A DNA stretch of 64,000 nt from Owenia fusiformis (lineage: Eukaryota; Annelida; Polychaeta; Sabellida; Oweniidae), in the NCBI GenBank assembly GCA_903813345.2, contig CAIIXF020000001.1:60901885-60965884 (forward strand), written 5' to 3'. The translations under genes were made by a program, and so were the position numbers. This document shows, one piece after another, positions 1 to 64,000 of the stretch. The notes under the pieces are model-generated. The model was not told the DNA's origin and searched no databases. It saw nothing but the letters and a program-made list of their open reading frames with translations. The stretch's first letter is position 1. Every line of letters starts with the position of its first letter.

Positions 1-84
1 TATAACCTTGTCCCAACAGCTTGGTAACTAAAATATGGTATCTTGATTTGAAATCTAGAATTGTAGATGCATTTGTAACAACCC

Positions 85-360
85 TTGATAGCAAGTTGCA
101 ACTACAGCCCAGCTGGGTTCGATTCCCACTCGGGCATCGAATATAGCACACTTTCTTTCAATATCTGGTGTGTTCGAGCGTTAACATCAGCTGCCTCTAG
201 TCAGATCGACTGACAAAACAACCTTTTTTGGGGTTGTCGAGTTGGCCGAGAGGGCTTGAGCGCTGGCACGTTCGATCTAGGCGATTGGGTGCCGTAACCA
301 CGAGGTTGCGAGTTCGAGATGCATGTGCTCTTTGTGTTTGTTCATTTATCTGGCTTGATG
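85..360 (+). repeat. tRNA-derived SINE-like segment
   Basis: Two stretches resemble the internal RNA polymerase III promoter of tRNAs. One is a B-box-like GGTTCGATTCCC near 117-128. The other starts with A-box-like GTTGGCCGAGAGGGC near 240-255 and has a B-box-like GAGTTCGAGAT near 311-321. No clean cloverleaf or acceptor stem closes around either, so this is read as SINE remnants and not a working tRNA gene. A related stretch lies near 20080-20170. Confidence 0.35.
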
Positions 361-1236
361 GACCTATGCTCGCGGTCGTTAGTTAGTTATTTCCCCGGGG
401 CGCCCTCGGGTCATTACACATTACAATGCATCCATATGCCTTTATTTATGGATCTGTCATCCGTCTAGTCATAAAATAAAGCCGGAATTGTAGAAATATT
501 AATAGTACTAATTAGAGCTATTTTGAGATTTAAAAATCTTTAAAATTGAACCCTTCAATGACTGTATCATGTCCCACGTAGGTGGGTAGGTGGATATGAG
601 TTAGGAGGTTTTTATACAAAGCCCAACCATGTGCTAGAATTCATTTTTATTATGTTGACATTTAAATTATAAATTTGTCAATCCTGGTATTACATTCAGG
701 TCTCACTATAAATATGTGCTCACTTATACAGGTTAAATTTTTTCTGATTGCCATTTTGAAGGTTTTTTCAATGATGTGATCTTGTTGACTAGTGGTCGGA
801 CTCGCCTGAAAATCTCCACTCGAGTGGGCCATGAAAAACCAATTATATTCGCGATTTTACTTAGTTGAGTTACTCCCGGTTTCAGTTTCCCAAGTAGCGG
901 CAGAATTCATCAATTTGATCAAGTCTTTCAAGTGCCTCTATACTTTTTATTAAAATTTCCGGCTGTTGGATATTCCCAAAATGCATCAAACCGGAAATGA
1001 AACTTTTGCATAAAAATATCGAACGCAGAATAAAATCCAAGTATGTTTGTCTTCCGCACATGGCATTAAATAGGAAAATAAGTTGTATTCTATACAGATT
1101 AAGCAGAACATTACAACTATAAGCATGGAAATTGCGAATAGGAGAGACGAATCGCGAGTCAAGGTAAGGTGAAAACGAGTGAAAAATATTTTTTGGGGTA
1201 AAAATTTCAAATCATGAGTTCAAGTTTTCAACTCGA

Positions 1237-1518
1237 TCAATTGATTTTTAGGACAAATGCGAGTAAAACTCGAGTACACGAGTCAGTCTTCCAACCACTA
1301 TTGTTGACGTCATGTGCCTTACCTGATTGCTGTCCTGGTTGGGTTGGACCAGGGTTCTGTTCAATACCACCTCTCAGCAGCAGAATTTTTATGATCTCTA
1401 GCTGCAGTGCCAACTCTGTTGGAGATTTGAAGATCCTTGATATGCAAAATACCCTATTTCCCCGGCCTCCTCTGAATGCCCCAATGGCCACTCTCCATTG
1501 CTGTACAGAATTTCCCAT
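1237..1518 (-). pseudogene. 5' fragment of a non-LTR retrotransposon ORF with a 2A-like peptide
   Basis: A 93-codon minus-strand reading frame contains LLLRGGIEQNPGP, a match to the 2A ribosome-skipping signature (D/G)(V/I)ExNPGP. The GIEQNPGP codons lie at about 1345-1368. 2A-like peptides are known near the N-terminus of some invertebrate non-LTR (CR1/L2-like) retrotransposon proteins, and also in some NLR-type proteins. Upstream of the motif is the short segment QQWRVAIGAF. About 15 codons downstream (TQPGQQSGKAH) the frame runs into unrelated sequence, and no endonuclease or reverse transcriptase follows, so it is a truncated copy. The motif is clear; assignment to a retrotransposon is inference. 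Confidence 0.55.
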
Positions 1519-1989
1519 GTTCTTATTTGCTCAAATCCCAAGCAATATTTGATGTTTTAATGTTTCTATTCACTGGCAAATCATGTTCTTAAATGTTCAA
1601 AAACGTTCTTACTGGACTTTTGATGGGGAAGTTGTTCCATACTTGATTACAATTGTCAAATACAAAGATTACTTCTCATTATATAATTGCATCTGCAATG
1701 GCTTTTTGAATTGTTCCGCATTCCTCCAGACAGATCTACAATGTCACTTATATAATAACATTAAACATCAATATGAAATAAGACTAATGTTTTATAAAGT
1801 TTATCTGTCCTATAGTCAGTCAAGTTCAAAGCTATCTTCTTGTACAATTTGTATTTTAAAGAAGTTAGACTTTAGACTCGTTTACTGGCTTGAAGTGGTT
1901 TATAGTGGCATATTGTGGGACATATCAATATGCCAATGTAAGGCCGTCGTTAAAATTTATTGTTGTTTGAAGATGGTTAACAAAACAAA

Positions 1990-2160
1990 GGTCATTTGTC
2001 AACTTGCTTCAATTTGACAAAATTTTTGTTTTTAAATCATCTGCAAGTTCTCAAGGTCAGTTTAATCACACCTACTGAGCTCTGAAAAAGTAAATTTATC
2101 AAGATCAAGGAACATTGTTTAACAGCAAATTTTTCAAGGTCAAGAAAATTGTTTTAAAGT
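1990..2160. repeat. dispersed repeat related to 50160-50410
   Basis: The core TCATCTGCAAGTTCTCAAGG is preceded by a CAACTTGCTTCAA-like stretch. The same order of motifs recurs in two or three degenerate copies at 50160-50410 (TCATCTACAAGTTCTCAGAAG-like). It is a dispersed low-complexity family of unknown origin. Confidence 0.45.
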
Positions 2161-2356
2161 AACTTCTTAGTTTATCGTATATTGTTTCTTGGTTGATAGG
2201 AAATTAAATTGTATTTTATTTTGTTTTGCAATTTAGGTGAGCAATATCTCTTGGGTATATCCCGTATATAAAGTTGTAATTTACGTTATTAACCTTGATG
2301 ATAGACCCAGGAACCCCCCTTGAAGAAGCCCTGTGTTCTTTTATGTGCACTTATAC

Positions 2357-3208
2357 CACCCTATGCAGACAGAGCCTGTGGGAAATATTGGGTGCGGCGC
2401 AAATGAGCGGAGGGTGCGGAGCTAACGGTCATTTTTGAATTTAAAATTGGGATATTTCTGAAACTAAGCCGTTTTGGGACTTCAAATATACCAAGATATG
2501 TGTATTTGACACCAAATATCAATAAAATTGTGAAAATAGTAGTGCAATTCATTTTATAGCGACGCAGTATGCCTTAAACATTTCCCAGACCAATATATTT
2601 TGAGACTATCCTTTTAATACTGCGTCCCCAGCATTCATAAAAAAATGGTGTTCAAGATACACTACCCATGCAAATTATTTTTGCATCTTGGAAGCCAAGC
2701 AGTATCTGTGTGATTTTATAAAAATTCGGAAATGTTCTTCAGATATGAGCCCCTCTAAATATTGGGTGCGGAGCTACGTTTATGGAGCTGCTCGCCGCAC
2801 CCAATATTTAGAGGGGCTCATATCTGAAGAACATTTCCGAATTTTTATAAAATCACACAGATACTGCCTGGCTTCCAAGATGCAAAAATAATTTGTATAG
2901 ATAGTGCACCTTGAACACCATTTTTTATGAATGCTGGGGACTCAGTATTAAAAGGATAATTTCAAAATATATAGGTCTGGGAAAGGTTTAAGGCTCACTG
3001 CGTCGCTATAGAATGAATTGCGCTACTATTTTCACAATTGTATTGATATTTGGTGTCAAATACACATGTCTTGGTATATTTGAAGTCCCAAAACGGCTTA
3101 GTTTCAGAAATATCCCAAATTTAAATTCAAAAATAACCGTTAGCTCCGCACCCTCCGCTCATTTGCTCCGCACCCAATATTTCCCACAGGCTCTGTCTGC
3201 ATAGGGTG
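2357..3208. mobile_element. 852-bp near-perfect palindromic (foldback/MITE-type) element
   Basis: The two halves are inverted copies along nearly their whole length. The left end CACCCTATGCAGACAGAGCC is matched by the reverse complement at the right end, and the turn-around lies near 2780. Candidate target-site duplications TATAC flank it at 2352-2356 and 3209-3213. The arms carry only mirrored short open frames, so no transposase is encoded. The structure fits a non-autonomous foldback DNA transposon mobilised in trans. The superfamily is not recognised; a 5-bp duplication does not settle it. It sits about 240 bp upstream of the first visible RAD17 exon and probably lies in a RAD17 intron. 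Confidence 0.75.
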
Positions 3209-3447
3209 TATACATAGACATACAAGTACACACCACAGCCTTTTGTATGAGTTGCGGACCACTCAGTCAAACACCCTGAAGTACTTTACACAAACTCATT
3301 AAGTCTTTTAGGTAGATGCAAATTCAGTAAAAGAGTTTCAACTCAATACCTACAAGTACTTCTTGTGAAATGGTATATTGCTTTTCAGAGTTTTTTCGTT
3401 GAGTTGCCATTTAATAATTTTACATGTGTTTGTATGATTTTTTCCAG

Positions 3448-6400
3448 TCAGTAGTAGAGAGATGTTGTTTATCGGGGGATGTGTTTACTGCCTACCTTCA
3501 CCAGAATTACCCAGAGTTCTACACTAGTATAGATGACCTCGCTGCCTCCACTGAGTACATAAGTAGCGCAGATTACCTCACAAATGAATGGAGTGTGAGT
3601 TTATTTAAATATCCATCAAAATCTTGCCAAAATTGTGACGATATGCCATAATGGAGTGGGACGAAACGCATAAAATGATCGATAAAAAACTTCAATTAAA
3701 TTGTCTAAACTGTATGTTATGCAGTCAACGTTATTGTACGAGTTAGCTGAAACAATTAACAAACAGTTTGAATTATATGTCCATCAAACTAAATTAAGAT
3801 GCTTACCATGGCAGAAATTGAATCTAAAATAAAAGGAATGATAATTAGCCCATCATTATCAATTCAAGAAAATGCAATAATTCTAAGATTTGTAACTACG
3901 TGTGGCATCAAACAAAAATTATGCTAGTTTTTTTTTCGATTTATCTAACAAATTCAGAAGTGTTTCTTGTCATTAATACATGTTGTTATTGGCTCACACA
4001 GTGAGCCTATGGGATCGACCAGGCATCTGTCTGTCCGTTGGTACATCCGTTCGTCAACATTGGCCGCACAAATTAAAGTTGCTATTCGGATTGAGTCATA
4101 TCCACATTCATTTTATGCATATCCATACTGCCTATTTGACCTATCATCGCCATTTCCCAAGTTTGCCCAGTTTCCGAAAAATTGCTGATTTTGACGTCAA
4201 AAAGTCAAAGTTTCTGTAAATACTAGACACTTTGTTGAAGTAGAACTTTCAAATAACTTGTAGTAGTTGCTGTATATGCAGCTTATGTTCTTTGAAGATT
4301 TCAAAGCTCTTGAAATTACAGTTTTTGGTGTTTACTATATAAAATTTGACAAAAAGTAGAACTTCGTGATTTTCAGGAAACTTTCTCACGTATAAAGTCA
4401 TTCATCATTGGCTGCACAAAACACTGTGAGCACAGGACCGTTGGTCCTTTATGCATTTTTACTGTAGTTTCCGATTACCAAAACGTGAATCCTGATAAGC
4501 TAAAAATAGATAGAAAAACATGAAAAGACGTGATAACGTGCCACTTGGAGTGTGCAATAGCAATTTGAATCCAATCATTACATTGTAAATCCAAGATTGA
4601 GTGAACTTAATCAAAATGGCTCTACCTGACCTTAAAATGGTTTGGGAATTCTTAGTATGGTTTTTGTCAACAACAAAAAAATGTGTTGAGAATTTCACTC
4701 TTTAGTCAGGTAAAAACTATCTGTAAATTTGGTCAACTTAATGTTGTGGTAACCCTTGACCCTTGGTAACCCTTTACCTTCTACATTTATTTTTCTAAAA
4801 CACATATCATTAATATTTGATGATATGTATTTGCTCTTACATGTTACAGTCTAAGTAGTGATAAAGGAATTGACAAATATTTGGAAATTACCTCCTGTTC
4901 AAGTTCTAATCATTTTTATAGATTATATTGATAGATTTAATATCACTGAATATGGTATTGCTTGTTGAGGATCACACAACATTACCGTTTATCATTTATT
5001 TGAGATTTAAGCGGGGGTCCATTTTTTTTAAGAAATAATCGTTTTAAAAGATTTCTTGTGAATAGATAATAAATAAGTACAAAAAGCATGAATTATTATA
5101 TATCAAGAGCATAATGTAAAATTTCAACTGAAAAATTAGATCAAAATGGAATCCATGTTCACAGTGGGGGGTATAACTCATCAAACACTGGATAATTTTT
5201 TTTAAAGCTTATTGTTACAGCCTAATGTTTTTAATTTGCTTTTTTTAGTTAGGATTATAGCATTGACCATTTATGAATTTTTGAGCACCATACAAAGTTA
5301 CAGAACTTCATTTATGAACGATTTCAGCAGGGGTCTATTTTATAAATATTAAATATTTTTCCGGATAGTTCTAAGATGAAAAGCTAGTACATTGTTACGA
5401 TTAAATTACATCATTGAGGTGTATAAATCATGAAAACAGGTTTCATCCTGATGTCTTCAACCTAATTCGTATAACGCCATGTCACAAATGGGGGGAGGGG
5501 ACATTGACTTCCACTTGAGGATCTTTATAACTTATATGATTTCAATATTACAGTAATGTTCGGTATCATTATAAACAGGCATTAAATAAGTGTAGACTAT
5601 TATAAATACGTTGACAGCAAGAAGATTTATACAATTTAAACTGTAAACTGAGATAACAATGGGCTCTAAAATCACAATGATTGGTGTAACTAATCAAATT
5701 TTTACTTTATAAGCTTAGTATCATGTCCTAACAATTTAAATCAATTTTAAATGGTTATCCCATTGAACAAAAATTGGAGGGATATATGGAACGGGCCTCC
5801 GTCCGTCCGTCCGTCCGTACGTACGTGCCTCCGTTCGGGCAATAACTTAAATACCGTTGGCCAGATTTGTTCATATTTTGTACACATATACCCTATAGGG
5901 ATAGAAGTTCTGCTCGAAAGCCGATTTTCAAAATGGCCACTCATTTAAAAATAGCGGCCATTTTAGTGCCGATTTTACAGTTATTTAGGTGCAATATGTA
6001 AAAGTGTAAAGCAATATCTTTTAAATGAAAAAAATTATATAGGACATTAATAAAGCTAGAAATGTAGATATTAAAGAAGCAAATGGCAGCCATCTTGAAA
6101 AAATGGTGGCCTTTACTTGTTATTTTACGATTTTTGCTGTAACTCGAAAAGTAGTGGAGTGATTTCGTTCAAATTTGGTATGTGAATACTATAAGCATGG
6201 CACACTGTCTAATGACACTTTTGGGAGAATGGCCGAACATAGCCGCCATTTTAACGTATTTTACTATAACTCGAAAAGTTGTGGAGCGATTTTGATCATC
6301 TCTGGTATGTGAATACTATAAACATGGCACACTGAATTTTTTGAATATCTTAAAGTGGTTCAGATTTTCATTTATTGAAGATTTAATTCAAGATTAATTC

Positions 6401-9400
6401 AAAAAGATGAATCTTTTGTGGATAGTTCCCGGATCAATTACTATTATTACCACCTTGTGGGGCATGTTTTAGTGGTATTAGTGCTAGTTTAGGTGGCATT
6501 TATATATCAACCTGAGCAATAATTCTAATAACATCATTTCTGCGGGCAATATTAAACAAATACTGGATGATCAGGAGCTGGATATGGCAGAATACCTATT
6601 TTGAGAAAAAAATATTGGGTGAGACGGTATTAATTAATTTCAATAGAAAGTTTGGGTTCTAGCATTGCCTCATAGGACAGTCTATTTTCTACTAAATAAA
6701 ATAATCAGGGTAAACGCCTTTCTATTACTAAAGTTATTTGCTTGTAGTTATGCTTGTAGAGCCCGTATTGCAAAAATCATATATCCTTTCACCCCACATC
6801 ATATCATATGCTTTATTGATGTTAAAATCCATTTTTATAAATAGTGGTTATAAATTCCTAACTCATCTTAGATTATGATTTAAATGCAATATTATATGTG
6901 ATCAAATGCTTTTTCCAAGGTTTTAAAATGTAAACAGTGCTCAGTTTCAGTGCTCAACAGGCCAAAACGTATGTAGGAATATAGGCAGAAACAATTTGCA
7001 AATCAACGAAAACAAGATTGTGTTCAAAGAAAGTGAACGAAAAGGAATCATTATTTTTAATCATGCTGAATGCAAAATATAGTCAGACAGAATATTTATT
7101 TTCAATTAAACAGATAAAATCAATATATCATGCTAATGACCTTTCCAAAAGCTGATTCATAAGTGGAAAATTCGTTGTTAACTTCAAAAGTGTCAATATC
7201 TAATATTTTTCATTATTATGGACCTCTGTTAAACCCATCAATGATAAGTAAAGGGTAATGTTGACAGGTCCTCAACGGGTGAAAACGTATGTAGGAATAT
7301 ATGTTTTATCATTTAAACATATCATTAACAATTGGCGGATCAACGAAAAACAAGATGATGTTATTAAGAAAGTGAACAAAATGGAACAATTATTTCTAAT
7401 CATTTTGAATGCAAAATATAATCAGACAGACTATCTTATTTTCAATTAAACAGATAAAATCAATTAAGGTCATGCTAATAACCTTCTCAAAAACCGATTC
7501 ATGAGTAGATAATCCTTTGTAAACTTCAAAAATACCAAAATCTATTATTTTATTTTTTGTGAACCCCTGTCAAACCCCTCAATAATAAGTAAATGGTAAT
7601 GTTGACAAGTGCTCAATATGTGAAAACGTATGTAGGAATATATGTTTTATTATTTAAACATATCAATTGGGGGATCAACAAAAACAAGATGATGTTAAAA
7701 GAAAGTGAACTAAATGGAATAATTAATTTTAATCATTTTAAATGCAAAATATAGTCAGACAGGTGATCTTATTTTCAATTAAACAGATACAATCAATATG
7801 TCATGCTAATAACCTTTCCAAAAACCGATTCATAAGTAGATAATCTGTTGTAAACTTCAAAAATATCAAAATCTAATATTTTTTTATTTTTTGTGGACCC
7901 CTGTTAAATCCCTCAATAATAAGTAAATGGTAATGTTGACAAGTGCTCAACAAGTGAAAACGTATGCAGGAATATGTGTTTTATCATTTTAACTCATCAA
8001 AACAATTGGAGGATGAACAGGAGGAAACAGCTTAATTAAGGCTTATCTGAGAAATTCCATTATCACTTAAGTTCTCTTTGCTCTTTTACAATAGAATAGA
8101 GAGGTTCTGAGGGAATATGCTTCATCAGTGGCAACTAGGGGCATCATACATTCCAACTCAAGCAGAGCAACAACTAGCAGCATTAGTAATACAAACATGG
8201 GCTGGAAACCTCTTCATGAAATAATGGTTCTTGTTTTGCTCTTTTAGAATAGAGAGGTTCTGAGGGAATATGCTTCATCAGTGGCAACTAGGGGCATCAT
8301 ACATTACAACTCAAGCAGAGCAACAACTAGCAGCATTAGTAATACAAACATGGGCTGGAAACCACTTCATAAACCACAGTACTACACTGTCAGGAAAAAG
8401 GTGACATCACTATAGCTTTCAATTGCATTTCAGTCACATTTACTGTATGGTTTGTAATTTGCATTCTTGCCAATGACATTTTTGGCTAGAACTACTTGAA
8501 TTTCATAGATTATGTACATCCACATAACTCTTTTGCCATTAGGCAGTCTGAACATGAACATTTATATCTCAATACCAATGTAGTCATAAAAGGATATGTA
8601 AACAATAATGTAAGCCAATGAGAAGAGGCCATCACTTTAATTGTGCTTTACTTTATTAGAACAAGATGGTCAGCTGGGGTAAGGTCAACCAATTCTTAAC
8701 TATGCATCTGTTTTATTTCTTTTTCAGGCATTGGATAACAGTACTGCGGCAAAAGGAATTTTTAAAGGTAAAAACTAATGTCATGATTGAGTTTTTTCTT
8801 TATTATTCAATGGGACTGAAGCTAAATGTGTAAATTCAGGTAATCAAACATCATACACACATTGACACATAACATATTAAATCACTTGCACTCAAGAGGT
8901 GTTACTCTCTATTTCAGATCTGCACTACTCCAAGAGGGACCTGGAGACAGACATACTGCCATATCTTGCCATGACAAACTCAACTCTTAGATATCCTGGT
9001 AAAAAAATTAAAATTTGCAAAATACATGACGTTGAAATTAATTAAAATGAAATACTTAGAATAATGGTTAGATTTAACTAGAACTGTTGTTGTCAATTTA
9101 TTTAGCATATTCATTATGAATATTCCCAGATCCTTACTATAATTACAATTTCTTTCATTTTCCAGGTCAGATCACATTCCTACAAGAACTAACAAGATTT
9201 CCCAAGTTTTCTTCCACAAGGTAATTTATGTTTATTAATTGAAACAATCCAAAGTAGGGCTCATATTTCTTATTAAAATGTGCAATTCACTTTTGGAATT
9301 GGAAAAAAAGACATTTGGAGACGATAACATGTAAATATGTTTATATAATTTTAATAAGTAAAAAAACATTACAGAAATCAACAAGTATTACAATAGTACA

Positions 9401-9666
9401 TATATCAGCAAGAATTATGCATATTGACTTTTAAACTCTTAATCCAGAAGTTAAAACATTCCATACTAGACTGTTGTTTATATTCCAGGTCAGAGGTGCT
9501 TAGTGAGAAGGACATAATGGACTCATTAGAGACAGACTCTAATTTAGAACCACCCTCCACTATCTCCTCAATACCAAACGCAACAGATCTCACGAACAGT
9601 CAACAAACAATACAGCCTCCCATAGAGGAGGAGGTTATAATAGAGGATTACGATGATGATGGTTAG
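3448..9666 (+). CDS. RAD17: RAD17, checkpoint clamp loader subunit (C-terminal part, spliced, 5' end outside window)
   Basis: Coding exons are 3448-3594, 8248-8400, 8728-8767, 8918-8998, 9166-9220 and 9489-9666 (stop TAG 9664-9666). Every junction has AG/GT borders and the phases run 0,0,1,1,2, giving 217 residues. RAD17 replaces RFC1 in an RFC-like complex that loads the 9-1-1 clamp at DNA damage for ATR-Chk1 signalling in the nucleus. Recognition rests on the order and spacing of RAD17-typical segments: YLHQNYPEF with a following IDDLAAS, SVATRGIIH, GWKPLHKPQYY, TDILPYLAM, ITFLQELTRFPK, and the acidic end EEEVIIEDYDDDG, which parallels the conserved RAD17 C-terminus. The ATPase region and earlier exons must lie before base 1. 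The 4.65-kb intron 3595-8247 is filled with repeats. A broken copy of exon 8248-8400 lies directly upstream, and two extra copies of the tail follow the stop. Confidence 0.93.
3975..4465. repeat. dispersed repeat with GTCTGTCCGTTGG-type start
   Basis: Starting near a CACAGTGAGCCTATGGGATC stretch, this intronic block has the 'CTGTCTGTCCGTTGGTAC' signature seen in several interspersed repeats of this window. It ends near CACTGTGAGCACAGGACCG. The ends are weakly similar in inverted orientation but no clean target-site duplication was found. There is no coding capacity. Confidence 0.35.
5745..6330. repeat. interspersed repeat family A, copy 1
   Basis: It begins CCATTGAACAAAAATTGGAG, has a CCGTCCGTCCGTCCGT microsatellite, then TTGTTCATATTTTGTACACA, CATATACCCTATAGG and alternating 'AAAATGGC' stretches. 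The same order is found at about 35060-35570 and, interrupted, at 49060-49350. It lies in the RAD17 intron. The type of element is unknown. Confidence 0.6.
6955..8030. repeat. tandem repeat, period about 320-340 bp, roughly 3 copies
   Basis: The phrase AACGTATGTAGGAATATA starts near 6965, 7282 and 7625, and a variant recurs near 7962. Each is followed by the same succession of motifs (AAACAAGATGATGTT, ATGCAAAATATAGTCAGACAG, TTTTCAATTAAACAGATA). Copies differ by many substitutions and small indels, so this is an old array in the RAD17 intron. Confidence 0.7.
8095..8247 (+). pseudogene. Broken tandem copy of the following RAD17 exon
   Basis: Bases 8095-8216 repeat the first 122 nt of the real exon at 8248 almost exactly; a T-to-A difference changes Ser to Tyr in HSNSS/HYNSS. 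The copy has its own acceptor (ACAATAG before 8095) but lacks the exon 3' end and donor. It runs into 31 nt of intron and the next acceptor. The copy start and the real exon start are exactly 153 nt apart, which is the length of the real exon, so read-through would stay in frame. It meets TAG, which is the AG-containing acceptor CTCTTTTAG of the real exon. Confidence 0.85.
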
Positions 9667-9960
9667 TGATGTATCATGGGACATTGTGTGCTTTTCTAGG
9701 AAGAGGTGTGACCCCATAATGCCCCAGTCAACAAATAATGCAGCCTCCCATTGAGGAGGAGGTTATAATAGAGGATTACGATGATGATTGGTGATGTATC
9801 ATGGGACATTGTGTGCTTTTCTAGGAAGAGGTGTGACCCCATAATGCCCCAGTCAACAAACAATACAGCCTCCCATTGAGGAGGAGGTTATAATAGAGGA
9901 TTACGATGATGATTGGTGATGTATCATGGGACATTGTGTGCTTTTCTAGGAAGAGGTTCG
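9606..9960 (+). repeat. RAD17 tail-coding sequence in three tandem copies (period about 125 bp)
   Basis: CAGCCTCCCAT begins at 9613, 9741 and 9865, each time followed by codons for EEEVIIEDYDDD. The first copy is the real terminus. Copies 2 and 3 lie after the stop, in the presumed 3' UTR, and end DDDW-TGA. Each extra copy is preceded by a CCCCAG acceptor-like site (AG at 9726-9727 and 9851-9852). Splicing from the donor after 9220 to either site would restore the codon AGT and continue CAA CAA in the correct frame. Confidence 0.85.
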
Positions 9961-10605
9961 ATCCCATCATGCCTCAGTTCTTCAGAGGAATATGATAACT
10001 GATGATGTAACTTGGGACAATTGTTCCTTTAAAAGGAGGTGAAGTGCAATCCCAGGATCAATTGGTGCATAAATGGGCCTTCAGTGGCAGAGACAATGAA
10101 TGACATTCTGGTTGCAATAAAAAGACAGCATATAATTGTGGTGTGATTGCACACAATGTAAAGTATTCAATCAAGAAACAGTGCAAATTAATTAATCCTG
10201 GTTCCTGACAGGTCAGGTAGGAAAATTCATTCTTGTAGTTAAGTACCTTAAAGGACTGTAGCACATACAGACCTAATGTTATTATCATACAGCATTCAGC
10301 ATTACATACAGTTCAGGATTTCACAAAGTTCAGGATTTCATACAGTTCAGGATTTCATTAAGTTCAACATTCAGCACCACACACAGTTACAAAATGGTTG
10401 CATTCAGCCAAATGAAAAGTTCTACTAATTCACTTTCAAAACAATCATAGAAAAGCCAATAATTTCAAAGCTTTATATTTCTTAAATATTATCCACATTC
10501 TACAATTTGCCAAATAACTGAGACATTTTGTATTTCAGAAAGATTGTCATTTATATCTCGGCCCTCGGGTTATATTGTAGCCATATTTCAATGTTTTGTT
10601 GATAC

Positions 10606-10611
10606 AATAAA
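10606..10611 (+). terminator. Candidate polyadenylation signal of RAD17
   Basis: AATAAA about 940 nt after the RAD17 stop, on the plus strand, before the convergent gene. It is a position-based guess. Confidence 0.35.
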
Positions 10612-11124
10612 GATGGAAATCAAACATACACGTATATGTCATGTTTTAAATTACTCGAATTTGCCAAGACTATTCTCAACAATGCATTTAAAATCCTATA
10701 TTTAAAATTACTCTTTAAATCATGATTCAATATGATCGAGCAATGAAACCCAGTAGGCCTAGAAAAGTGTGTTTTGAACAATATCATAGAATACGAGAAT
10801 AACATTATTGGATCATATAATGTAGTCTACATAATTCTGTTACTAACATGTATTGGGTTTCAATTGACTGAAATGGCCCTTGTCATTTTCAATCCTCTCC
10901 ATGATATTCTAATTTGACTGTAAAAGGAACTGTGTCTAACACTTGTATATTGCAACATATTGTGACATAGGAATTGTTTTCTGGAAATCTGTTTTTGTTG
11001 ATTTAGCGTTACATTTTGGATTTCTTGGTTTTCTGCTTCAATACCATTATGATTAAAAAGTACATACTTCATTATATGTATAATATTTAAAAGACTACAC
11101 AAATGGATGTTTACTTTGGCAGAG

Positions 11125-11130
11125 TTTATT
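11125..11130 (-). terminator. Candidate polyadenylation signal of the caspase-like gene
   Basis: AATAAA on the minus strand (TTTATT on plus), about 260 nt downstream of the stop codon. A second one lies at 11142-11147. Confidence 0.35.
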
Positions 11131-11204
11131 TGTTGACAGTATTTATTTTGAGTAACCATGGTAAATACAAATTACTCATGCTTGATGAAACATACACTCA
11201 ACAT

Positions 11205-11400
11205 CTCTGTTAATCAGTTATGCTGTCCCTGTTAACAGTTATGTACATCAGGGTGATGTTCATAAGTTAATAGTTATGTACATCAGGGTGATGTTCATAA
11301 GTTAACAGTTATGTACATCAGGGTGATGTTCATAAGTTAACAGTTATGTACATCAGGGTGATGTTCATAAGTTAACAGTTATGTACATCAAGGTGATGGT
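11205..11400. repeat. 36-bp minisatellite abutting the stop codon of the caspase-like gene
   Basis: About five copies carry GTTATGTACATCAGGGTGAT followed by GTTCATAAGTTAACA. The copy nearest the gene overlaps the last codons and the TGA at 11388-11390, so the array seems to have grown out of the stop-codon region. Confidence 0.8.
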
Positions 11401-14400
11401 CTAGTGCTGTCACCAGGAAAGAAATATAACGATTTAGTAAGAGTTGACAATATTGTAGGAAATACAGGGGTATGCCTGGCCCTAAGGAGCCTCACTACCT
11501 CACTGAACATTGCACTGAAGTCTAAATAAAATGCCTTTGCTGCTACCACCTCAGCCATGATCTGAACAAACAGTGAACCTCCTTCCTCATCTCTTAGATT
11601 GTCCCAGTTGTTCAACTGGTGTTCCACAATTGCAAAGTCAGCATTTTTACTCAGGGTTTCTTTGGTAGAGTTTATGGTCTCTTCAGGTTGGTTGATTGTT
11701 GTGTTATCAACATCATCAATGTTTTCTACATTGATGTTGTCACTCCACTGACATCTCTGGATGATACAGAGCTTGGGGCGTCCATTCAGAGCAGGGCAGT
11801 TGGTTGTACTGAAGCATTCCAGGAGGGAAGGGAGGGAGACACTCTTTCCATCTTTATCCAGGAGTTTCCCATTGGTCCCCTGGGTAAGGATGACTATGGT
11901 TAGAAGACTGTAGGAGGTTGACTTTGAGTTGTACTCTGATGCCAGGCTCTTCATCACACCTGTCATCTCCTGGAATACAGCCACGTTACATTGTTTCAGT
12001 GTTAAAATATATTTTGAGTTTCAGAGAATCTCCTCAAGATATTATGGGTCTCATAATTTGTATATAGATAAAATGTGAATACCTAAAGCTCAAAGAACGC
12101 CAAAATTTGGATATATCATATAGTGAGAAAAATACAGAAGACAAAAAAATCCTTGTGAAATTTGAAATAAATCATCATGAATTATCCAGACTGGTTTATC
12201 TTACATTCGAAGTGAGGTTCTCTCTCACTCTGACATCAAAGCCAAGATTCTTGAAGAGATTCCTGGAAGTGTTGACATCATGCCTGCCTCCTGGTCTCTC
12301 CCCCTTGGCCAGCTTGGTAGGCTCATTGCTGATGATTAGGGCCACCCCTCTTGGGTTCATGATTGAATAGTAGGACACCCATCTAGCCTGGAACAATAAT
12401 GTATCTTGTTTTTAAATGTAGTCATAGAGTAAGAAGGATAAGACATATTTACAAAAACAACCTGAATACTTTATGATTATTTGTCGGCAAAGAGGTCTGC
12501 TTGTCTATTACAGAATTTATTCCTCCTTCCTTAGATTCTCTTATAGAAGTTGAAAATGTAAACTGCTGTTATCCTGTTTTCTTAAGTTTTATTACATGAT
12601 TTTAAGTATTTACTGAGAATGAGATAGGCCTACAGGAGCCATTTTAATTCAAAATGAAGACGATTTAATAAAAGAATTTGTTGTAATAATATAAGTGAAA
12701 ATAAGTGAAAAAGATACATTTACACTTAAACTCTTTTTTAATGCCTGTCTGTGGAAATGAGGTTACTAGATTATATTATAGAATCTTGCTAATTTTAGTT
12801 ACATGTAGATAGTTCATTTGGGGTAAGTACGTAATGTTGAGAACATTTCCACAGGAGTTATGGTTTGTTTGTATAGTTACTGGAGGAATCAGTTGATGAG
12901 TGTACATTGATACATCAGTTTTAAACCCCATATATAAACAAACTTAAGTTGAAGGTTTCATTAACAGTCAGACATGACTTGACCTGAAATACATGTGGGA
13001 TAACTGAATTTGTTCTAAGGCTGCCTTGGCCAACCCTGGTGGATTATTCCAGCCTTCATGTAAACAGTAAACATTAAACAATAAACACTCAATAATTCTA
13101 AAGAAAATGTTTTAACATTTAAGGGTTAACAATATTAAATCATTGATAATTACTAAATAAAAAAAGAGCTATTTTTGTAAAAAGCCTCTTCAGTCCACAG
13201 GAATGATATACATGCTTGTTTGCATTCTCTAATAGCAAAACTACATTCTCCCCTATCAATGCTATCTTAAGAGGTATGATATAAATGTCTTCTTACCCTA
13301 AGTGCCTCTGGTGTAGTTCTGCTGATACATGGCGTAACCTCTCTACATTCCGTAAGTGAATGCCAATTCTTTGCTCCAATGTCCATCCAGTTTTTCTGGC
13401 ACCTTGTTAATTGGAACATAATTTCCCCTATGTTTTTTACAGTTGCTTCCAATTTTTCTTTAGGTTCCATAATTTGTTCATTTATAGCTTCAATTCTGGC
13501 TGTTTTGACTTTGATATCTTCTTCCATTTTGTTAAATGTTTCAAGATATTTGTATTTTAGCTGTTCTTTGACATTATCATGGTTGTTAAGGCGTTGTTCA
13601 AAGTTGGTCACTCGTGCTGTTAAAGTCTTAATGGACTTCTCCAAGTCTAGGAGTTCTTTCTTCATGGCTGGTTTCTTCACTCCTTTGAAGAGTTTCTCTA
13701 TGTCATCTGCAATGAGAATTTTTATTTCACAACACATTCATTTCATTGCTAAATAAGATGAACCAGTTTATGAGATATAATTGTTGTATTTTATTATTCC
13801 GTATTATAAGGTTAAATATTGTTAAGTAAAGTAGAATATTTGTTATGTTACATTTGATGTTCAATGCATACTTTTTATATAAAAATATATTTTAAAAAAT
13901 AACATTCAAAATGAGATAGCTTTAACAATTTAAGTACTTTTCATGTCATTATAGAAATTTGATTCATAAGGGAGGTTGTGCAAAATAGATGATATTAAAG
14001 ATTACCTTTTCTTTTTTGTTTCTTTTTAAGTTCATCATTATCTTTGACATGTTCTTGTTTAAGTTCCTTCATCTTTGCTGCCATCTGCCCTATCTCCTCA
14101 GCAAACTCAGGGTTAGCATGGAGAGCCTCAAGTATCGCATCATCTGACTCAATGTTTGGACGCTGTTTTAACGTCTCCTTTAGATCACCAATCTCTTTCT
14201 CTAAAAGCTTGGTTTCTAATTCGAAATGTTCTATGGCTTGGTTAATAGAAGTCCTATCTGTTCTCAAGAGGGTTAGATTTGCAGCGTTGTTATGGAAAAG
14301 GACCCATTGATGGAGGTACATCAGTATTGATGTAAGCTGCTCAATCATATAAGATCTTAGATACAACACTGGGTCATTCCTCGGAAGAGAAACCTGCTTG

Positions 14401-15686
14401 TCCTTAAATTTATATTTCCTAGCATCTTTACTAGAAAGTTGACTAGATTCTATTTCACCTTTTTGTGACGTGTTTTCAAGGATTTTGATTTCTTCACGTA
14501 ATGCCAGCCAGCTTTTTTGAGCCCAGACTTTGTGTTCGTCGATTTCAATGTTATTCTTGTTAAAGTGAACATCTACTAGTGGGATGATATGTGTCTTTAA
14601 ACTGTTAAAGATGCCATATATTTCATGGATCTCAAATATGTAAGTCTCAATGTGGCTACATAATTCTTTATTTGCCTCTGCACTCCGATCTTGCCAAATC
14701 TCGATAAGTGATTCAAGTGAGGTAACTTCTTCATTTGATCCATTCTCTTGTAGCATATTGATGGCATCAGACAGTAAAACAAGATTGGACTTTTTGTTGA
14801 TGTTTCGTAACTGGTTGTTCAAGTCACAAAGCTTGCGTAGGATCTGCTCTTTTCTCTCCGCAAGGGGGAGCTGTCGCATGTTCTCAACTTCTTCATCCTG
14901 TAATTGCAAATTAATCACTTGGAGATTGGAGAATATGTAATACTCTATGGTTTATAGGGGTCTGTTTTCTCCAGTATGCAACTTGTTATTGCAATCATTT
15001 GAGGATATGATATTCATACATGTATCATAAAATATGAAGACAAAGTGGACATTTGAGAGAATATAATGATAAAATTAATATTTTGCATCAAAAAACCTTG
15101 TTCAATCATCACTTTATTGAAGGTCAGGTAAAAGTTCTCTTTCTGTATAAAATGATGTTTCAGATGATGAGAAAGCTGGATCAACTGCAGGGGATTTGCT
15201 TTAAATAAGTTGCTGAACATGCTGTAGTTATATTTTAGTTGCTAGGTGATAATGACCTTTACAGTCATTTGATCTTCAAAATGCAATCATAACAGCCCAG
15301 CTTGTGTTTAACTTGCTTGGTGTATAGCTCTATGTAATATATTAGATAGGAAGGGAAAAATTGAGGGGAAGGGGAGATAAAAGACACCTGTATTTGGGAA
15401 AATATATTGATATTATTGCCTTAATGAATTAGTGAAGAAATACAAAGGAAAACATTGTTTAATTGTTAAACTATAAAAAAGGGATAAAAATAGTAATTAT
15501 TATTGAGACATTTAATCAGAGAAGTCAAAGTTGCAAGTCTAGTTGCAAGGTGTAATTTGATGAAATATTAAATAAAGTTTGTTTACTTACCTGGGATGAT
15601 ATTGAGGCCAGACTTCCTGATCGCGCACATTTCACACGAAGGTCTCGCGGAGAATCATCTGGAGTTGTGATGTCATCAGGGTTCAT
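11388..15686 (-). CDS. Coiled-coil protein with C-terminal caspase fold, probable pseudocaspase (spliced)
   Basis: Minus-strand exons in order are 15591-15686, 14006-14897, 13297-13706, 12205-12387 and 11388-11969 (stop TGA 11388-11390). Phases 0,1,0,0 are consistent and give 720 residues. About 430 N-terminal residues are charged and rich in predicted coiled coil (for example LLEKEIGDLKETLKQ). The last two exons are a caspase (C14) domain: MNPRGVALIISNE, LGFDVRVRENLT, GRPKLCIIQRCQW, LRDEEGGSLFVQ and the p10 end KSLYFFPG. The usual 'SHG' with the catalytic His reads TQG, a His-to-Gln change. The QACxG pentapeptide reads QRCQW, so Cys is kept but its neighbours are changed. By analogy with c-FLIP it may regulate other caspases; that is inference. 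The first exon begins with ATG directly after an acceptor (TTACCAG), so it is either the start after a 5' UTR intron or an internal exon. No DED or CARD was recognised. Confidence 0.85.
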
Positions 15687-18198
15687 CTGGTAATAAAAGA
15701 AACAATTAATAAAAGAAGAAATTAATATAGTATTGTAATTAATGTACTTGAAGGTGAACATTTATCAGTTTCAAATAAAAATTTGGAAAATGCTTACAAC
15801 TTATTATTTGCTCTAGTCTTTTGATTATAGTCAGGCTCTTTAAGTTCATGTGACCCTTGAAACCTTGACCCTATAAGTTGATGTTAGAATTTCTAGATAT
15901 TCTTTATTCACCTTCATACAGCACAGTGGTTCGTTCACTCACTTGTAATAAAACATTTCATGCTATCAGATACGCCAGCATTGCTGCTTTACCAGATTTT
16001 CTGAAGCATGGAAGTATTTTGAAATGCTATCTATTATAAATAGCTTCTTAGATTCTGTCTTAATAAACGTATGAATGATTTCCCTTTAGTAACATATAGC
16101 ACATGTATTTGTTACCATAGCAACTTTAGGCAATGAAGAGGTATAAGTTCATTGCCATTGATATAATTTGATATTAATGCTCTAAACATTTTAAGTAAAC
16201 ACATTTTTCTTGATTGAACTACATTATTTAAAGTTAAATATGGAATACCAAGACTGGCAACTACATGTATTCTCAAACTGTACTGTAAAACATGTAAAGT
16301 AGAGCATATTTTGGCAAACAAAGGTGTTCCACTTATACAGGTTTAACTGTATATTTGTCCATACAGTATTCTGGTATGAGACTATGGTTTAATACTTTCG
16401 GTGTTGTATGCATAAATCTGAATACAAACCAGGATATATCATGAAGTATAATGATATTAACCAATAATTAACTACTGTTATCATATCTCAGGAACTCATT
16501 TATGCAGTATCTTCATTGTTAAGTTCATCATCAACATTTTGAAACAAGACATTATTCTGGAGAGCATGCAGCCATGGCTTGGATTGCTACATTATGGCTT
16601 ACATTATTATAATTTTCTCCTTCTAAAGTAATTTAAGAATGAGGAACATTGGGAAATTTAGTGTCTGAAATATGGAAGATGCAAACAATATGCTATGATG
16701 ACAAATCACTGGATTAATTAACCAATTAAAAGTACATTGTGTGCCATCATGTGATTTTAACAAATAATTTCAATAATTCAACAGTAAAATATCAGATGGC
16801 AAAATGTTAGAAAGTGCCAATGTTAAAGAAAGTGCCAATGTTAGAAAGTGCCAATGTTAAAGAAAGTGCCCAGGGTGTTATCCCTATAGTTCACTTGGCT
16901 CAGCCTATTCCTATTAGAAATGATTTCAAGTAATAATTGATTAGATTACAGTAGATGTAGTATTGCTTATATTGTTATAATAGCATTGCTTTTAATAGAA
17001 TGGTCTTTCAGCGCTCTCTTCAATGCAATCAATAACTATTGATTTTTCCATATGGAATAACATTCACTGTTAAGATTGCACGATCTCTCCAACTATATTG
17101 AAACGTGTTGCCTTTTACAAGTAAATTATGAGTCATGATATGCCTCAACATAATTTATTTTTTCTCATCTTTTGGATACTGATATTCCTTGTTAAGTTAT
17201 CTGATAGTGGGATCATAAATATGTGTCTGGATCATGTTTTAGACCTAAGTGCTTGGTCATGTTAATACATATACGAGTACAAACAAATATGTTTTGAGAA
17301 TTTTTCAAAAATACACAATGTCTTGGTGCATTCTTAAAAATGAATTTGCTTTGCTCATGCTTTAATTATATTTCAGCCTCTTGTTATGTTAACAGTAGCA
17401 TAATATGAGGGTCGTTGTATTGTTTCACCCCCCCCCCCCCCCCTCAGCTCCCCCATCTATTGATTCAAAGATACATTCGTTTATTCTTCTTATTTATGCA
17501 AACGGGTCTTATAATGATGAGTTATTTTTTGGCATCATGCAGCAAATTAATTATTACATGTTAAATCAGAGCACACCAATTTAGTATAATTCACTATGTT
17601 ACCATACCCCAAAATCACATTCTCCTTCAATTAGCCTGATTCTAATAAAACACAAATGCAATGCTGATATTTCTCCAATGCAATAAAATATATCCTACAT
17701 AACATTGCATGTATCAATTAATATTACATAATATTACAAGATGTCAGACATCAGACATAACCTTCCAAAGATATGATCTCTCTAAAATGCTTACCTTTAA
17801 ATCAGCTAGATACTGTGAATTCCAGTGATTCCCGAATGCTGCACGCTGTAATGTATTTGTCTATGAAACCAATGAACTATATGACTCCTAATATCCAAGC
17901 CAATAAATGCAGAATGTTATTATTCTGTCTAGAAGCCGTGTGGATCAATAATGAAGGAATGAATATTACTTGGCTGCAGGTTGCAGTTAATTTACACCAG
18001 GATGTGCTGCCATCTATCTTAAGATGTTATTGAATTTGTGTTTAAGACATTTGGTTAAAACTGAGATGAATATACTTGAGTAGGATGTGCTGCCATCTTT
18101 CTTCAGATGCCAAAAAGTTTGTTTTCAAACTTTTGGTTCAGGCTGAGACATACATAGGTTTAGGAAAGACTATTCCTGGATTAGAATACATAGCAAAT

Positions 18199-18355
18199 AT
18201 AATTCGGCGCCGTTTCGGCATTTAAAAAATATGGTGCTGTTCCGGCACTGTGCCGGCACCGAAAATTTTCTACACCAAAATTTGGCACCGGACTAGTCAG
18301 TCCATTTGGTGCCGAAATGGCACCGAAATTTGGAACCGAAACAGCGTCGAAAATC
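18199..18355. repeat. GC-rich self-complementary block
   Basis: An island of GGCACCGAAA/TTTCGGTGCC-type words in both orientations (for example GGCGCCGTTTCGGCA, CACTGTGCCGGCACCG, GTGCCGAAATGGCACCG) sits in AT-rich DNA. It can fold into several alternative hairpins. Its origin is unknown. Confidence 0.65.
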
Positions 18356-18435
18356 AGATTGCATTTTGGGGGTGTAGTTGATGGGGTTGTAAATGGCTAT
18401 ACTTGCTTTTTTACAAACATTACCAGCTCTTTAGT

Positions 18436-18441
18436 TTTATT
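18436..18441 (-). terminator. Candidate polyadenylation signal of the tetraspan gene
   Basis: AATAAA on the minus strand, about 230 nt after the stop codon of the claudin-like gene. Confidence 0.4.
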
Positions 18442-18668
18442 TCTTAATAAATTCATGTTTCCTCAAATGAGAGGCAATATAGCTTAAATTGATGTGACTT
18501 TGTCAAATAAAATCTTTTTAAAAACAAAACAACAAGCAAAGTGTGGACTAATATTTAAACATTCTTTGTCTTTAAAGATGGCACTTCCAAGTACATGTAC
18601 TCTCTCCCTGCACCTCAGGGAATATGGTATATTACTAACTCATGCATTAAAGTCTAATTGATAGTCTG

Positions 18669-20790
18669 TCAGTAAAAGTTCATACTGGAGGCCCAAAGAA
18701 GGAGTCTGTCAGCCATTAGACAGAGCCCTGAGAAGATGTGAAGAAATGGCAGAGCAATTGCTACATAAAAGCCAGTGTCAAGTGACCATGTTGGGTCATA
18801 GGAATGTCCATACATTGCAACTCCTAAAACAGCGCATACACCTGAAAGTTAATTGTTATTACATATACATTTATTTGTATTAGTACTGTTTTTCACTTTT
18901 GCCCTTTGTGCATTTTTTAACTGGACATTTTTAGTTTGTTACGTTTAAGTTACAGTCCTTCATGCATTAGCAGATAAAGGGATCTTTGGACTATCTCCCT
19001 TGACCATGAATAGTTAAGGTAGAATTTTTGACTTGTTCCTAAGATATTTGAATATAAGCTCTTAACCGAGTTGTACTTACTACATATGATTTGAAGTTCT
19101 GCAGCTGAACTAAAGTTATATATTATCTCAAACATATTCTCCTGAAATATTCCTCTTGTACATAAGCCAACTGCAATCAGGTCAAATACTGCAGTGAACC
19201 CCATGAATGTTAGTACCACCTTTTCTAAACCTAGAAAAGGATGAGCAATTAGCATGGCTGCCAATATGCCAATTTACAAGGCTGCCAATATGCCAATTTA
19301 CAAGGCTGCCAATTTACAAGGCTGCCAAGTGCCAATATGAGAATTCACATGGCTGCCAATATGAGAATTTACAAGGCTGCCAATATGATAATTCACATGG
19401 CTGCCAATATGAGAATTTACAAGGCTGCCAATATGAGAAGTCACATGGCTGCCGATATGAGAATTTACAATGCTGCCAATATGATAATTCACATGACTGC
19501 CAATATGAGAATTTTCAAGGCTGCCAATATGAGAATTTACAAGGCTGGCAATATAATAATTTACATGGCTGCCAATATGAGAATTCACATGGCTGCCGAT
19601 ATGAGAATTTACAAGGCTGCCAATATGAGAATTAACATGACTGCCAAGTGCCAGTATGAGAATTCACATGGCTGCCAATTTGAGAATTAACATGACTGCC
19701 AACATATGAATTAACATTGCTGCCAATATGAGAATTAACATGGCGTTTGCTTCTTGCTTGTTTTCTATATTACCTGGCAGCATTGTTAGTATATGATACG
19801 CTAGTTGGGATTAAAAATCTCGCACCATTTGAGTAATCCATTTATTTATCATTGTGAGCTCTCAACTCATTTTACCAGCTAATGGGAGTGAATATTGCTT
19901 ACTTTGATGGTAGATGCTAACACAAAACTCCATGGTGGTATTCGAACCAGTACAGTTAAACAATAGGCCTGAATAATAACTAGCACCCTGTGTTTCATCT
20001 CCTACAACACAATGGAAACTTACAAGCACTGTAATGACCATGGATAGCAAATGGCTATACAGCAGCTCAACTACCATAGCTTGAATGGCTTAGTCGTAAA
20101 GCATCAAGGTTTGGATCTGAGGGTCGTGCAGCTCAATTCCCAGATGGGGCATTGAATTGAGCACTTTGTCTTCTGTGTCTGACTTGGTAAAGGTTATATG
20201 TCATTATGTTGTTCCAGAGACTATTTTGCACTATGCACTGTTTTTGTATTAATTACTTTGTTTTTGTCTGTTCAATGAATTAACCTAATGTGAAAATTTG
20301 AATTCAAAAATCTCTTTACAGCTTTAATGGAGGTATTACTATTCTTACCATTTTGTGTTGACCAGTTGTTTGTCCTCAGACTCAGAACATTTCCTGCAAG
20401 TGCCAAAACACTCAATGCGGAACCAACAAGCCTCATAATACGAAAGAATCTGTTTGTATAGAAATCTACCAGATCCATCCATTGTGAGTTTTTCAGTACC
20501 ACAGTATCACAACGTTTCAACTGTCTCAATCTGGATCTACTTAATTTCATGTTATCAGGAATGATCATATATTTTTTCTTGTATCTATTATTGACAAAGG
20601 GTTTTGATAAGTTTGGATTCAGAAACTGCAGGCTTTCCAGTGTTGCCTTCTCTTTGGCCACTTTGTGACCATTCTGTTTCACTCTTTCTGGTTCATCTAT
20701 TACTTCACCACGCCTTGCTCTCTGTACGCTTCCCCATCTTTCCCATGTCCCCTTCTGTCGCATTACTGTCTTTTGAGAGGATTTAGCCAT
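18669..20790 (-). CDS. Claudin/PMP22-like four-transmembrane protein (spliced)
   Basis: Minus-strand exons are 20349-20790, 19903-20001, 19081-19230 and 18669-18841 (stop TGA 18669-18671). All introns are phase 1 with GT-AG borders; total 287 residues. The first ~115 residues are basic and hydrophilic, presumably cytosolic and unusually long for the family. TM1 is in exon 1 (LVGSALSVLALAGNVLSL), followed by NNW. The first outer loop has SGLLFNC and EFC, echoing the W...GLW-C-C claudin/PMP22 signature. TM2 is in exon 3 (VVLTFMGFTAVFDLIAVGLC). TM3 spans the exon 3/4 junction. The second loop is HSYDPTWSLDTGF, and TM4 is YVAIALPFLHIFSGLCLM. NCTG and NTT in loop 1 are glycosylation sequons. Its role is unknown: a junction protein, channel auxiliary or LHFPL/TMEM-like protein are all possible. 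Start chosen as the first ATG of the exon (MAKSSQKTV). Confidence 0.82.
19255..19740. repeat. 24-bp minisatellite in an intron of the tetraspan gene
   Basis: About 20 copies of AATATGAGAATTYACAWGGC plus TGCC. Neighbouring units often alternate between TTCACATGGC and TTTACAAGGC types, giving a 48-bp higher-order period. The array begins only about 15-25 bp from the acceptor used by exon 19081-19230, so the branch-point region of that intron lies inside it. Open frames through it are a by-product of the period being a multiple of three. Confidence 0.9.
20080..20170 (+). repeat. SINE-like tRNA-related segment
   Basis: GAATGGCTTAGTCGTAAAGC is followed by a degenerate B-box-like CAGCTCAATTCCCAGATGG and GGGCATTGAATTGAGCAC. 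Its layout resembles the segment at 100-160 (GGTTCGATTCCCACTCGGGC). No acceptor stem was found. Confidence 0.35.
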
Positions 20791-22958
20791 TTTTTAGAAT
20801 CATTCCCTTCTATAGTATTAATCATGTACACTGCCCATACTAACTTTAGCAAAATTAGTTTTGGTAACTTATTGTCATTATTTAATAATTTTCTGATAAT
20901 TGTGATTGTGTTTTAAATTTTGTATATTTGTACTTTATATGTATTATTAGAATTGATAATCTAGCAACCAAAAATCTATTAGCCATAATAAGGTCCAATC
21001 ATTTCATGGTCCCAATTTGGAACAAAGCTGAAATTGCTTTTTGCATATCACATGTATGGCATGGGTTCATCATATCTGATACAAGTTCAACTTTGGTTCA
21101 AGACACATGATATAATTTTAGAGTTATATGTTATTTTCATTCCTTTGCAGTTATATAAATCTGCTTAAGGTCAGACTGCTACCATTTTGATGACCTTGTG
21201 CTTTTTTCAGATGAATATAACTCATTCCAAACATGGTCTAAATCATTCATTTTTGCACAAAAGGTGCTTTAGTGTTCCCAGATTAATAATTGAGTGTTAC
21301 TCTTTAGAATGTATAAATAACTAGAAAATTGAGTGGTCTTCTTTTCGAAATTGCAAAAAATTCTCATCATGCAGACCTACCTTAATAACCTATTATATAA
21401 TGCTTTTGCATTTAACCTGAAAATTAATTTTTGTGTTAAACCTAAAATGGATGTTACAGGAATGATTATTTCAAAAGCATAGTGTATTATTTCACTTTTC
21501 GTTATAACATAGGCTTTATTGAGAATCTACCCAACAAATAAATAATATTTCAAAGAAATTAAGATTTCTAAGTTGATAAACAATTTTGAAATTTTTCAGA
21601 TTTCAAAAGTTATATCACTTTGACTATATAGTTGGTAAAAAAAACAGTAGTATTTGTACAATTCTACTTGCTTCTTATCTATTCATTTCATCCTGTTTCT
21701 AGTATGACATCTTTGAATCAGTATTTTTCTCATTTTCCATAAACACACATCTAAACAGATAGTTTCTTAAATAAGGTGAATTAACCTAGATTGATAACTT
21801 CTTTGAAATTAATTTAAATGAGCCATCTGTCTATCCTTCTACGTTTTTCAGAATAATGTATTTGTTAAAAATAGGGAATATTAGGAACGATAACTGTCCC
21901 AAATAATAGTTAAAGAAAAACATATTATAAAAACAAAAACACCCTTAACAGCGATAACAAATCATCATAAGTTATAAAACTATTTTATTTTTCTATTTTA
22001 TTTCCTTAATTATACAGAAAAATCCATATTCTGAATAAAGTATCTGACCTTTATTCAGATCAAAAATATAAATTTGAAGAACGCCGTTGATATTTGAACC
22101 TCTAATGAAAGGCATAATCAAAAAGGTAAGGACACTTTTATTGATTAATTCAATGCAGTACACACATAGGCTTACCTACTTTGGCTGGTTTTCTGTAAAT
22201 AAAAAAGGCTTCAAAGATACAGATTAAGATAAAATCAGCATATATCCTTAATGTAAAAGAAATAAATGGATAATTGTCTAAGACCACCACTGACTGTGTA
22301 CATAGTGATTAACAACTGCATTGAGTCTGCAACATCAATGCTAAGAGACTCCTCTGCTCTTCAAACACCTGCAATGTACAGGTACAGTTAAACTTTATAT
22401 TGAACACATCTGTATTTCGAACACCTCCATAAGTGGAACACTTTCCAAAGTCTTGTTATATGTAACTAAATATAAATGAACCCCTTTTAATTTAAGTAGA
22501 AAAACTCCAAAGTGAAACTCTATTTTGGTTTCGAATGTGTTTAATTACTAACTCATGTTTTACTGAATGCATTAAATGTAACATTACAAACACTATATGC
22601 TTTCACAATTTATTTGTTGATAGATAATGATGTATTTATTTAGGATTTTCCAAATTGAAAAGGTGTCTCAATTTGTTTAGTTGCTATTTAGATCCGTGGG
22701 TATAGTGACTTTAATTGATGAATTCGAAACATAAAAATCAAAGTTTGTTAAGGTCCCTTGGGAAATCATCCCAGTTATAATATATGGAGTATTGGCATTT
22801 GAGATATTCATTAAAGAAGTGATCTGACTTAGCATGCAAAAGAAATATATTCTAAATAATTAATGCGATGGAATGTTAAGTTAGGGTTTTATAACTTGTT
22901 GAAACAGTCGGGAAGAATGATTTTAAAGAAGCAGCAGTGAAAAGTGAAACCAACAACC
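20791..22958. other. Divergent intergenic region of the tetraspan and TSP1 genes
   Basis: 2.17 kb between two start codons on opposite strands. AT-rich, with no recognised gene. A degenerate mariner-MITE-like stretch (ACAGTTAAACTTTATATTGA) lies near 22382. Promoters and 5' UTR exons of both genes are expected here, but no core element could be assigned. Confidence 0.5.
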
Positions 22959-23450
22959 ATGTTTCACTATTTTTGTTTTTTGATTTTTCTCATGACCCCA
23001 CATATTGCAAAAAATGTTGAGATACTTGATAATGAGGATAACTTCAACACAACTGTTGCTCCAATAAATGAACACACTGAAGTTGTAGAAGAACACAATG
23101 CTACTGAACAAGACACATCTGGTGATGGGGAACTTGCTCCAACTGATCCAATATCAACAACAACATTGAGACCGCTCTCAAGATCAGAAAAGGAGTACAA
23201 ATGGGATCAGGATCCCCAAGGTAACATTGGAAAGTCTTTGTATGGAGGGTCATACAGATTAGTTGAAGGAACACATCTCGTTACTCAGTGTGCCAAGGAA
23301 TGCATCACAGATCCGCAGTGCAAATCGTATAATTTTGACAAATCTGCGGCAAGCTGTGAATTGAATGACGAAACAGCTGATGATATCAGTAAGCTAATTG
23401 AAGCAGAAAATAAAGTTTACATTGAAAGAGAGGAGTTCCAAGCTGAACCT
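22959..23450 (+). CDS. Exon 1 of the TSP1-array gene: signal peptide and PAN/apple domain
   Basis: It begins MFHYFCFLIFLMTPHIAKN, a typical secretion leader. A Thr/Glu-rich linker with NTT and NAT sequons follows. From about residue 85 a PAN-type fold reads GGSYRLVEGTHLVTQCAKEC, with two further cysteines in QCKSYNF and SCELN, four in all. The donor CCT|GTAAGT ends it in phase 0. An in-frame GTG 15 nt upstream is not credible as a eukaryotic start. Confidence 0.85.
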
Positions 23451-26400
23451 GTAAGTGTTTTTTCTTTGTTAAAACTTTAATGCAATGATTGAACGCCTCG
23501 TGTAGTTTAAAATGGTTTAGAGTGCACTTTCCTCAATGTTGTAAAAGTGATAGGTGAAATGTTTTTAAAAGCTGGGGAAGAACACATATTGTGTCCGTGA
23601 TATGATTGGATTTTATTATGGCTCATAGATTTATGGTTGCCAGATCACCATCTAATGCTACAATACCAATATACATGCACTTTCAAATTAATTCATATAT
23701 TTTTCGCAAGGGTGGCTTATGGAAGACTTTTTGTTGTACAAAATTTTAGGTTTCACATTCATCCATCCATAAATGATTTAAAATTAAATCAATGCATAGA
23801 TTATGTCCGAACCTATTTTGTGTTCAAAAATTGGAAAAAAAATGTTGAACATGACATTGTGCCACCTTATAGAGTTGCATCATGACATCACAAATATTAA
23901 ATGCAAGAAAAATTAAATCGAATTGTTAAAAATTTGACCTTCACTCCATCGCTGTATTATATTGAACTCTTTTCTCAATCCAATGAATAGAAAAATTGTC
24001 CTCTTAAATCTTCAGTTACTTTTGTATTTGATCAAATATCCCAGCAACCTTTTTAGAAACAAATTAAGATTGAAAGGAGAGCATTGACATATTTTTCAAA
24101 AAGATTACTTCTAGTATTTTACACTCCCTAATGTTTGTTGCCCATTTAACTTTATTTATGTAAGATTAACAACACATAGTTAGTAACTTTTTAATTTTTT
24201 TTTTTTTATATGATAAACTATTTTAAACAGATATGATTCTAAATTGTTCTATTCACATGCCCGGTGATCGTACAAAATGGATGGAGGGGGGATTAGGCGA
24301 TTAGGCGATTTCTGCAAGAAAACTCAAAAAATGTTTAAATCCCCCCCCCTCCATCCTATCCCCCCTCCATCCAATATTAATTTATTTCGATCATTTTTTG
24401 TATAACGCATGGAAACTAACTTTAAAAAGTGAGCAATGTCATTAGTATTGTATTCAAACATGACCGTGCTCTATTCGAATTTCTCAACCAATCAGAATGC
24501 AGCATAGCCAATATAGAACGTTCTCTAATTCTCCATAGATGCACGACCATGCTCTATTCAATCTGCAATTTGCATTGTTTTGAGTGACGTCACATCTCAG
24601 CTGCACATCTGGGGCTCTGTCCGGGGATAGCTGTTCTTTTTTACTCCCTCCGTAACTACTGTAACTATTTTATCAACACCCCATGTTTGCATACACCGTA
24701 TAAAATCTAAAACGGGGAGTAAAATAGAACAGCCCAAACAAATTCTAAAATTTTTCCGGCCGACTTCAGAATCTTGACAGCATGCGTATTCTTCCTTCAT
24801 GCCCGTTCCACAGACATGGCTTTTACTAATTTTTATGTTTGAATCGGAATAAATAATGATAGGCCATTCAATATGGTGAAATTCAGCACTCGTTGGACAG
24901 AATGTTAGTACAAATGCACTCACCTTCGGTTCGTGCTTTGTACAACATTCTGTCCAACTCGTGCTGAATTTCACCATATTGAATGGCCTATCATTATTTA
25001 TTCCTTAAATAATAACGTCCCTTATACCTATATTTATTACAGGTCGTGTAGACCATTGTTGCCCGATTTACAGCAAAAACATTGACTTTTGCACATTGGG
25101 AATGGTGCGCCTTTTTAATAGATCTCATATCTTAGAAGGGTATCAGTTCAAAAAAAATACTAGATGACCTAACATATTTTGCCATGCACTGCACCTATTC
25201 ATTTGGCAATTCAGTTGTAAATTTTCTCTTGAAAAAATAAATCTTCCAAATTTGTTGAGTTATCTTGCAGAAATCGCCTAATCCCCCTCCATCCATTTCG
25301 TAGGATCACCGGGCATGATTCAAACAGGTATGATTCTAAATTGTTATATTCAGAGATGATTCTAAATTATTATATTCAAAGAGATATGCTTCTAAATTGT
25401 TATATTAAAGGATGCTGTTGGAGTATGTCAGAAGGACCTGTGTAAGAATGACGGCTACTGTATGAACACAGAGCTAGCAAATGGAAAACCATCATATGCC
25501 TGTATATGCAAGGAGAAGTGGGGAGGTACCAACTGCACAGAACCAGGTAATTTAATATGTTTAGAATTGTAGAATCAATTGTTGTTTTCTCTCAGGATGG
25601 GTATATTTTTTTCTAAAAGATTATTCCACTGTCCTGGCTGTTGTCTCATACCTAATGGATCAAACTTGGTTTGTCTATTTCATATATAGTTCCTGACTAA
25701 CAATACTCGCTATTTGGTTTCTCATGCACTTTAAATCGTAGAATTATTTGTGTTCTCTTTTGGTTAATCACCTTTCACTTATTGCTGCCTGACTGCCAAT
25801 CGCAACAAATATTTGCTCTTAGCAGTAGACTTGGAAAACTGGCCGCTTTATTGAGCTGAATGCCCTTCAATGTTTAATTGCGGCAGTCATGTTTTTAACT
25901 TAGACATGAACCCTATATGTTATATTTCTACAGCTGGACATAGAGATTGGGGTGATTGGGAGGAGTGGTCAGTGTGTTCAGTGACGTGTGGAAATGGCTA
26001 CAGTCATCGCAAGCGCAGATGCATGGATAGTCTAGCAAACAAAGAAGTCTCCCCATTGGACTGCTTTGGAAGAGATATGGAGTTCAAGATATGCACGGTG
26101 GCAGACTGTCCTAGTAAGAAGTTTAAATTTAAATGAGTTGTAGAGTAGGAAAAAGCATTTCAATTAGAATTAAGTCAGGAACACGAGTATTGCATAATGC
26201 ACCTTCAGTTATATTATAAAATTTATGCTTACAAGAATTCCATGGATTCAAAATGACATAAATCAACTCTAAGTTGTACTCATATATTCCTCTTAGGATG
26301 GGAAAGTTGGAGTGATTGGGAAGAGTGTTCCACGTTCACTACATGTGGAAGAGGATTTAAGACTCGCACAAGAACATGTTCAAACGGTGGAATCCCAGGG

Positions 26401-29400
26401 AAGGATCGACTGTGTATGGGACCTTTAAATGAAACAACCCCATGCGAAGAACCTTCATGTGATGGTAAATGAAGCAATGGTTATCTGCTGAAATTATGCT
26501 TAGAAATTCACATTTTGTCAACATTAGCATGCATAACATGGAAAGAACTTAATTTATTTGTATGATTGTATTCTGCAGAAATAATGCTCTTCTTTGTGCA
26601 ATTTGTCAATATGAAAGTTTATCTTGGAAAAAAACATGAGGATAATTTAATATATTTATATCATTACTTCAGCTCCACTAAAGCTTGCAAGGGGAGAAGA
26701 ATATGGTGAGGGTGTAATTGAAATCTACAATGATAAAACTAAACTTTGGGGAGACATTTGTTATGATGGCTTCGATACATCAGCTGGTGACATCGCATGC
26801 AAGCAAATAGGATTTGTGGGATTGGATCAAGGTACACATTAAAGGCATACATTTATCTATAAATCCACCTACACTGACTTAAAATTACTGCTATTTAACA
26901 TGGTCTGACAAACATTTTTTATTTATTCATTAAAGGCATTGAAAATATTCAAGATTGATTATAAAAAGAGAGAATACAAAAGAGATTTACTTTTTGACTC
27001 GGGTAAGCTTATTAGCTATAGCCTTTGACATACATGTACAGTATGTGAAGTCTAGACAGTGTTTAATATTTTTACAATGTAATTCAGTATATAAAAGTGG
27101 ATCCCCACCCAATGGTGACTACCTGACGATGAAGTCTTGTAAAGGTGATGAAGTGGCCCTACAACAATGTGTCCATGAGGGGTGGAAAAGCAATGCAAAC
27201 TGTCTCATATCAGCTGGTATCAAATGCATTGGTAAATCATTGTCTTTTAGGTTATTTTTAGAATTCAGAACAATTTTGAAAATATTTGGATTTATAAGTT
27301 CATGTTTTGATTAGGATTGATTTCTTCTATTCATCTGAAATAACTAAGATAATGAGAACTATTTTATTTAGAGTTAATCCATATTTAATGTTGATTATCA
27401 ATATTTAATATTACTTATATATCTTGCAGTTAATGGTGACTGGGCAAATTGGAGTAAATGGGGAAACTGTTCTGTCACTTGTGCAGAAGGAATACGGACC
27501 AGGATAAGAACATGTACACATCCTCCAAATCTACGAGGTGGTACAGCATGTGAAGGGGAAGAAATGCAAACCAAGCCATGCTCAAAGCCTAGCTGTCCAG
27601 GTTTGAAATGCATGCCTGCCTATGTAACCTTCACTGCATTATTAAGATGATTTTCATAGAAATTAACAACATTATGTGTTTATACACTATGTACCATATA
27701 TTTGTTGCATCAACATTTGTTGCTTATCTCATGGTTCTGTGGTCTTTGTTTGGGATAATGGTCTCTTGGGAATGGGTGATAGACATTTCTTTTACATATC
27801 GAATCATAGTTAAGGATATTTGGGTTTGTTTTCCTTATGTCTGGTTGTACCTTTACGTGTTTCATTTTTTGCTATTTTAATTCTTTTGCACTAGTGCGTA
27901 GTGACATGATATTTATACTTATACTTACTTAAAATTGCTTGACTTACTATTGGCAAGTGACATAAATAATGCAAAGGACAATGATCAAGGGTCTTCACCC
28001 TCATTTTATTGATTAATTTAATCATTTTGGGTCAGCATAATTGAGTTAAGGTTGTTTAATTCTCAAAGGATCACTTGTTCAATGTTAAACACTCTTCGAT
28101 CTTTCTGTTTAAGTGTTTATGCTTCCTTTGTTGCACTTGAAGTCAGGTATGGCTTATCACATATTGCATTATGCATGAGTTAGTGAAGAATACTTCTAAT
28201 AAATTACCACTGTTATACCATGTAGTTGACGGTATTTGGGAATCATGGGGAACCTGGAGTGAATGCAAAAAGTTATGTGGTGGAGGATCACAATCAAGAA
28301 GGCGAGCATGTATTGGGCCATTTTATAATGGTGCCCCATGTACTGGAGACACAGAAAATGAGAGACAATGCAACACCCACTATTGCCCTAGTAAGTACAT
28401 ATGAATGAATGATTCCATCTGAAAATGAAAGGTTTTGGCTGGTCATTTTAAATCTCATAACCTGATTTGATTTACTCACTTTTATATTGATTTATTTTCT
28501 TCATTATTTTCATTTTAGTTGATGGAATTTGGGATGATTGGTCTCAATGGTCAGATTGTTCTCTTTCGTGCAATTCTGGTAGCCAGTCACGTAGAAGAGT
28601 GTGCAATGGCCCTTTCTATCTTGGGGAAAAATGTGATGGTCCTGAGGCTGAAACTAGGCATTGCAATACCCACCCCTGTCCAAGTAGGCATAGATTTATA
28701 ATGATGTTGATTACATAATCACAAATCATATCGCATATTCACATGAGCCAGTTTAGTTATTTTTCATTTATTTATTCTTTCAATTAAAACATTATTTGTT
28801 AAGTTGATGGAAAGTGGTCAGAATGGCAGGATTGGGAAGATTGCAATGTTACATGTGGCGGAGGATCACAAAGCCGAACTCGGGAATGTCTTGGTCAGTT
28901 ACATGGAGGGAAATATTGTCTTGGAGAAAGCTTTCAATTTCAGAAGTGTAATTCTGAAAATTGTCCTAGTAAGTTATTTGTATATCTGTATATTTGACAT
29001 TGTTAGTTCTTGACATGTGTGTTTGTGTCTTGTGTTTTGTCATGTATTTGGAGTCTACTCAGTTCTAAAATTAGTGCTTGTGACTTTTTATGTATGCAGT
29101 TATGCTTTCTGTTTTGTGTCTTCTGTCTGTTCTCTGTCTTGTTTCAATGTCAAGAATGTATTATGTCCTGTAAAGTTGATTCTAAAACTGTATTGTCCCT
29201 GTGAATTATTTGTATATGCCATGATGCTTTCTTTTTGTGTTTTTTTGTCTTGTATCACTATTAAGAGTTTATTGAATCCTGTCTTGTTGATTCTAGAAAA
29301 AGTCCCCGTGTTGATTATTTGTAAATGCAATGTTGCCTTCTTTTGTGTCTTTGTTTTGTTCTACCTCTTGTATCAATGTTACACGGTCTTGCACAGTGGA

Positions 29401-32400
29401 GTAAATATTTTTAAGTGGAACAAAATGAAGTAGCTGCGTACATGAGCGTTTAATTCAATATTGTGTCCTCGTCAATTCTAAAAAGTCTTCATGACTTATT
29501 TGTATTTGCTATTGTGTCTTCTCTTTTTAGTCTTGTATCAATGTCCCATATTTATTTGTGTCCCACATTGTTATAGTTCTAAAAATAGTTCATTGTGTTA
29601 TTTGTTGTTATTATTGCATCATGTATTATTTATTTTGGCTGCTGTTGAATTTACTACTACTAATTTATTTCCATTTTGATTCCTGAGACAGATTAATTCC
29701 TCTGAGAAGAACTTTCTTTTGTCTTTCAGTTTATTAATTTTCATCACGCTTTTTTTAGTTGACGGTATTTGGGATGAATGGGTAGAATGGAGCAAATGTT
29801 CAGTTGAGTGTGGAGGAGGTCTTAAGGAAAGGAGTAGGGAGTGTGAGGGACCCTACTATGGAGGGGCTGAATGTGAAGGGCCTGCATCAGAGGAAGAGAA
29901 TTGCAATGAACACCATTGCCCTGGTAAACACATTGCAACATTACTATCATGGTCTTGAAAAATAGTTCATTGTGTTATTTGTTGTTATTATTGCATCATG
30001 TATTATTTATTTTGGCTGCTGTTGAATTTACTACTCCTAATTTATTTCCATTTTGATTCCTGAGACAGATTAATTCCTCTGAGAAGAACTTTCTTTTGTT
30101 TTTCAGTTTATTAATTTTCATCACGCTTTTTTTAGTTGACGGTATTTGGGATGAATGGGTAGAATGGAGCAAATGTTCAGTTGAGTGTGGAGGAGGTCTT
30201 AAGGAAAGGAGTAGGGAGTGTGAGGGACCCTACTATGGAGGGGCTGAATGTGAAGGGCCTGCATCAGAGGAAGAGAACTGCAATGAACACCCTTGCCCTG
30301 GTAAACACATTGCAACATTACTATTACATATATATACTGAATATTACTACCTAAACTAAAGAGGTTATTCATACTAGAAAAGGCTTGAAAGAGCATTTAG
30401 AAATAACATTATCCATAGAGAAACAAATCCTATACAGCATTAAAATGATAATGATGAATATATTTTTTATCGGTCTAAGGTATACTGTATGTTGAGTTTG
30501 TATATCTCTGTTGAATGGTAAAGATTTATCAATTCTGGTTAACTTTATGTGTTTTAGGATTGCATATTTGTTGTTTTCTAAATGTAGCTATGTATGCACA
30601 AATGCCAAAGGGAAAGGACTACAAAATTGTTACAGAGCATATAGCTACGTACAAGCATAATGATTAAACTTGACATCCTAGATGTCTTTTGTGTGATTTC
30701 AGTTGATGGTGTCTGGGATAACTGGGGTCCTTATGGGGAATGTGATGTAAGTTGCGGAAGTGGAAATAAGCTACGTGAAAGGATATGTGTTGGACCGTAT
30801 TATTCAGGGAAGGACTGCATTGGTTTAAGTGTTAGCATGTCCACATGTAACGACCACTCCTGTCCAGGCAAGTGAACTTACTATATGAAGCAAGTGTAAG
30901 ATACATTGTTGGTAGTATTCCATTTATCACCCAACAACACTGGGCAAACATTTTACACAAAACGAAACACATCAAAGCCCCAGGTAATAACAAATTCAAC
31001 GATTATTTTTTGCAATTTTACCTCAAAGTTAAATCTTGTGTCTCACAACCTCAAAAATTATGTGCTATACATTATGGGACAGCATTACTGAAAAGTGAAA
31101 ACTAATAATTATGTCTCCACCACATAGTGTGGGGCCATATTGTCGGCCTAGGCGTGTCCATCCGTCCATACGTATGAAGACTTTTATTTTTGATGTTCAA
31201 TTCCTCTCAAATCCATTGCCACTAAAGAAGTGCCCCATGATGCCCTTGATGTTCCACAACTTCCTTTGAGAGGCACTGCCAGGATGTCCATTGTGTATTA
31301 TAAAGAGAACGTCTACATCAAAGTTTGTCTTCCCCACCTTATTTTTATAGCGTATTACCTTCTACCATCTTCATTTCAGTTATCCTATGAAACTCTCTTA
31401 CACTTTATTCACCCCCATCTTCTAACAAAAAAGACCTGTGTCAGTGACATGTACATCTTCCTATTCTTAACTAGCTTGCTTTTACACCCCACCAAAGTCT
31501 CCATTTTACAATAATTTCTCTTTCTTTTCCTTTCTTCCCCACCTTGTTCTTCTAGCTCTTATCTTCTACAATCCCCCACACATTTTGTTTTCCTCCATCT
31601 TCTTACAAATGAGATCTGTGGCAGTGACACATTTTATATTCCTTTTCTGAACTAGCTTACATATCCCACAAAATCTCCATTTTATAATAAGTTCTCTTCC
31701 ACTATCCATTTAGCCCTTTTGATGTCATATTTTGGAATATTAAAAGACTTATTAATGATTTTTCTAGTTGATGGTAAATGGGAAGAGTTTGGTGATTGGT
31801 TTGAGTGCTCTGTGTCTTGTGGTAATGGTACGCAAGTGAAAATTAGAGAGTGTAATGGACCATACTTCGGTGGTGCCAACTGTACAGGTCACTTCAGTGA
31901 GGAACAATTCTGTAACACTTTCCCATGTCCTAGTAAGTAAATGGCTAATGTTTAAACTTTCTAAATCATATGTTTATTAAATCCTGGATGTCTGTGATCC
32001 ATTATGTATCGTTTCATTAACCATCTTATTTTAGTTGATGGAAAATGGTCTGAATGGGGAGAGTACGGAAAATGCTCTTCTTCATGTGCTGGTGGTAAAA
32101 AAGAACGAACAAGGAAATGTGATGGTCCATATTATAATGGACAAGATTGTGTTGGGGCTGATACTCAAACTGATACATGTAGTACCCAAGCTTGTCCAGG
32201 TACGCATTGAACGCTGACAATGACTTAAACAAACCCATTGACTTCAGATTAGTTACAATTACACATTAGTCTAGATGGTCAACAGTTCACTAATTGAAGG
32301 GGTGATTCAGACAAAAGACCCAGTTTGTTGTGGTCTTCCTCATTCACCAATATAGTGATGCAGTTTAAAAACAATATAGTAAAAACCCTTTCAAACAACC

Positions 32401-35400
32401 ATTGCATGAGACTAGATATAAAATAGTAGTCTATAGAATTTATGAACTGTGGCTATACTAGCATGTAGTGGAACTCTCTTGAACCAAACGGGGAGTGATA
32501 TGACAATTTTTCAAAATGTAAACAATAATTGAACTGTTGGGTCAGTGGGATAAATCTAGTTAGTCATTCCCATTGATGATACCACAATACTTTATACATA
32601 CTTCATGTCATGCCTGCATTCCTACCTTTAAAACAAATAATATTTGAGGAAATGACAACCTTATATTTTATAATACAGACTCTTATATGATGTTTTTTGA
32701 AATTTTGCCAATTCACTCCCATTTGAACTTACATTGGCCAATTAAAAGGCAATTATTGCTTAAAATAAAACAAATATTGGATCCTTTTTAGATTTGGAAT
32801 ATAGTTCTTTATTATGTTCAATTTATTTTTAAGACAAAAATAGTTTTTATGTCCCCACCACATAGTGTGGGGCCATATTGTCGGCCTAGGCGCATCCGTC
32901 CATCCATCCGTCTGTCTGTTCGTCCATTCGTCTGTCCGTCAGATCAAAACGTTTAACCCACCTACATGCAGTCTCAAGTCTGTGGACCCTGAAGAATCAA
33001 ATCAAGACAACAATCAAATCAAGACAAATGAAGAAGAAAGAAGACAACGAATGAAGACACTGATGCAGCAGCAACAAATGATGCCCGTACATCCGGCAGT
33101 TTTCTCCAAAACTGCAACAGATATCAAACAAACAGATGTGAATGAAAAAATGTTAACTCTATACCTACTTCCTGTCAAATGCTGAAATCCTTGCCTGCAA
33201 ACTTAAAGAAAAACTGCTTCACAGTTGCTTTTAAAACTTCAACATCTTGTTCCGCTCACTTCATTCTACATCTGATTAGGTTTTGGACCTGTTTGCTCAG
33301 TCATTGCAGCCATTTTGAATGTCTTAAGAAAAGTTAGCATGCAATAATACTTTGTATCATATTTGAATGGTGTTTTGAGTTGTCATACTTTAACTATTTA
33401 GTAGCTTTAGAAATAATTTCAGGTTTACTTTGTCGTAAAAGCCTATGTTATTGTTAACAGTAGTTATATGCGATAATTTTGTAAAAAGAAATCAGCATCC
33501 ATTTTGGATTTTTACATCCTTAAATTTTGTCTGTAAAGTCTTGTCTGTGTTTTCAGGTGAACCCTTTGGTAGATCAATTTCAAATTTTCAGGAATGATTC
33601 TGAGTATGAAAATTTAGGTCTGATTAGTTTTTTGGCATTCTGGGTAAATGTCAAGGCAGCCATTTTGGATTTTCTGTCCTAAAATCTTGTCTGTAAAGTC
33701 TTGTCTACGCGTTTTCAGGTGAATCGTTTGGTAGATCTATTTCAAATTTTAAAATCTTGTCTTTTCAACTGATTAGTGTTAGGCATTCAGGATGAAAAAT
33801 TTGCAGAATATAAGATCACCCTTTGGTGGGGACATGTTGTACACATTTGTGTTCTTGTTTGAAAATTAGTACATGTAGTATTTTATTGCATGCTTATATT
33901 CCAGTATCAACAATAGTTAACAGTATAAAACTAGTTTAGAAATAGAATATATTAGATATCTTTGTAGATTAAGATAGATTAATTCAACATTTTAATATAG
34001 TGTAACATATCATATTTAAATTCTTATTATCACATTGGACAATGATTATCACATCTTCCCAACACTGAGAACATTTCAACATGAAATATAGCATCATGGT
34101 TGAGTGCAAGCACTTGATTGGACAATGCCTTGACACTAATTCAACCATCTTCAATGGATTTCAACCTTTTTTCAATGGATGTCAACCTTTTTTCAATGGA
34201 TGCATATATGGTTGCATTTGTGCATAATGGTAGAAGCATGAGTAGTAGTGACAAGACCAATGGACATAATGTGTGACAGCTGCATAATGTGACAGCTTTG
34301 TCAGTCCTCGCTGTGACACATGATTATGAACGCGGGAACGTAATTAGATTTAAACTCATTTTTTATTAAAAATATAAATCGTTGTTAGTATTTTGTGCGG
34401 TGAATGACTGTTTGAAATAGGCCAGTGTAATGTTGTTGTTAGATGACATACAAGCTTGATTGTTGAACATGAAAATGGTCTATTTGAAACATGTCGCTGT
34501 TTTGTGATTTATAATTCATACAATTGTAGAATGCGCATGCGTTTTCTGGCATCATCTTTAGAGCCCAATATGGAAATATCTGCATGTGTAAAACAATCAT
34601 CTGTACATCTGCATGTCATACACATGTCATGTCTTTAGAGTGGCTAGTAAAGAGTGAATCTGTTGTTTGACATATACGTTCATTCCATGATTTTTAAGAG
34701 TTTTAATCTGATTTGTTATTTATTCACAAAAAGATACGCAATTCATGATGCTAAATTGTTGCAGTCTTTCTATTCATCAACAAAAGCAATGGTCACATGA
34801 TGACTATCCACTCATTTTATTGGTCAAGATGTTGATATTTTGAAAAAAATGTAAAATGTGAAAGCAATGAAAATGATTCACTTTGGTTTTAACAATATTG
34901 CAAGAGAAAATGAGATGCAATCAGTACATAGTGAAATTCTTTACTAGGCCCATTGTCTTCCACAATAGATGTGTTATTTTTATTATTTCAACATTCAGAT
35001 CATAACATATTCAGATAACCTGGAGTTGATTCCTTTTTGCACACTCGATCACATGCTTTATTATCCCATTGAATGAAGTTCAGAGGGATATAAGGAATGC
35101 CTCCATCCATCTGTCCATACATTGTCCATCCGTCCAGGCGGTAACTCAAATACTGTTGGCCCAATTTTGTTCATATTTTGTACACATATGCCCTATAGGT
35201 GTAAAAGTTCTCAGAAGCTAATTTTCAAAATGATCACTCGTTTAAAAATGGAAGCCATTTTAGTGCCGATTTTACAGTAATTTAGTTACAATATACATAA
35301 AACTGTAATAGCAATATGTTTGAAATGTAAATAAGTTATATAGTACAATTAGTAAAGCTAGAAATATAGGTATTTAAGAAACACTTGATAGCCATCTAAA

Positions 35401-38400
35401 AAAATGGCGGCTTTAATACACGGCCCTATTTTACGATTTTTGCCTTAGCTTGAAAGGTTTTTGAGCAGTTTTGTTCATATTTGAGATGTGAATACTCATA
35501 AGCATGGCACACTGTTTTATGATTCTTTGGCTAGAAAGCGGCCATTTTGAAATGTAGCATTACAACCAGAAGAGTACTTGGAATTATTGAATCTTGTTCA
35601 ACATAATTAGAAAGGTAAGTAGAAGATGTTTAAGGAGTGGTGTGTTAGTCGTGTATTTGTGGTGTTTAAGACTTCAGGGAGTGATATGTTAGTGTTGTAT
35701 GGTGGTGTATTAGTAGTGTATTGTATTTCTCTATGATTGGTCAATAATTTTATTTCATTTACATTGTGACTGATTGATTAACTAATAAACCACCTGTTAA
35801 CTCCAGAGCAAAAAGTTGTCTATTAACGAAAATCACCCGTTACAGATCACTTATATATCATGATCTACTAATTGAGTACTAGTAGGTTATTAGTTGTGTA
35901 TTTGAATGATATGGCAAACTGTTTTTTCACTTGGGCATGACTGTTCGATGGGATTTGTTACGCTTTGGCGTTGCTGTTTTCTAGTTATCGTCTTACCCCT
36001 CCCTAGAACACAGTTGTAAAATGAGTGTGCATAAATTGCACAACTCTGCATTAGATGTTTGAAGATGACCCCAGATGGTCTGAATATGTGAATAGCCCTT
36101 ATTTCAGTTCTTTATGTAGATAAGCAAATTGTTTTGCATGCACCTCTCAGGGCAAGGTTGCATGTTTCTCCCTCATCCTGTTGGGCTCATTCTGATGTGT
36201 CTGCGCTAACTCTCATTTAAATGAAAATGTGATCGTTAAGATCACTGATTATAGCTTAAAGTGTTGTTATTTATATGCTTTCAGATACCGTTAACTGGAG
36301 CCAGGTTTTATATTATGGAGTATAGCTCCTTGCCCTAAGCCTCATAGCATCCCAGCCTATGTAGAGTTAGAAAGTAGATTAGCCATGTAGTTGACATTAT
36401 ACTTGATTGCATGATTTATAATTGTTTTTAATTTGAATTGTTGCCCAATGTGCTTTTTCAATCACTGGAATGGATATGCTGATAAAACCAACATAAAAGT
36501 ATATGTAATTTTATCTGAATTCATGGTAAGATTTAAATGATTTAGTATTTAATGATATAGGGGATAGGCCAATTTAAAAGTATATTTGCATTTTTGTATT
36601 CCATATCATTTGCAAAATCAAGATAAAACATTGCATAAGTACAAAGTTTTACCAAATTGAAATGACAGAACTTTTTTAATATCAATACAGATGCAAATAA
36701 AGTTCTCTTTGCTCTTTGTTCTCTGTATTGAATATATCATAGTTAAAATCTTAACACTTCTCTATTATATGTGTGTCATCAAAATGAGAGATTATCAAAT
36801 AGTTATACTATGTTACAATATTCATTTCCTGTATGCTAAACATTAGGATTTACTTGTTGTAGTTGATGGTGAGTATACTCAATGGAGCACCTGGGGTGAC
36901 TGTAGCGTCACATGTGCTGGGGGTCAACAGTCGAGAAGCAGGGAGTGTACGGGACAAGCCCATGGGGGATCACCATGTGAAGGGCCAAGTTATGAAACTC
37001 GGGACTGTAATACTGCATTTTGCCCAGGTGAGTGTTCGTCAATGTAATGTTGTTTTACATGTTTTTGTTTTACATGTTCTTTTTTACTATAGAATTTCAG
37101 TGTTGTATAAAAATGTAAATTATATTTCAGGTTGACTGCCTTTCACCATCGAAAAATTCTCATTGAACATTTATTAAAGTCACTCTCTTATTTACTCCAG
37201 CATAGCAGGATGGATTTTTACCCATTTCCCCGGCCCCAAAACATAATTGTTACATTTGTGGGTCTATGGTTTATTGACCCTGTCAGTAGAATCAATGTAT
37301 TGAAACACTGTAATCCCGAGAAAATACCAATTTCTGTTGACATACAACATGCTTATTTTTCATTCTAGACATGCATTCATAAATAATTAAGAGATTTCTA
37401 ATTAGAAAATGAGATCAGATAAGAACAATCATCTTATCTCTTAAGTTGTTATTGATGAATTCATTGGGAAATTGCGTGGCAGAAAACAACTTTTGAGATT
37501 AGATTTTAATATTTAATCACAAATGCCAATTTCCATGACCTTCAAATCCAATAAAAAGGTACTTATTTGCATGTTGTATGTTTGCAGTTGATGGGGTTTT
37601 TGAAAAATGGTCCGATTGGGAATCGTGCAATGTTTCATGTGGTGGAGGGATACAAAGACGTAATAGGGTTTGCACTGGGCCTTTTTACGGAGGAGAAGAT
37701 TGTGTCGGTGCAAGAAATGAGTCCAGAGAATGTAACATTCATCCATGTCCAGGTATAACATTTGCTGTGTTCATATTATTATATTTTACATAAACCTCCA
37801 TTTTTCTTGTCACCACCAAAAGTGGCGACATATTATTATGGTTTCCAACTTCATTGTGATGGCGGTTGGTGGTTGGTGGTTGGGGTTCGGTGTCTGTAAC
37901 AAATGGCAGGTGGTGACATTTTCCATGTTAATGCCTTGTTCTAATGGTTTTTATGAAGTTAAGTGAGGTTAACATATTTTAGGTTAAATGTGATATTATT
38001 TCCCTATTTAATTTCATATATAGGCTTATGTACATGTCATCTTTTCATCTTTGTCATATATTCTCATTATGCTTATAAGCACAATTTGTTTAGCAAAATT
38101 TAGCTGTGATTTTTATATGCAGAGGGGTGGAGGGGAGGGGGTAATTAGCTGTATAATTGACTAGAGGGTACATAACTACATATAGAAATCACAACTAAAA
38201 ATGTGGCCTAATTATCAAATAATGTCTTAACATACATTTGTTGATTTACTGTTTGAAGAGATGCTTAGGTAGCCTTTTATGTTGTGTTCCTTCTATGAAC
38301 CAATTTATAAACAACAAAGCATCAACCTTAAAACAAAACATGTGATGATTTACTATACCATTGAAAATGTTCATATTAACAGTGGGCTTCTGTGGGAAAT

Positions 38401-41400
38401 ATGACAAAATCTCAATTTACCTTGAAAATATATCATGTGATTTAAGAAATGAGCACAAGTGAGAGCATGTCTGTAGGAAATGATTTTGAAAAATAATTTT
38501 GTACATTTTCAAAAAAGTGTTATTTTGCACAATTCTGAGAGGGTGCTATGTTGACTTATAATGCATTGTCTCAGACTTAAATCCAATGATTTTATTGAAA
38601 TGGTTGACAGACCTACATTTTACCTGAGCATCTCTTTTATACTTGGATATTTGTAAGAACAATGTAATTGTGCTATCAATGTTGTTTGTGTCTTGTGAAT
38701 AAATTGTATGATGTCACAATGAGCTAAATATGTCACAATGAGCTAAATAAGTGCAGCAGTAAAATTTGTTCCTGGTCTTGAGAATAAAATGTTGTAAGAG
38801 ATGTTACATGTTATTGGTCCAATGTCTATTTATTGACTGTATAGTAGCTAATAGAGGTAGCATCAGTCGTGGTCGTGTCATAGGTTTTAGGTAGATATAA
38901 AGGTGGTAGCAGTGTTGGATTTTATGGAGATATGTGAAAATACCGCTATCTTTATTTTAAAATTGCTATTACCCTTTAGTCTATGGTATCTGCCATGTAT
39001 TATGACATTGGTAGCATTTGTAATACAGTTAAGCTTAATTAAAAGATGTCATTTGTGATGTGTACATGCACATGGTGGTGTTAGCATTCATCAACTGTTC
39101 CTGTCACACATATTAGATGATGTGGAGATAGTGTTTGTTACCGTGTTGCTGTGTTGATAATCCCCACAAATATATAACTTATTTTGGAGGAAATTTTTCC
39201 ATTTTCCATCGTAAAATGTGCTTCACTTCAGTGGATGGTGTGTTGAGTATGTGGTCAGACTGGTTGCAATGTGATAAGACATGCGGGGGAGGAACACATA
39301 GCAGAGAGCGCACATGTCAAGGCCCATTTTATGGTGGGAAAGACTGCAATGGTCCTCTTAAAGAACATAAAAATTGCAATACCCACAACTGTCCAAGTAT
39401 GTTTAAAGTATTTCATATATCATTGCCTTAGCTAGGATTTCACAAATGGGCAACCTTTTTTGTTGTTGATGAGACAAAAATTGTCGGAGGCTGATCTAGC
39501 ATTTAATTTTTTAAATTCTTGGCCCATTTAGGCAAAAATCATTTGGAGCCCAAAAGTCACCTTAAAAGGTAATTATGCAGTACTCTTGTAATGTAGTACT
39601 TTAAAATAAAAATGACCATACATGTACCCATGTGCTTTCTAGTGGCTTATGCACAAAGTCGCTGTATTTCATTCAAATTTTAATTCAGCTAATTATTTAC
39701 TTAGTTGATGGTAGAGTATCAGATTGGAGCAATTGGTCAGAATGTACGAAATCATGTGGACAGGGTGTACAGAGCAGAGACAGAATCTGTGAAGGGCCCT
39801 ATTATGGTGGTACACCCTGTAGTGAACATTTGAATGAAACTCAGGAATGTCAGACACATCCTTGTCCAGGTATTCATCCATTGAATCAGTACTTTAATAA
39901 GAATATATGAAAGCAATTTAAGCTATGGCATACAGGTGACAGGTCATCTCAACCTCAAGTCAACTCAACCCAGTCAAACTCAACCCCAAGTCAAGTCAAC
40001 CCCAAGTCAAGTTGGGGTTGAGTTGACTTGTGGTTGAGTTTTACTGGGTTGAGTTGACTTGGGGTTGAGATGACCAGAAAGCATACATGCATATCCATGA
40101 GCAAATATGATTAACCTTTATAACAACATAACATACTAGTAAACTTCAAAAAAAAGAAAAAAATTAATTAAAGTACATGCAAATATCAGAAATACATAAA
40201 ACTAAATATATAGCATATCGGGAATTTTTGTTTATTGAATCGTTTAACTCTTCAGGTTGGTGGTTCAGAAAATTGAAAATGAAATAAGATGATAATGTAG
40301 TGTATATCCTGGGTGTATATTCCTTCTTACCCTTCATTCAACTCAAACTTATAATTTTACTACTGCACTTATGTTGATGTGACCCTAGTATAGAGGAACA
40401 TCCTGATATTTCAGTTGACGGAGTATTTGAGCCCTGGTCTAACTGGACAATGTGTAATGTAAGCTGTGGGGGAGGGGGACAGTCACGATTTAGAGAATGT
40501 TTGGGTCCTTTCTATGGAGGATTAGAGTGTGATGGGGAATTCAATGAAACACGAGATTGTAATATCCATCATTGTCCAGGTATGACACTACAAACTACTG
40601 GTAAATTAATTCTTGTCAAGATTTTTTCAAAATAATTTCCTTAATAGTACATTCCAAATATATTAAGACTTAATTTAGGCAAATTAGTTGGTTTATACAG
40701 GTTCAGAAACCATTATTAAACCTTTCTTAATATCCCTCTCGAGCCACCTTAACATCCTATTAGAGCCCTCTTAAAATCCCAAATAGAGCCACCCTAAAAT
40801 CCAAATAGAGACACCTTAACATCTTACTAGAGCCACCTTAACATCCCATTAGAGCCACTTTGACATCATACTCAGAGCCAAATTCACATTCCAATAGAGC
40901 CACCTTCACATCCCGCTAGAGCCAGATTCACATCCTACTAGAGCCACCTTCACATCCCACTAGAGCCACCTTAAAATCCCAATAGGGCCACCTTAACATC
41001 CCACTAGAGCCACCTTAACATCTTACTAGAGCCACCTTAACATCCCATTAGAGCCACTTTGACATCATACTAGAGCCAGATTCACATTCCAATAGAGCCA
41101 CCTTCACATCCCGCTAGAGCCAGATTCACATCCTACTAGAGCCACCTTCACATCCCTCTCTAGCCACCTTAAAATCCCAATAGGGCCACCTTAACATCCC
41201 ACTAGAGCCACCTTAACATCTTACTAGAGCCACCTTAACATCCCATTAGAGCCACTTTGACATCATACTCAGAGCCAGATTCACATTCCAATAGAGCCAC
41301 CTTCACATCCCACTAGAGCCACCTTCACATCCCACTATAGCCACCTTAAAATCCCAATAGGGCCACCTTTACATCCCACTAGAGCCACCTTGACATCATA

Positions 41401-44400
41401 CTAGAGCCAGATTCAGATTCCAATAGAGCCACCTTCACATCCCACTAGAGCCAGATTCACATCCCACTAGAGCCACCTTCACATCCCACTAGAGCCACCT
41501 TAACATCACACTAGAGCAACCTTAAAATCCCAATATGGCCACCTTAACATCCCATTAGAGCCACCTTAACATCACACTTGAGCCACCATAACATTTCAAT
41601 AGAGCCACCTTCACATCCCATTAGAGCCACCTTCACATCCCACTAGAGCCACCTTAAAATCCCAATATGGCCACCTTAACGTCCCATTAGAGCCACCTTA
41701 ACATCACACTAGAGCCACTGTAACATTCCAATAGAGCAACCTTCACATCCCACTAGAGCAACCTTAAAATCCCAATAGGACCGCCTTAACATCCCACTGA
41801 ATCTACCTTAACATTGCAATAAGGCCACTTTTATATCCCGAAAGGCCCACTTTAACATCCCACTTTAGCCACCTTAAGCTATTGATAATGCTACCTTTAG
41901 TTCAGTGAGATCATATCTTATATTTTGTAGAATGTTGTCTCAATTCATATCCTACATTGTTTCTTGTAGTGGATGGTGAATTGACTCCCTGGTCAGAATG
42001 GGACCCTTGTAGCCTGGAGTGTGGGGCGGGGGTGCAGTGGCGATACAGAACTTGCTATGGACCATTTTATAATGGAGTAGATTGTGTCGGTGCCCTCAAT
42101 GAATCCCAGTCCTGTAACACTCACCATTGCCCTGGTAGACATTCTATTAGTTATCTCCCTGTTTCAGTGTGTTATGATGCAGTTTTAGTAACTTGTTTGA
42201 TGAGCATTGTGTCAAGTTTGATATCTGCATGTTATAGTGAGTGCACTGTTATTCTCTGAGAATTCTAGGAATGATAAAACCAGATAATTCTTACTGCTGC
42301 ACTTTTTACAGATATAAATACTACACACGTGATTGAAATAATATTGTAAACTGGTATCTTTCTTAATGCATTGCTTGATCTCATTCTGTTCATTTTGTAA
42401 TCCTGAAATTACATTTAATAATTAAAACTGAGCAAATTAAGATATGTAGATCCTGTTCATTACTTAGATAAAAAAAACAAAGTACAACCAGCTATAAGAA
42501 TAGAAACACCAACATCCCAAACTATGACCAGCTCAAACCTGACAGTAACATACTGGTGCCTCTTTTGTTAGAGATTTAACAATCAATTCATGTTTTGTTT
42601 CTAATATGCAAAGAAAACCCTTGAAAAAACAATGTAGAACTAACAATATATTATTTTTGAAGAAACACCCTTGAAAAATGTTAAAACCACCAATATGTTA
42701 TTTTCCAGTTGATGGCTATGTGTCAAATGTTAAAACTACCAATATGTTATTTTCCAGTTGATGGCTATGTGTCAAAGTGGGGTGACTGGGAGAATTGTAG
42801 TTTGGAGTGCGGAGGAGGGGTAACTCACAGAGTCAGACATTGTATTGGACCTTTCTATGATGGCAAAGATTGCGCAGAACCTCTCACAGAGAGCAGGATG
42901 TGCAATACACACTTCTGCCCAGGTAATGCCTATTATAAAATTGTATCATTGTTATTTCAGAATTTCATGATTGATTTGTGTACTTTGTTTATTCAAGTTG
43001 TTATCCAGTCCTTATTTAAGCCATTATTTGGGTCAAGTCATCTAATGTCTTGTGATATGAAGATTTTCAGTTCAATTTCCAATATATGTTTGAAAGTAAG
43101 TCAACCATTGGGGTTTGTAGAAAAAACTGGGTACCGGGTACTGGGTACCATATGCTAAATGCTCTCTGCTGTTATTAAATGTACAGAATGTCATATGTAT
43201 TTCAGTTGATGGAATATTGACGACTTGGGGAGATTGGATCGACTGTAATGTGACTTGTGGTGGTGGGGTAGAGTGGCGCCACCGCACATGTATTGGGCCA
43301 TTCTATGAGGGGGCACCATGTCCAGGAGCCTTGCGGGAGTCCCAACTGTGCAATACTCAACCTTGTCCGGGTACACTTCAAAATCTATTTTTATATTGTA
43401 CCCTGTTTCGTGAATATAGTACTACAGTATATATATTATTGAGAAAATGAAAATGTCAGATTAGTCATGAAAATACTTGAATTTCTCGCAATAGGGTGAA
43501 ACAACTCTTTAAAATTATTGTAAAGATCATAGGTCTTGGATTCATTGTGTCCCCAAATGATATTTAAGATATTGTAATATTTGAAAGGTTTTAAGAGAAA
43601 AATGTTCTTACATGCATTTTTCAGATTAAATTTTTAATTACATCATGTAGATGTGTGTTTAAATAAATAGGTAGATGCTCATCGACTTGTGATTGTGATA
43701 AAAAACTCAGTATCCCAAAATAACAAAATAACATATTTTTTCAAGTTACTGAGCAAGTCACTGCTGCACTTATAGTATGCCCATATATGGGCGTTAATAT
43801 GAAAATTGTGTATTAACGTTATGTCGTACTGTGCTTAATCTTGTGAACATCCTCCAATTGCATGGTTTCAGCCATCATCCCATCTGTTCCTTCCTTCTGC
43901 AAAGTGGATGATATCTGGAACCTTGTATTTGGAGAATGCATTGTGTTTGCTATTGTTGAATAATAATGTGCATTCATTAACCTCTGTTTTAGACTTTGAT
44001 GCATGTGTGTTTATATTGCAAAATGAGATAGATAGTGGTGTATATATTTTAGTGATGTGAAATTAGTTGGTTTTATCAGCTTTGAAAGCTTTGTGTCTGA
44101 TTTTAATTTGCTGCACCATAATTTCAGATACAGTAAAACCTGTAAATGGGAACACCTCTAAAGAGAACACCTAGAAATGTGAACGCTTCAGTTCAATGTT
44201 TTGGTTGTTTCTTCAAAATCCATGTTTTCTGAACCTCATTAAGTGAACACTTTTACCTAATTCTATTTTGACATTCTCTTGATTAAGGTTTTACTGTATT
44301 ACCAAAGCATGTTCATTTAGCTGCCAATGTTTTATCATATATAAGTATCATTTACCCAGCATTGTATACATGTACAGTATATACATCAGTATAATATATA

Positions 44401-47400
44401 CAGTATTGTATATACAACAGTGTCGATGAATCAAGCCTGATAGGCTTCCATGCATTTCATTTTGATTTTGTTTTAGCAGCAAATGGGGATACATTTCGTT
44501 ATTTATTACAAGAAGAAAATTTCAAACTTTTATCTTGGGAAATTTTGAATAGTCTTGATATTAGCAAAATATTGATACACAATCAGTCAAAATGTTATTT
44601 GATTTCTCCAGCTTTTGAAAAATCAAGTGACTAACTAATATTATTGATGATTGGTGTGCTTCTAGTTGATGGCGTCTGGGAGCTATTTAGTGATTGGTCA
44701 GTCTGCAGCGTCACCTGTGGTGGGGGGAGCCGATACAGGACACGTAATTGTACAGGGCCATACTATGGTGGTGCTGAATGTCAAGGGGACAGTCAGGAGA
44801 CTGAACCATGTAACACAAACTCATGCATGAGTAAGTAATTAAGTTGAGTGGAAGTCATGAATGAGTAAGTAATTAAGTTGAGTGGAAGTCATGAATGAGT
44901 AAGTAATTAAGTTGAGTGGAAGTCATGAATGAGTAAGTAATTAAGTTGAGTGGAAGTCATGAATGAGTAATTAATTAAGTTGAGTGGAAGTCATGAATGA
45001 GTAAGTAATAAGGTTGAGTGGAAGTCAAACATGAGTAAGTTATTAAGTTGATTGATGCATGAGTAAGTAATTAAGTTGAGTGATGCATGAATAAGTAATC
45101 CATTTGAGTGAAATTCATGCATGAGTAAGTAATTAAGTTGAGTGGAAGTCATGTATGAGTAAGTAATTAAGTTGAATGGAAGTCATGCATGAGTAAGTTA
45201 TTAAGTTGAGTGATGCATGAATAAGTAATTAATTTGAGTGAAAGTCATGCATCCATAAGTAATTTATTTGAGTGAAAGTCATGCATAAGTAAGTAATTAA
45301 GTTAAAGTTATGCATGAGTAAGGAATTAAGGTGAGTGATGTTGAATAAGTAATTAAGTTGAATGGAAGTCATGCATGAGTAAGTAATTAAGTTGAGTGGA
45401 AGTCATGTATGAGTAAGTAATTATGTTGAGTGGAATACATGCATGAGTAAGTAATTAAGTTGAGTGTTGCATGAATAAGTAATTAATTTGAGTGAAAGTC
45501 ATGCATAAGTAAGTAATTAAGTTGAGTTAACTCATGCATGAGTAAGTAATTAAGTTGAGTGTTGCATGAATAAGTAATTAATTTGAATGAAAGTCATGTA
45601 TAAGTAAGTTATTAAGTTGAGTTAACTCATGCATGAGTAAGGAATTAAGTAGAGTGATGTATGAATAAGTAATTACGTTGAGTGGAAGCCATGCATGACT
45701 AAGTGATTAATGTTTGGTCAAATGTAAAGTAATTTGTTGAATAGTTAAATTCTGTCTCCCTCTTTAAAAATACTAAAGAATTTTGAAATTGCCCCCAATC
45801 CATTCTGAACATTCCAGTTTCCTCATCAATTAAATTATATTTGAGATAAATATTTGGTTAACTTCTAATTTTTGACTTAAAGAATATGTTCCATGATTGA
45901 AGATCCAATAAGGTTATGCTTAATCTTAGTCTCTGTCTTCTAGTCCCAGGAGAGTGGCTTGACTGGGGTCCCTATGGATTGTGCGACCAGACATGTGATG
46001 CTGGGAAGGCTATGAGAAAGCGGGAGTGTAACATGACCACACACGCCCACCTGACTGACCCCTGTATTGGGAATGACACAATGTTCCAAACATGTAACAA
46101 CATCTCTTGTAACCCGGGTAGGCATAAGTTATCATATACATGTAGTTTTTTCAAAGGTCAACTTTTTTCCATCACCATAGTTTCATCAACTATTTCATTG
46201 ACTCCTGAAGGTGAAGCTTTCAGCCATTTTCAATAATATATACGTTTTCCAAATTCAGTCATATAAAGTATATATGGTACCTGCTACACAGCAGGCTTAA
46301 AGAGTGTCATTATGAAGCATTTTGAGAAAAAGCTTCCTAAGAAGGACTTTGTTCCTGTGTACCACCTCAGACCTCCTTTGGTAAGAAGCTTTTTGTCAAA
46401 ATGCTCCTAAACAACATATATAAAGGAAAGCAATTAATCTTACTGTTTAAAAATCCATGTTTTGTATATATAACCTTCATCCCCTATCACTGTTCCACAG
46501 CTAGTTACTTTGACAGAACAAAATGGATGAACTTCCTGGTTATGAGGTTTTTGTTTTCTCAATTTAAACCGTCAAGTCAAGTTGCAGATTATAATTTGGA
46601 ACAAAGCTGGAAAATATAGTCTTGGTTTTATAACTTTCTTTGATTTGGAATTTGTTTTGTTAATGGAGTTGCAATTCATATATTTAGTCCCTCGCTTTTG
46701 TTACATTGACGAAAGTCCGTTATATTACCAATGTGTACTTTGACGACTTACGTCATTGTGACAAAAGCGATGGTCTAAATGCATGAATTACAGCTTTATT
46801 TAAAAATCAAATTCCAAAGCAAGAGCATTTCTAAAAACTAGACTATATTGTCTAGCTTTGTGCCAGATAATCCCCAAACAATCCCCAACTTGACTTATAA
46901 GTAGGTTTAAAGTGTCTGTGCGATGCTCATGGGGTCAAAATTTAGTTTATACATGTTTTAAATGAAGTAAACACCACTTACAAGTCAAACCATGTTCCGT
47001 TCTTGTAAGTCTTTATATAAATGTGAAATTTGATGTTCAAAATAGGGAACCCAATGTCAAGTGCCAATCATGACATCACGATCAGAATAGGTTTTGAACT
47101 GGTTGCTGCCACTGCATTCAATGCAGTGCGGAAATGATTCAACTTTGACTACTTTGGAGCCACGATTTTTCCTCCAATGAGCGAAAAATATAATACCTCA
47201 ATTGGAGCTCCCCGACCCTGTGTTGCGTTTTCACAAAGCTTGTCTTGCAGAATTACGTTCTGGCCAGTCAAAATACAGTATAGAAACTATACACGTTGAG
47301 TTGATCCTGTTACACAACTCAATGCTGTTTAATTTTTTTTGAGAAGCATTACTCCTTTCTGGCCAATCAGAACACAGTATAACAGGAACACTTTTGAATT

Positions 47401-50400
47401 TACATTCGAGTTGCATAACGCATTGCCGATTAAAATCCATAACTGGTTCTGATGGGGACTTCATGTTTTTTTCTGGGAAATCTTATTTTGGCACTGAAAG
47501 ACAATCAGATGAAGATGTGAGTCTGTTGGTATACTGTTTCTACCAACCAATACCCATTGAATCTATTTGTGTAAAGAAAAATAAATGGAAATTATCAAAT
47601 TGGCACTTTAAATCGAGAAAACAAAAAATATGTATCCAGGAAGTTCATCCATTTTGTTACATTGACGTTCCGTCATAGTAACTAGATGTGGAACAGTGTC
47701 TATGTGGTATTTTATATTCCAGTTCCCTCCTGTAGTTATTACTATGAGCTTGGCTTACGCCAGAACACAACTGTTGACATTGACCCTGATGGCCCTGACG
47801 GTGAGAATGAACCATTTCAAGTGTTCTGTGATATGACAACAACTGAAGATGGCATCACATATGTCTGTAAGGGAAACTCATAGAACTCTCTCTATTACAA
47901 TCATAACATACTTGTTCAACTGTTCATAAATTATCTATATTTATCTGCCACTCTGTATTTATGGCAATTTGTAGCACTTTTAATTATTTACTCTGTTTTA
48001 CAATGTTACTGTACTTATAATTAAATTATAAGAAATGTTCATAAACAGAATTTCAGCTTTACAAGTTGAAATACAGTAGACATGTCTTATCTGAACATCA
48101 CTGGGACCAGGCAAAACAAGTGTTCACATGTAGAGTTTTCAGATTAGGGAGGTGTTTAGATACACAAGTTTTACAATTTCCTAAATTATGAGTACTCTCC
48201 ATTGCTGTTCCAGTACATGATATGATGGAGCGGACACAGGTCCAAGGTTACGAGGGTGCAGGAGAATACACGAAACAGCTAATTTATGCGAATAACACAG
48301 TGACGAACATTGCTCAGGTTACGCATCTAGTCGACTATTCGTTGGAATGTAAACAATTCATCAAATGGGAGTGCAAGTCAGCGATTCTTGAGCATCAGTA
48401 TTATGAAGACGAACGGACTACTTTCTGGCAAAACCGTTACGGGATAGATATGAAATATTGGGGTGGAGGTCCGCCAGATGGCTATGGATGTGCATGTGGC
48501 CTGAATCACTCTTGTGCAGATCCTGCAAAAACATGCAATTGTGATGCCAACGATGACCGTTGGGGAACAGACGAGGGATTTATTACAAAGAAATTGGACC
48601 TCCCTGTAACATCTTTCTTGGCCGGAGATACAGGTAATACATGTAGAAACTGTTATATAAATGTACTTAGAGACATTGCTATTGAAAAATGATATCAGTT
48701 ACATATTTTGATGTTTGTAGAATACAAAATGGTGACAATTTAAAGAAACCACATGGCTACATGTATCATATCTGTCTGTAGATGGGACATGAGGTCCAAA
48801 GTACAAAAATTAGATAAGAAGTGACAGTCTGTGGTGTCAGCTAGAACCAAGTTTACCTAATGAACACGTCTTAGTCGACACAAGATTTTTGGCTATCCAA
48901 AGTACATGCATGTACATATTTCAAGCCATGCAGTTGAGATTTTCAGAGGCAGATAGATGGAGGCAACAACTTTGGTGAGCAGCTAGAGGAATCTATTTAC
49001 CTTATACTACATACTTGTATATGCAACAAGACATGTTCAAACAGATTTTTTATCCCATCAAACAGAGTTCAAGGGGATATACGGAATGACTCAATCTGTC
49101 TGCAGGCCCGTAGCCAGGATTTGCCAAGGGAGGTTCAGTTTTCAAGATTTTCCAGGGTGGGTTCACATCTGACAATTTTGGCCCAAATATGGCTAAAATC
49201 ACTTGAGAAATGCTCAAAATGGTGAAAAACTGCATGATTTTGAATGAATTTTTGGCCAGGTGGGTAACCCCTCCTGGCTACGGGCCTGGTCTGTCTCCAT
49301 CCGTCCCTCCGTAAGTATGTTCATCGGTCTGTCCAGGCAATATCTCAAATCTAGCTTGTGTTGCTAGGTAACTATGAAGACAACCAGAAGCTTTTTTTTA
49401 CAGACTGGCTGAGCTTAAAAAATGTTAATAAATCGAATTGGTATTACACTAGGTAGTACTACCCCACCAGAAGATGCCTATGTGACACTAGGCCCCCTCA
49501 TATGTGTCGGCCAGGGAGAGCCACCCACAGAGGCTGAAGAGGCTGCGCAAGAGGGGAACTATGATGACTATTTTGAATATTTTTGATGAGACATTCGTAA
49601 GATTGGTATTTTAAATGTTTTCTTTTTCTTAAGGAATGTCTTCTTTAATTGGATGGCAATGCAGAATGCAGGAATGCTGTACAGTAAAACCTTATAGTCT
49701 GAACACCACTGGGACCAGTGTTCTTATTTAGGGCTTTTTATATAGAAGTCCATGGTGGATGACAAAATGGACCGAGAAATGTTTACATTGAGAGGTGTAT
49801 GGAACTGAGAGGTGTTCAGATATACAGGTTTTACTGGATTTTGTTTTTCAGTTTTCAAATGTTTAGGAATGTTTTTTAAAATGATTGTCTTTTTGAATGA
49901 TTATGTTAATTCAAAATATCTCTATTGTATTTTTTTTATTGTATAAGCAAGTTTTTATGTGATTCATTTATCCTGACATTTTTATAAGTGTTAATCTTTG
50001 GCCATAAATCTTGCATTTTGTCAAGGAATGTTCTTTAAGGTACTCTCTCATTTAGGGTTTATCTTATGCCATTATTACCACTTTCTTCTATTATTAAGTA
50101 TTTTTATTAATCTTTCTTAATAAAATTTTCATGATTTTTACCCTCAGTTTTGTAATTTTATATATTTTTTTCAAAATCATCTACAAGTTTTCAGAAGTTC
50201 AAATCTGACATTAAATTTAAGATTTGACCTTCAATGGCCTTCTCAAGGTGAAAAGGTCAAAAGGGTGTTTTTTCAACTTGCTTCAAATTGAACACATTTT
50301 TTTCAAAATCATCTACAAGTTCTCAGAAGTTCAAATCTGACTTCAAATCGACCAAACTTAAACTTTAAATCATCTAAAAGTTCTCAAGGTCAAAAAAGAG

Positions 50401-52987
50401 ATGTATATTGGTGATACGCAAAAAATTATTCAAGATGGCTACCACTTTAAAAATGGCGGGTAGTTTTAGACAATCTTATGTTTTTCATTATTTGAAATTT
50501 TGGTAGTATATTCACAACATATATCTATTTCATATATATTCCGTGTTTTTCACCCGACCCCAGCGGCCGTGAAAAACAGAAATTTGCGTTAATTTTCAGA
50601 TATTTTATACCTTTACTATACTCTAATGAAAGGCAACTTAGAGTAGATTGCAAATATTGTATTGTTTTTCTGATTTGGGCTTGTAAAATTCAAAATGGCC
50701 GCCTAATGCGAGATTTCGCAATAATTTTCTGATCTCTTAGAAGTATTGCTATATTATACTCAAATTGAAGGAATTTTAGAGTAGGTTACAATTATGGTAT
50801 TGTTTTTCTGATTTGTGCCTCAGAAAATTCAAAATGGCTGCCTATACATGTAGAGCAGGAATTCGCCATTACTTACAAATATCTTTAAGTGCAGTTACAT
50901 GATACTACAAAGATCTCAAGTGTTTATTGAAGGGAAGAGTAGATCGTGAATATTACATCGTGACTGTACAGATACATGATTTAAATAGTCTTCGTTGGGA
51001 TTTGCTACTCCATGGAGTTGCCGATTTCTAGTTTCCAATTTTCAAAATTGCCAACTTTGCTAAGAATTCCCATGTACTGAAAATCTTAATAAAAAGTGAA
51101 TATTTGTTGAGGAAAGGTCTGTAAGAAATGTTGAGGGAGATATTGCAGTTAGTTCATTATGTTTTCCCTGATGGTATAAAAGGCAGTTGGGATAGAATAT
51201 CTCTAAAATTTAGTTCCTTATTAAATGAAGCCTCAAACTGCATTTAGGAACCTCACCAAAAATAAAATTCATTGAGTTGAGAATTTTATTCTGGTTCCTT
51301 TCTCATAATTAATCAGATATGTAGCTACATGCCATGATAATTACATCTAGGTACGGATTGGCAAGGAGAACAGGGCTTGTTAACCATAGGGGCCCTTATT
51401 TGCTACGGACGTGTAGACCCCTCTGATATACCAGATATCCCCAAAATAAACTCTGAGGAGGAGAATTACGACGATTATTTCTAAAGCTAACGTACCAATT
51501 GCCTTCATTGTCTTATGAATATTTTCTCTAGGAATGCTCCATAAAGCATAGTATCCTGGATTATTACTTGAGAATCATGTTACACCTTTTTCAAAAAGTC
51601 CAGGGTACTACTATGGTCTAGAAATTAGAGAACATGCACTTTGGAATGACTTTTCTATTACAGATGTGCTATATTTGTGATGTTGATGAAATAATGAAAT
51701 GTTTGCTGCAAACTTGGGATGTTCACGAAACTAGGGTTTTTTGAGTTGTGTTTTGAAAGTTTGCTCACTATGTTTATTAATCAAACTCACACTGATTGCT
51801 GTACATTTTGAATGTTATACATATTGAATGCTATACATATTGAATGTTATACATATTGAATGCTATACATATTGAATGTTGAATTGAATGATTCATGCAT
51901 ACCCTATTGCATTTAAGTTAAATCATTGAGGGAATTCAATTGTGAGAATGTGTCATTGTACTTATGTTGACTGAGGAAATGGAGCATCGCAGAATTTTTG
52001 AAAAGTGAATTTGTTATTTATTGTTTCCTCTTGCTATATAGTATATCTAGACAATATGTTAATTATTTCGAAATGTATATCTGTATATGGGCAGTTCAAG
52101 TCCATTTTCTGAAATATTGCTCATTAGCTTCTAGAATATATCCCAATAGATATTGGTCTATTGGTCTGATGCAGTTAACTTCTCAGAAAACTTATCAATC
52201 TTCCTCATTTTAAGCTTCGTGTTTAAAAGCTACATCTTCTATGCAACAATTTTGTGTGCATGATCCTCAGAGTTGAATTCCCTTTTGTATTCCACAGTTG
52301 AAGGTTGTCATGCATTTGGAAATGTCACAAAATTCATGAAGGCTCATATTGATTATCTACATCTATTCCATATCCAGGTGTAAGATATTGTATGACTGAG
52401 ATGCATGCTTCATTGTATGAATCCATTTGTTATTGTACTACATTACAAGTAAACCATGCATGTCCACAGCATTGATGGTGTTTGCTCTGGTTGGCTCAAA
52501 GCCAATCAGTAATGTTCATGCATGGCATATAAACATATCATATTAACATGTCAAATCACTTTCAGTTAGTTTAAAAAATATATATTAGTTTAACATCAAA
52601 AGTTGGAATCATTTATAATTTTGAATTTTTTCAAGTCATCATTTTCATTCCAGTTTTGATATTTTAAGAAAGGTTATTAATTCAGCAAATTCTGTTTACA
52701 CCAAAAAATCATTTTCTCCTGTTAGGTGTTGCTTTGCCTCAAAACAGTCATATACAAAGATACAGTTTGATGCATGATTCATTAGAATTAATCATTGTCT
52801 TAAATTCAGTTAGTTTCAAATAATTGTACTTCTATAACTTTTTTCAGGTGAGACAGAGTCCAAAGAAGATGGTACAGAGGAATATATTGAACAAGGCTAT
52901 GGCACTGTTGGACCACTTATATGTTCAGGACGTTCTACACCACAAAGTGAGAGTGAAGGTGGCTATAGCTACTACAACTATAAATAA
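22959..52987 (+). CDS. Large secreted PAN-EGF-SRCR-TSP1 array protein with CNTNAP-like fibrinogen-related end (spliced)
   Basis: Twenty-eight constitutive exons plus one of three alternative last exons (at 49453, 51351 or 52848). The summed length is 5127 nt with either of the first two last exons and 5133 nt with the third, all multiples of three, giving 1708 or 1710 residues. The order is signal peptide, PAN/apple, EGF, 2 TSP1, SRCR (two exons), 19 TSP1, and a fibrinogen-related domain of the contactin-associated-protein type. All introns after the first are phase 1, so every module can be gained or lost without breaking the frame. It has no transmembrane segment, so it should be an extracellular matrix, mucus or humoral protein with disulphide-rich rods. 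I do not know this architecture from a named family; coadhesin and SCO-spondin-like proteins share the TSP1 array only. Start is the ATG at 22959, followed by a hydrophobic leader. Confidence 0.88.
24256..25317. mobile_element. 1062-bp TIR DNA element in intron 1 of the TSP1-array gene
   Basis: The ends are inverted: CATGCCCGGTGATC at 24256 and its exact reverse complement ending at 25317. Similarity continues for about 50 bp (AAATGGATGGAGGGGGATTA). Target-site duplications ATTCA lie at 24251-24255 and 25318-25322. Inside is a second, long hairpin at 24846-25004 with arms of about 70 bp. No transposase is encoded, so it is non-autonomous. The insertion site is a 26-bp tandem repeat (GATTCTAAATTGTTATATTC) whose other copies run up to the EGF exon acceptor. 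Confidence 0.85.
25411..25546 (+). CDS. EGF-like exon of the TSP1-array gene
   Basis: 136 nt, phase 0 in and phase 1 out. Six cysteines in EGF order: VCQKDLCKNDGYC, then YACICKEKWGGTNC. This is the exon that converts the gene from phase 0 to the phase 1 used by all later modules. Confidence 0.88.
25934..26464 (+). CDS. TSP1 modules 1 and 2 (exons 25934-26113 and 26297-26464)
   Basis: Module 1: DWGDWEEWSVCSVTCGNGYS, 180 nt. Module 2: WESWSDWEECSTFTTCGRG, 168 nt. Both have the W-x-x-W-x-x-W/C motif and the six cysteines of thrombospondin type-1 repeats. Both are longer than the 165-nt standard of the later array and lack the GPxYGG segment, so they form an older, more divergent pair placed before the SRCR domain. 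Confidence 0.88.
26673..27231 (+). CDS. SRCR domain, exons 26673-26831 and 27088-27231
   Basis: The first half reads GVIEIYNDKTKLWGDICYDG and ACKQIGF. The second half reads SGSPPNGDYL, SCKGDEVALQQC and GIKC. Six cysteines and two exons make it a group A-like scavenger receptor cysteine-rich domain. The internal intron is also phase 1. SRCR domains bind polyanions, microbes or extracellular proteins; the ligand here is unknown. Confidence 0.85.
27430..27600 (+). CDS. TSP1 module 3
   Basis: 171 nt with NGDWANWSKWGNCSVTCAEG. It is the first module after SRCR and has a six-nucleotide longer loop than the array that follows. CSVTCAEG fits the POFUT2 O-fucosylation pattern. Confidence 0.86.
28226..28968 (+). 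CDS. TSP1 modules 4-6 (28226-28390, 28519-28683, 28804-28968)
   Basis: Three 165-nt exons, separated by short introns of 128 and 120 nt, start the uniform array. The motifs are DGIWESWGTWSEC, DGIWDDWSQWSDC and DGKWSEWQDWEDC. Module 4 has CKKLCGGG (no O-fucose acceptor). Module 6 has CNVTCGGG. Confidence 0.88.
29581..30334 (+). repeat. 377-bp tandem duplication containing a whole TSP1 exon
   Basis: 29581-29957 and 29958-30334 align base for base with an offset of 377. I saw only about four substitutions before the last few bases, two of them in the exon (one silent, one His-to-Pro). The unit carries intron, acceptor, exon and donor, so the copy is ready to splice. Confidence 0.92.
29759..30300 (+). 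CDS. TSP1 modules 7 and 8 (29759-29923 and 30136-30300)
   Basis: Two almost identical 165-nt exons with DGIWDEWVEWSKCSVECGGG and GPYYGGAECEGP. They differ by HHCPG versus HPCPG. CSVECGGG has Glu where O-fucose would attach. Confidence 0.9.
30703..30867 (+). CDS. TSP1 module 9, with a GC donor
   Basis: 165 nt, DGVWDNWGPYGECDVSCGSG. The exon ends TGTCCAG and is followed by GCAAGTG, the standard consensus of GC-AG introns; no GT donor keeps the module intact. Phase is preserved. Confidence 0.87.
31111..31183. repeat. Truncated copy of the element at 32849-33835
   Basis: ATGTCTCCACCACATAGTGT and GGGGCCATATTGTCGGCCTA repeat the left end of the larger element. The copy stops after a short CCATCCGTCCATACG tract. 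Confidence 0.7.
31768..32199 (+). CDS. TSP1 modules 10 and 11 (31768-31932 and 32035-32199)
   Basis: Two 165-nt exons with a 102-nt intron, the shortest of the array. Motifs: DGKWEEFGDWFECSVSCGNG (Trp-to-Phe in the second W position) and DGKWSEWGEYGKCSSSCAGG. Confidence 0.88.
32849..33835. mobile_element. 987-bp element with ATGTCCCCACCA terminal inverted repeats
   Basis: Left end ATGTCCCCACCACATAGTG, right end TGGTGGGGACAT. It has a CCGTCCATCCATCCGTCTGT microsatellite near the left end and two degenerate internal repeats around TGTAAAGTCTTGTCT (33530 and 33695). It occupies the longest intron of the array (32200-36862). No protein is recognised. Confidence 0.6.
35060..35570. repeat. Interspersed repeat family A, copy 2
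   Basis: It matches 5745-6330 in order: CCCATTGAATGAAGTTCAG, CCATCCGTCC, TTGTTCATATTTTGTACACA, TATGCCCTATAGG, TTTTAGTGCCGATTTTACAG. The rest of the intron 33836-36862 is AT-rich with no exon recognised. Confidence 0.6.
36863..37752 (+). CDS. TSP1 modules 12 and 13 (36863-37027 and 37588-37752)
   Basis: Both are 165 nt. Module 12: DGEYTQWSTWGDCSVTCAGG, with GQAHGG in place of GPxYGG. Module 13: DGVFEKWSDWESCNVSCGGG and GPFYGGEDC. Confidence 0.88.
39232..40579 (+). CDS. TSP1 modules 14-16 (39232-39396, 39705-39869, 40415-40579)
   Basis: 165 nt each: DGVLSMWSDWLQCDKTCGGG, DGRVSDWSNWSECTKSCGQG and DGVFEPWSNWTMCNVSCGGG. Each has GPxYGG; all three fit the O-fucosylation pattern. The intron between 15 and 16 holds the hairpin at 39942-40075. 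Confidence 0.88.
39942..40075. repeat. 134-bp near-perfect hairpin of GTTGAGTTGACTT words
   Basis: GGTCATCTCAACCTCAAGTC at the left is mirrored by the right end (GAGATGACC). Each arm is itself made of 10-17-bp repeats of CAACCCCAAGTCAA, so the structure is both tandem and inverted. Confidence 0.88.
40736..41870. repeat. 22-bp intronic minisatellite with higher-order structure
   Basis: About 50 copies of GAGCCACCTTMACATCCCAC plus TA. Blocks of nine units (about 196 bp), marked by GAGCCACTTTGACATCATAC, recur near 40852, 41048 and 41250. It fills most of the intron between TSP1 modules 16 and 17. Confidence 0.93.
41970..42134 (+). CDS. TSP1 module 17
   Basis: 165 nt, DGELTPWSEWDPCSLECGAG with GPFYNGVDC. 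Glu replaces the O-fucose Ser/Thr. Confidence 0.88.
42676..42773 (+). repeat. 49-bp tandem duplication of a 3' splice site and exon start
   Basis: 42676-42724 and 42725-42773 differ at one base. Each copy has TATGTTATTTTCCAG followed by the exon start TTGATGGCTATGTGTCAA. The upstream acceptor leads in phase 1 to a TGA after 16 codons, because 49 is not a multiple of three, so the downstream copy must be used for full-length protein. Confidence 0.9.
42758..43370 (+). CDS. TSP1 modules 18 and 19 (42758-42922 and 43206-43370)
   Basis: 165 nt each: DGYVSKWGDWENCSLECGGG and DGILTTWGDWIDCNVTCGGG. Module 18 begins at the second copy of a duplicated acceptor. Confidence 0.88.
44131..44296. mobile_element. 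166-bp mariner-type MITE
   Basis: TIRs CAGTAAAACCT and AGGTTTTACTG flanked by TA on both sides, the Tc1/mariner target. The inside carries GAACACCTC/GTGAACAC words. Related, more degenerate copies lie at about 48074-48173 and 49682-49836. Confidence 0.7.
44666..44830 (+). CDS. TSP1 module 20
   Basis: 165 nt, DGVWELFSDWSVCSVTCGGG and GPYYGGAEC. It ends in NSCM where the other modules have CP, because the last codons CATGCATGA belong to the repeat unit of the following minisatellite. Confidence 0.87.
   Translation: MMASGSYLVIGQSAASPVVGGADTGHVIVQGHTMVVLNVKGTVRRLNHVTQTHA
44824..45700 (+). repeat. 34-bp minisatellite built from copies of a 5' splice site
   Basis: The unit is ATGCATGAGTAAGTAATTAA followed by GTTGAGTGGAAGTC, with shorter 26-28-bp variants. 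The first copy is the exon end plus donor of TSP1 module 20. I count roughly fifteen GAGTAAGT words over 0.87 kb, each a near-consensus donor. Confidence 0.93.
45944..46117 (+). CDS. TSP1 module 21, divergent last module
   Basis: 174 nt: GEWLDWGPYGLCDQTCDAGK, then a loop with NMTTHAH instead of GPxYGG, ending SCNPG. It keeps the cysteines and phase 1-1 but belongs to a different TSP1 branch from modules 4-20. Confidence 0.85.
46488..47698. mobile_element. TIR element of about 1.2 kb ending 24 bp before a splice acceptor
   Basis: Left CACTGTTCCACAGCTAGTTA and the reverse complement of the right end (CACTGTTCCACATCTAGTTA) match for about 100 bp with small indels, including AAAATGGATGAACTTCCTGG in both. 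The target-site duplication is unclear (CTAT-like words flank it). Inside, 46640-46840 is a further inverted repeat around CCTCGCTTTTGTTACATTGA. No protein is recognised. Just upstream, 46300-46410 holds another hairpin (GAAGCATTTTGAGAAAAAGC). Confidence 0.75.
47723..48633 (+). CDS. CNTNAP-like fibrinogen-related domain, exons 47723-47866 and 48214-48633
   Basis: The first exon reads CSYYYELG, TVDIDPDGPDG, PFQVFCDMTT. The second reads SLECKQFIKWECKSA, KYWGGGPPDGYGCACGLNHS, CNCDANDDRWGTDEGF and LPVTSFLAGDT. The YWGG...CxCGL...CNCDAD...W..D.GF...LPV...DT order is that of the discoidin/laminin-neurexin family protein CNTNAP, where this fibrinogen-like domain ends IGPLRCxGD. That final strand is missing here and is supplied by whichever last exon is spliced on. 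The donor of the first exon is TCT|GTAAGG. Confidence 0.87.
49060..49350. repeat. Interspersed repeat family A, copy 3, interrupted by a MITE
   Basis: CCCATCAAACAGAGTTCAAG and GGGATATACGGAATG match the starts of copies at 5745 and 35060. The CCATCCGTCCCTCCG part resumes after the inserted element. Confidence 0.55.
49103..49288. mobile_element. 186-bp MITE with CAGGCCCGTAGCCAGGA inverted ends
   Basis: The 17-bp ends are exact inverted repeats, flanked by GTCTG at 49098-49102 and 49289-49293. It is nested in a family A repeat, so it is the younger insertion. The 5-bp duplication does not identify the superfamily with certainty. Confidence 0.85.
49453..49586 (+). CDS. Alternative last exon A of the TSP1-array gene
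   Basis: 134 nt after a CACTAG acceptor, phase 1. It codes YVTLGPLICVGQG, completing the fibrinogen-related domain, then a Glu/Ala linker and the tail GNYDDYFEYF-stop. The three Tyr next to Asp/Glu fit tyrosine sulfation sites. A candidate AATAAA lies at 50119-50124. Confidence 0.85.
49682..49836. mobile_element. 155-bp mariner-type MITE, degenerate copy
   Basis: CAGTAAAACCT at the left, AGGTTTTACTG at the right; TA precedes the left end only. Internal GAACACCACTGGGACCAG is shared with a remnant at about 48074-48173. It lies within the presumed 3' UTR of last exon A. Confidence 0.55.
50160..50410. repeat. Degenerate repeats of the family at 1990-2160
   Basis: TCATCTACAAGTTYTCAGAAG-like words occur three times (about 50176, 50310, 50375), with TCAACTTGCTTCAAATTG near 50274. 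Between this and 51350 are AAAATGGC-rich stretches typical of interspersed repeats; no exon is recognised. Confidence 0.5.
51351..51484 (+). CDS. Alternative last exon B of the TSP1-array gene
   Basis: 134 nt after TTACATCTAG, phase 1, the same length as exon A. It codes GLLTIGALICYGRVDPSD, then SEEENYDDYF-stop. It replaces, and cannot follow, exon A because both end in stop codons. Confidence 0.85.
51805..51885. repeat. Short tandem repeat, period about 19-20 bp
   Basis: Four copies of ATTGAATGYTATACAT between last exons B and C. The rest of 51485-52847 has no recognised exon; a small MITE-like hairpin (CCATGCATG ... CATGCATGG) lies near 52450-52530. Confidence 0.75.
52848..52987 (+). CDS. 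Alternative last exon C of the TSP1-array gene
   Basis: 140 nt after TTTTTTCAG, phase 1. It codes YGTVGPLICSGRS, then a Ser/Glu stretch and GGYSYYNYK-stop. The tail is Tyr-rich like A and B but ends in Lys and is less acidic around the tyrosines. AATAAA at 53778-53783 is a plausible end of transcript. Confidence 0.85.
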
Positions 52988-53777
52988 ATTGACAATGACA
53001 TACAGTATCAGGTCGTAATCATTAAATCAGTTAAAGAGGCAGCAAAGCTTAGAGATAAGTTGAGGATAGCGTATCATTATGTCAGAGTTTTCTTTGTTAA
53101 ATTTTTTTTCAAAATTTGTTCTGAATTGAACATTATAAGTCATGCTTTTTGAAGCTAATTTGGCAATGATTCTAAAATGGGGTTGATGAATTTGAATATT
53201 TTGCATCTCAAATCATCAATTTTGTCCATATGGAAATAATACAGTCATGTTGATATGAACATTTTAAACTTTCTATCCTTTATTGCCACTTTACTGCTTG
53301 GAATCAGCTTTTTATGAATGTCAAGCCACCATTTTAATCATTTGGTCTTGTTCTTTCCGATAGGAACACTCATAAGCTGGACTTATGGTGTTCGGAATAT
53401 CAGATGAAAACCATTTCTGTATCTTTATGCTGTCTTTCTCTATGTGACTAACCAAACAATCAAGAGAAATATGTTGATGGGACTGAATTGAAAAAACTAG
53501 CAGAAATTACCATTTGTTTGATGACTCCAACTCTCTAATTATTTTTGAAGATTTAGATTGTAAAATGGGTACACACTGTATAAGCTTAGGGCCAACCCTC
53601 TCAAGTCATTTTCATTATAATTGCAAAGTATCTGGAAAAATACAAGAACAATTAATGAAAGACATTCTTTTCAGTAACAAATACAGCATTGTAACTCAGC
53701 TATCTGTCTTTTGGTAAAATAATGTGCAAGGTTAATTGAAATCCACCATTTTGAAACATGTCATGTATAATTAACAT

Positions 53778-53783
53778 AATAAA
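53778..53783 (+). terminator. Candidate polyadenylation signal after last exon C
   Basis: AATAAA about 790 nt after the stop of exon C, just before the convergent exonuclease gene. Nothing else is recognised in 52988-54304. Confidence 0.4.
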
Positions 53784-54304
53784 AACTTGGAATGCTTCGT
53801 ACACCATATCTTATGTCTATTAATAATGACAAAACATAATATTTCTTAATACTTAATAAAATAACATAATATATTTTGTATATTTCTTTTATAAAGTTTG
53901 AAGCAAGAAAAACAACAGTAACAATTACAAATGAACGCTGACACTGCAGTAAATTGCAGTCCTAATCATCTATACCCATATACGTACATTGTATAGCTTT
54001 ACTACACCCCTCGTCTTTGGATGAACAAACATTTTAGGATAAACATGTGTTCTTTTAACTCAACAATGGGCTGTCGTAATACAATATGGTATCCTTTAGA
54101 CAATGCTAGTTTTTGAGGAATGTTCATTCAATAAGATAACTTTTACATCTCATTTGAATTTGAAAATGCCATCATTTTTTCACTCAGTCATTTGACGTCT
54201 TCATTATGTCATCGAATAATGGTGGTAATCACCTCCATAAACACTTCAAATTTCATCATTCATAACGCCATCATTGTTGATAAGTACATTGGTTATTTAT
54301 GACA

Positions 54305-57256
54305 TCACGATGCTTTCAGTGCCCTCTTTTGTAATTCATTGTAAACCAGTAGACTTGCCTGAAAGAAATATTTCATTTAGTACTGTGAATACAAGTTGAA
54401 CCTTTTACCATTAAAACCCTTCTAGTCTCTAGAGCCAATCAGATTTCTACAATACCCCTCACTGCTCCGTAAAGCCTCAGTCACATTTGGTCTAGGGTAA
54501 GCATATGGAGGCTGTACTACAACTTCCCAAAATCAAGAGAAATATGCAGCATGAAATAGCAGTGTGATGTAGATTTTCTATATCGATTGTGTGAAGTTAC
54601 AGTCCCAGTAGAACAAACGTGACTCAGAGGCTTAACATAACAGTATAAATTACATGTAAGAAAATGACAGATAAAGAACATGATTTTGATATATACATTA
54701 GTGACCTTGACTTTGACATGTCCAATGTTCATGACCTGAAAAAGGTGATAAAGACCTTTGAATGACATACGATGCTGTTACATGGAGAACTGCTAAAAAT
54801 AACTTACATATGCATCAGTAGCAGCATACTTTCTCATAACATCTGTCATTGACCAGTCATCCCAATCTCCCTTCCTTCCAGCAGGGTCCTTGTCTAGACA
54901 CCTGTGGAGCTGGAATATAGCACACAATGACATCAATCAGAATTAAAGATCCTGGGAAGCACACTATGACATCAATCAGAATTAAAGATCCTCGGAAGCA
55001 CACAATAACATCAATCAGAATTAAAGATCCTGGGAAGCACACTATGACATCAATCAGAATTAAAGATCCTGGGAAGCACACTATGACATCAATCAGAAGT
55101 AAAGATCCTGTGCAGCTCACAATGACATCAATCAGAATTAAAGATCCTGGGAAGCACACTATGACATCAATCAGAATTAAAGATCCTGTGCAGCTCACAA
55201 TGACATCAATCAGAATTAAAGATCCTGGGAAGCACACTATGACATCAATCAGAATTAAAGATCCTGGGAAGCACACTATGACATCAATCAGAATTAAAGA
55301 TCCTGTGCAGCTCACAATGACATCAATCAGAATTAAAGATCCTGGGAAGCACACAATGACATCAATCAGAATTAAAGATCCTGGGAAGCACACTATGACA
55401 TCAATCAGAATTAAAGATCCTGGGAAGCACACTATGACATCAATCAGAATTAAAGATCCTGTGTAGCACACAATGACATCAATCAGAATTAAAGGTCCTG
55501 TGCAGCACACAATGACATCAATCAGAATTAAAGATCCTGGGAAGCACACAATGACATCAATCAGAATTAAAGATCCTGGGAAGCACACAATGACATCAAT
55601 CAGAATTAAAGATCCTGGGAAGCACACAATGACATCAATCAGAATTAAAGATCCTGGGAAGCACACAATGACATCAATCAGAATTAAAGATCCTGTAAAG
55701 CGCACAATTACATCAATCAGAATTAAAGATCCTGTGAAGCACACTATGACATCAATCAGAATTAAAGATCCTGTGCAGCACACACTGACATCAATCAGAA
55801 TTCAAGGTCCTGTGAAGCACACTGTGACATCAATCAGAATTCAAGGTCCTGTGCAGCACACTATGACATCAATCAGAATTAAAGATCATGTGCAGCACAC
55901 AATGACATCAATCAGAATTAAAGATCATGTGCAGCACACAATGACATCAATCAGAATTAAAGGTCCTGTGCAGCACAAAATGACATCAACCAGAATTAAA
56001 GATCATGTGCAGCACACAATGACATCAACCAGAATTAAAGATCCTGTGCAGCACACACTGACATCAATCAGAATTAAAGATCATGTGCAGCACACAATGA
56101 CATCAATCAGAATTAAAGATCCTGGGAAGCACACAATGACATCAATCAGAATTAAAGATCCTGGGAAGCACACAATGACATCAATCAGAATTAAAGATCC
56201 TGGGAAGCACACAATGACATCAATCAGAATTAAAGATCCTGGGAAGCACACAATGACATCAATCAGAATTAAAGATCCTGTAAAGCGCACAATTACATCA
56301 ATCAGAATTAAAGGTCCTGTGAAGCACACTATGACATCAATCAGAATTAAAGATCCTGTGCAGCACACACTGACATCAATCAGAATTAAAGATCCTGTGC
56401 AGCACACACTGACATCAATCAGAATTCAAGGTCCTGTGAAGCACACTATGACATCAATCAGAATTCAAGGTCCTGTGAAGCACACTATGACATCAATCAG
56501 AATTAAAGATCATGTGCAGCACACAATGACATCAATCAGAATTAAAGATCATGTGCAGCACACAATGACATCAATCAGAATTAAAGGTCCTGTGCAGCAC
56601 ACAATGACATCAACCAGAATTAAAGATCATGTGCAGCACACAATGACATCAACCAGAATTAAAGATCCTGTGCAGCACACACTGACATCAATCAGAATTA
56701 AAGATCATGTGCAGCACACAATGACATCAATCAGAATTAAAGGTCCTGTAAAGCTCATGATGTCAATAAGAATTAAAGGTCCTATAAAGCTCCTATCTGC
56801 AAAGGATGACACCCATCAGAATTAAAGGTCTCATGCAGCTCATGATAATCAAGTCAATATAAATAAGTTTTCTTGATAGTATATAATGACATCATCAATA
56901 TGAAAAAAGTTCCTACATAGCAAATGCTGATAACTACTGAAGGCCATGTATATGGATGTCGATTAAATTATCTAAGTCATAATTAAGCCTTAAACGCGTA
57001 CATCATTGATCATTCTGATCTTTTACAAAGTTATTTTGAATTTGATACTTATGTAGCACCCAAATGAGCTGATATATCTCATTGTTTGTAAAAACTCATT
57101 TTTGAAAAACTTACCAGATGTCTTACTAAATTGTCCAAACTCCATTTCTCATTGGTTGATAACACCTGGTTGCCTAGCAATGAGAGGTCTACCATCCCTT
57201 GTCGAATAATCTCACGGACTTTGAAATCAAAGTCTCTTTCCAATTTCCAAAGGTCA
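54305..57256 (-). CDS. DEDDy 3'-5' exonuclease (WRN/EXD-like), C-terminal exons
   Basis: Minus-strand exons are 57115-57256, 54808-54909 and 54305-54358 (stop TGA 54305-54307). Junctions after the first are phase 0. The first codes DLWKLERDF, GMVDLSLLGNQ, KWSLDNLVRHL. The second codes GDWDDWSM and RKYAATDAY, the Exo III motif (Y-x3-D) of RNase D/WRN exonucleases. The third codes SLLVYNELQKRALKAS. The protein should remove nucleotides from 3' ends with two metal ions. The exon starts in phase 2, so at least one upstream exon, with the DxE motif I, is missing from this model; I did not find it. The 2.2-kb intron 54910-57114 is mostly minisatellite. The WRN, EXD1/2/3 or plant-WEX-like subfamily is undecided. 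Confidence 0.8.
54921..56765. repeat. 39-bp minisatellite, about 47 copies, with 15-16-unit higher-order repeat
   Basis: The core is ATGACATCAATCAGAATTAA followed by AGATCCTGGGAAGCACACA. Variants (CCTGTGCAGC, CATGTGCAGC, CCTGTAAAGC) come in the same order twice: TAAAGCGCACAATTACATC occurs near 55696 and 56281, 585 bp apart (15 units). The array begins about 12 bp from the acceptor of the exonuclease exon 54808-54909. Long open frames on both strands follow from 39 being a multiple of three. Confidence 0.95.
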
Positions 57257-58069
57257 CTGAAGCAAAATAATTTTCAAAATCAGCATTTTTGTCAAAAATC
57301 ATAGAAATCCTTCTAATCATATTTTGACATGTATTCCAAACAAGAGCCTTAGAATAATGTAGAACCATCTCCAGGCATCTACATATATGGTAGCCTGGAA
57401 TTACATAGGGGTAACGATTTTTGATTTAGCATTGTGGCTTGCTCTATTAAATGAAATGTATAATGACTCACAAGCTTTAAAATTATTCCATTTTGGGAAT
57501 ATACATGACATGATAGACGCAGCATTGATTTGCATAAGAAGAAGATCTTACTCCTATATAGCGCAGTCAGATGTCCAGAAATGAGCCCTTTATAGTTCGA
57601 CTTTTTCAGGAAAGCAACAAACTTGGCACAGTTGTAGAAACACTTGATCTGAGTGGAAAATGATTTCGGGGCAAGTGATCCGGAGTGGTCTTCATGGATT
57701 TTTTAGTCTCTGACCCCCACCCCTATCAGGCGGGGAGGGGGTACATTATAAAAAATAAATAAAAATGGTTGTGAAGTAAATTTTTTTAAATGACTTCATT
57801 TGGTGATTGCTCTGAGCCTTGAAATTGAGACAAACCGATTGTAGATGTGGTGTTTAGTGTGGAAAATGCATTTTGACCCAATTATCTAGCGTGAATTCAT
57901 CTTTTAAAGGGTCAAATATGGGACATCAAGTACTGTATTTCAAGAATGTGATGTCTGATCATCTTGGAAAAATTCATACTAATAGGGGTATAAGTGTTCA
58001 TCACAAATATAGAATATGGCTTGGGTAGCTCATGTATTTTTTGAGATAAAAATTATCGAAATTTGAATT
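57257..58069. other. Region without a recognised gene
   Basis: AT-rich, presumably intron of the exonuclease gene. Short open frames show no familiar motif. The exon carrying exonuclease motif I should lie between here and 62199. Confidence 0.4.
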
Positions 58070-58620
58070 TTTAAGCCCTTGCGGCCTAGGGGTAACCTTA
58101 TTCTACCTTAATAATTTTTAAGATATGCAATGTATGGGTCTCATATGAGCTCAAAATGGTGCATTGAGTCTTGTTTTGTCATATTATTCCTAATTGGATT
58201 GAAAAATGATTGGAACTTTTCAAAAAAAAAAAAAATTCATTATCGCTTCTGAAGGGCCAGGGGTAACCATATTTTACCTTAATAACTTTCAAGGTTTGTA
58301 ATATATGTATCCCAAATTAGCTCAAGATGGTGCATATAGTTCTGTTTAATCATAAAACCTCCAATAAGATGTAGAAAATGATTGGACATTTCTTAAAATT
58401 TGAAATTTTCATTTTAGCTTATGATGGCCTGGGGGGGGGGGCTTATTTAACCTTGAACTTTTCTTAATTATGAGACGTATGCATCTCAAATGAGCTTAGA
58501 ATTGTGTCATATACTCTTGTTTTGTCATATTATTCCTTAGGAGATGTAAAAAATAATGGAAATTTGAAAAATGACATTTTTAGCTTTTGACAGGTCAGGG
58601 GTGATTTTATCATATATTAC
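58070..58620. repeat. Degenerate tandem repeat, period about 170 bp
   Basis: About three copies starting at GGCCTAGGGGTAACC, GGCCAGGGGTAACCA and GGCCTGGGGG (near 58083, 58254, 58426), each followed by TACCTTAATAA-like and AGCTCAAGATGGTGCAT-like words. Poly-G runs lie at about 58430-58441 and 58975-58987. From 58621 to 60100 nothing further is recognised. Confidence 0.7.
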
Positions 58621-60104
58621 CATAATATAGAAGCACAGCATGGAGTGAGTTTAGCAGCCCCGTCCCCATGACCGATGCCATTGGCATGGGTCTTAAAGCA
58701 TTTATGACCCAAGCTGCAATAAACTATGCTGACCTATTCTCAACCAATCAGCGAGCTTGAAGGAACAAGTGGTAAATGCGTGCATATTAATGATGCGATT
58801 TCGTCAGAGAAAATGACCATATAGAAAGCCGTCCTTATTTCAACTACAAACTCTGATTAGCGCAGTGAGTTCAGAGATTCATTGAAAACTGATAGAGTGA
58901 AGACGAAGCTCTCTTTTGAGAAAGAAAGTCGAATGAATGCAAAGGGTAGTAAGTCCAGTCACCTTAGCCTGATGGGGGGGGGGGGGGTTAAGGTAAGCTG
59001 CTTCTGTCAAGGATTCTGTCAGTGAATAATGACAGTCAATGATTGGGCACAAGAATGCCAAATGTTATCACAATAGTTTTCAAGATAAAATGATCTCAAA
59101 ATGGGGAAAATAGTCTGTTTTTCACTTTATTCCTACTGAGATAATGATTAACAACAATTAGAAAATTCAGTGACACATTTAAATCTCAATCCATTTATTC
59201 CATTTTTCCATAGCAGTAGAATACAGATGTAAGATCACATCCAATGATTGTATGAGAAATGCTTTGTTTCATCATATCATATGTTGTTAATGAGATGCTG
59301 TTTCATGTGCAGTCTCTCCCCAAAGTGATATCTGCTCATTAAGAATAAATTAAATACTGTTCAAGATAATGAATATTAATTAACATGGCCAATACAGAGC
59401 CAGTTGGAGTTACAGTGAAATGTAAACTTATTCAAACTTTGATTCATCCATATATCATAGGTGTTAGTTGAAATGAAGTCAGTGTGAACATGTACAAAAA
59501 GGGAGATCAGCTTAATCATTTTCAAAATGTAACTCTTCAAAAACTTGGACTGACAAAGGTTAATTACTTTAAACTCATCTCTAGTCTTTGATATCCTTTG
59601 TGAGGGGAATCCATTTAGGCCTATTCTATTTTCAAGATGACATCTGAATCCAAATTATTCACTGGAAATCAAATTAGTTTCTACTTTTGAAATGTGTGTA
59701 ATAATATGAGATTCTAACAATGGTCATTGTCTCTATCAAAAAATAAAAGTGTTACCAACAATTGCCTGGTCAATTTTGATGTAACCCTTTACTGAAAGCA
59801 GGTGAGTGCACTCTGATCTGGTCAAAACTACAAATCCATCTAAAATCGATGACATTTGTATCTCCGTCTTCAGCCTTTTGTTGTTTACAATTGTGCTAAA
59901 AAAGCTATAAGACCAAATAGGATTTTACATTTAATTAATAAGGTCTCTCTTGGATTGAGCCTTTGGACCATCATAGAACTCAAAACCCACAGCCATCCAT
60001 TACGATACAATAACTTCCCTAGAAATACAATAGTTAAAGATACTATTAAAATAAGATAATTCTTTTGGAATATTAATAAAAGCAGTACTGTTAGTAAAAT
60101 TGTT

Positions 60105-61085
60105 GGCCATTCTGAGAGAATTATAAATAAAACAGATTGCACAATCCAGATTGCAGATTGCACACATTGCAACAATCTGCACATTGCAACATTGCTAACA
60201 TTGTTAAGATTGTTGGTCATTCTGAGGGGAGGAGTATAAAACAGATTGCACAATCCAGATTGCAGATTGCACACATTGCAACAATCTGCACATTGCAACA
60301 TTGCTAAGATTGTTAAAATTTTTGACCATTCTGAGGGGAGAAGTATAAAACAGATTGTACAATCTAGATTGCAGTTTGCACACATTGCAACAATCTGCAC
60401 ATTGCAACATTGCTTAGATTGTTAAGATTGTTGGCCATTCTTAGTAGTATAAAACAGATTGTACAATCCAGATTGCAGTTTGCACACATTGCAACAATAT
60501 GCACATTGCAACATTGCTAACATTGTTAAGATTGTTGGTCATTCTGAGAGAAGTATAAAACAGATTGTACAATCCAGATTGCAGATTGCGCAAATTGCAA
60601 CAATCTGCACATTGCAACATTGCTAACATTGTTAAGATTGTTGGCCATTCTGAGAGAAGTATAAAACAGATTGTACAATCCACATTGCAGATTGCACACA
60701 TTGCAACAATCTGCACATTGCAACATTGCTAACATTGTTAAGATTGTTGGCCATTCTGAAAGGAGAAGTATAAAACAGATTGCACAATCCAGATTGCAGT
60801 TTGCGCACATTGCAACAATCTGCACATTGCAACATTGTTAAGATTGTTGGTCATTCTGAGAGAAGTATAAAACAGATTGTACAATCCAGATTGCAGATTG
60901 CACACATTGCAACAATCTGCACATTGCAACATTGCTAACATTGTTAAGATTGTTGGCCATTCTGAGAGAAGTATAAAACAGATTGTACAATCCAGATTGC
61001 ATATTGCACACATTGCAACAATCTGCACATTGTAACATTGAGAGAGAAGTATAGAACAGATTGCAATTCAGATTGCAGATTGTCA
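60105..61085. repeat. Tandem array, period about 105 bp, about nine copies
   Basis: Each unit has TTGTTGGCCATTCTGAGAG, AAGTATAAAACAGATTG, CAATCCAGATTGCAGATTGC and CACATTGCAACAATCTGCAC. ATTGCA and TGCAAT words recur in both orientations, so each unit can fold. Short Cys-rich frames on the minus strand repeat with the array and are not genes. Confidence 0.93.
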
Positions 61086-61531
61086 ACAATCTTACAGAAA
61101 AAATGCAATGTGTAAGTGATTTAACATAGGAGTCAATGGAGAAGCAGATTGTTTTCAGTTTGCTAGAGGTACCCTATTGGCCATAGCTACTGAATTACAG
61201 CCTGGGATTATTTAATATGTGCATACTAATAGTCCCCATCAAGATGGTTGAAGAGAAAATATATAATGTATATAGCATAAGTAAGTATATATGTATAAGT
61301 AGTATACTGCTGAATCAATAAATTGCAGCATGTTAACTTTATGTATTTTTTCTATACCATAGTAAATGATGGTCAGAACATGTCCAGTACATGTCAATAT
61401 GAAAACCGACTTAGTGAAGATCTGTGCCCAGTGAACACATGATTATACTCTATTGAACACCTGTTTGTAGTGAACACTGATTTCCAGCCAGTGATTTCAT
61501 TACATAAAAACTGCCATTATGAAAACCGACT

Positions 61532-61928
61532 CTAGAGTCCATTTCACTGCTTCAGTTCGTCAGAAGAACGGCAAAAATAAGAAATTGGGAGACTATTGTG
61601 CAATAATATATGGAAAAGTATATTTATAATGTACATGAATGACATTTGTATATTTCAGATTTTTTAGTTTTTTGTGCAATAAGCCTGTGCCGTCTTGTAA
61701 TTTGAAGAATTTCAGCCATGTTAATCTTATTGAAAATAACATGGCAGAGAAACATCCAAATATAAGAGGCCACACACTTTATAAGCCAAACTAGAAGCAA
61801 TCCAAGATATACAAATGTCATTCATGTACATTATGAATATAATTTTCCATATATTATTGCACAATGGTCTCCCAATTTCTTACTTTTGCCGTTCTACTGA
61901 CGAACTGAAGCAGTGAAATGGACTCTAG
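61532..61928. mobile_element. Foldback element, 397 bp
   Basis: The arms of about 125 bp (left from CTAGAGTCCATTTCACTGC, right ending in its complement) enclose about 150 bp. Similar sequence (ATTGAACACCTGTTTGTAG / ATTGAACCCATGTGTTTGTAG) lies on both sides near 61453 and 61961 in direct orientation, so the element sits inside a duplicated segment. Confidence 0.8.
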
Positions 61929-62199
61929 TTAAGATCAGCAGTGAAAACATGCTTATATTCTATTGAACCCATGTGTTTGTAGTGAACACTGAATTACATC
62001 TTAACATAACATAGCCATTGTGGCTTAGGTGTGTGGAATGAATCGTCAAGAATGCAAAATAGACTTAAACGTGTACTTTTAGTAATCATTGATTAATACA
62101 CCAATCCGCCCCCCAACCTAGATGTGATTAGTATCCTATCAGACATTTGAAAGCTGCACCGTGTTTATCGTATAAATATTCAATATTACAACTACTTAC

Positions 62200-62266
62200 C
62201 AAAATACTCTTCATACACAGCTTCCATCTTGCTGGCAAAATATACAATGAAGATTGGACACTTCAT
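62200..62266 (-). CDS. Putative first coding exon, possibly of the exonuclease gene
   Basis: On the minus strand an ATG at 62266 opens MKCPIFIVYFASKMEAVYEE, ending at a good donor (TTTG|GTAAGT) in phase 1. It faces the plus-strand start at 62454 and lies upstream of the exonuclease exons on the same strand. The next located exon starts in phase 2, so joining needs at least one more exon. Membership of that gene is inference. Confidence 0.5.
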
Positions 62267-62453
62267 TGTCACGGTGTTATAGCATGACGGATACGCCACC
62301 TCTGAAAACGAGGTTAGTCGAATACGATCACTGATTTATCCAATAAAATGGCTGCGATGAAACAGAAAGCTAAGGTACACGGGGGATAAGCAAAACGAGG
62401 GCGAAGCCACGGACTGCGACTCGCGTAACTTTACACCGCAGCCCAGCGCCAAA
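62267..62453. promoter_or_regulatory. Probable bidirectional promoter
   Basis: 187 bp between two divergent start codons. The GC- and CpG-rich part (GGCGAAGCCACGGACTGCGA, CTCGCGTAAC) contrasts with AT-rich surroundings, and no TATA box is obvious. GGACTGCG at 62411-62418 recurs downstream. Confidence 0.5.
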
Positions 62454-62509
62454 ATGGAGGGACATCCGGCAGTGCCTTCTGCTTCTTCCGACAAAATAGA
62501 GAAATCCAG
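62454..62509 (+). CDS. First coding exon of an unidentified plus-strand gene
   Basis: An ATG in good context (GCCAAAATGG) opens MEGHPAVPSASSDKIEKS and reaches a donor TCCAG|GTATTT in phase 2. The rest of the gene is not seen and probably lies beyond the window. No family can be named from 18 residues. Confidence 0.5.
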
Positions 62510-64000
62510 GTATTTTAAATGCTATCGTAGTGTCTAATCGGTGACCAAAATATTACTCTGTATCTACTGTTGGTCTGTAGATAAGAAAATAAGCAGTTGT
62601 CCAGATCAAGCTAAAACAGTAGCAAAGTTCTGATTTTACCTGTAAAATATGTGCATATTATTTAATTTACTATACATTTGAAAGGAGTTTTAACACGTTT
62701 CTGATATCTAAAGGTTAGTTGAGGCTCCGAGTATAATTCGTGAAAATGATTTGATAATAGAATGTGTTCATGAGGAGAAAATTAGATTCAAACTGCGCAT
62801 TCATAGTGGACGCAGTCCAGTAAACAAAGCTATTTCAACAACGCAACACAGCCTCCATTGATATTCTAAGCAACGCAGTCCAGCCGCGAACACGAAATAA
62901 ATAAGATAGTGTAAACTATATTCCTACGCTATTATTGTAATTCAGGAAAAGAAAGTCAGCATCCAGATTATCATTCAAAGTTACGTCGATTAACATATAT
63001 CTATTACCTGAATCAATGTCCCAAATTGCTATATTGTATCGTTTAAGACCTAGAAATATGGCAATTCAATAGCGTATTTGGCAGAACAGTCGAGCGCAAG
63101 ATGACAACGTTATATGTTTATTACAAACCAATTTGTGGATAGGGTTAAATATATAAATAATTGGATAGTGGTGAGACTTTTTATAAGAAGTAGAAATGCG
63201 AAACAATTAACTTTTTGATGATGCAATGAAAGCTGTTGGGGAAGGGTACATTAACTAGTATTTAAGATATCAGGAAAATATCAAATAACTGGAGAGTTGG
63301 TGAGTTAATGTAATTTTGGATGATCTTTCCAACAGTCCATCAATATTGCTAGCTACCATAAATTCATGATTTCAGCTGTATTTGACAGCTTGTATATATT
63401 TGCAGAATGGATTGAGACACGATGTAGGTCCATTAAAATAGCCCTTTATATTCAATTTTGTCCAAAGTTGCTCCATTTCGGCCACACCTGTACACACATT
63501 GTGCTATCTACCTTTGGCTGTGATTGCGTTCAGCTTCAGATATAAAGCAACACTGAGTCGCGGACTGCGTTGGGCAGATGGATGGACTGCGACTTTTATA
63601 AATTCCAATTTTCTATGTAATTGTACGTTTTCCGCTTACCAAATATCACACGAAGATGTAATTGTAACAACAGAACATGAATAATTGTATTTATTCGATG
63701 TCATTTCTGATTCCTTTGTTTAAATCGGTATATTAGGGACAAATATTGACAAAATTACATTTTTAGTGGCAGATTTCGAATTCATTTGTGTTCATGCTAA
63801 ACTATTGGACAGCCGAGCACCAAGAATGCCATTGAAGGTGGAGTATGAATATGTTGATCACCGACTGGAACATACTAGCTATTGTGTAGAATATCCAAGC
63901 CAATAATCTACCCCAAATCCTAACATGCCTTCCAAATTAAGTTTGGACTTACCGCCATTGTTCAGCTATAATGCGTTGTAACCTCGTTTTGAATTACGCG
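62510..64000 (+). other. Presumed first intron with repeated GGACTGCG words
   Basis: No further exon is supported. The words GGACTGCG (63562-63569, 63584-63591) and its complement CGCAGTCC (62811-62818, 62874-62881) are the only marked structure. Confidence 0.4.

Follow-up and report, generated by a model that had tools for sequence, protein, structure and literature searches.

Three candidate alternative last exons for the fibrinogen-related end domain of a large TSP1-repeat protein in Owenia fusiformis

The gene body and its end domain

The stretch analyzed here, a window of 64,000 nucleotides from the polychaete Owenia fusiformis, carries on its forward strand a series of exons that we read as one gene. 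An open reading frame at 22941..23477 matches Pfam PAN_1 (E 4e-9) and presents a hydrophobic N-terminus that resembles a signal peptide by eye; from its strand and order we take it as the start of the gene. Next come TSP1 exons, at least 21 of them, arrayed over 25855..46117 (counted from where the open frame that holds the first one begins); 20 were found by motif scan and one by Pfam (ORF 26257-26469). Pfam TSP_1 was also returned for four other TSP1 exons that were tried, while ORFs 26943-27311 and 44395-44631 gave no Pfam match; the eight upstream ORFs submitted gave PAN, TSP1 or nothing. Strand, order and phase argue that the PAN exon and all of the TSP1 exons belong to one gene. Its product is apparently a large, secreted protein with PAN, at least 21 TSP1 units and, at its end, a fibrinogen-related domain of the CNTNAP type.

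Two nearly identical TSP1 exons in the array (29680-29955 and 30057-30356, 377 nt apart, with flanks alike) are a recent tandem exon duplication in this gene, unlike the old copies of its last exon described below. Minisatellites with units of 34 bp (44821-45710), 39 bp (54919-56790) and 106 bp (60095-61040) lie within and downstream of the gene. At the other end of the window, at 1240-1530 on the minus strand, an open frame contains GGIEQNPGP, a sequence similar to 2A-like peptides that certain non-LTR retrotransposons encode.

The end domain begins with two exons on the forward strand, FR1 at 47723..47866 (acceptor score 9.99, donor T/GTAAGG) and FR2 at 48214..48633 (donor CAG/GTAATA). FR1 is matched by Pfam Fibrinogen_C at E 0.0019 with 18.5 bits, a score under the curated cut-off of 22. 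Within the same genome the end domain matches that of a paralogue (E 3e-14) and that of a gene at C1:48.57 Mb (L003), which we take, by eye from its layout, to be a CNTNAP or neurexin IV-like gene. The CNTNAP-type assignment comes from this last similarity, at E 3e-8. While the two domains are homologous, that of L003 is internal, with stretches that look by eye laminin-G-like, EGF-like and membrane-span-like after it, whereas ours is C-terminal; the CNTNAP layout of an internal domain, further modules and a membrane span is not that of the present gene. PDB sequence searches with the end domain returned no credible relative. A single-sequence structure prediction of FR2 had a mean pLDDT of 29.8 and was useless for reading the fold.

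The last exons A, B and C

Downstream of FR2, on the same strand, lie three candidate alternative last exons. Exon A (49453-49586, 134 nt) has the acceptor CTAG, the closing strand LGPLICVG and a tail that runs to EGNYDDYFEYF and a stop. Exon B (51351-51484, 134 nt) has the acceptor CTAG, the strand IGALICYG and a tail that runs to EEENYDDYF and a stop, and exon C (52848-52987, 140 nt) has the acceptor TTCAG, the strand VGPLICSG and a tail that runs to EGGYSYYNYK and a stop. The encoded proteins are STTPPEDAYVTLGPLICVGQGEPPTEAEEAAQEGNYDDYFEYF for A, TDWQGEQGLLTIGALICYGRVDPSDIPDIPKINSEEENYDDYF for B and ETESKEDGTEEYIEQGYGTVGPLICSGRSTPQSESEGGYSYYNYK for C. The first two bases of each exon complete the split glycine codon of FR2, and the stop follows 18-24 residues past the closing strand. 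Coordinates and reading agree with the original prediction, which had described three separate exons of phase 1, each with its own acceptor, a stop and a strand of the form (L/I/V)G(P/A)LICxG, and had noted the equal length of A and B. Phase 1 is not diagnostic of these exons, because the TSP1, FR1 and FR2 junctions that were read by eye share it.

A scan of the 64 kb on both strands with an exon model (AG, phase 1, [LIVMF]G[PASN][LIVM]xCxG, stop) found A, B and C only, in 12 rows of which the rest are further AGs inside these exons; 400 dinucleotide shuffles of the forward strand at 48634-54500 gave no match to the model. Genome-wide protein searches (E<=10) with A as the query returned, besides A, exons B (E 0.57) and C (0.68); for query B, they returned itself and A (0.80), and for query C, itself and A (0.72). 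Despite these weak E-values the homology is convincing, because nothing else is matched but exons on the same strand at distances of 1.9 and 3.4 kb. The reading that three related last exons would each contribute a closing strand to one and the same domain is supported by the protein matches and by the scan. By best matches and position (E 0.57-0.80), A, B and C are taken as homologous exons in tandem, each with an acceptor of the same phase and a stop.

How the closing strand varies in related domains elsewhere in the genome was read from a loose motif scan that itself demands such a strand; rows of that scan, which also took in the paralogue, were discarded by eye when they looked unlike the exons. 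LGPLKC, LGNLEC and IGPLEC, from a neighboring family in one stretch (L004), speak for the closing-strand reading, and ITSLQC (also L004), ITSVSC in a second stretch (L007) and ISDLEC in a third (L005) speak against it; two of these six domain ends are GPLxC, one is GNLxC and three are otherwise (SLQC, SVSC, DLEC). The same scan did not find a GPLxC closing strand with its cysteine in the CNTNAP-like L003. The cysteine of the strand is invariant in five of five last exons (A, B and C, and the candidates P1 and P2 of the paralogue), which argues that the last exon is probably needed for the fold of the domain.

At the nucleotide level the relationship has faded. No blastn match (word size 7, E<=10) pairs exons A, B and C with one another, and in a repeat scan of 47600-54500 no listed repeat pairs two of them; a 19-nt direct repeat in that scan touches the end of exon A. 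In the protein core, 7 of 16 residues are identical between A and B, 9 of 16 between A and C and 10 of 16 between B and C, with pS of 0.61-0.76 against pN of 0.27-0.38; when the NYDDYF word of the tails is added, A and B have 0.87 synonymous and 0.26 nonsynonymous differences per site. We simulated neutral change equal to the nucleotide change observed, and took as P the frequency with which as many residues were kept. For the core, P was 0.0043 (A-C), 0.0014 (B-C) and 0.083 (A-B). For the core plus tail of A and B, in which 13 of 22 residues are identical and 26 of 66 nucleotides differ, it was 2e-4. An open frame is weak evidence in itself, as 11-35% of neutrally evolved copies remain open in a simulation that ignores indels. 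The three exons look homologous but old, with the DNA similarity between them gone and the protein core kept, and there are signs of selection on the encoded protein.

The signals that surround the exons differ in strength. The acceptor matrix was built from 17 of 18 acceptors (that at 18378 was omitted as outside the TSP1 array; those at 29759 and 30136 carry identical upstream letters). The acceptor of C is the strongest of the three (7.79), followed by A (1.64) and B (-0.77); P1 and P2 of the paralogue score 0.47 and -0.72. The 17 training acceptors, each left out in turn, score from -0.5 to 12.5, so that B and P2 fall below all of them and A below most. Weak proximal and strong distal acceptors fit a regulated choice, and they also fit a minor use of A and B. 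A candidate poly(A) signal for A, AATAAA at 50119..50124 on the forward strand, is 533 nt past its stop, and a candidate for C, perhaps also for B, is at 53778..53783 on the same strand, with another copy of the hexamer at 53855. Chance alone makes AATAAA common in this DNA (142 expected in the window, 157 counted). Between B and C there is neither AATAAA nor ATTAAA, where 2.6 would be expected (P of none 0.044, 500 shuffles). The expectation of three poly(A) clusters is therefore doubtful, as it would require a non-canonical signal for B; B may instead share the poly(A) site of C.

The paralogue and the tails

The paralogue is found at C1:24.219-24.230 Mb on the minus strand, with TSP1-like exons by eye, with FR1, and with FR2 split over two exons. 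Two candidates for its last exon, alike in phase, are P1 (C1 24225526-24225360, minus strand; L002 4360-4526; protein beginning NSEQEKGYFTIGPLECYGK) and the distal P2 (C1 24218988-24218861, minus strand; protein ELPEKGNISVGPLECHGTNNDSLSHPENSDELDWDYGYSYY, then a stop). A search confined to the window and selected genomic stretches gave matches of A with P2 (E 0.010), C with P2 (E 0.057), B with P1 (E 0.012) and C with P1 (E 0.001). Genome-wide protein searches with P1 and P2 (E<=10) found only the queries themselves, and the kinship accordingly rests on the small-set matches and on position. The tail of P2 is tyrosine-rich and acidic. P1 continues past its closing strand in a hydrophobic frame that is not tyrosine-rich (NHFLVSTCLFIYLYRLVL) and then stops; it may have a weak or missed donor, the hydrophobic part may be an end of membrane or GPI type, or the copy may have decayed. 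In the 30 kb of the paralogue region that was read there is no further convincing copy of the last exon. Between P1 and P2, a tandem array with a 59-bp unit extends over about 3.7 kb (C1:24.2216-24.2252 Mb; L002 572-4228). A zinc-finger-like open frame downstream of the paralogue, also on the minus strand (L006, C1 ~24.209 Mb), probably marks the next gene.

A tree built from 28 hand-aligned columns of A, B, C, P1 and P2 has no branch with good support: the values are 83/90 for A+B and 68/74 for P1+P2, and a tree that holds C and P2 together is not rejected (p-AU 0.25). In the strand GPLEC, P1 and P2 have in common a glutamate where A, B and C have isoleucine, which hints at separate duplications in the two genes or at coevolution of the last exons with each gene's own domain. 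The word GYSYY, present in the tails of both C (52961..52975, forward strand) and P2, hints at a common distal exon. A word of that length is common to the two tails with P 0.0025 in shuffles of the last 13 residues. When the six pairs of tails were compared, only A-B and C-P2 shared more than two letters.

The word common to A and B is NYDDYF, at 49557..49574 and 51464..51481 on the forward strand. A codon-degenerate pattern for this word matches the unspliced genome sequence twice, at these two tails, and the reversed word as control matches four times; the number of matches is ordinary given the control, and their places are not. The two copies differ by five bases, all five silent and none coding. 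A five-base change that is silent throughout arose once in 200,000 neutral simulations, a figure not to be taken at face value because the word was chosen after it had been seen.

Sulfated tyrosines typically have several acidic neighbors and no basic ones. The net charge of the tail is -8 in A, -6 in B, 0 in C and -6 in P2, and within five positions of every tyrosine there are 3-5 acidic residues in A and B, compared with 0-2 in C. At least three acidic residues within five positions are seen for three of three tyrosines in A, two of two in B, none of four in C, one of four in P2 and none of two in P1. Sulfation is plausible for the tails of A and B, which are acidic around their tyrosines, and not for the neutral tail of C; the term sulfotyrosine-like, which had been applied to all three tails, suits the first two. 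The tails of A, B, C and P2 hold 2-4 tyrosines each. For comparison, the window has 1058 stop-ended frames of at least 30 residues, and in 31 of them the last 12 residues include no fewer than three tyrosines; B has two.

Readings of the arrangement and known parallels

We judge it likely, from the genomic sequence, that A, B and C are tandemly duplicated and alternatively spliced last exons. The donor at 48633 would be joined to one of three competing acceptors, so that all molecules would share their body and differ in which of the three ends they carry. Cleavage near 50119 would favor exon A, since it would come before transcription reaches the acceptors of the other two; B and C, which may share a poly(A) site near 53778, would be separated by the choice of acceptor alone. 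In transcripts that use B, exon C would then be inside the 3' UTR, for which there is a parallel in the oyster alternative oxidase (AOX) gene (PMC5589949). The tails would probably serve as short docking peptides, acidic and prone to sulfation in A and B (NYDDYF) and neutral in C (GYSYY). A wider proposal builds on this: in a family of giant secreted TSP1 proteins, entire last exons would round off the end domain and add either NYDDYF, acidic and sulfated, or the neutral GYSYY. This set of interchangeable C-termini, the GYSYY type among them, would be older than the gene duplication, and the choice of last exon would long have directed one body to different partners. Taken with all of its parts, that proposal is tentative and rather doubtful.

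Other readings have to be weighed against alternative splicing of all three exons. Only one or two of the exons could be in use, and the remaining one (B is the likeliest) would be a minor or dying copy, rarely chosen in splicing. The weak acceptor of B and the lack of a canonical poly(A) signal between it and C would fit such a copy, as would the acceptor of A, also below most of the training set. Against a dying B, however, stand its open frame, an NYDDYF that differs from that of A by silent changes only, and a core that keeps 10 of 16 residues of C (neutral P 0.0014), and we regard this explanation as unlikely. That A, B and C are fragments of other genes or of pseudogenes, found downstream by chance, is highly improbable: the window holds no other motif-bearing exon, the three share strand, phase and a matching domain end, and the layout of the paralogue is similar.

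It is also possible, if somewhat doubtful, that the ends are alternative and yet their tails do not act as sulfated sites for docking, with selection on the closing strand and the tails serving in DOPA or dityrosine cross-linking or being tolerated as flexible ends. The tail of C, with net charge 0 and no good context for sulfation, favors this view, and so do the 2-4 tyrosines found in the tails of A, B, C and P2 alike and the invariant columns, which are mostly in the closing strand. The tail words, on the other hand, also look constrained, with NYDDYF exact in A and B and GYSYY in C and P2 (P 0.0025); the other four of the six tail pairs share no word longer than two letters.

For docking tails on alternatively spliced last exons, human fibrinogen gamma' is the nearest functional parallel by analogy. 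Its end probably arises from an intronic poly(A) site and not from duplicated exons, and the fold is complete in both forms. A single tail replaces AGDV there, whereas the alternative exons A, B and C also carry the closing strand. The gamma' chain, whose fibrinogen-related domain ends in 20 anionic residues that include two sulfated tyrosines, modulates the activity of thrombin and FXIII (PMC11525374); another report gives the use of an alternative polyadenylation site as the hypothesized cause of this end (PMC10370639). Gamma' and the A/B/C gene are alike in an alternative 3' end with a tyrosine tail on a fibrinogen-related domain, the choice of end being our inference for A, B and C.

The oyster offers a genetic parallel. 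Terminal exon 10 of its alternative oxidase gene, CvAOX, is tandemly duplicated with alternative choice of the 3' splice site, the copies have a stop each and equal coding length, and one transcript includes both copies with the second downstream of the stop; tandem exon duplication with alternative splicing is said there, from cited work, to be common in animals (PMC5589949). Both genes have tandem copies of the last coding exon with their own stops. CvAOX has two copies with 63.5% DNA similarity, against three here, among which DNA similarity from exon to exon is undetectable; CvAOX is an enzyme of the mitochondrial inner membrane, while the product of the A/B/C gene is apparently secreted; and splicing has been shown for CvAOX, while A, B and C are known from the genome alone. 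Unlike those of CvAOX, the A/B/C tails are of different character, and candidate exons also exist in a paralogue. The original prediction that no named family has such an arrangement went too far, as fibrinogen gamma' and oyster AOX each have a main part in common with it. Among the papers listed by literature searches, which covered few subscription papers, there is no earlier description of this last-exon arrangement. What differs here is the combination of three old copies with a closing strand, two kinds of tail and a second gene alike.

If the three ends are made, a matrix-type protein swaps its terminal peptide while its body remains constant, a simple route to new partners; if this is true, the gene would be an invertebrate counterpart of fibrinogen gamma' that took another genetic path. 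Judging from the paralogue, the arrangement either survived the gene duplication or arose again after it, and this makes neutral noise less likely.

The genome also appears rich in this class of domain. A genome search with Fibrinogen_C (PF00147) scored at least 150 matches among 317 candidates, many of them clustered on C11 and C12, and these clusters and the other matches point to a large set of fibrinogen-related genes in this genome.
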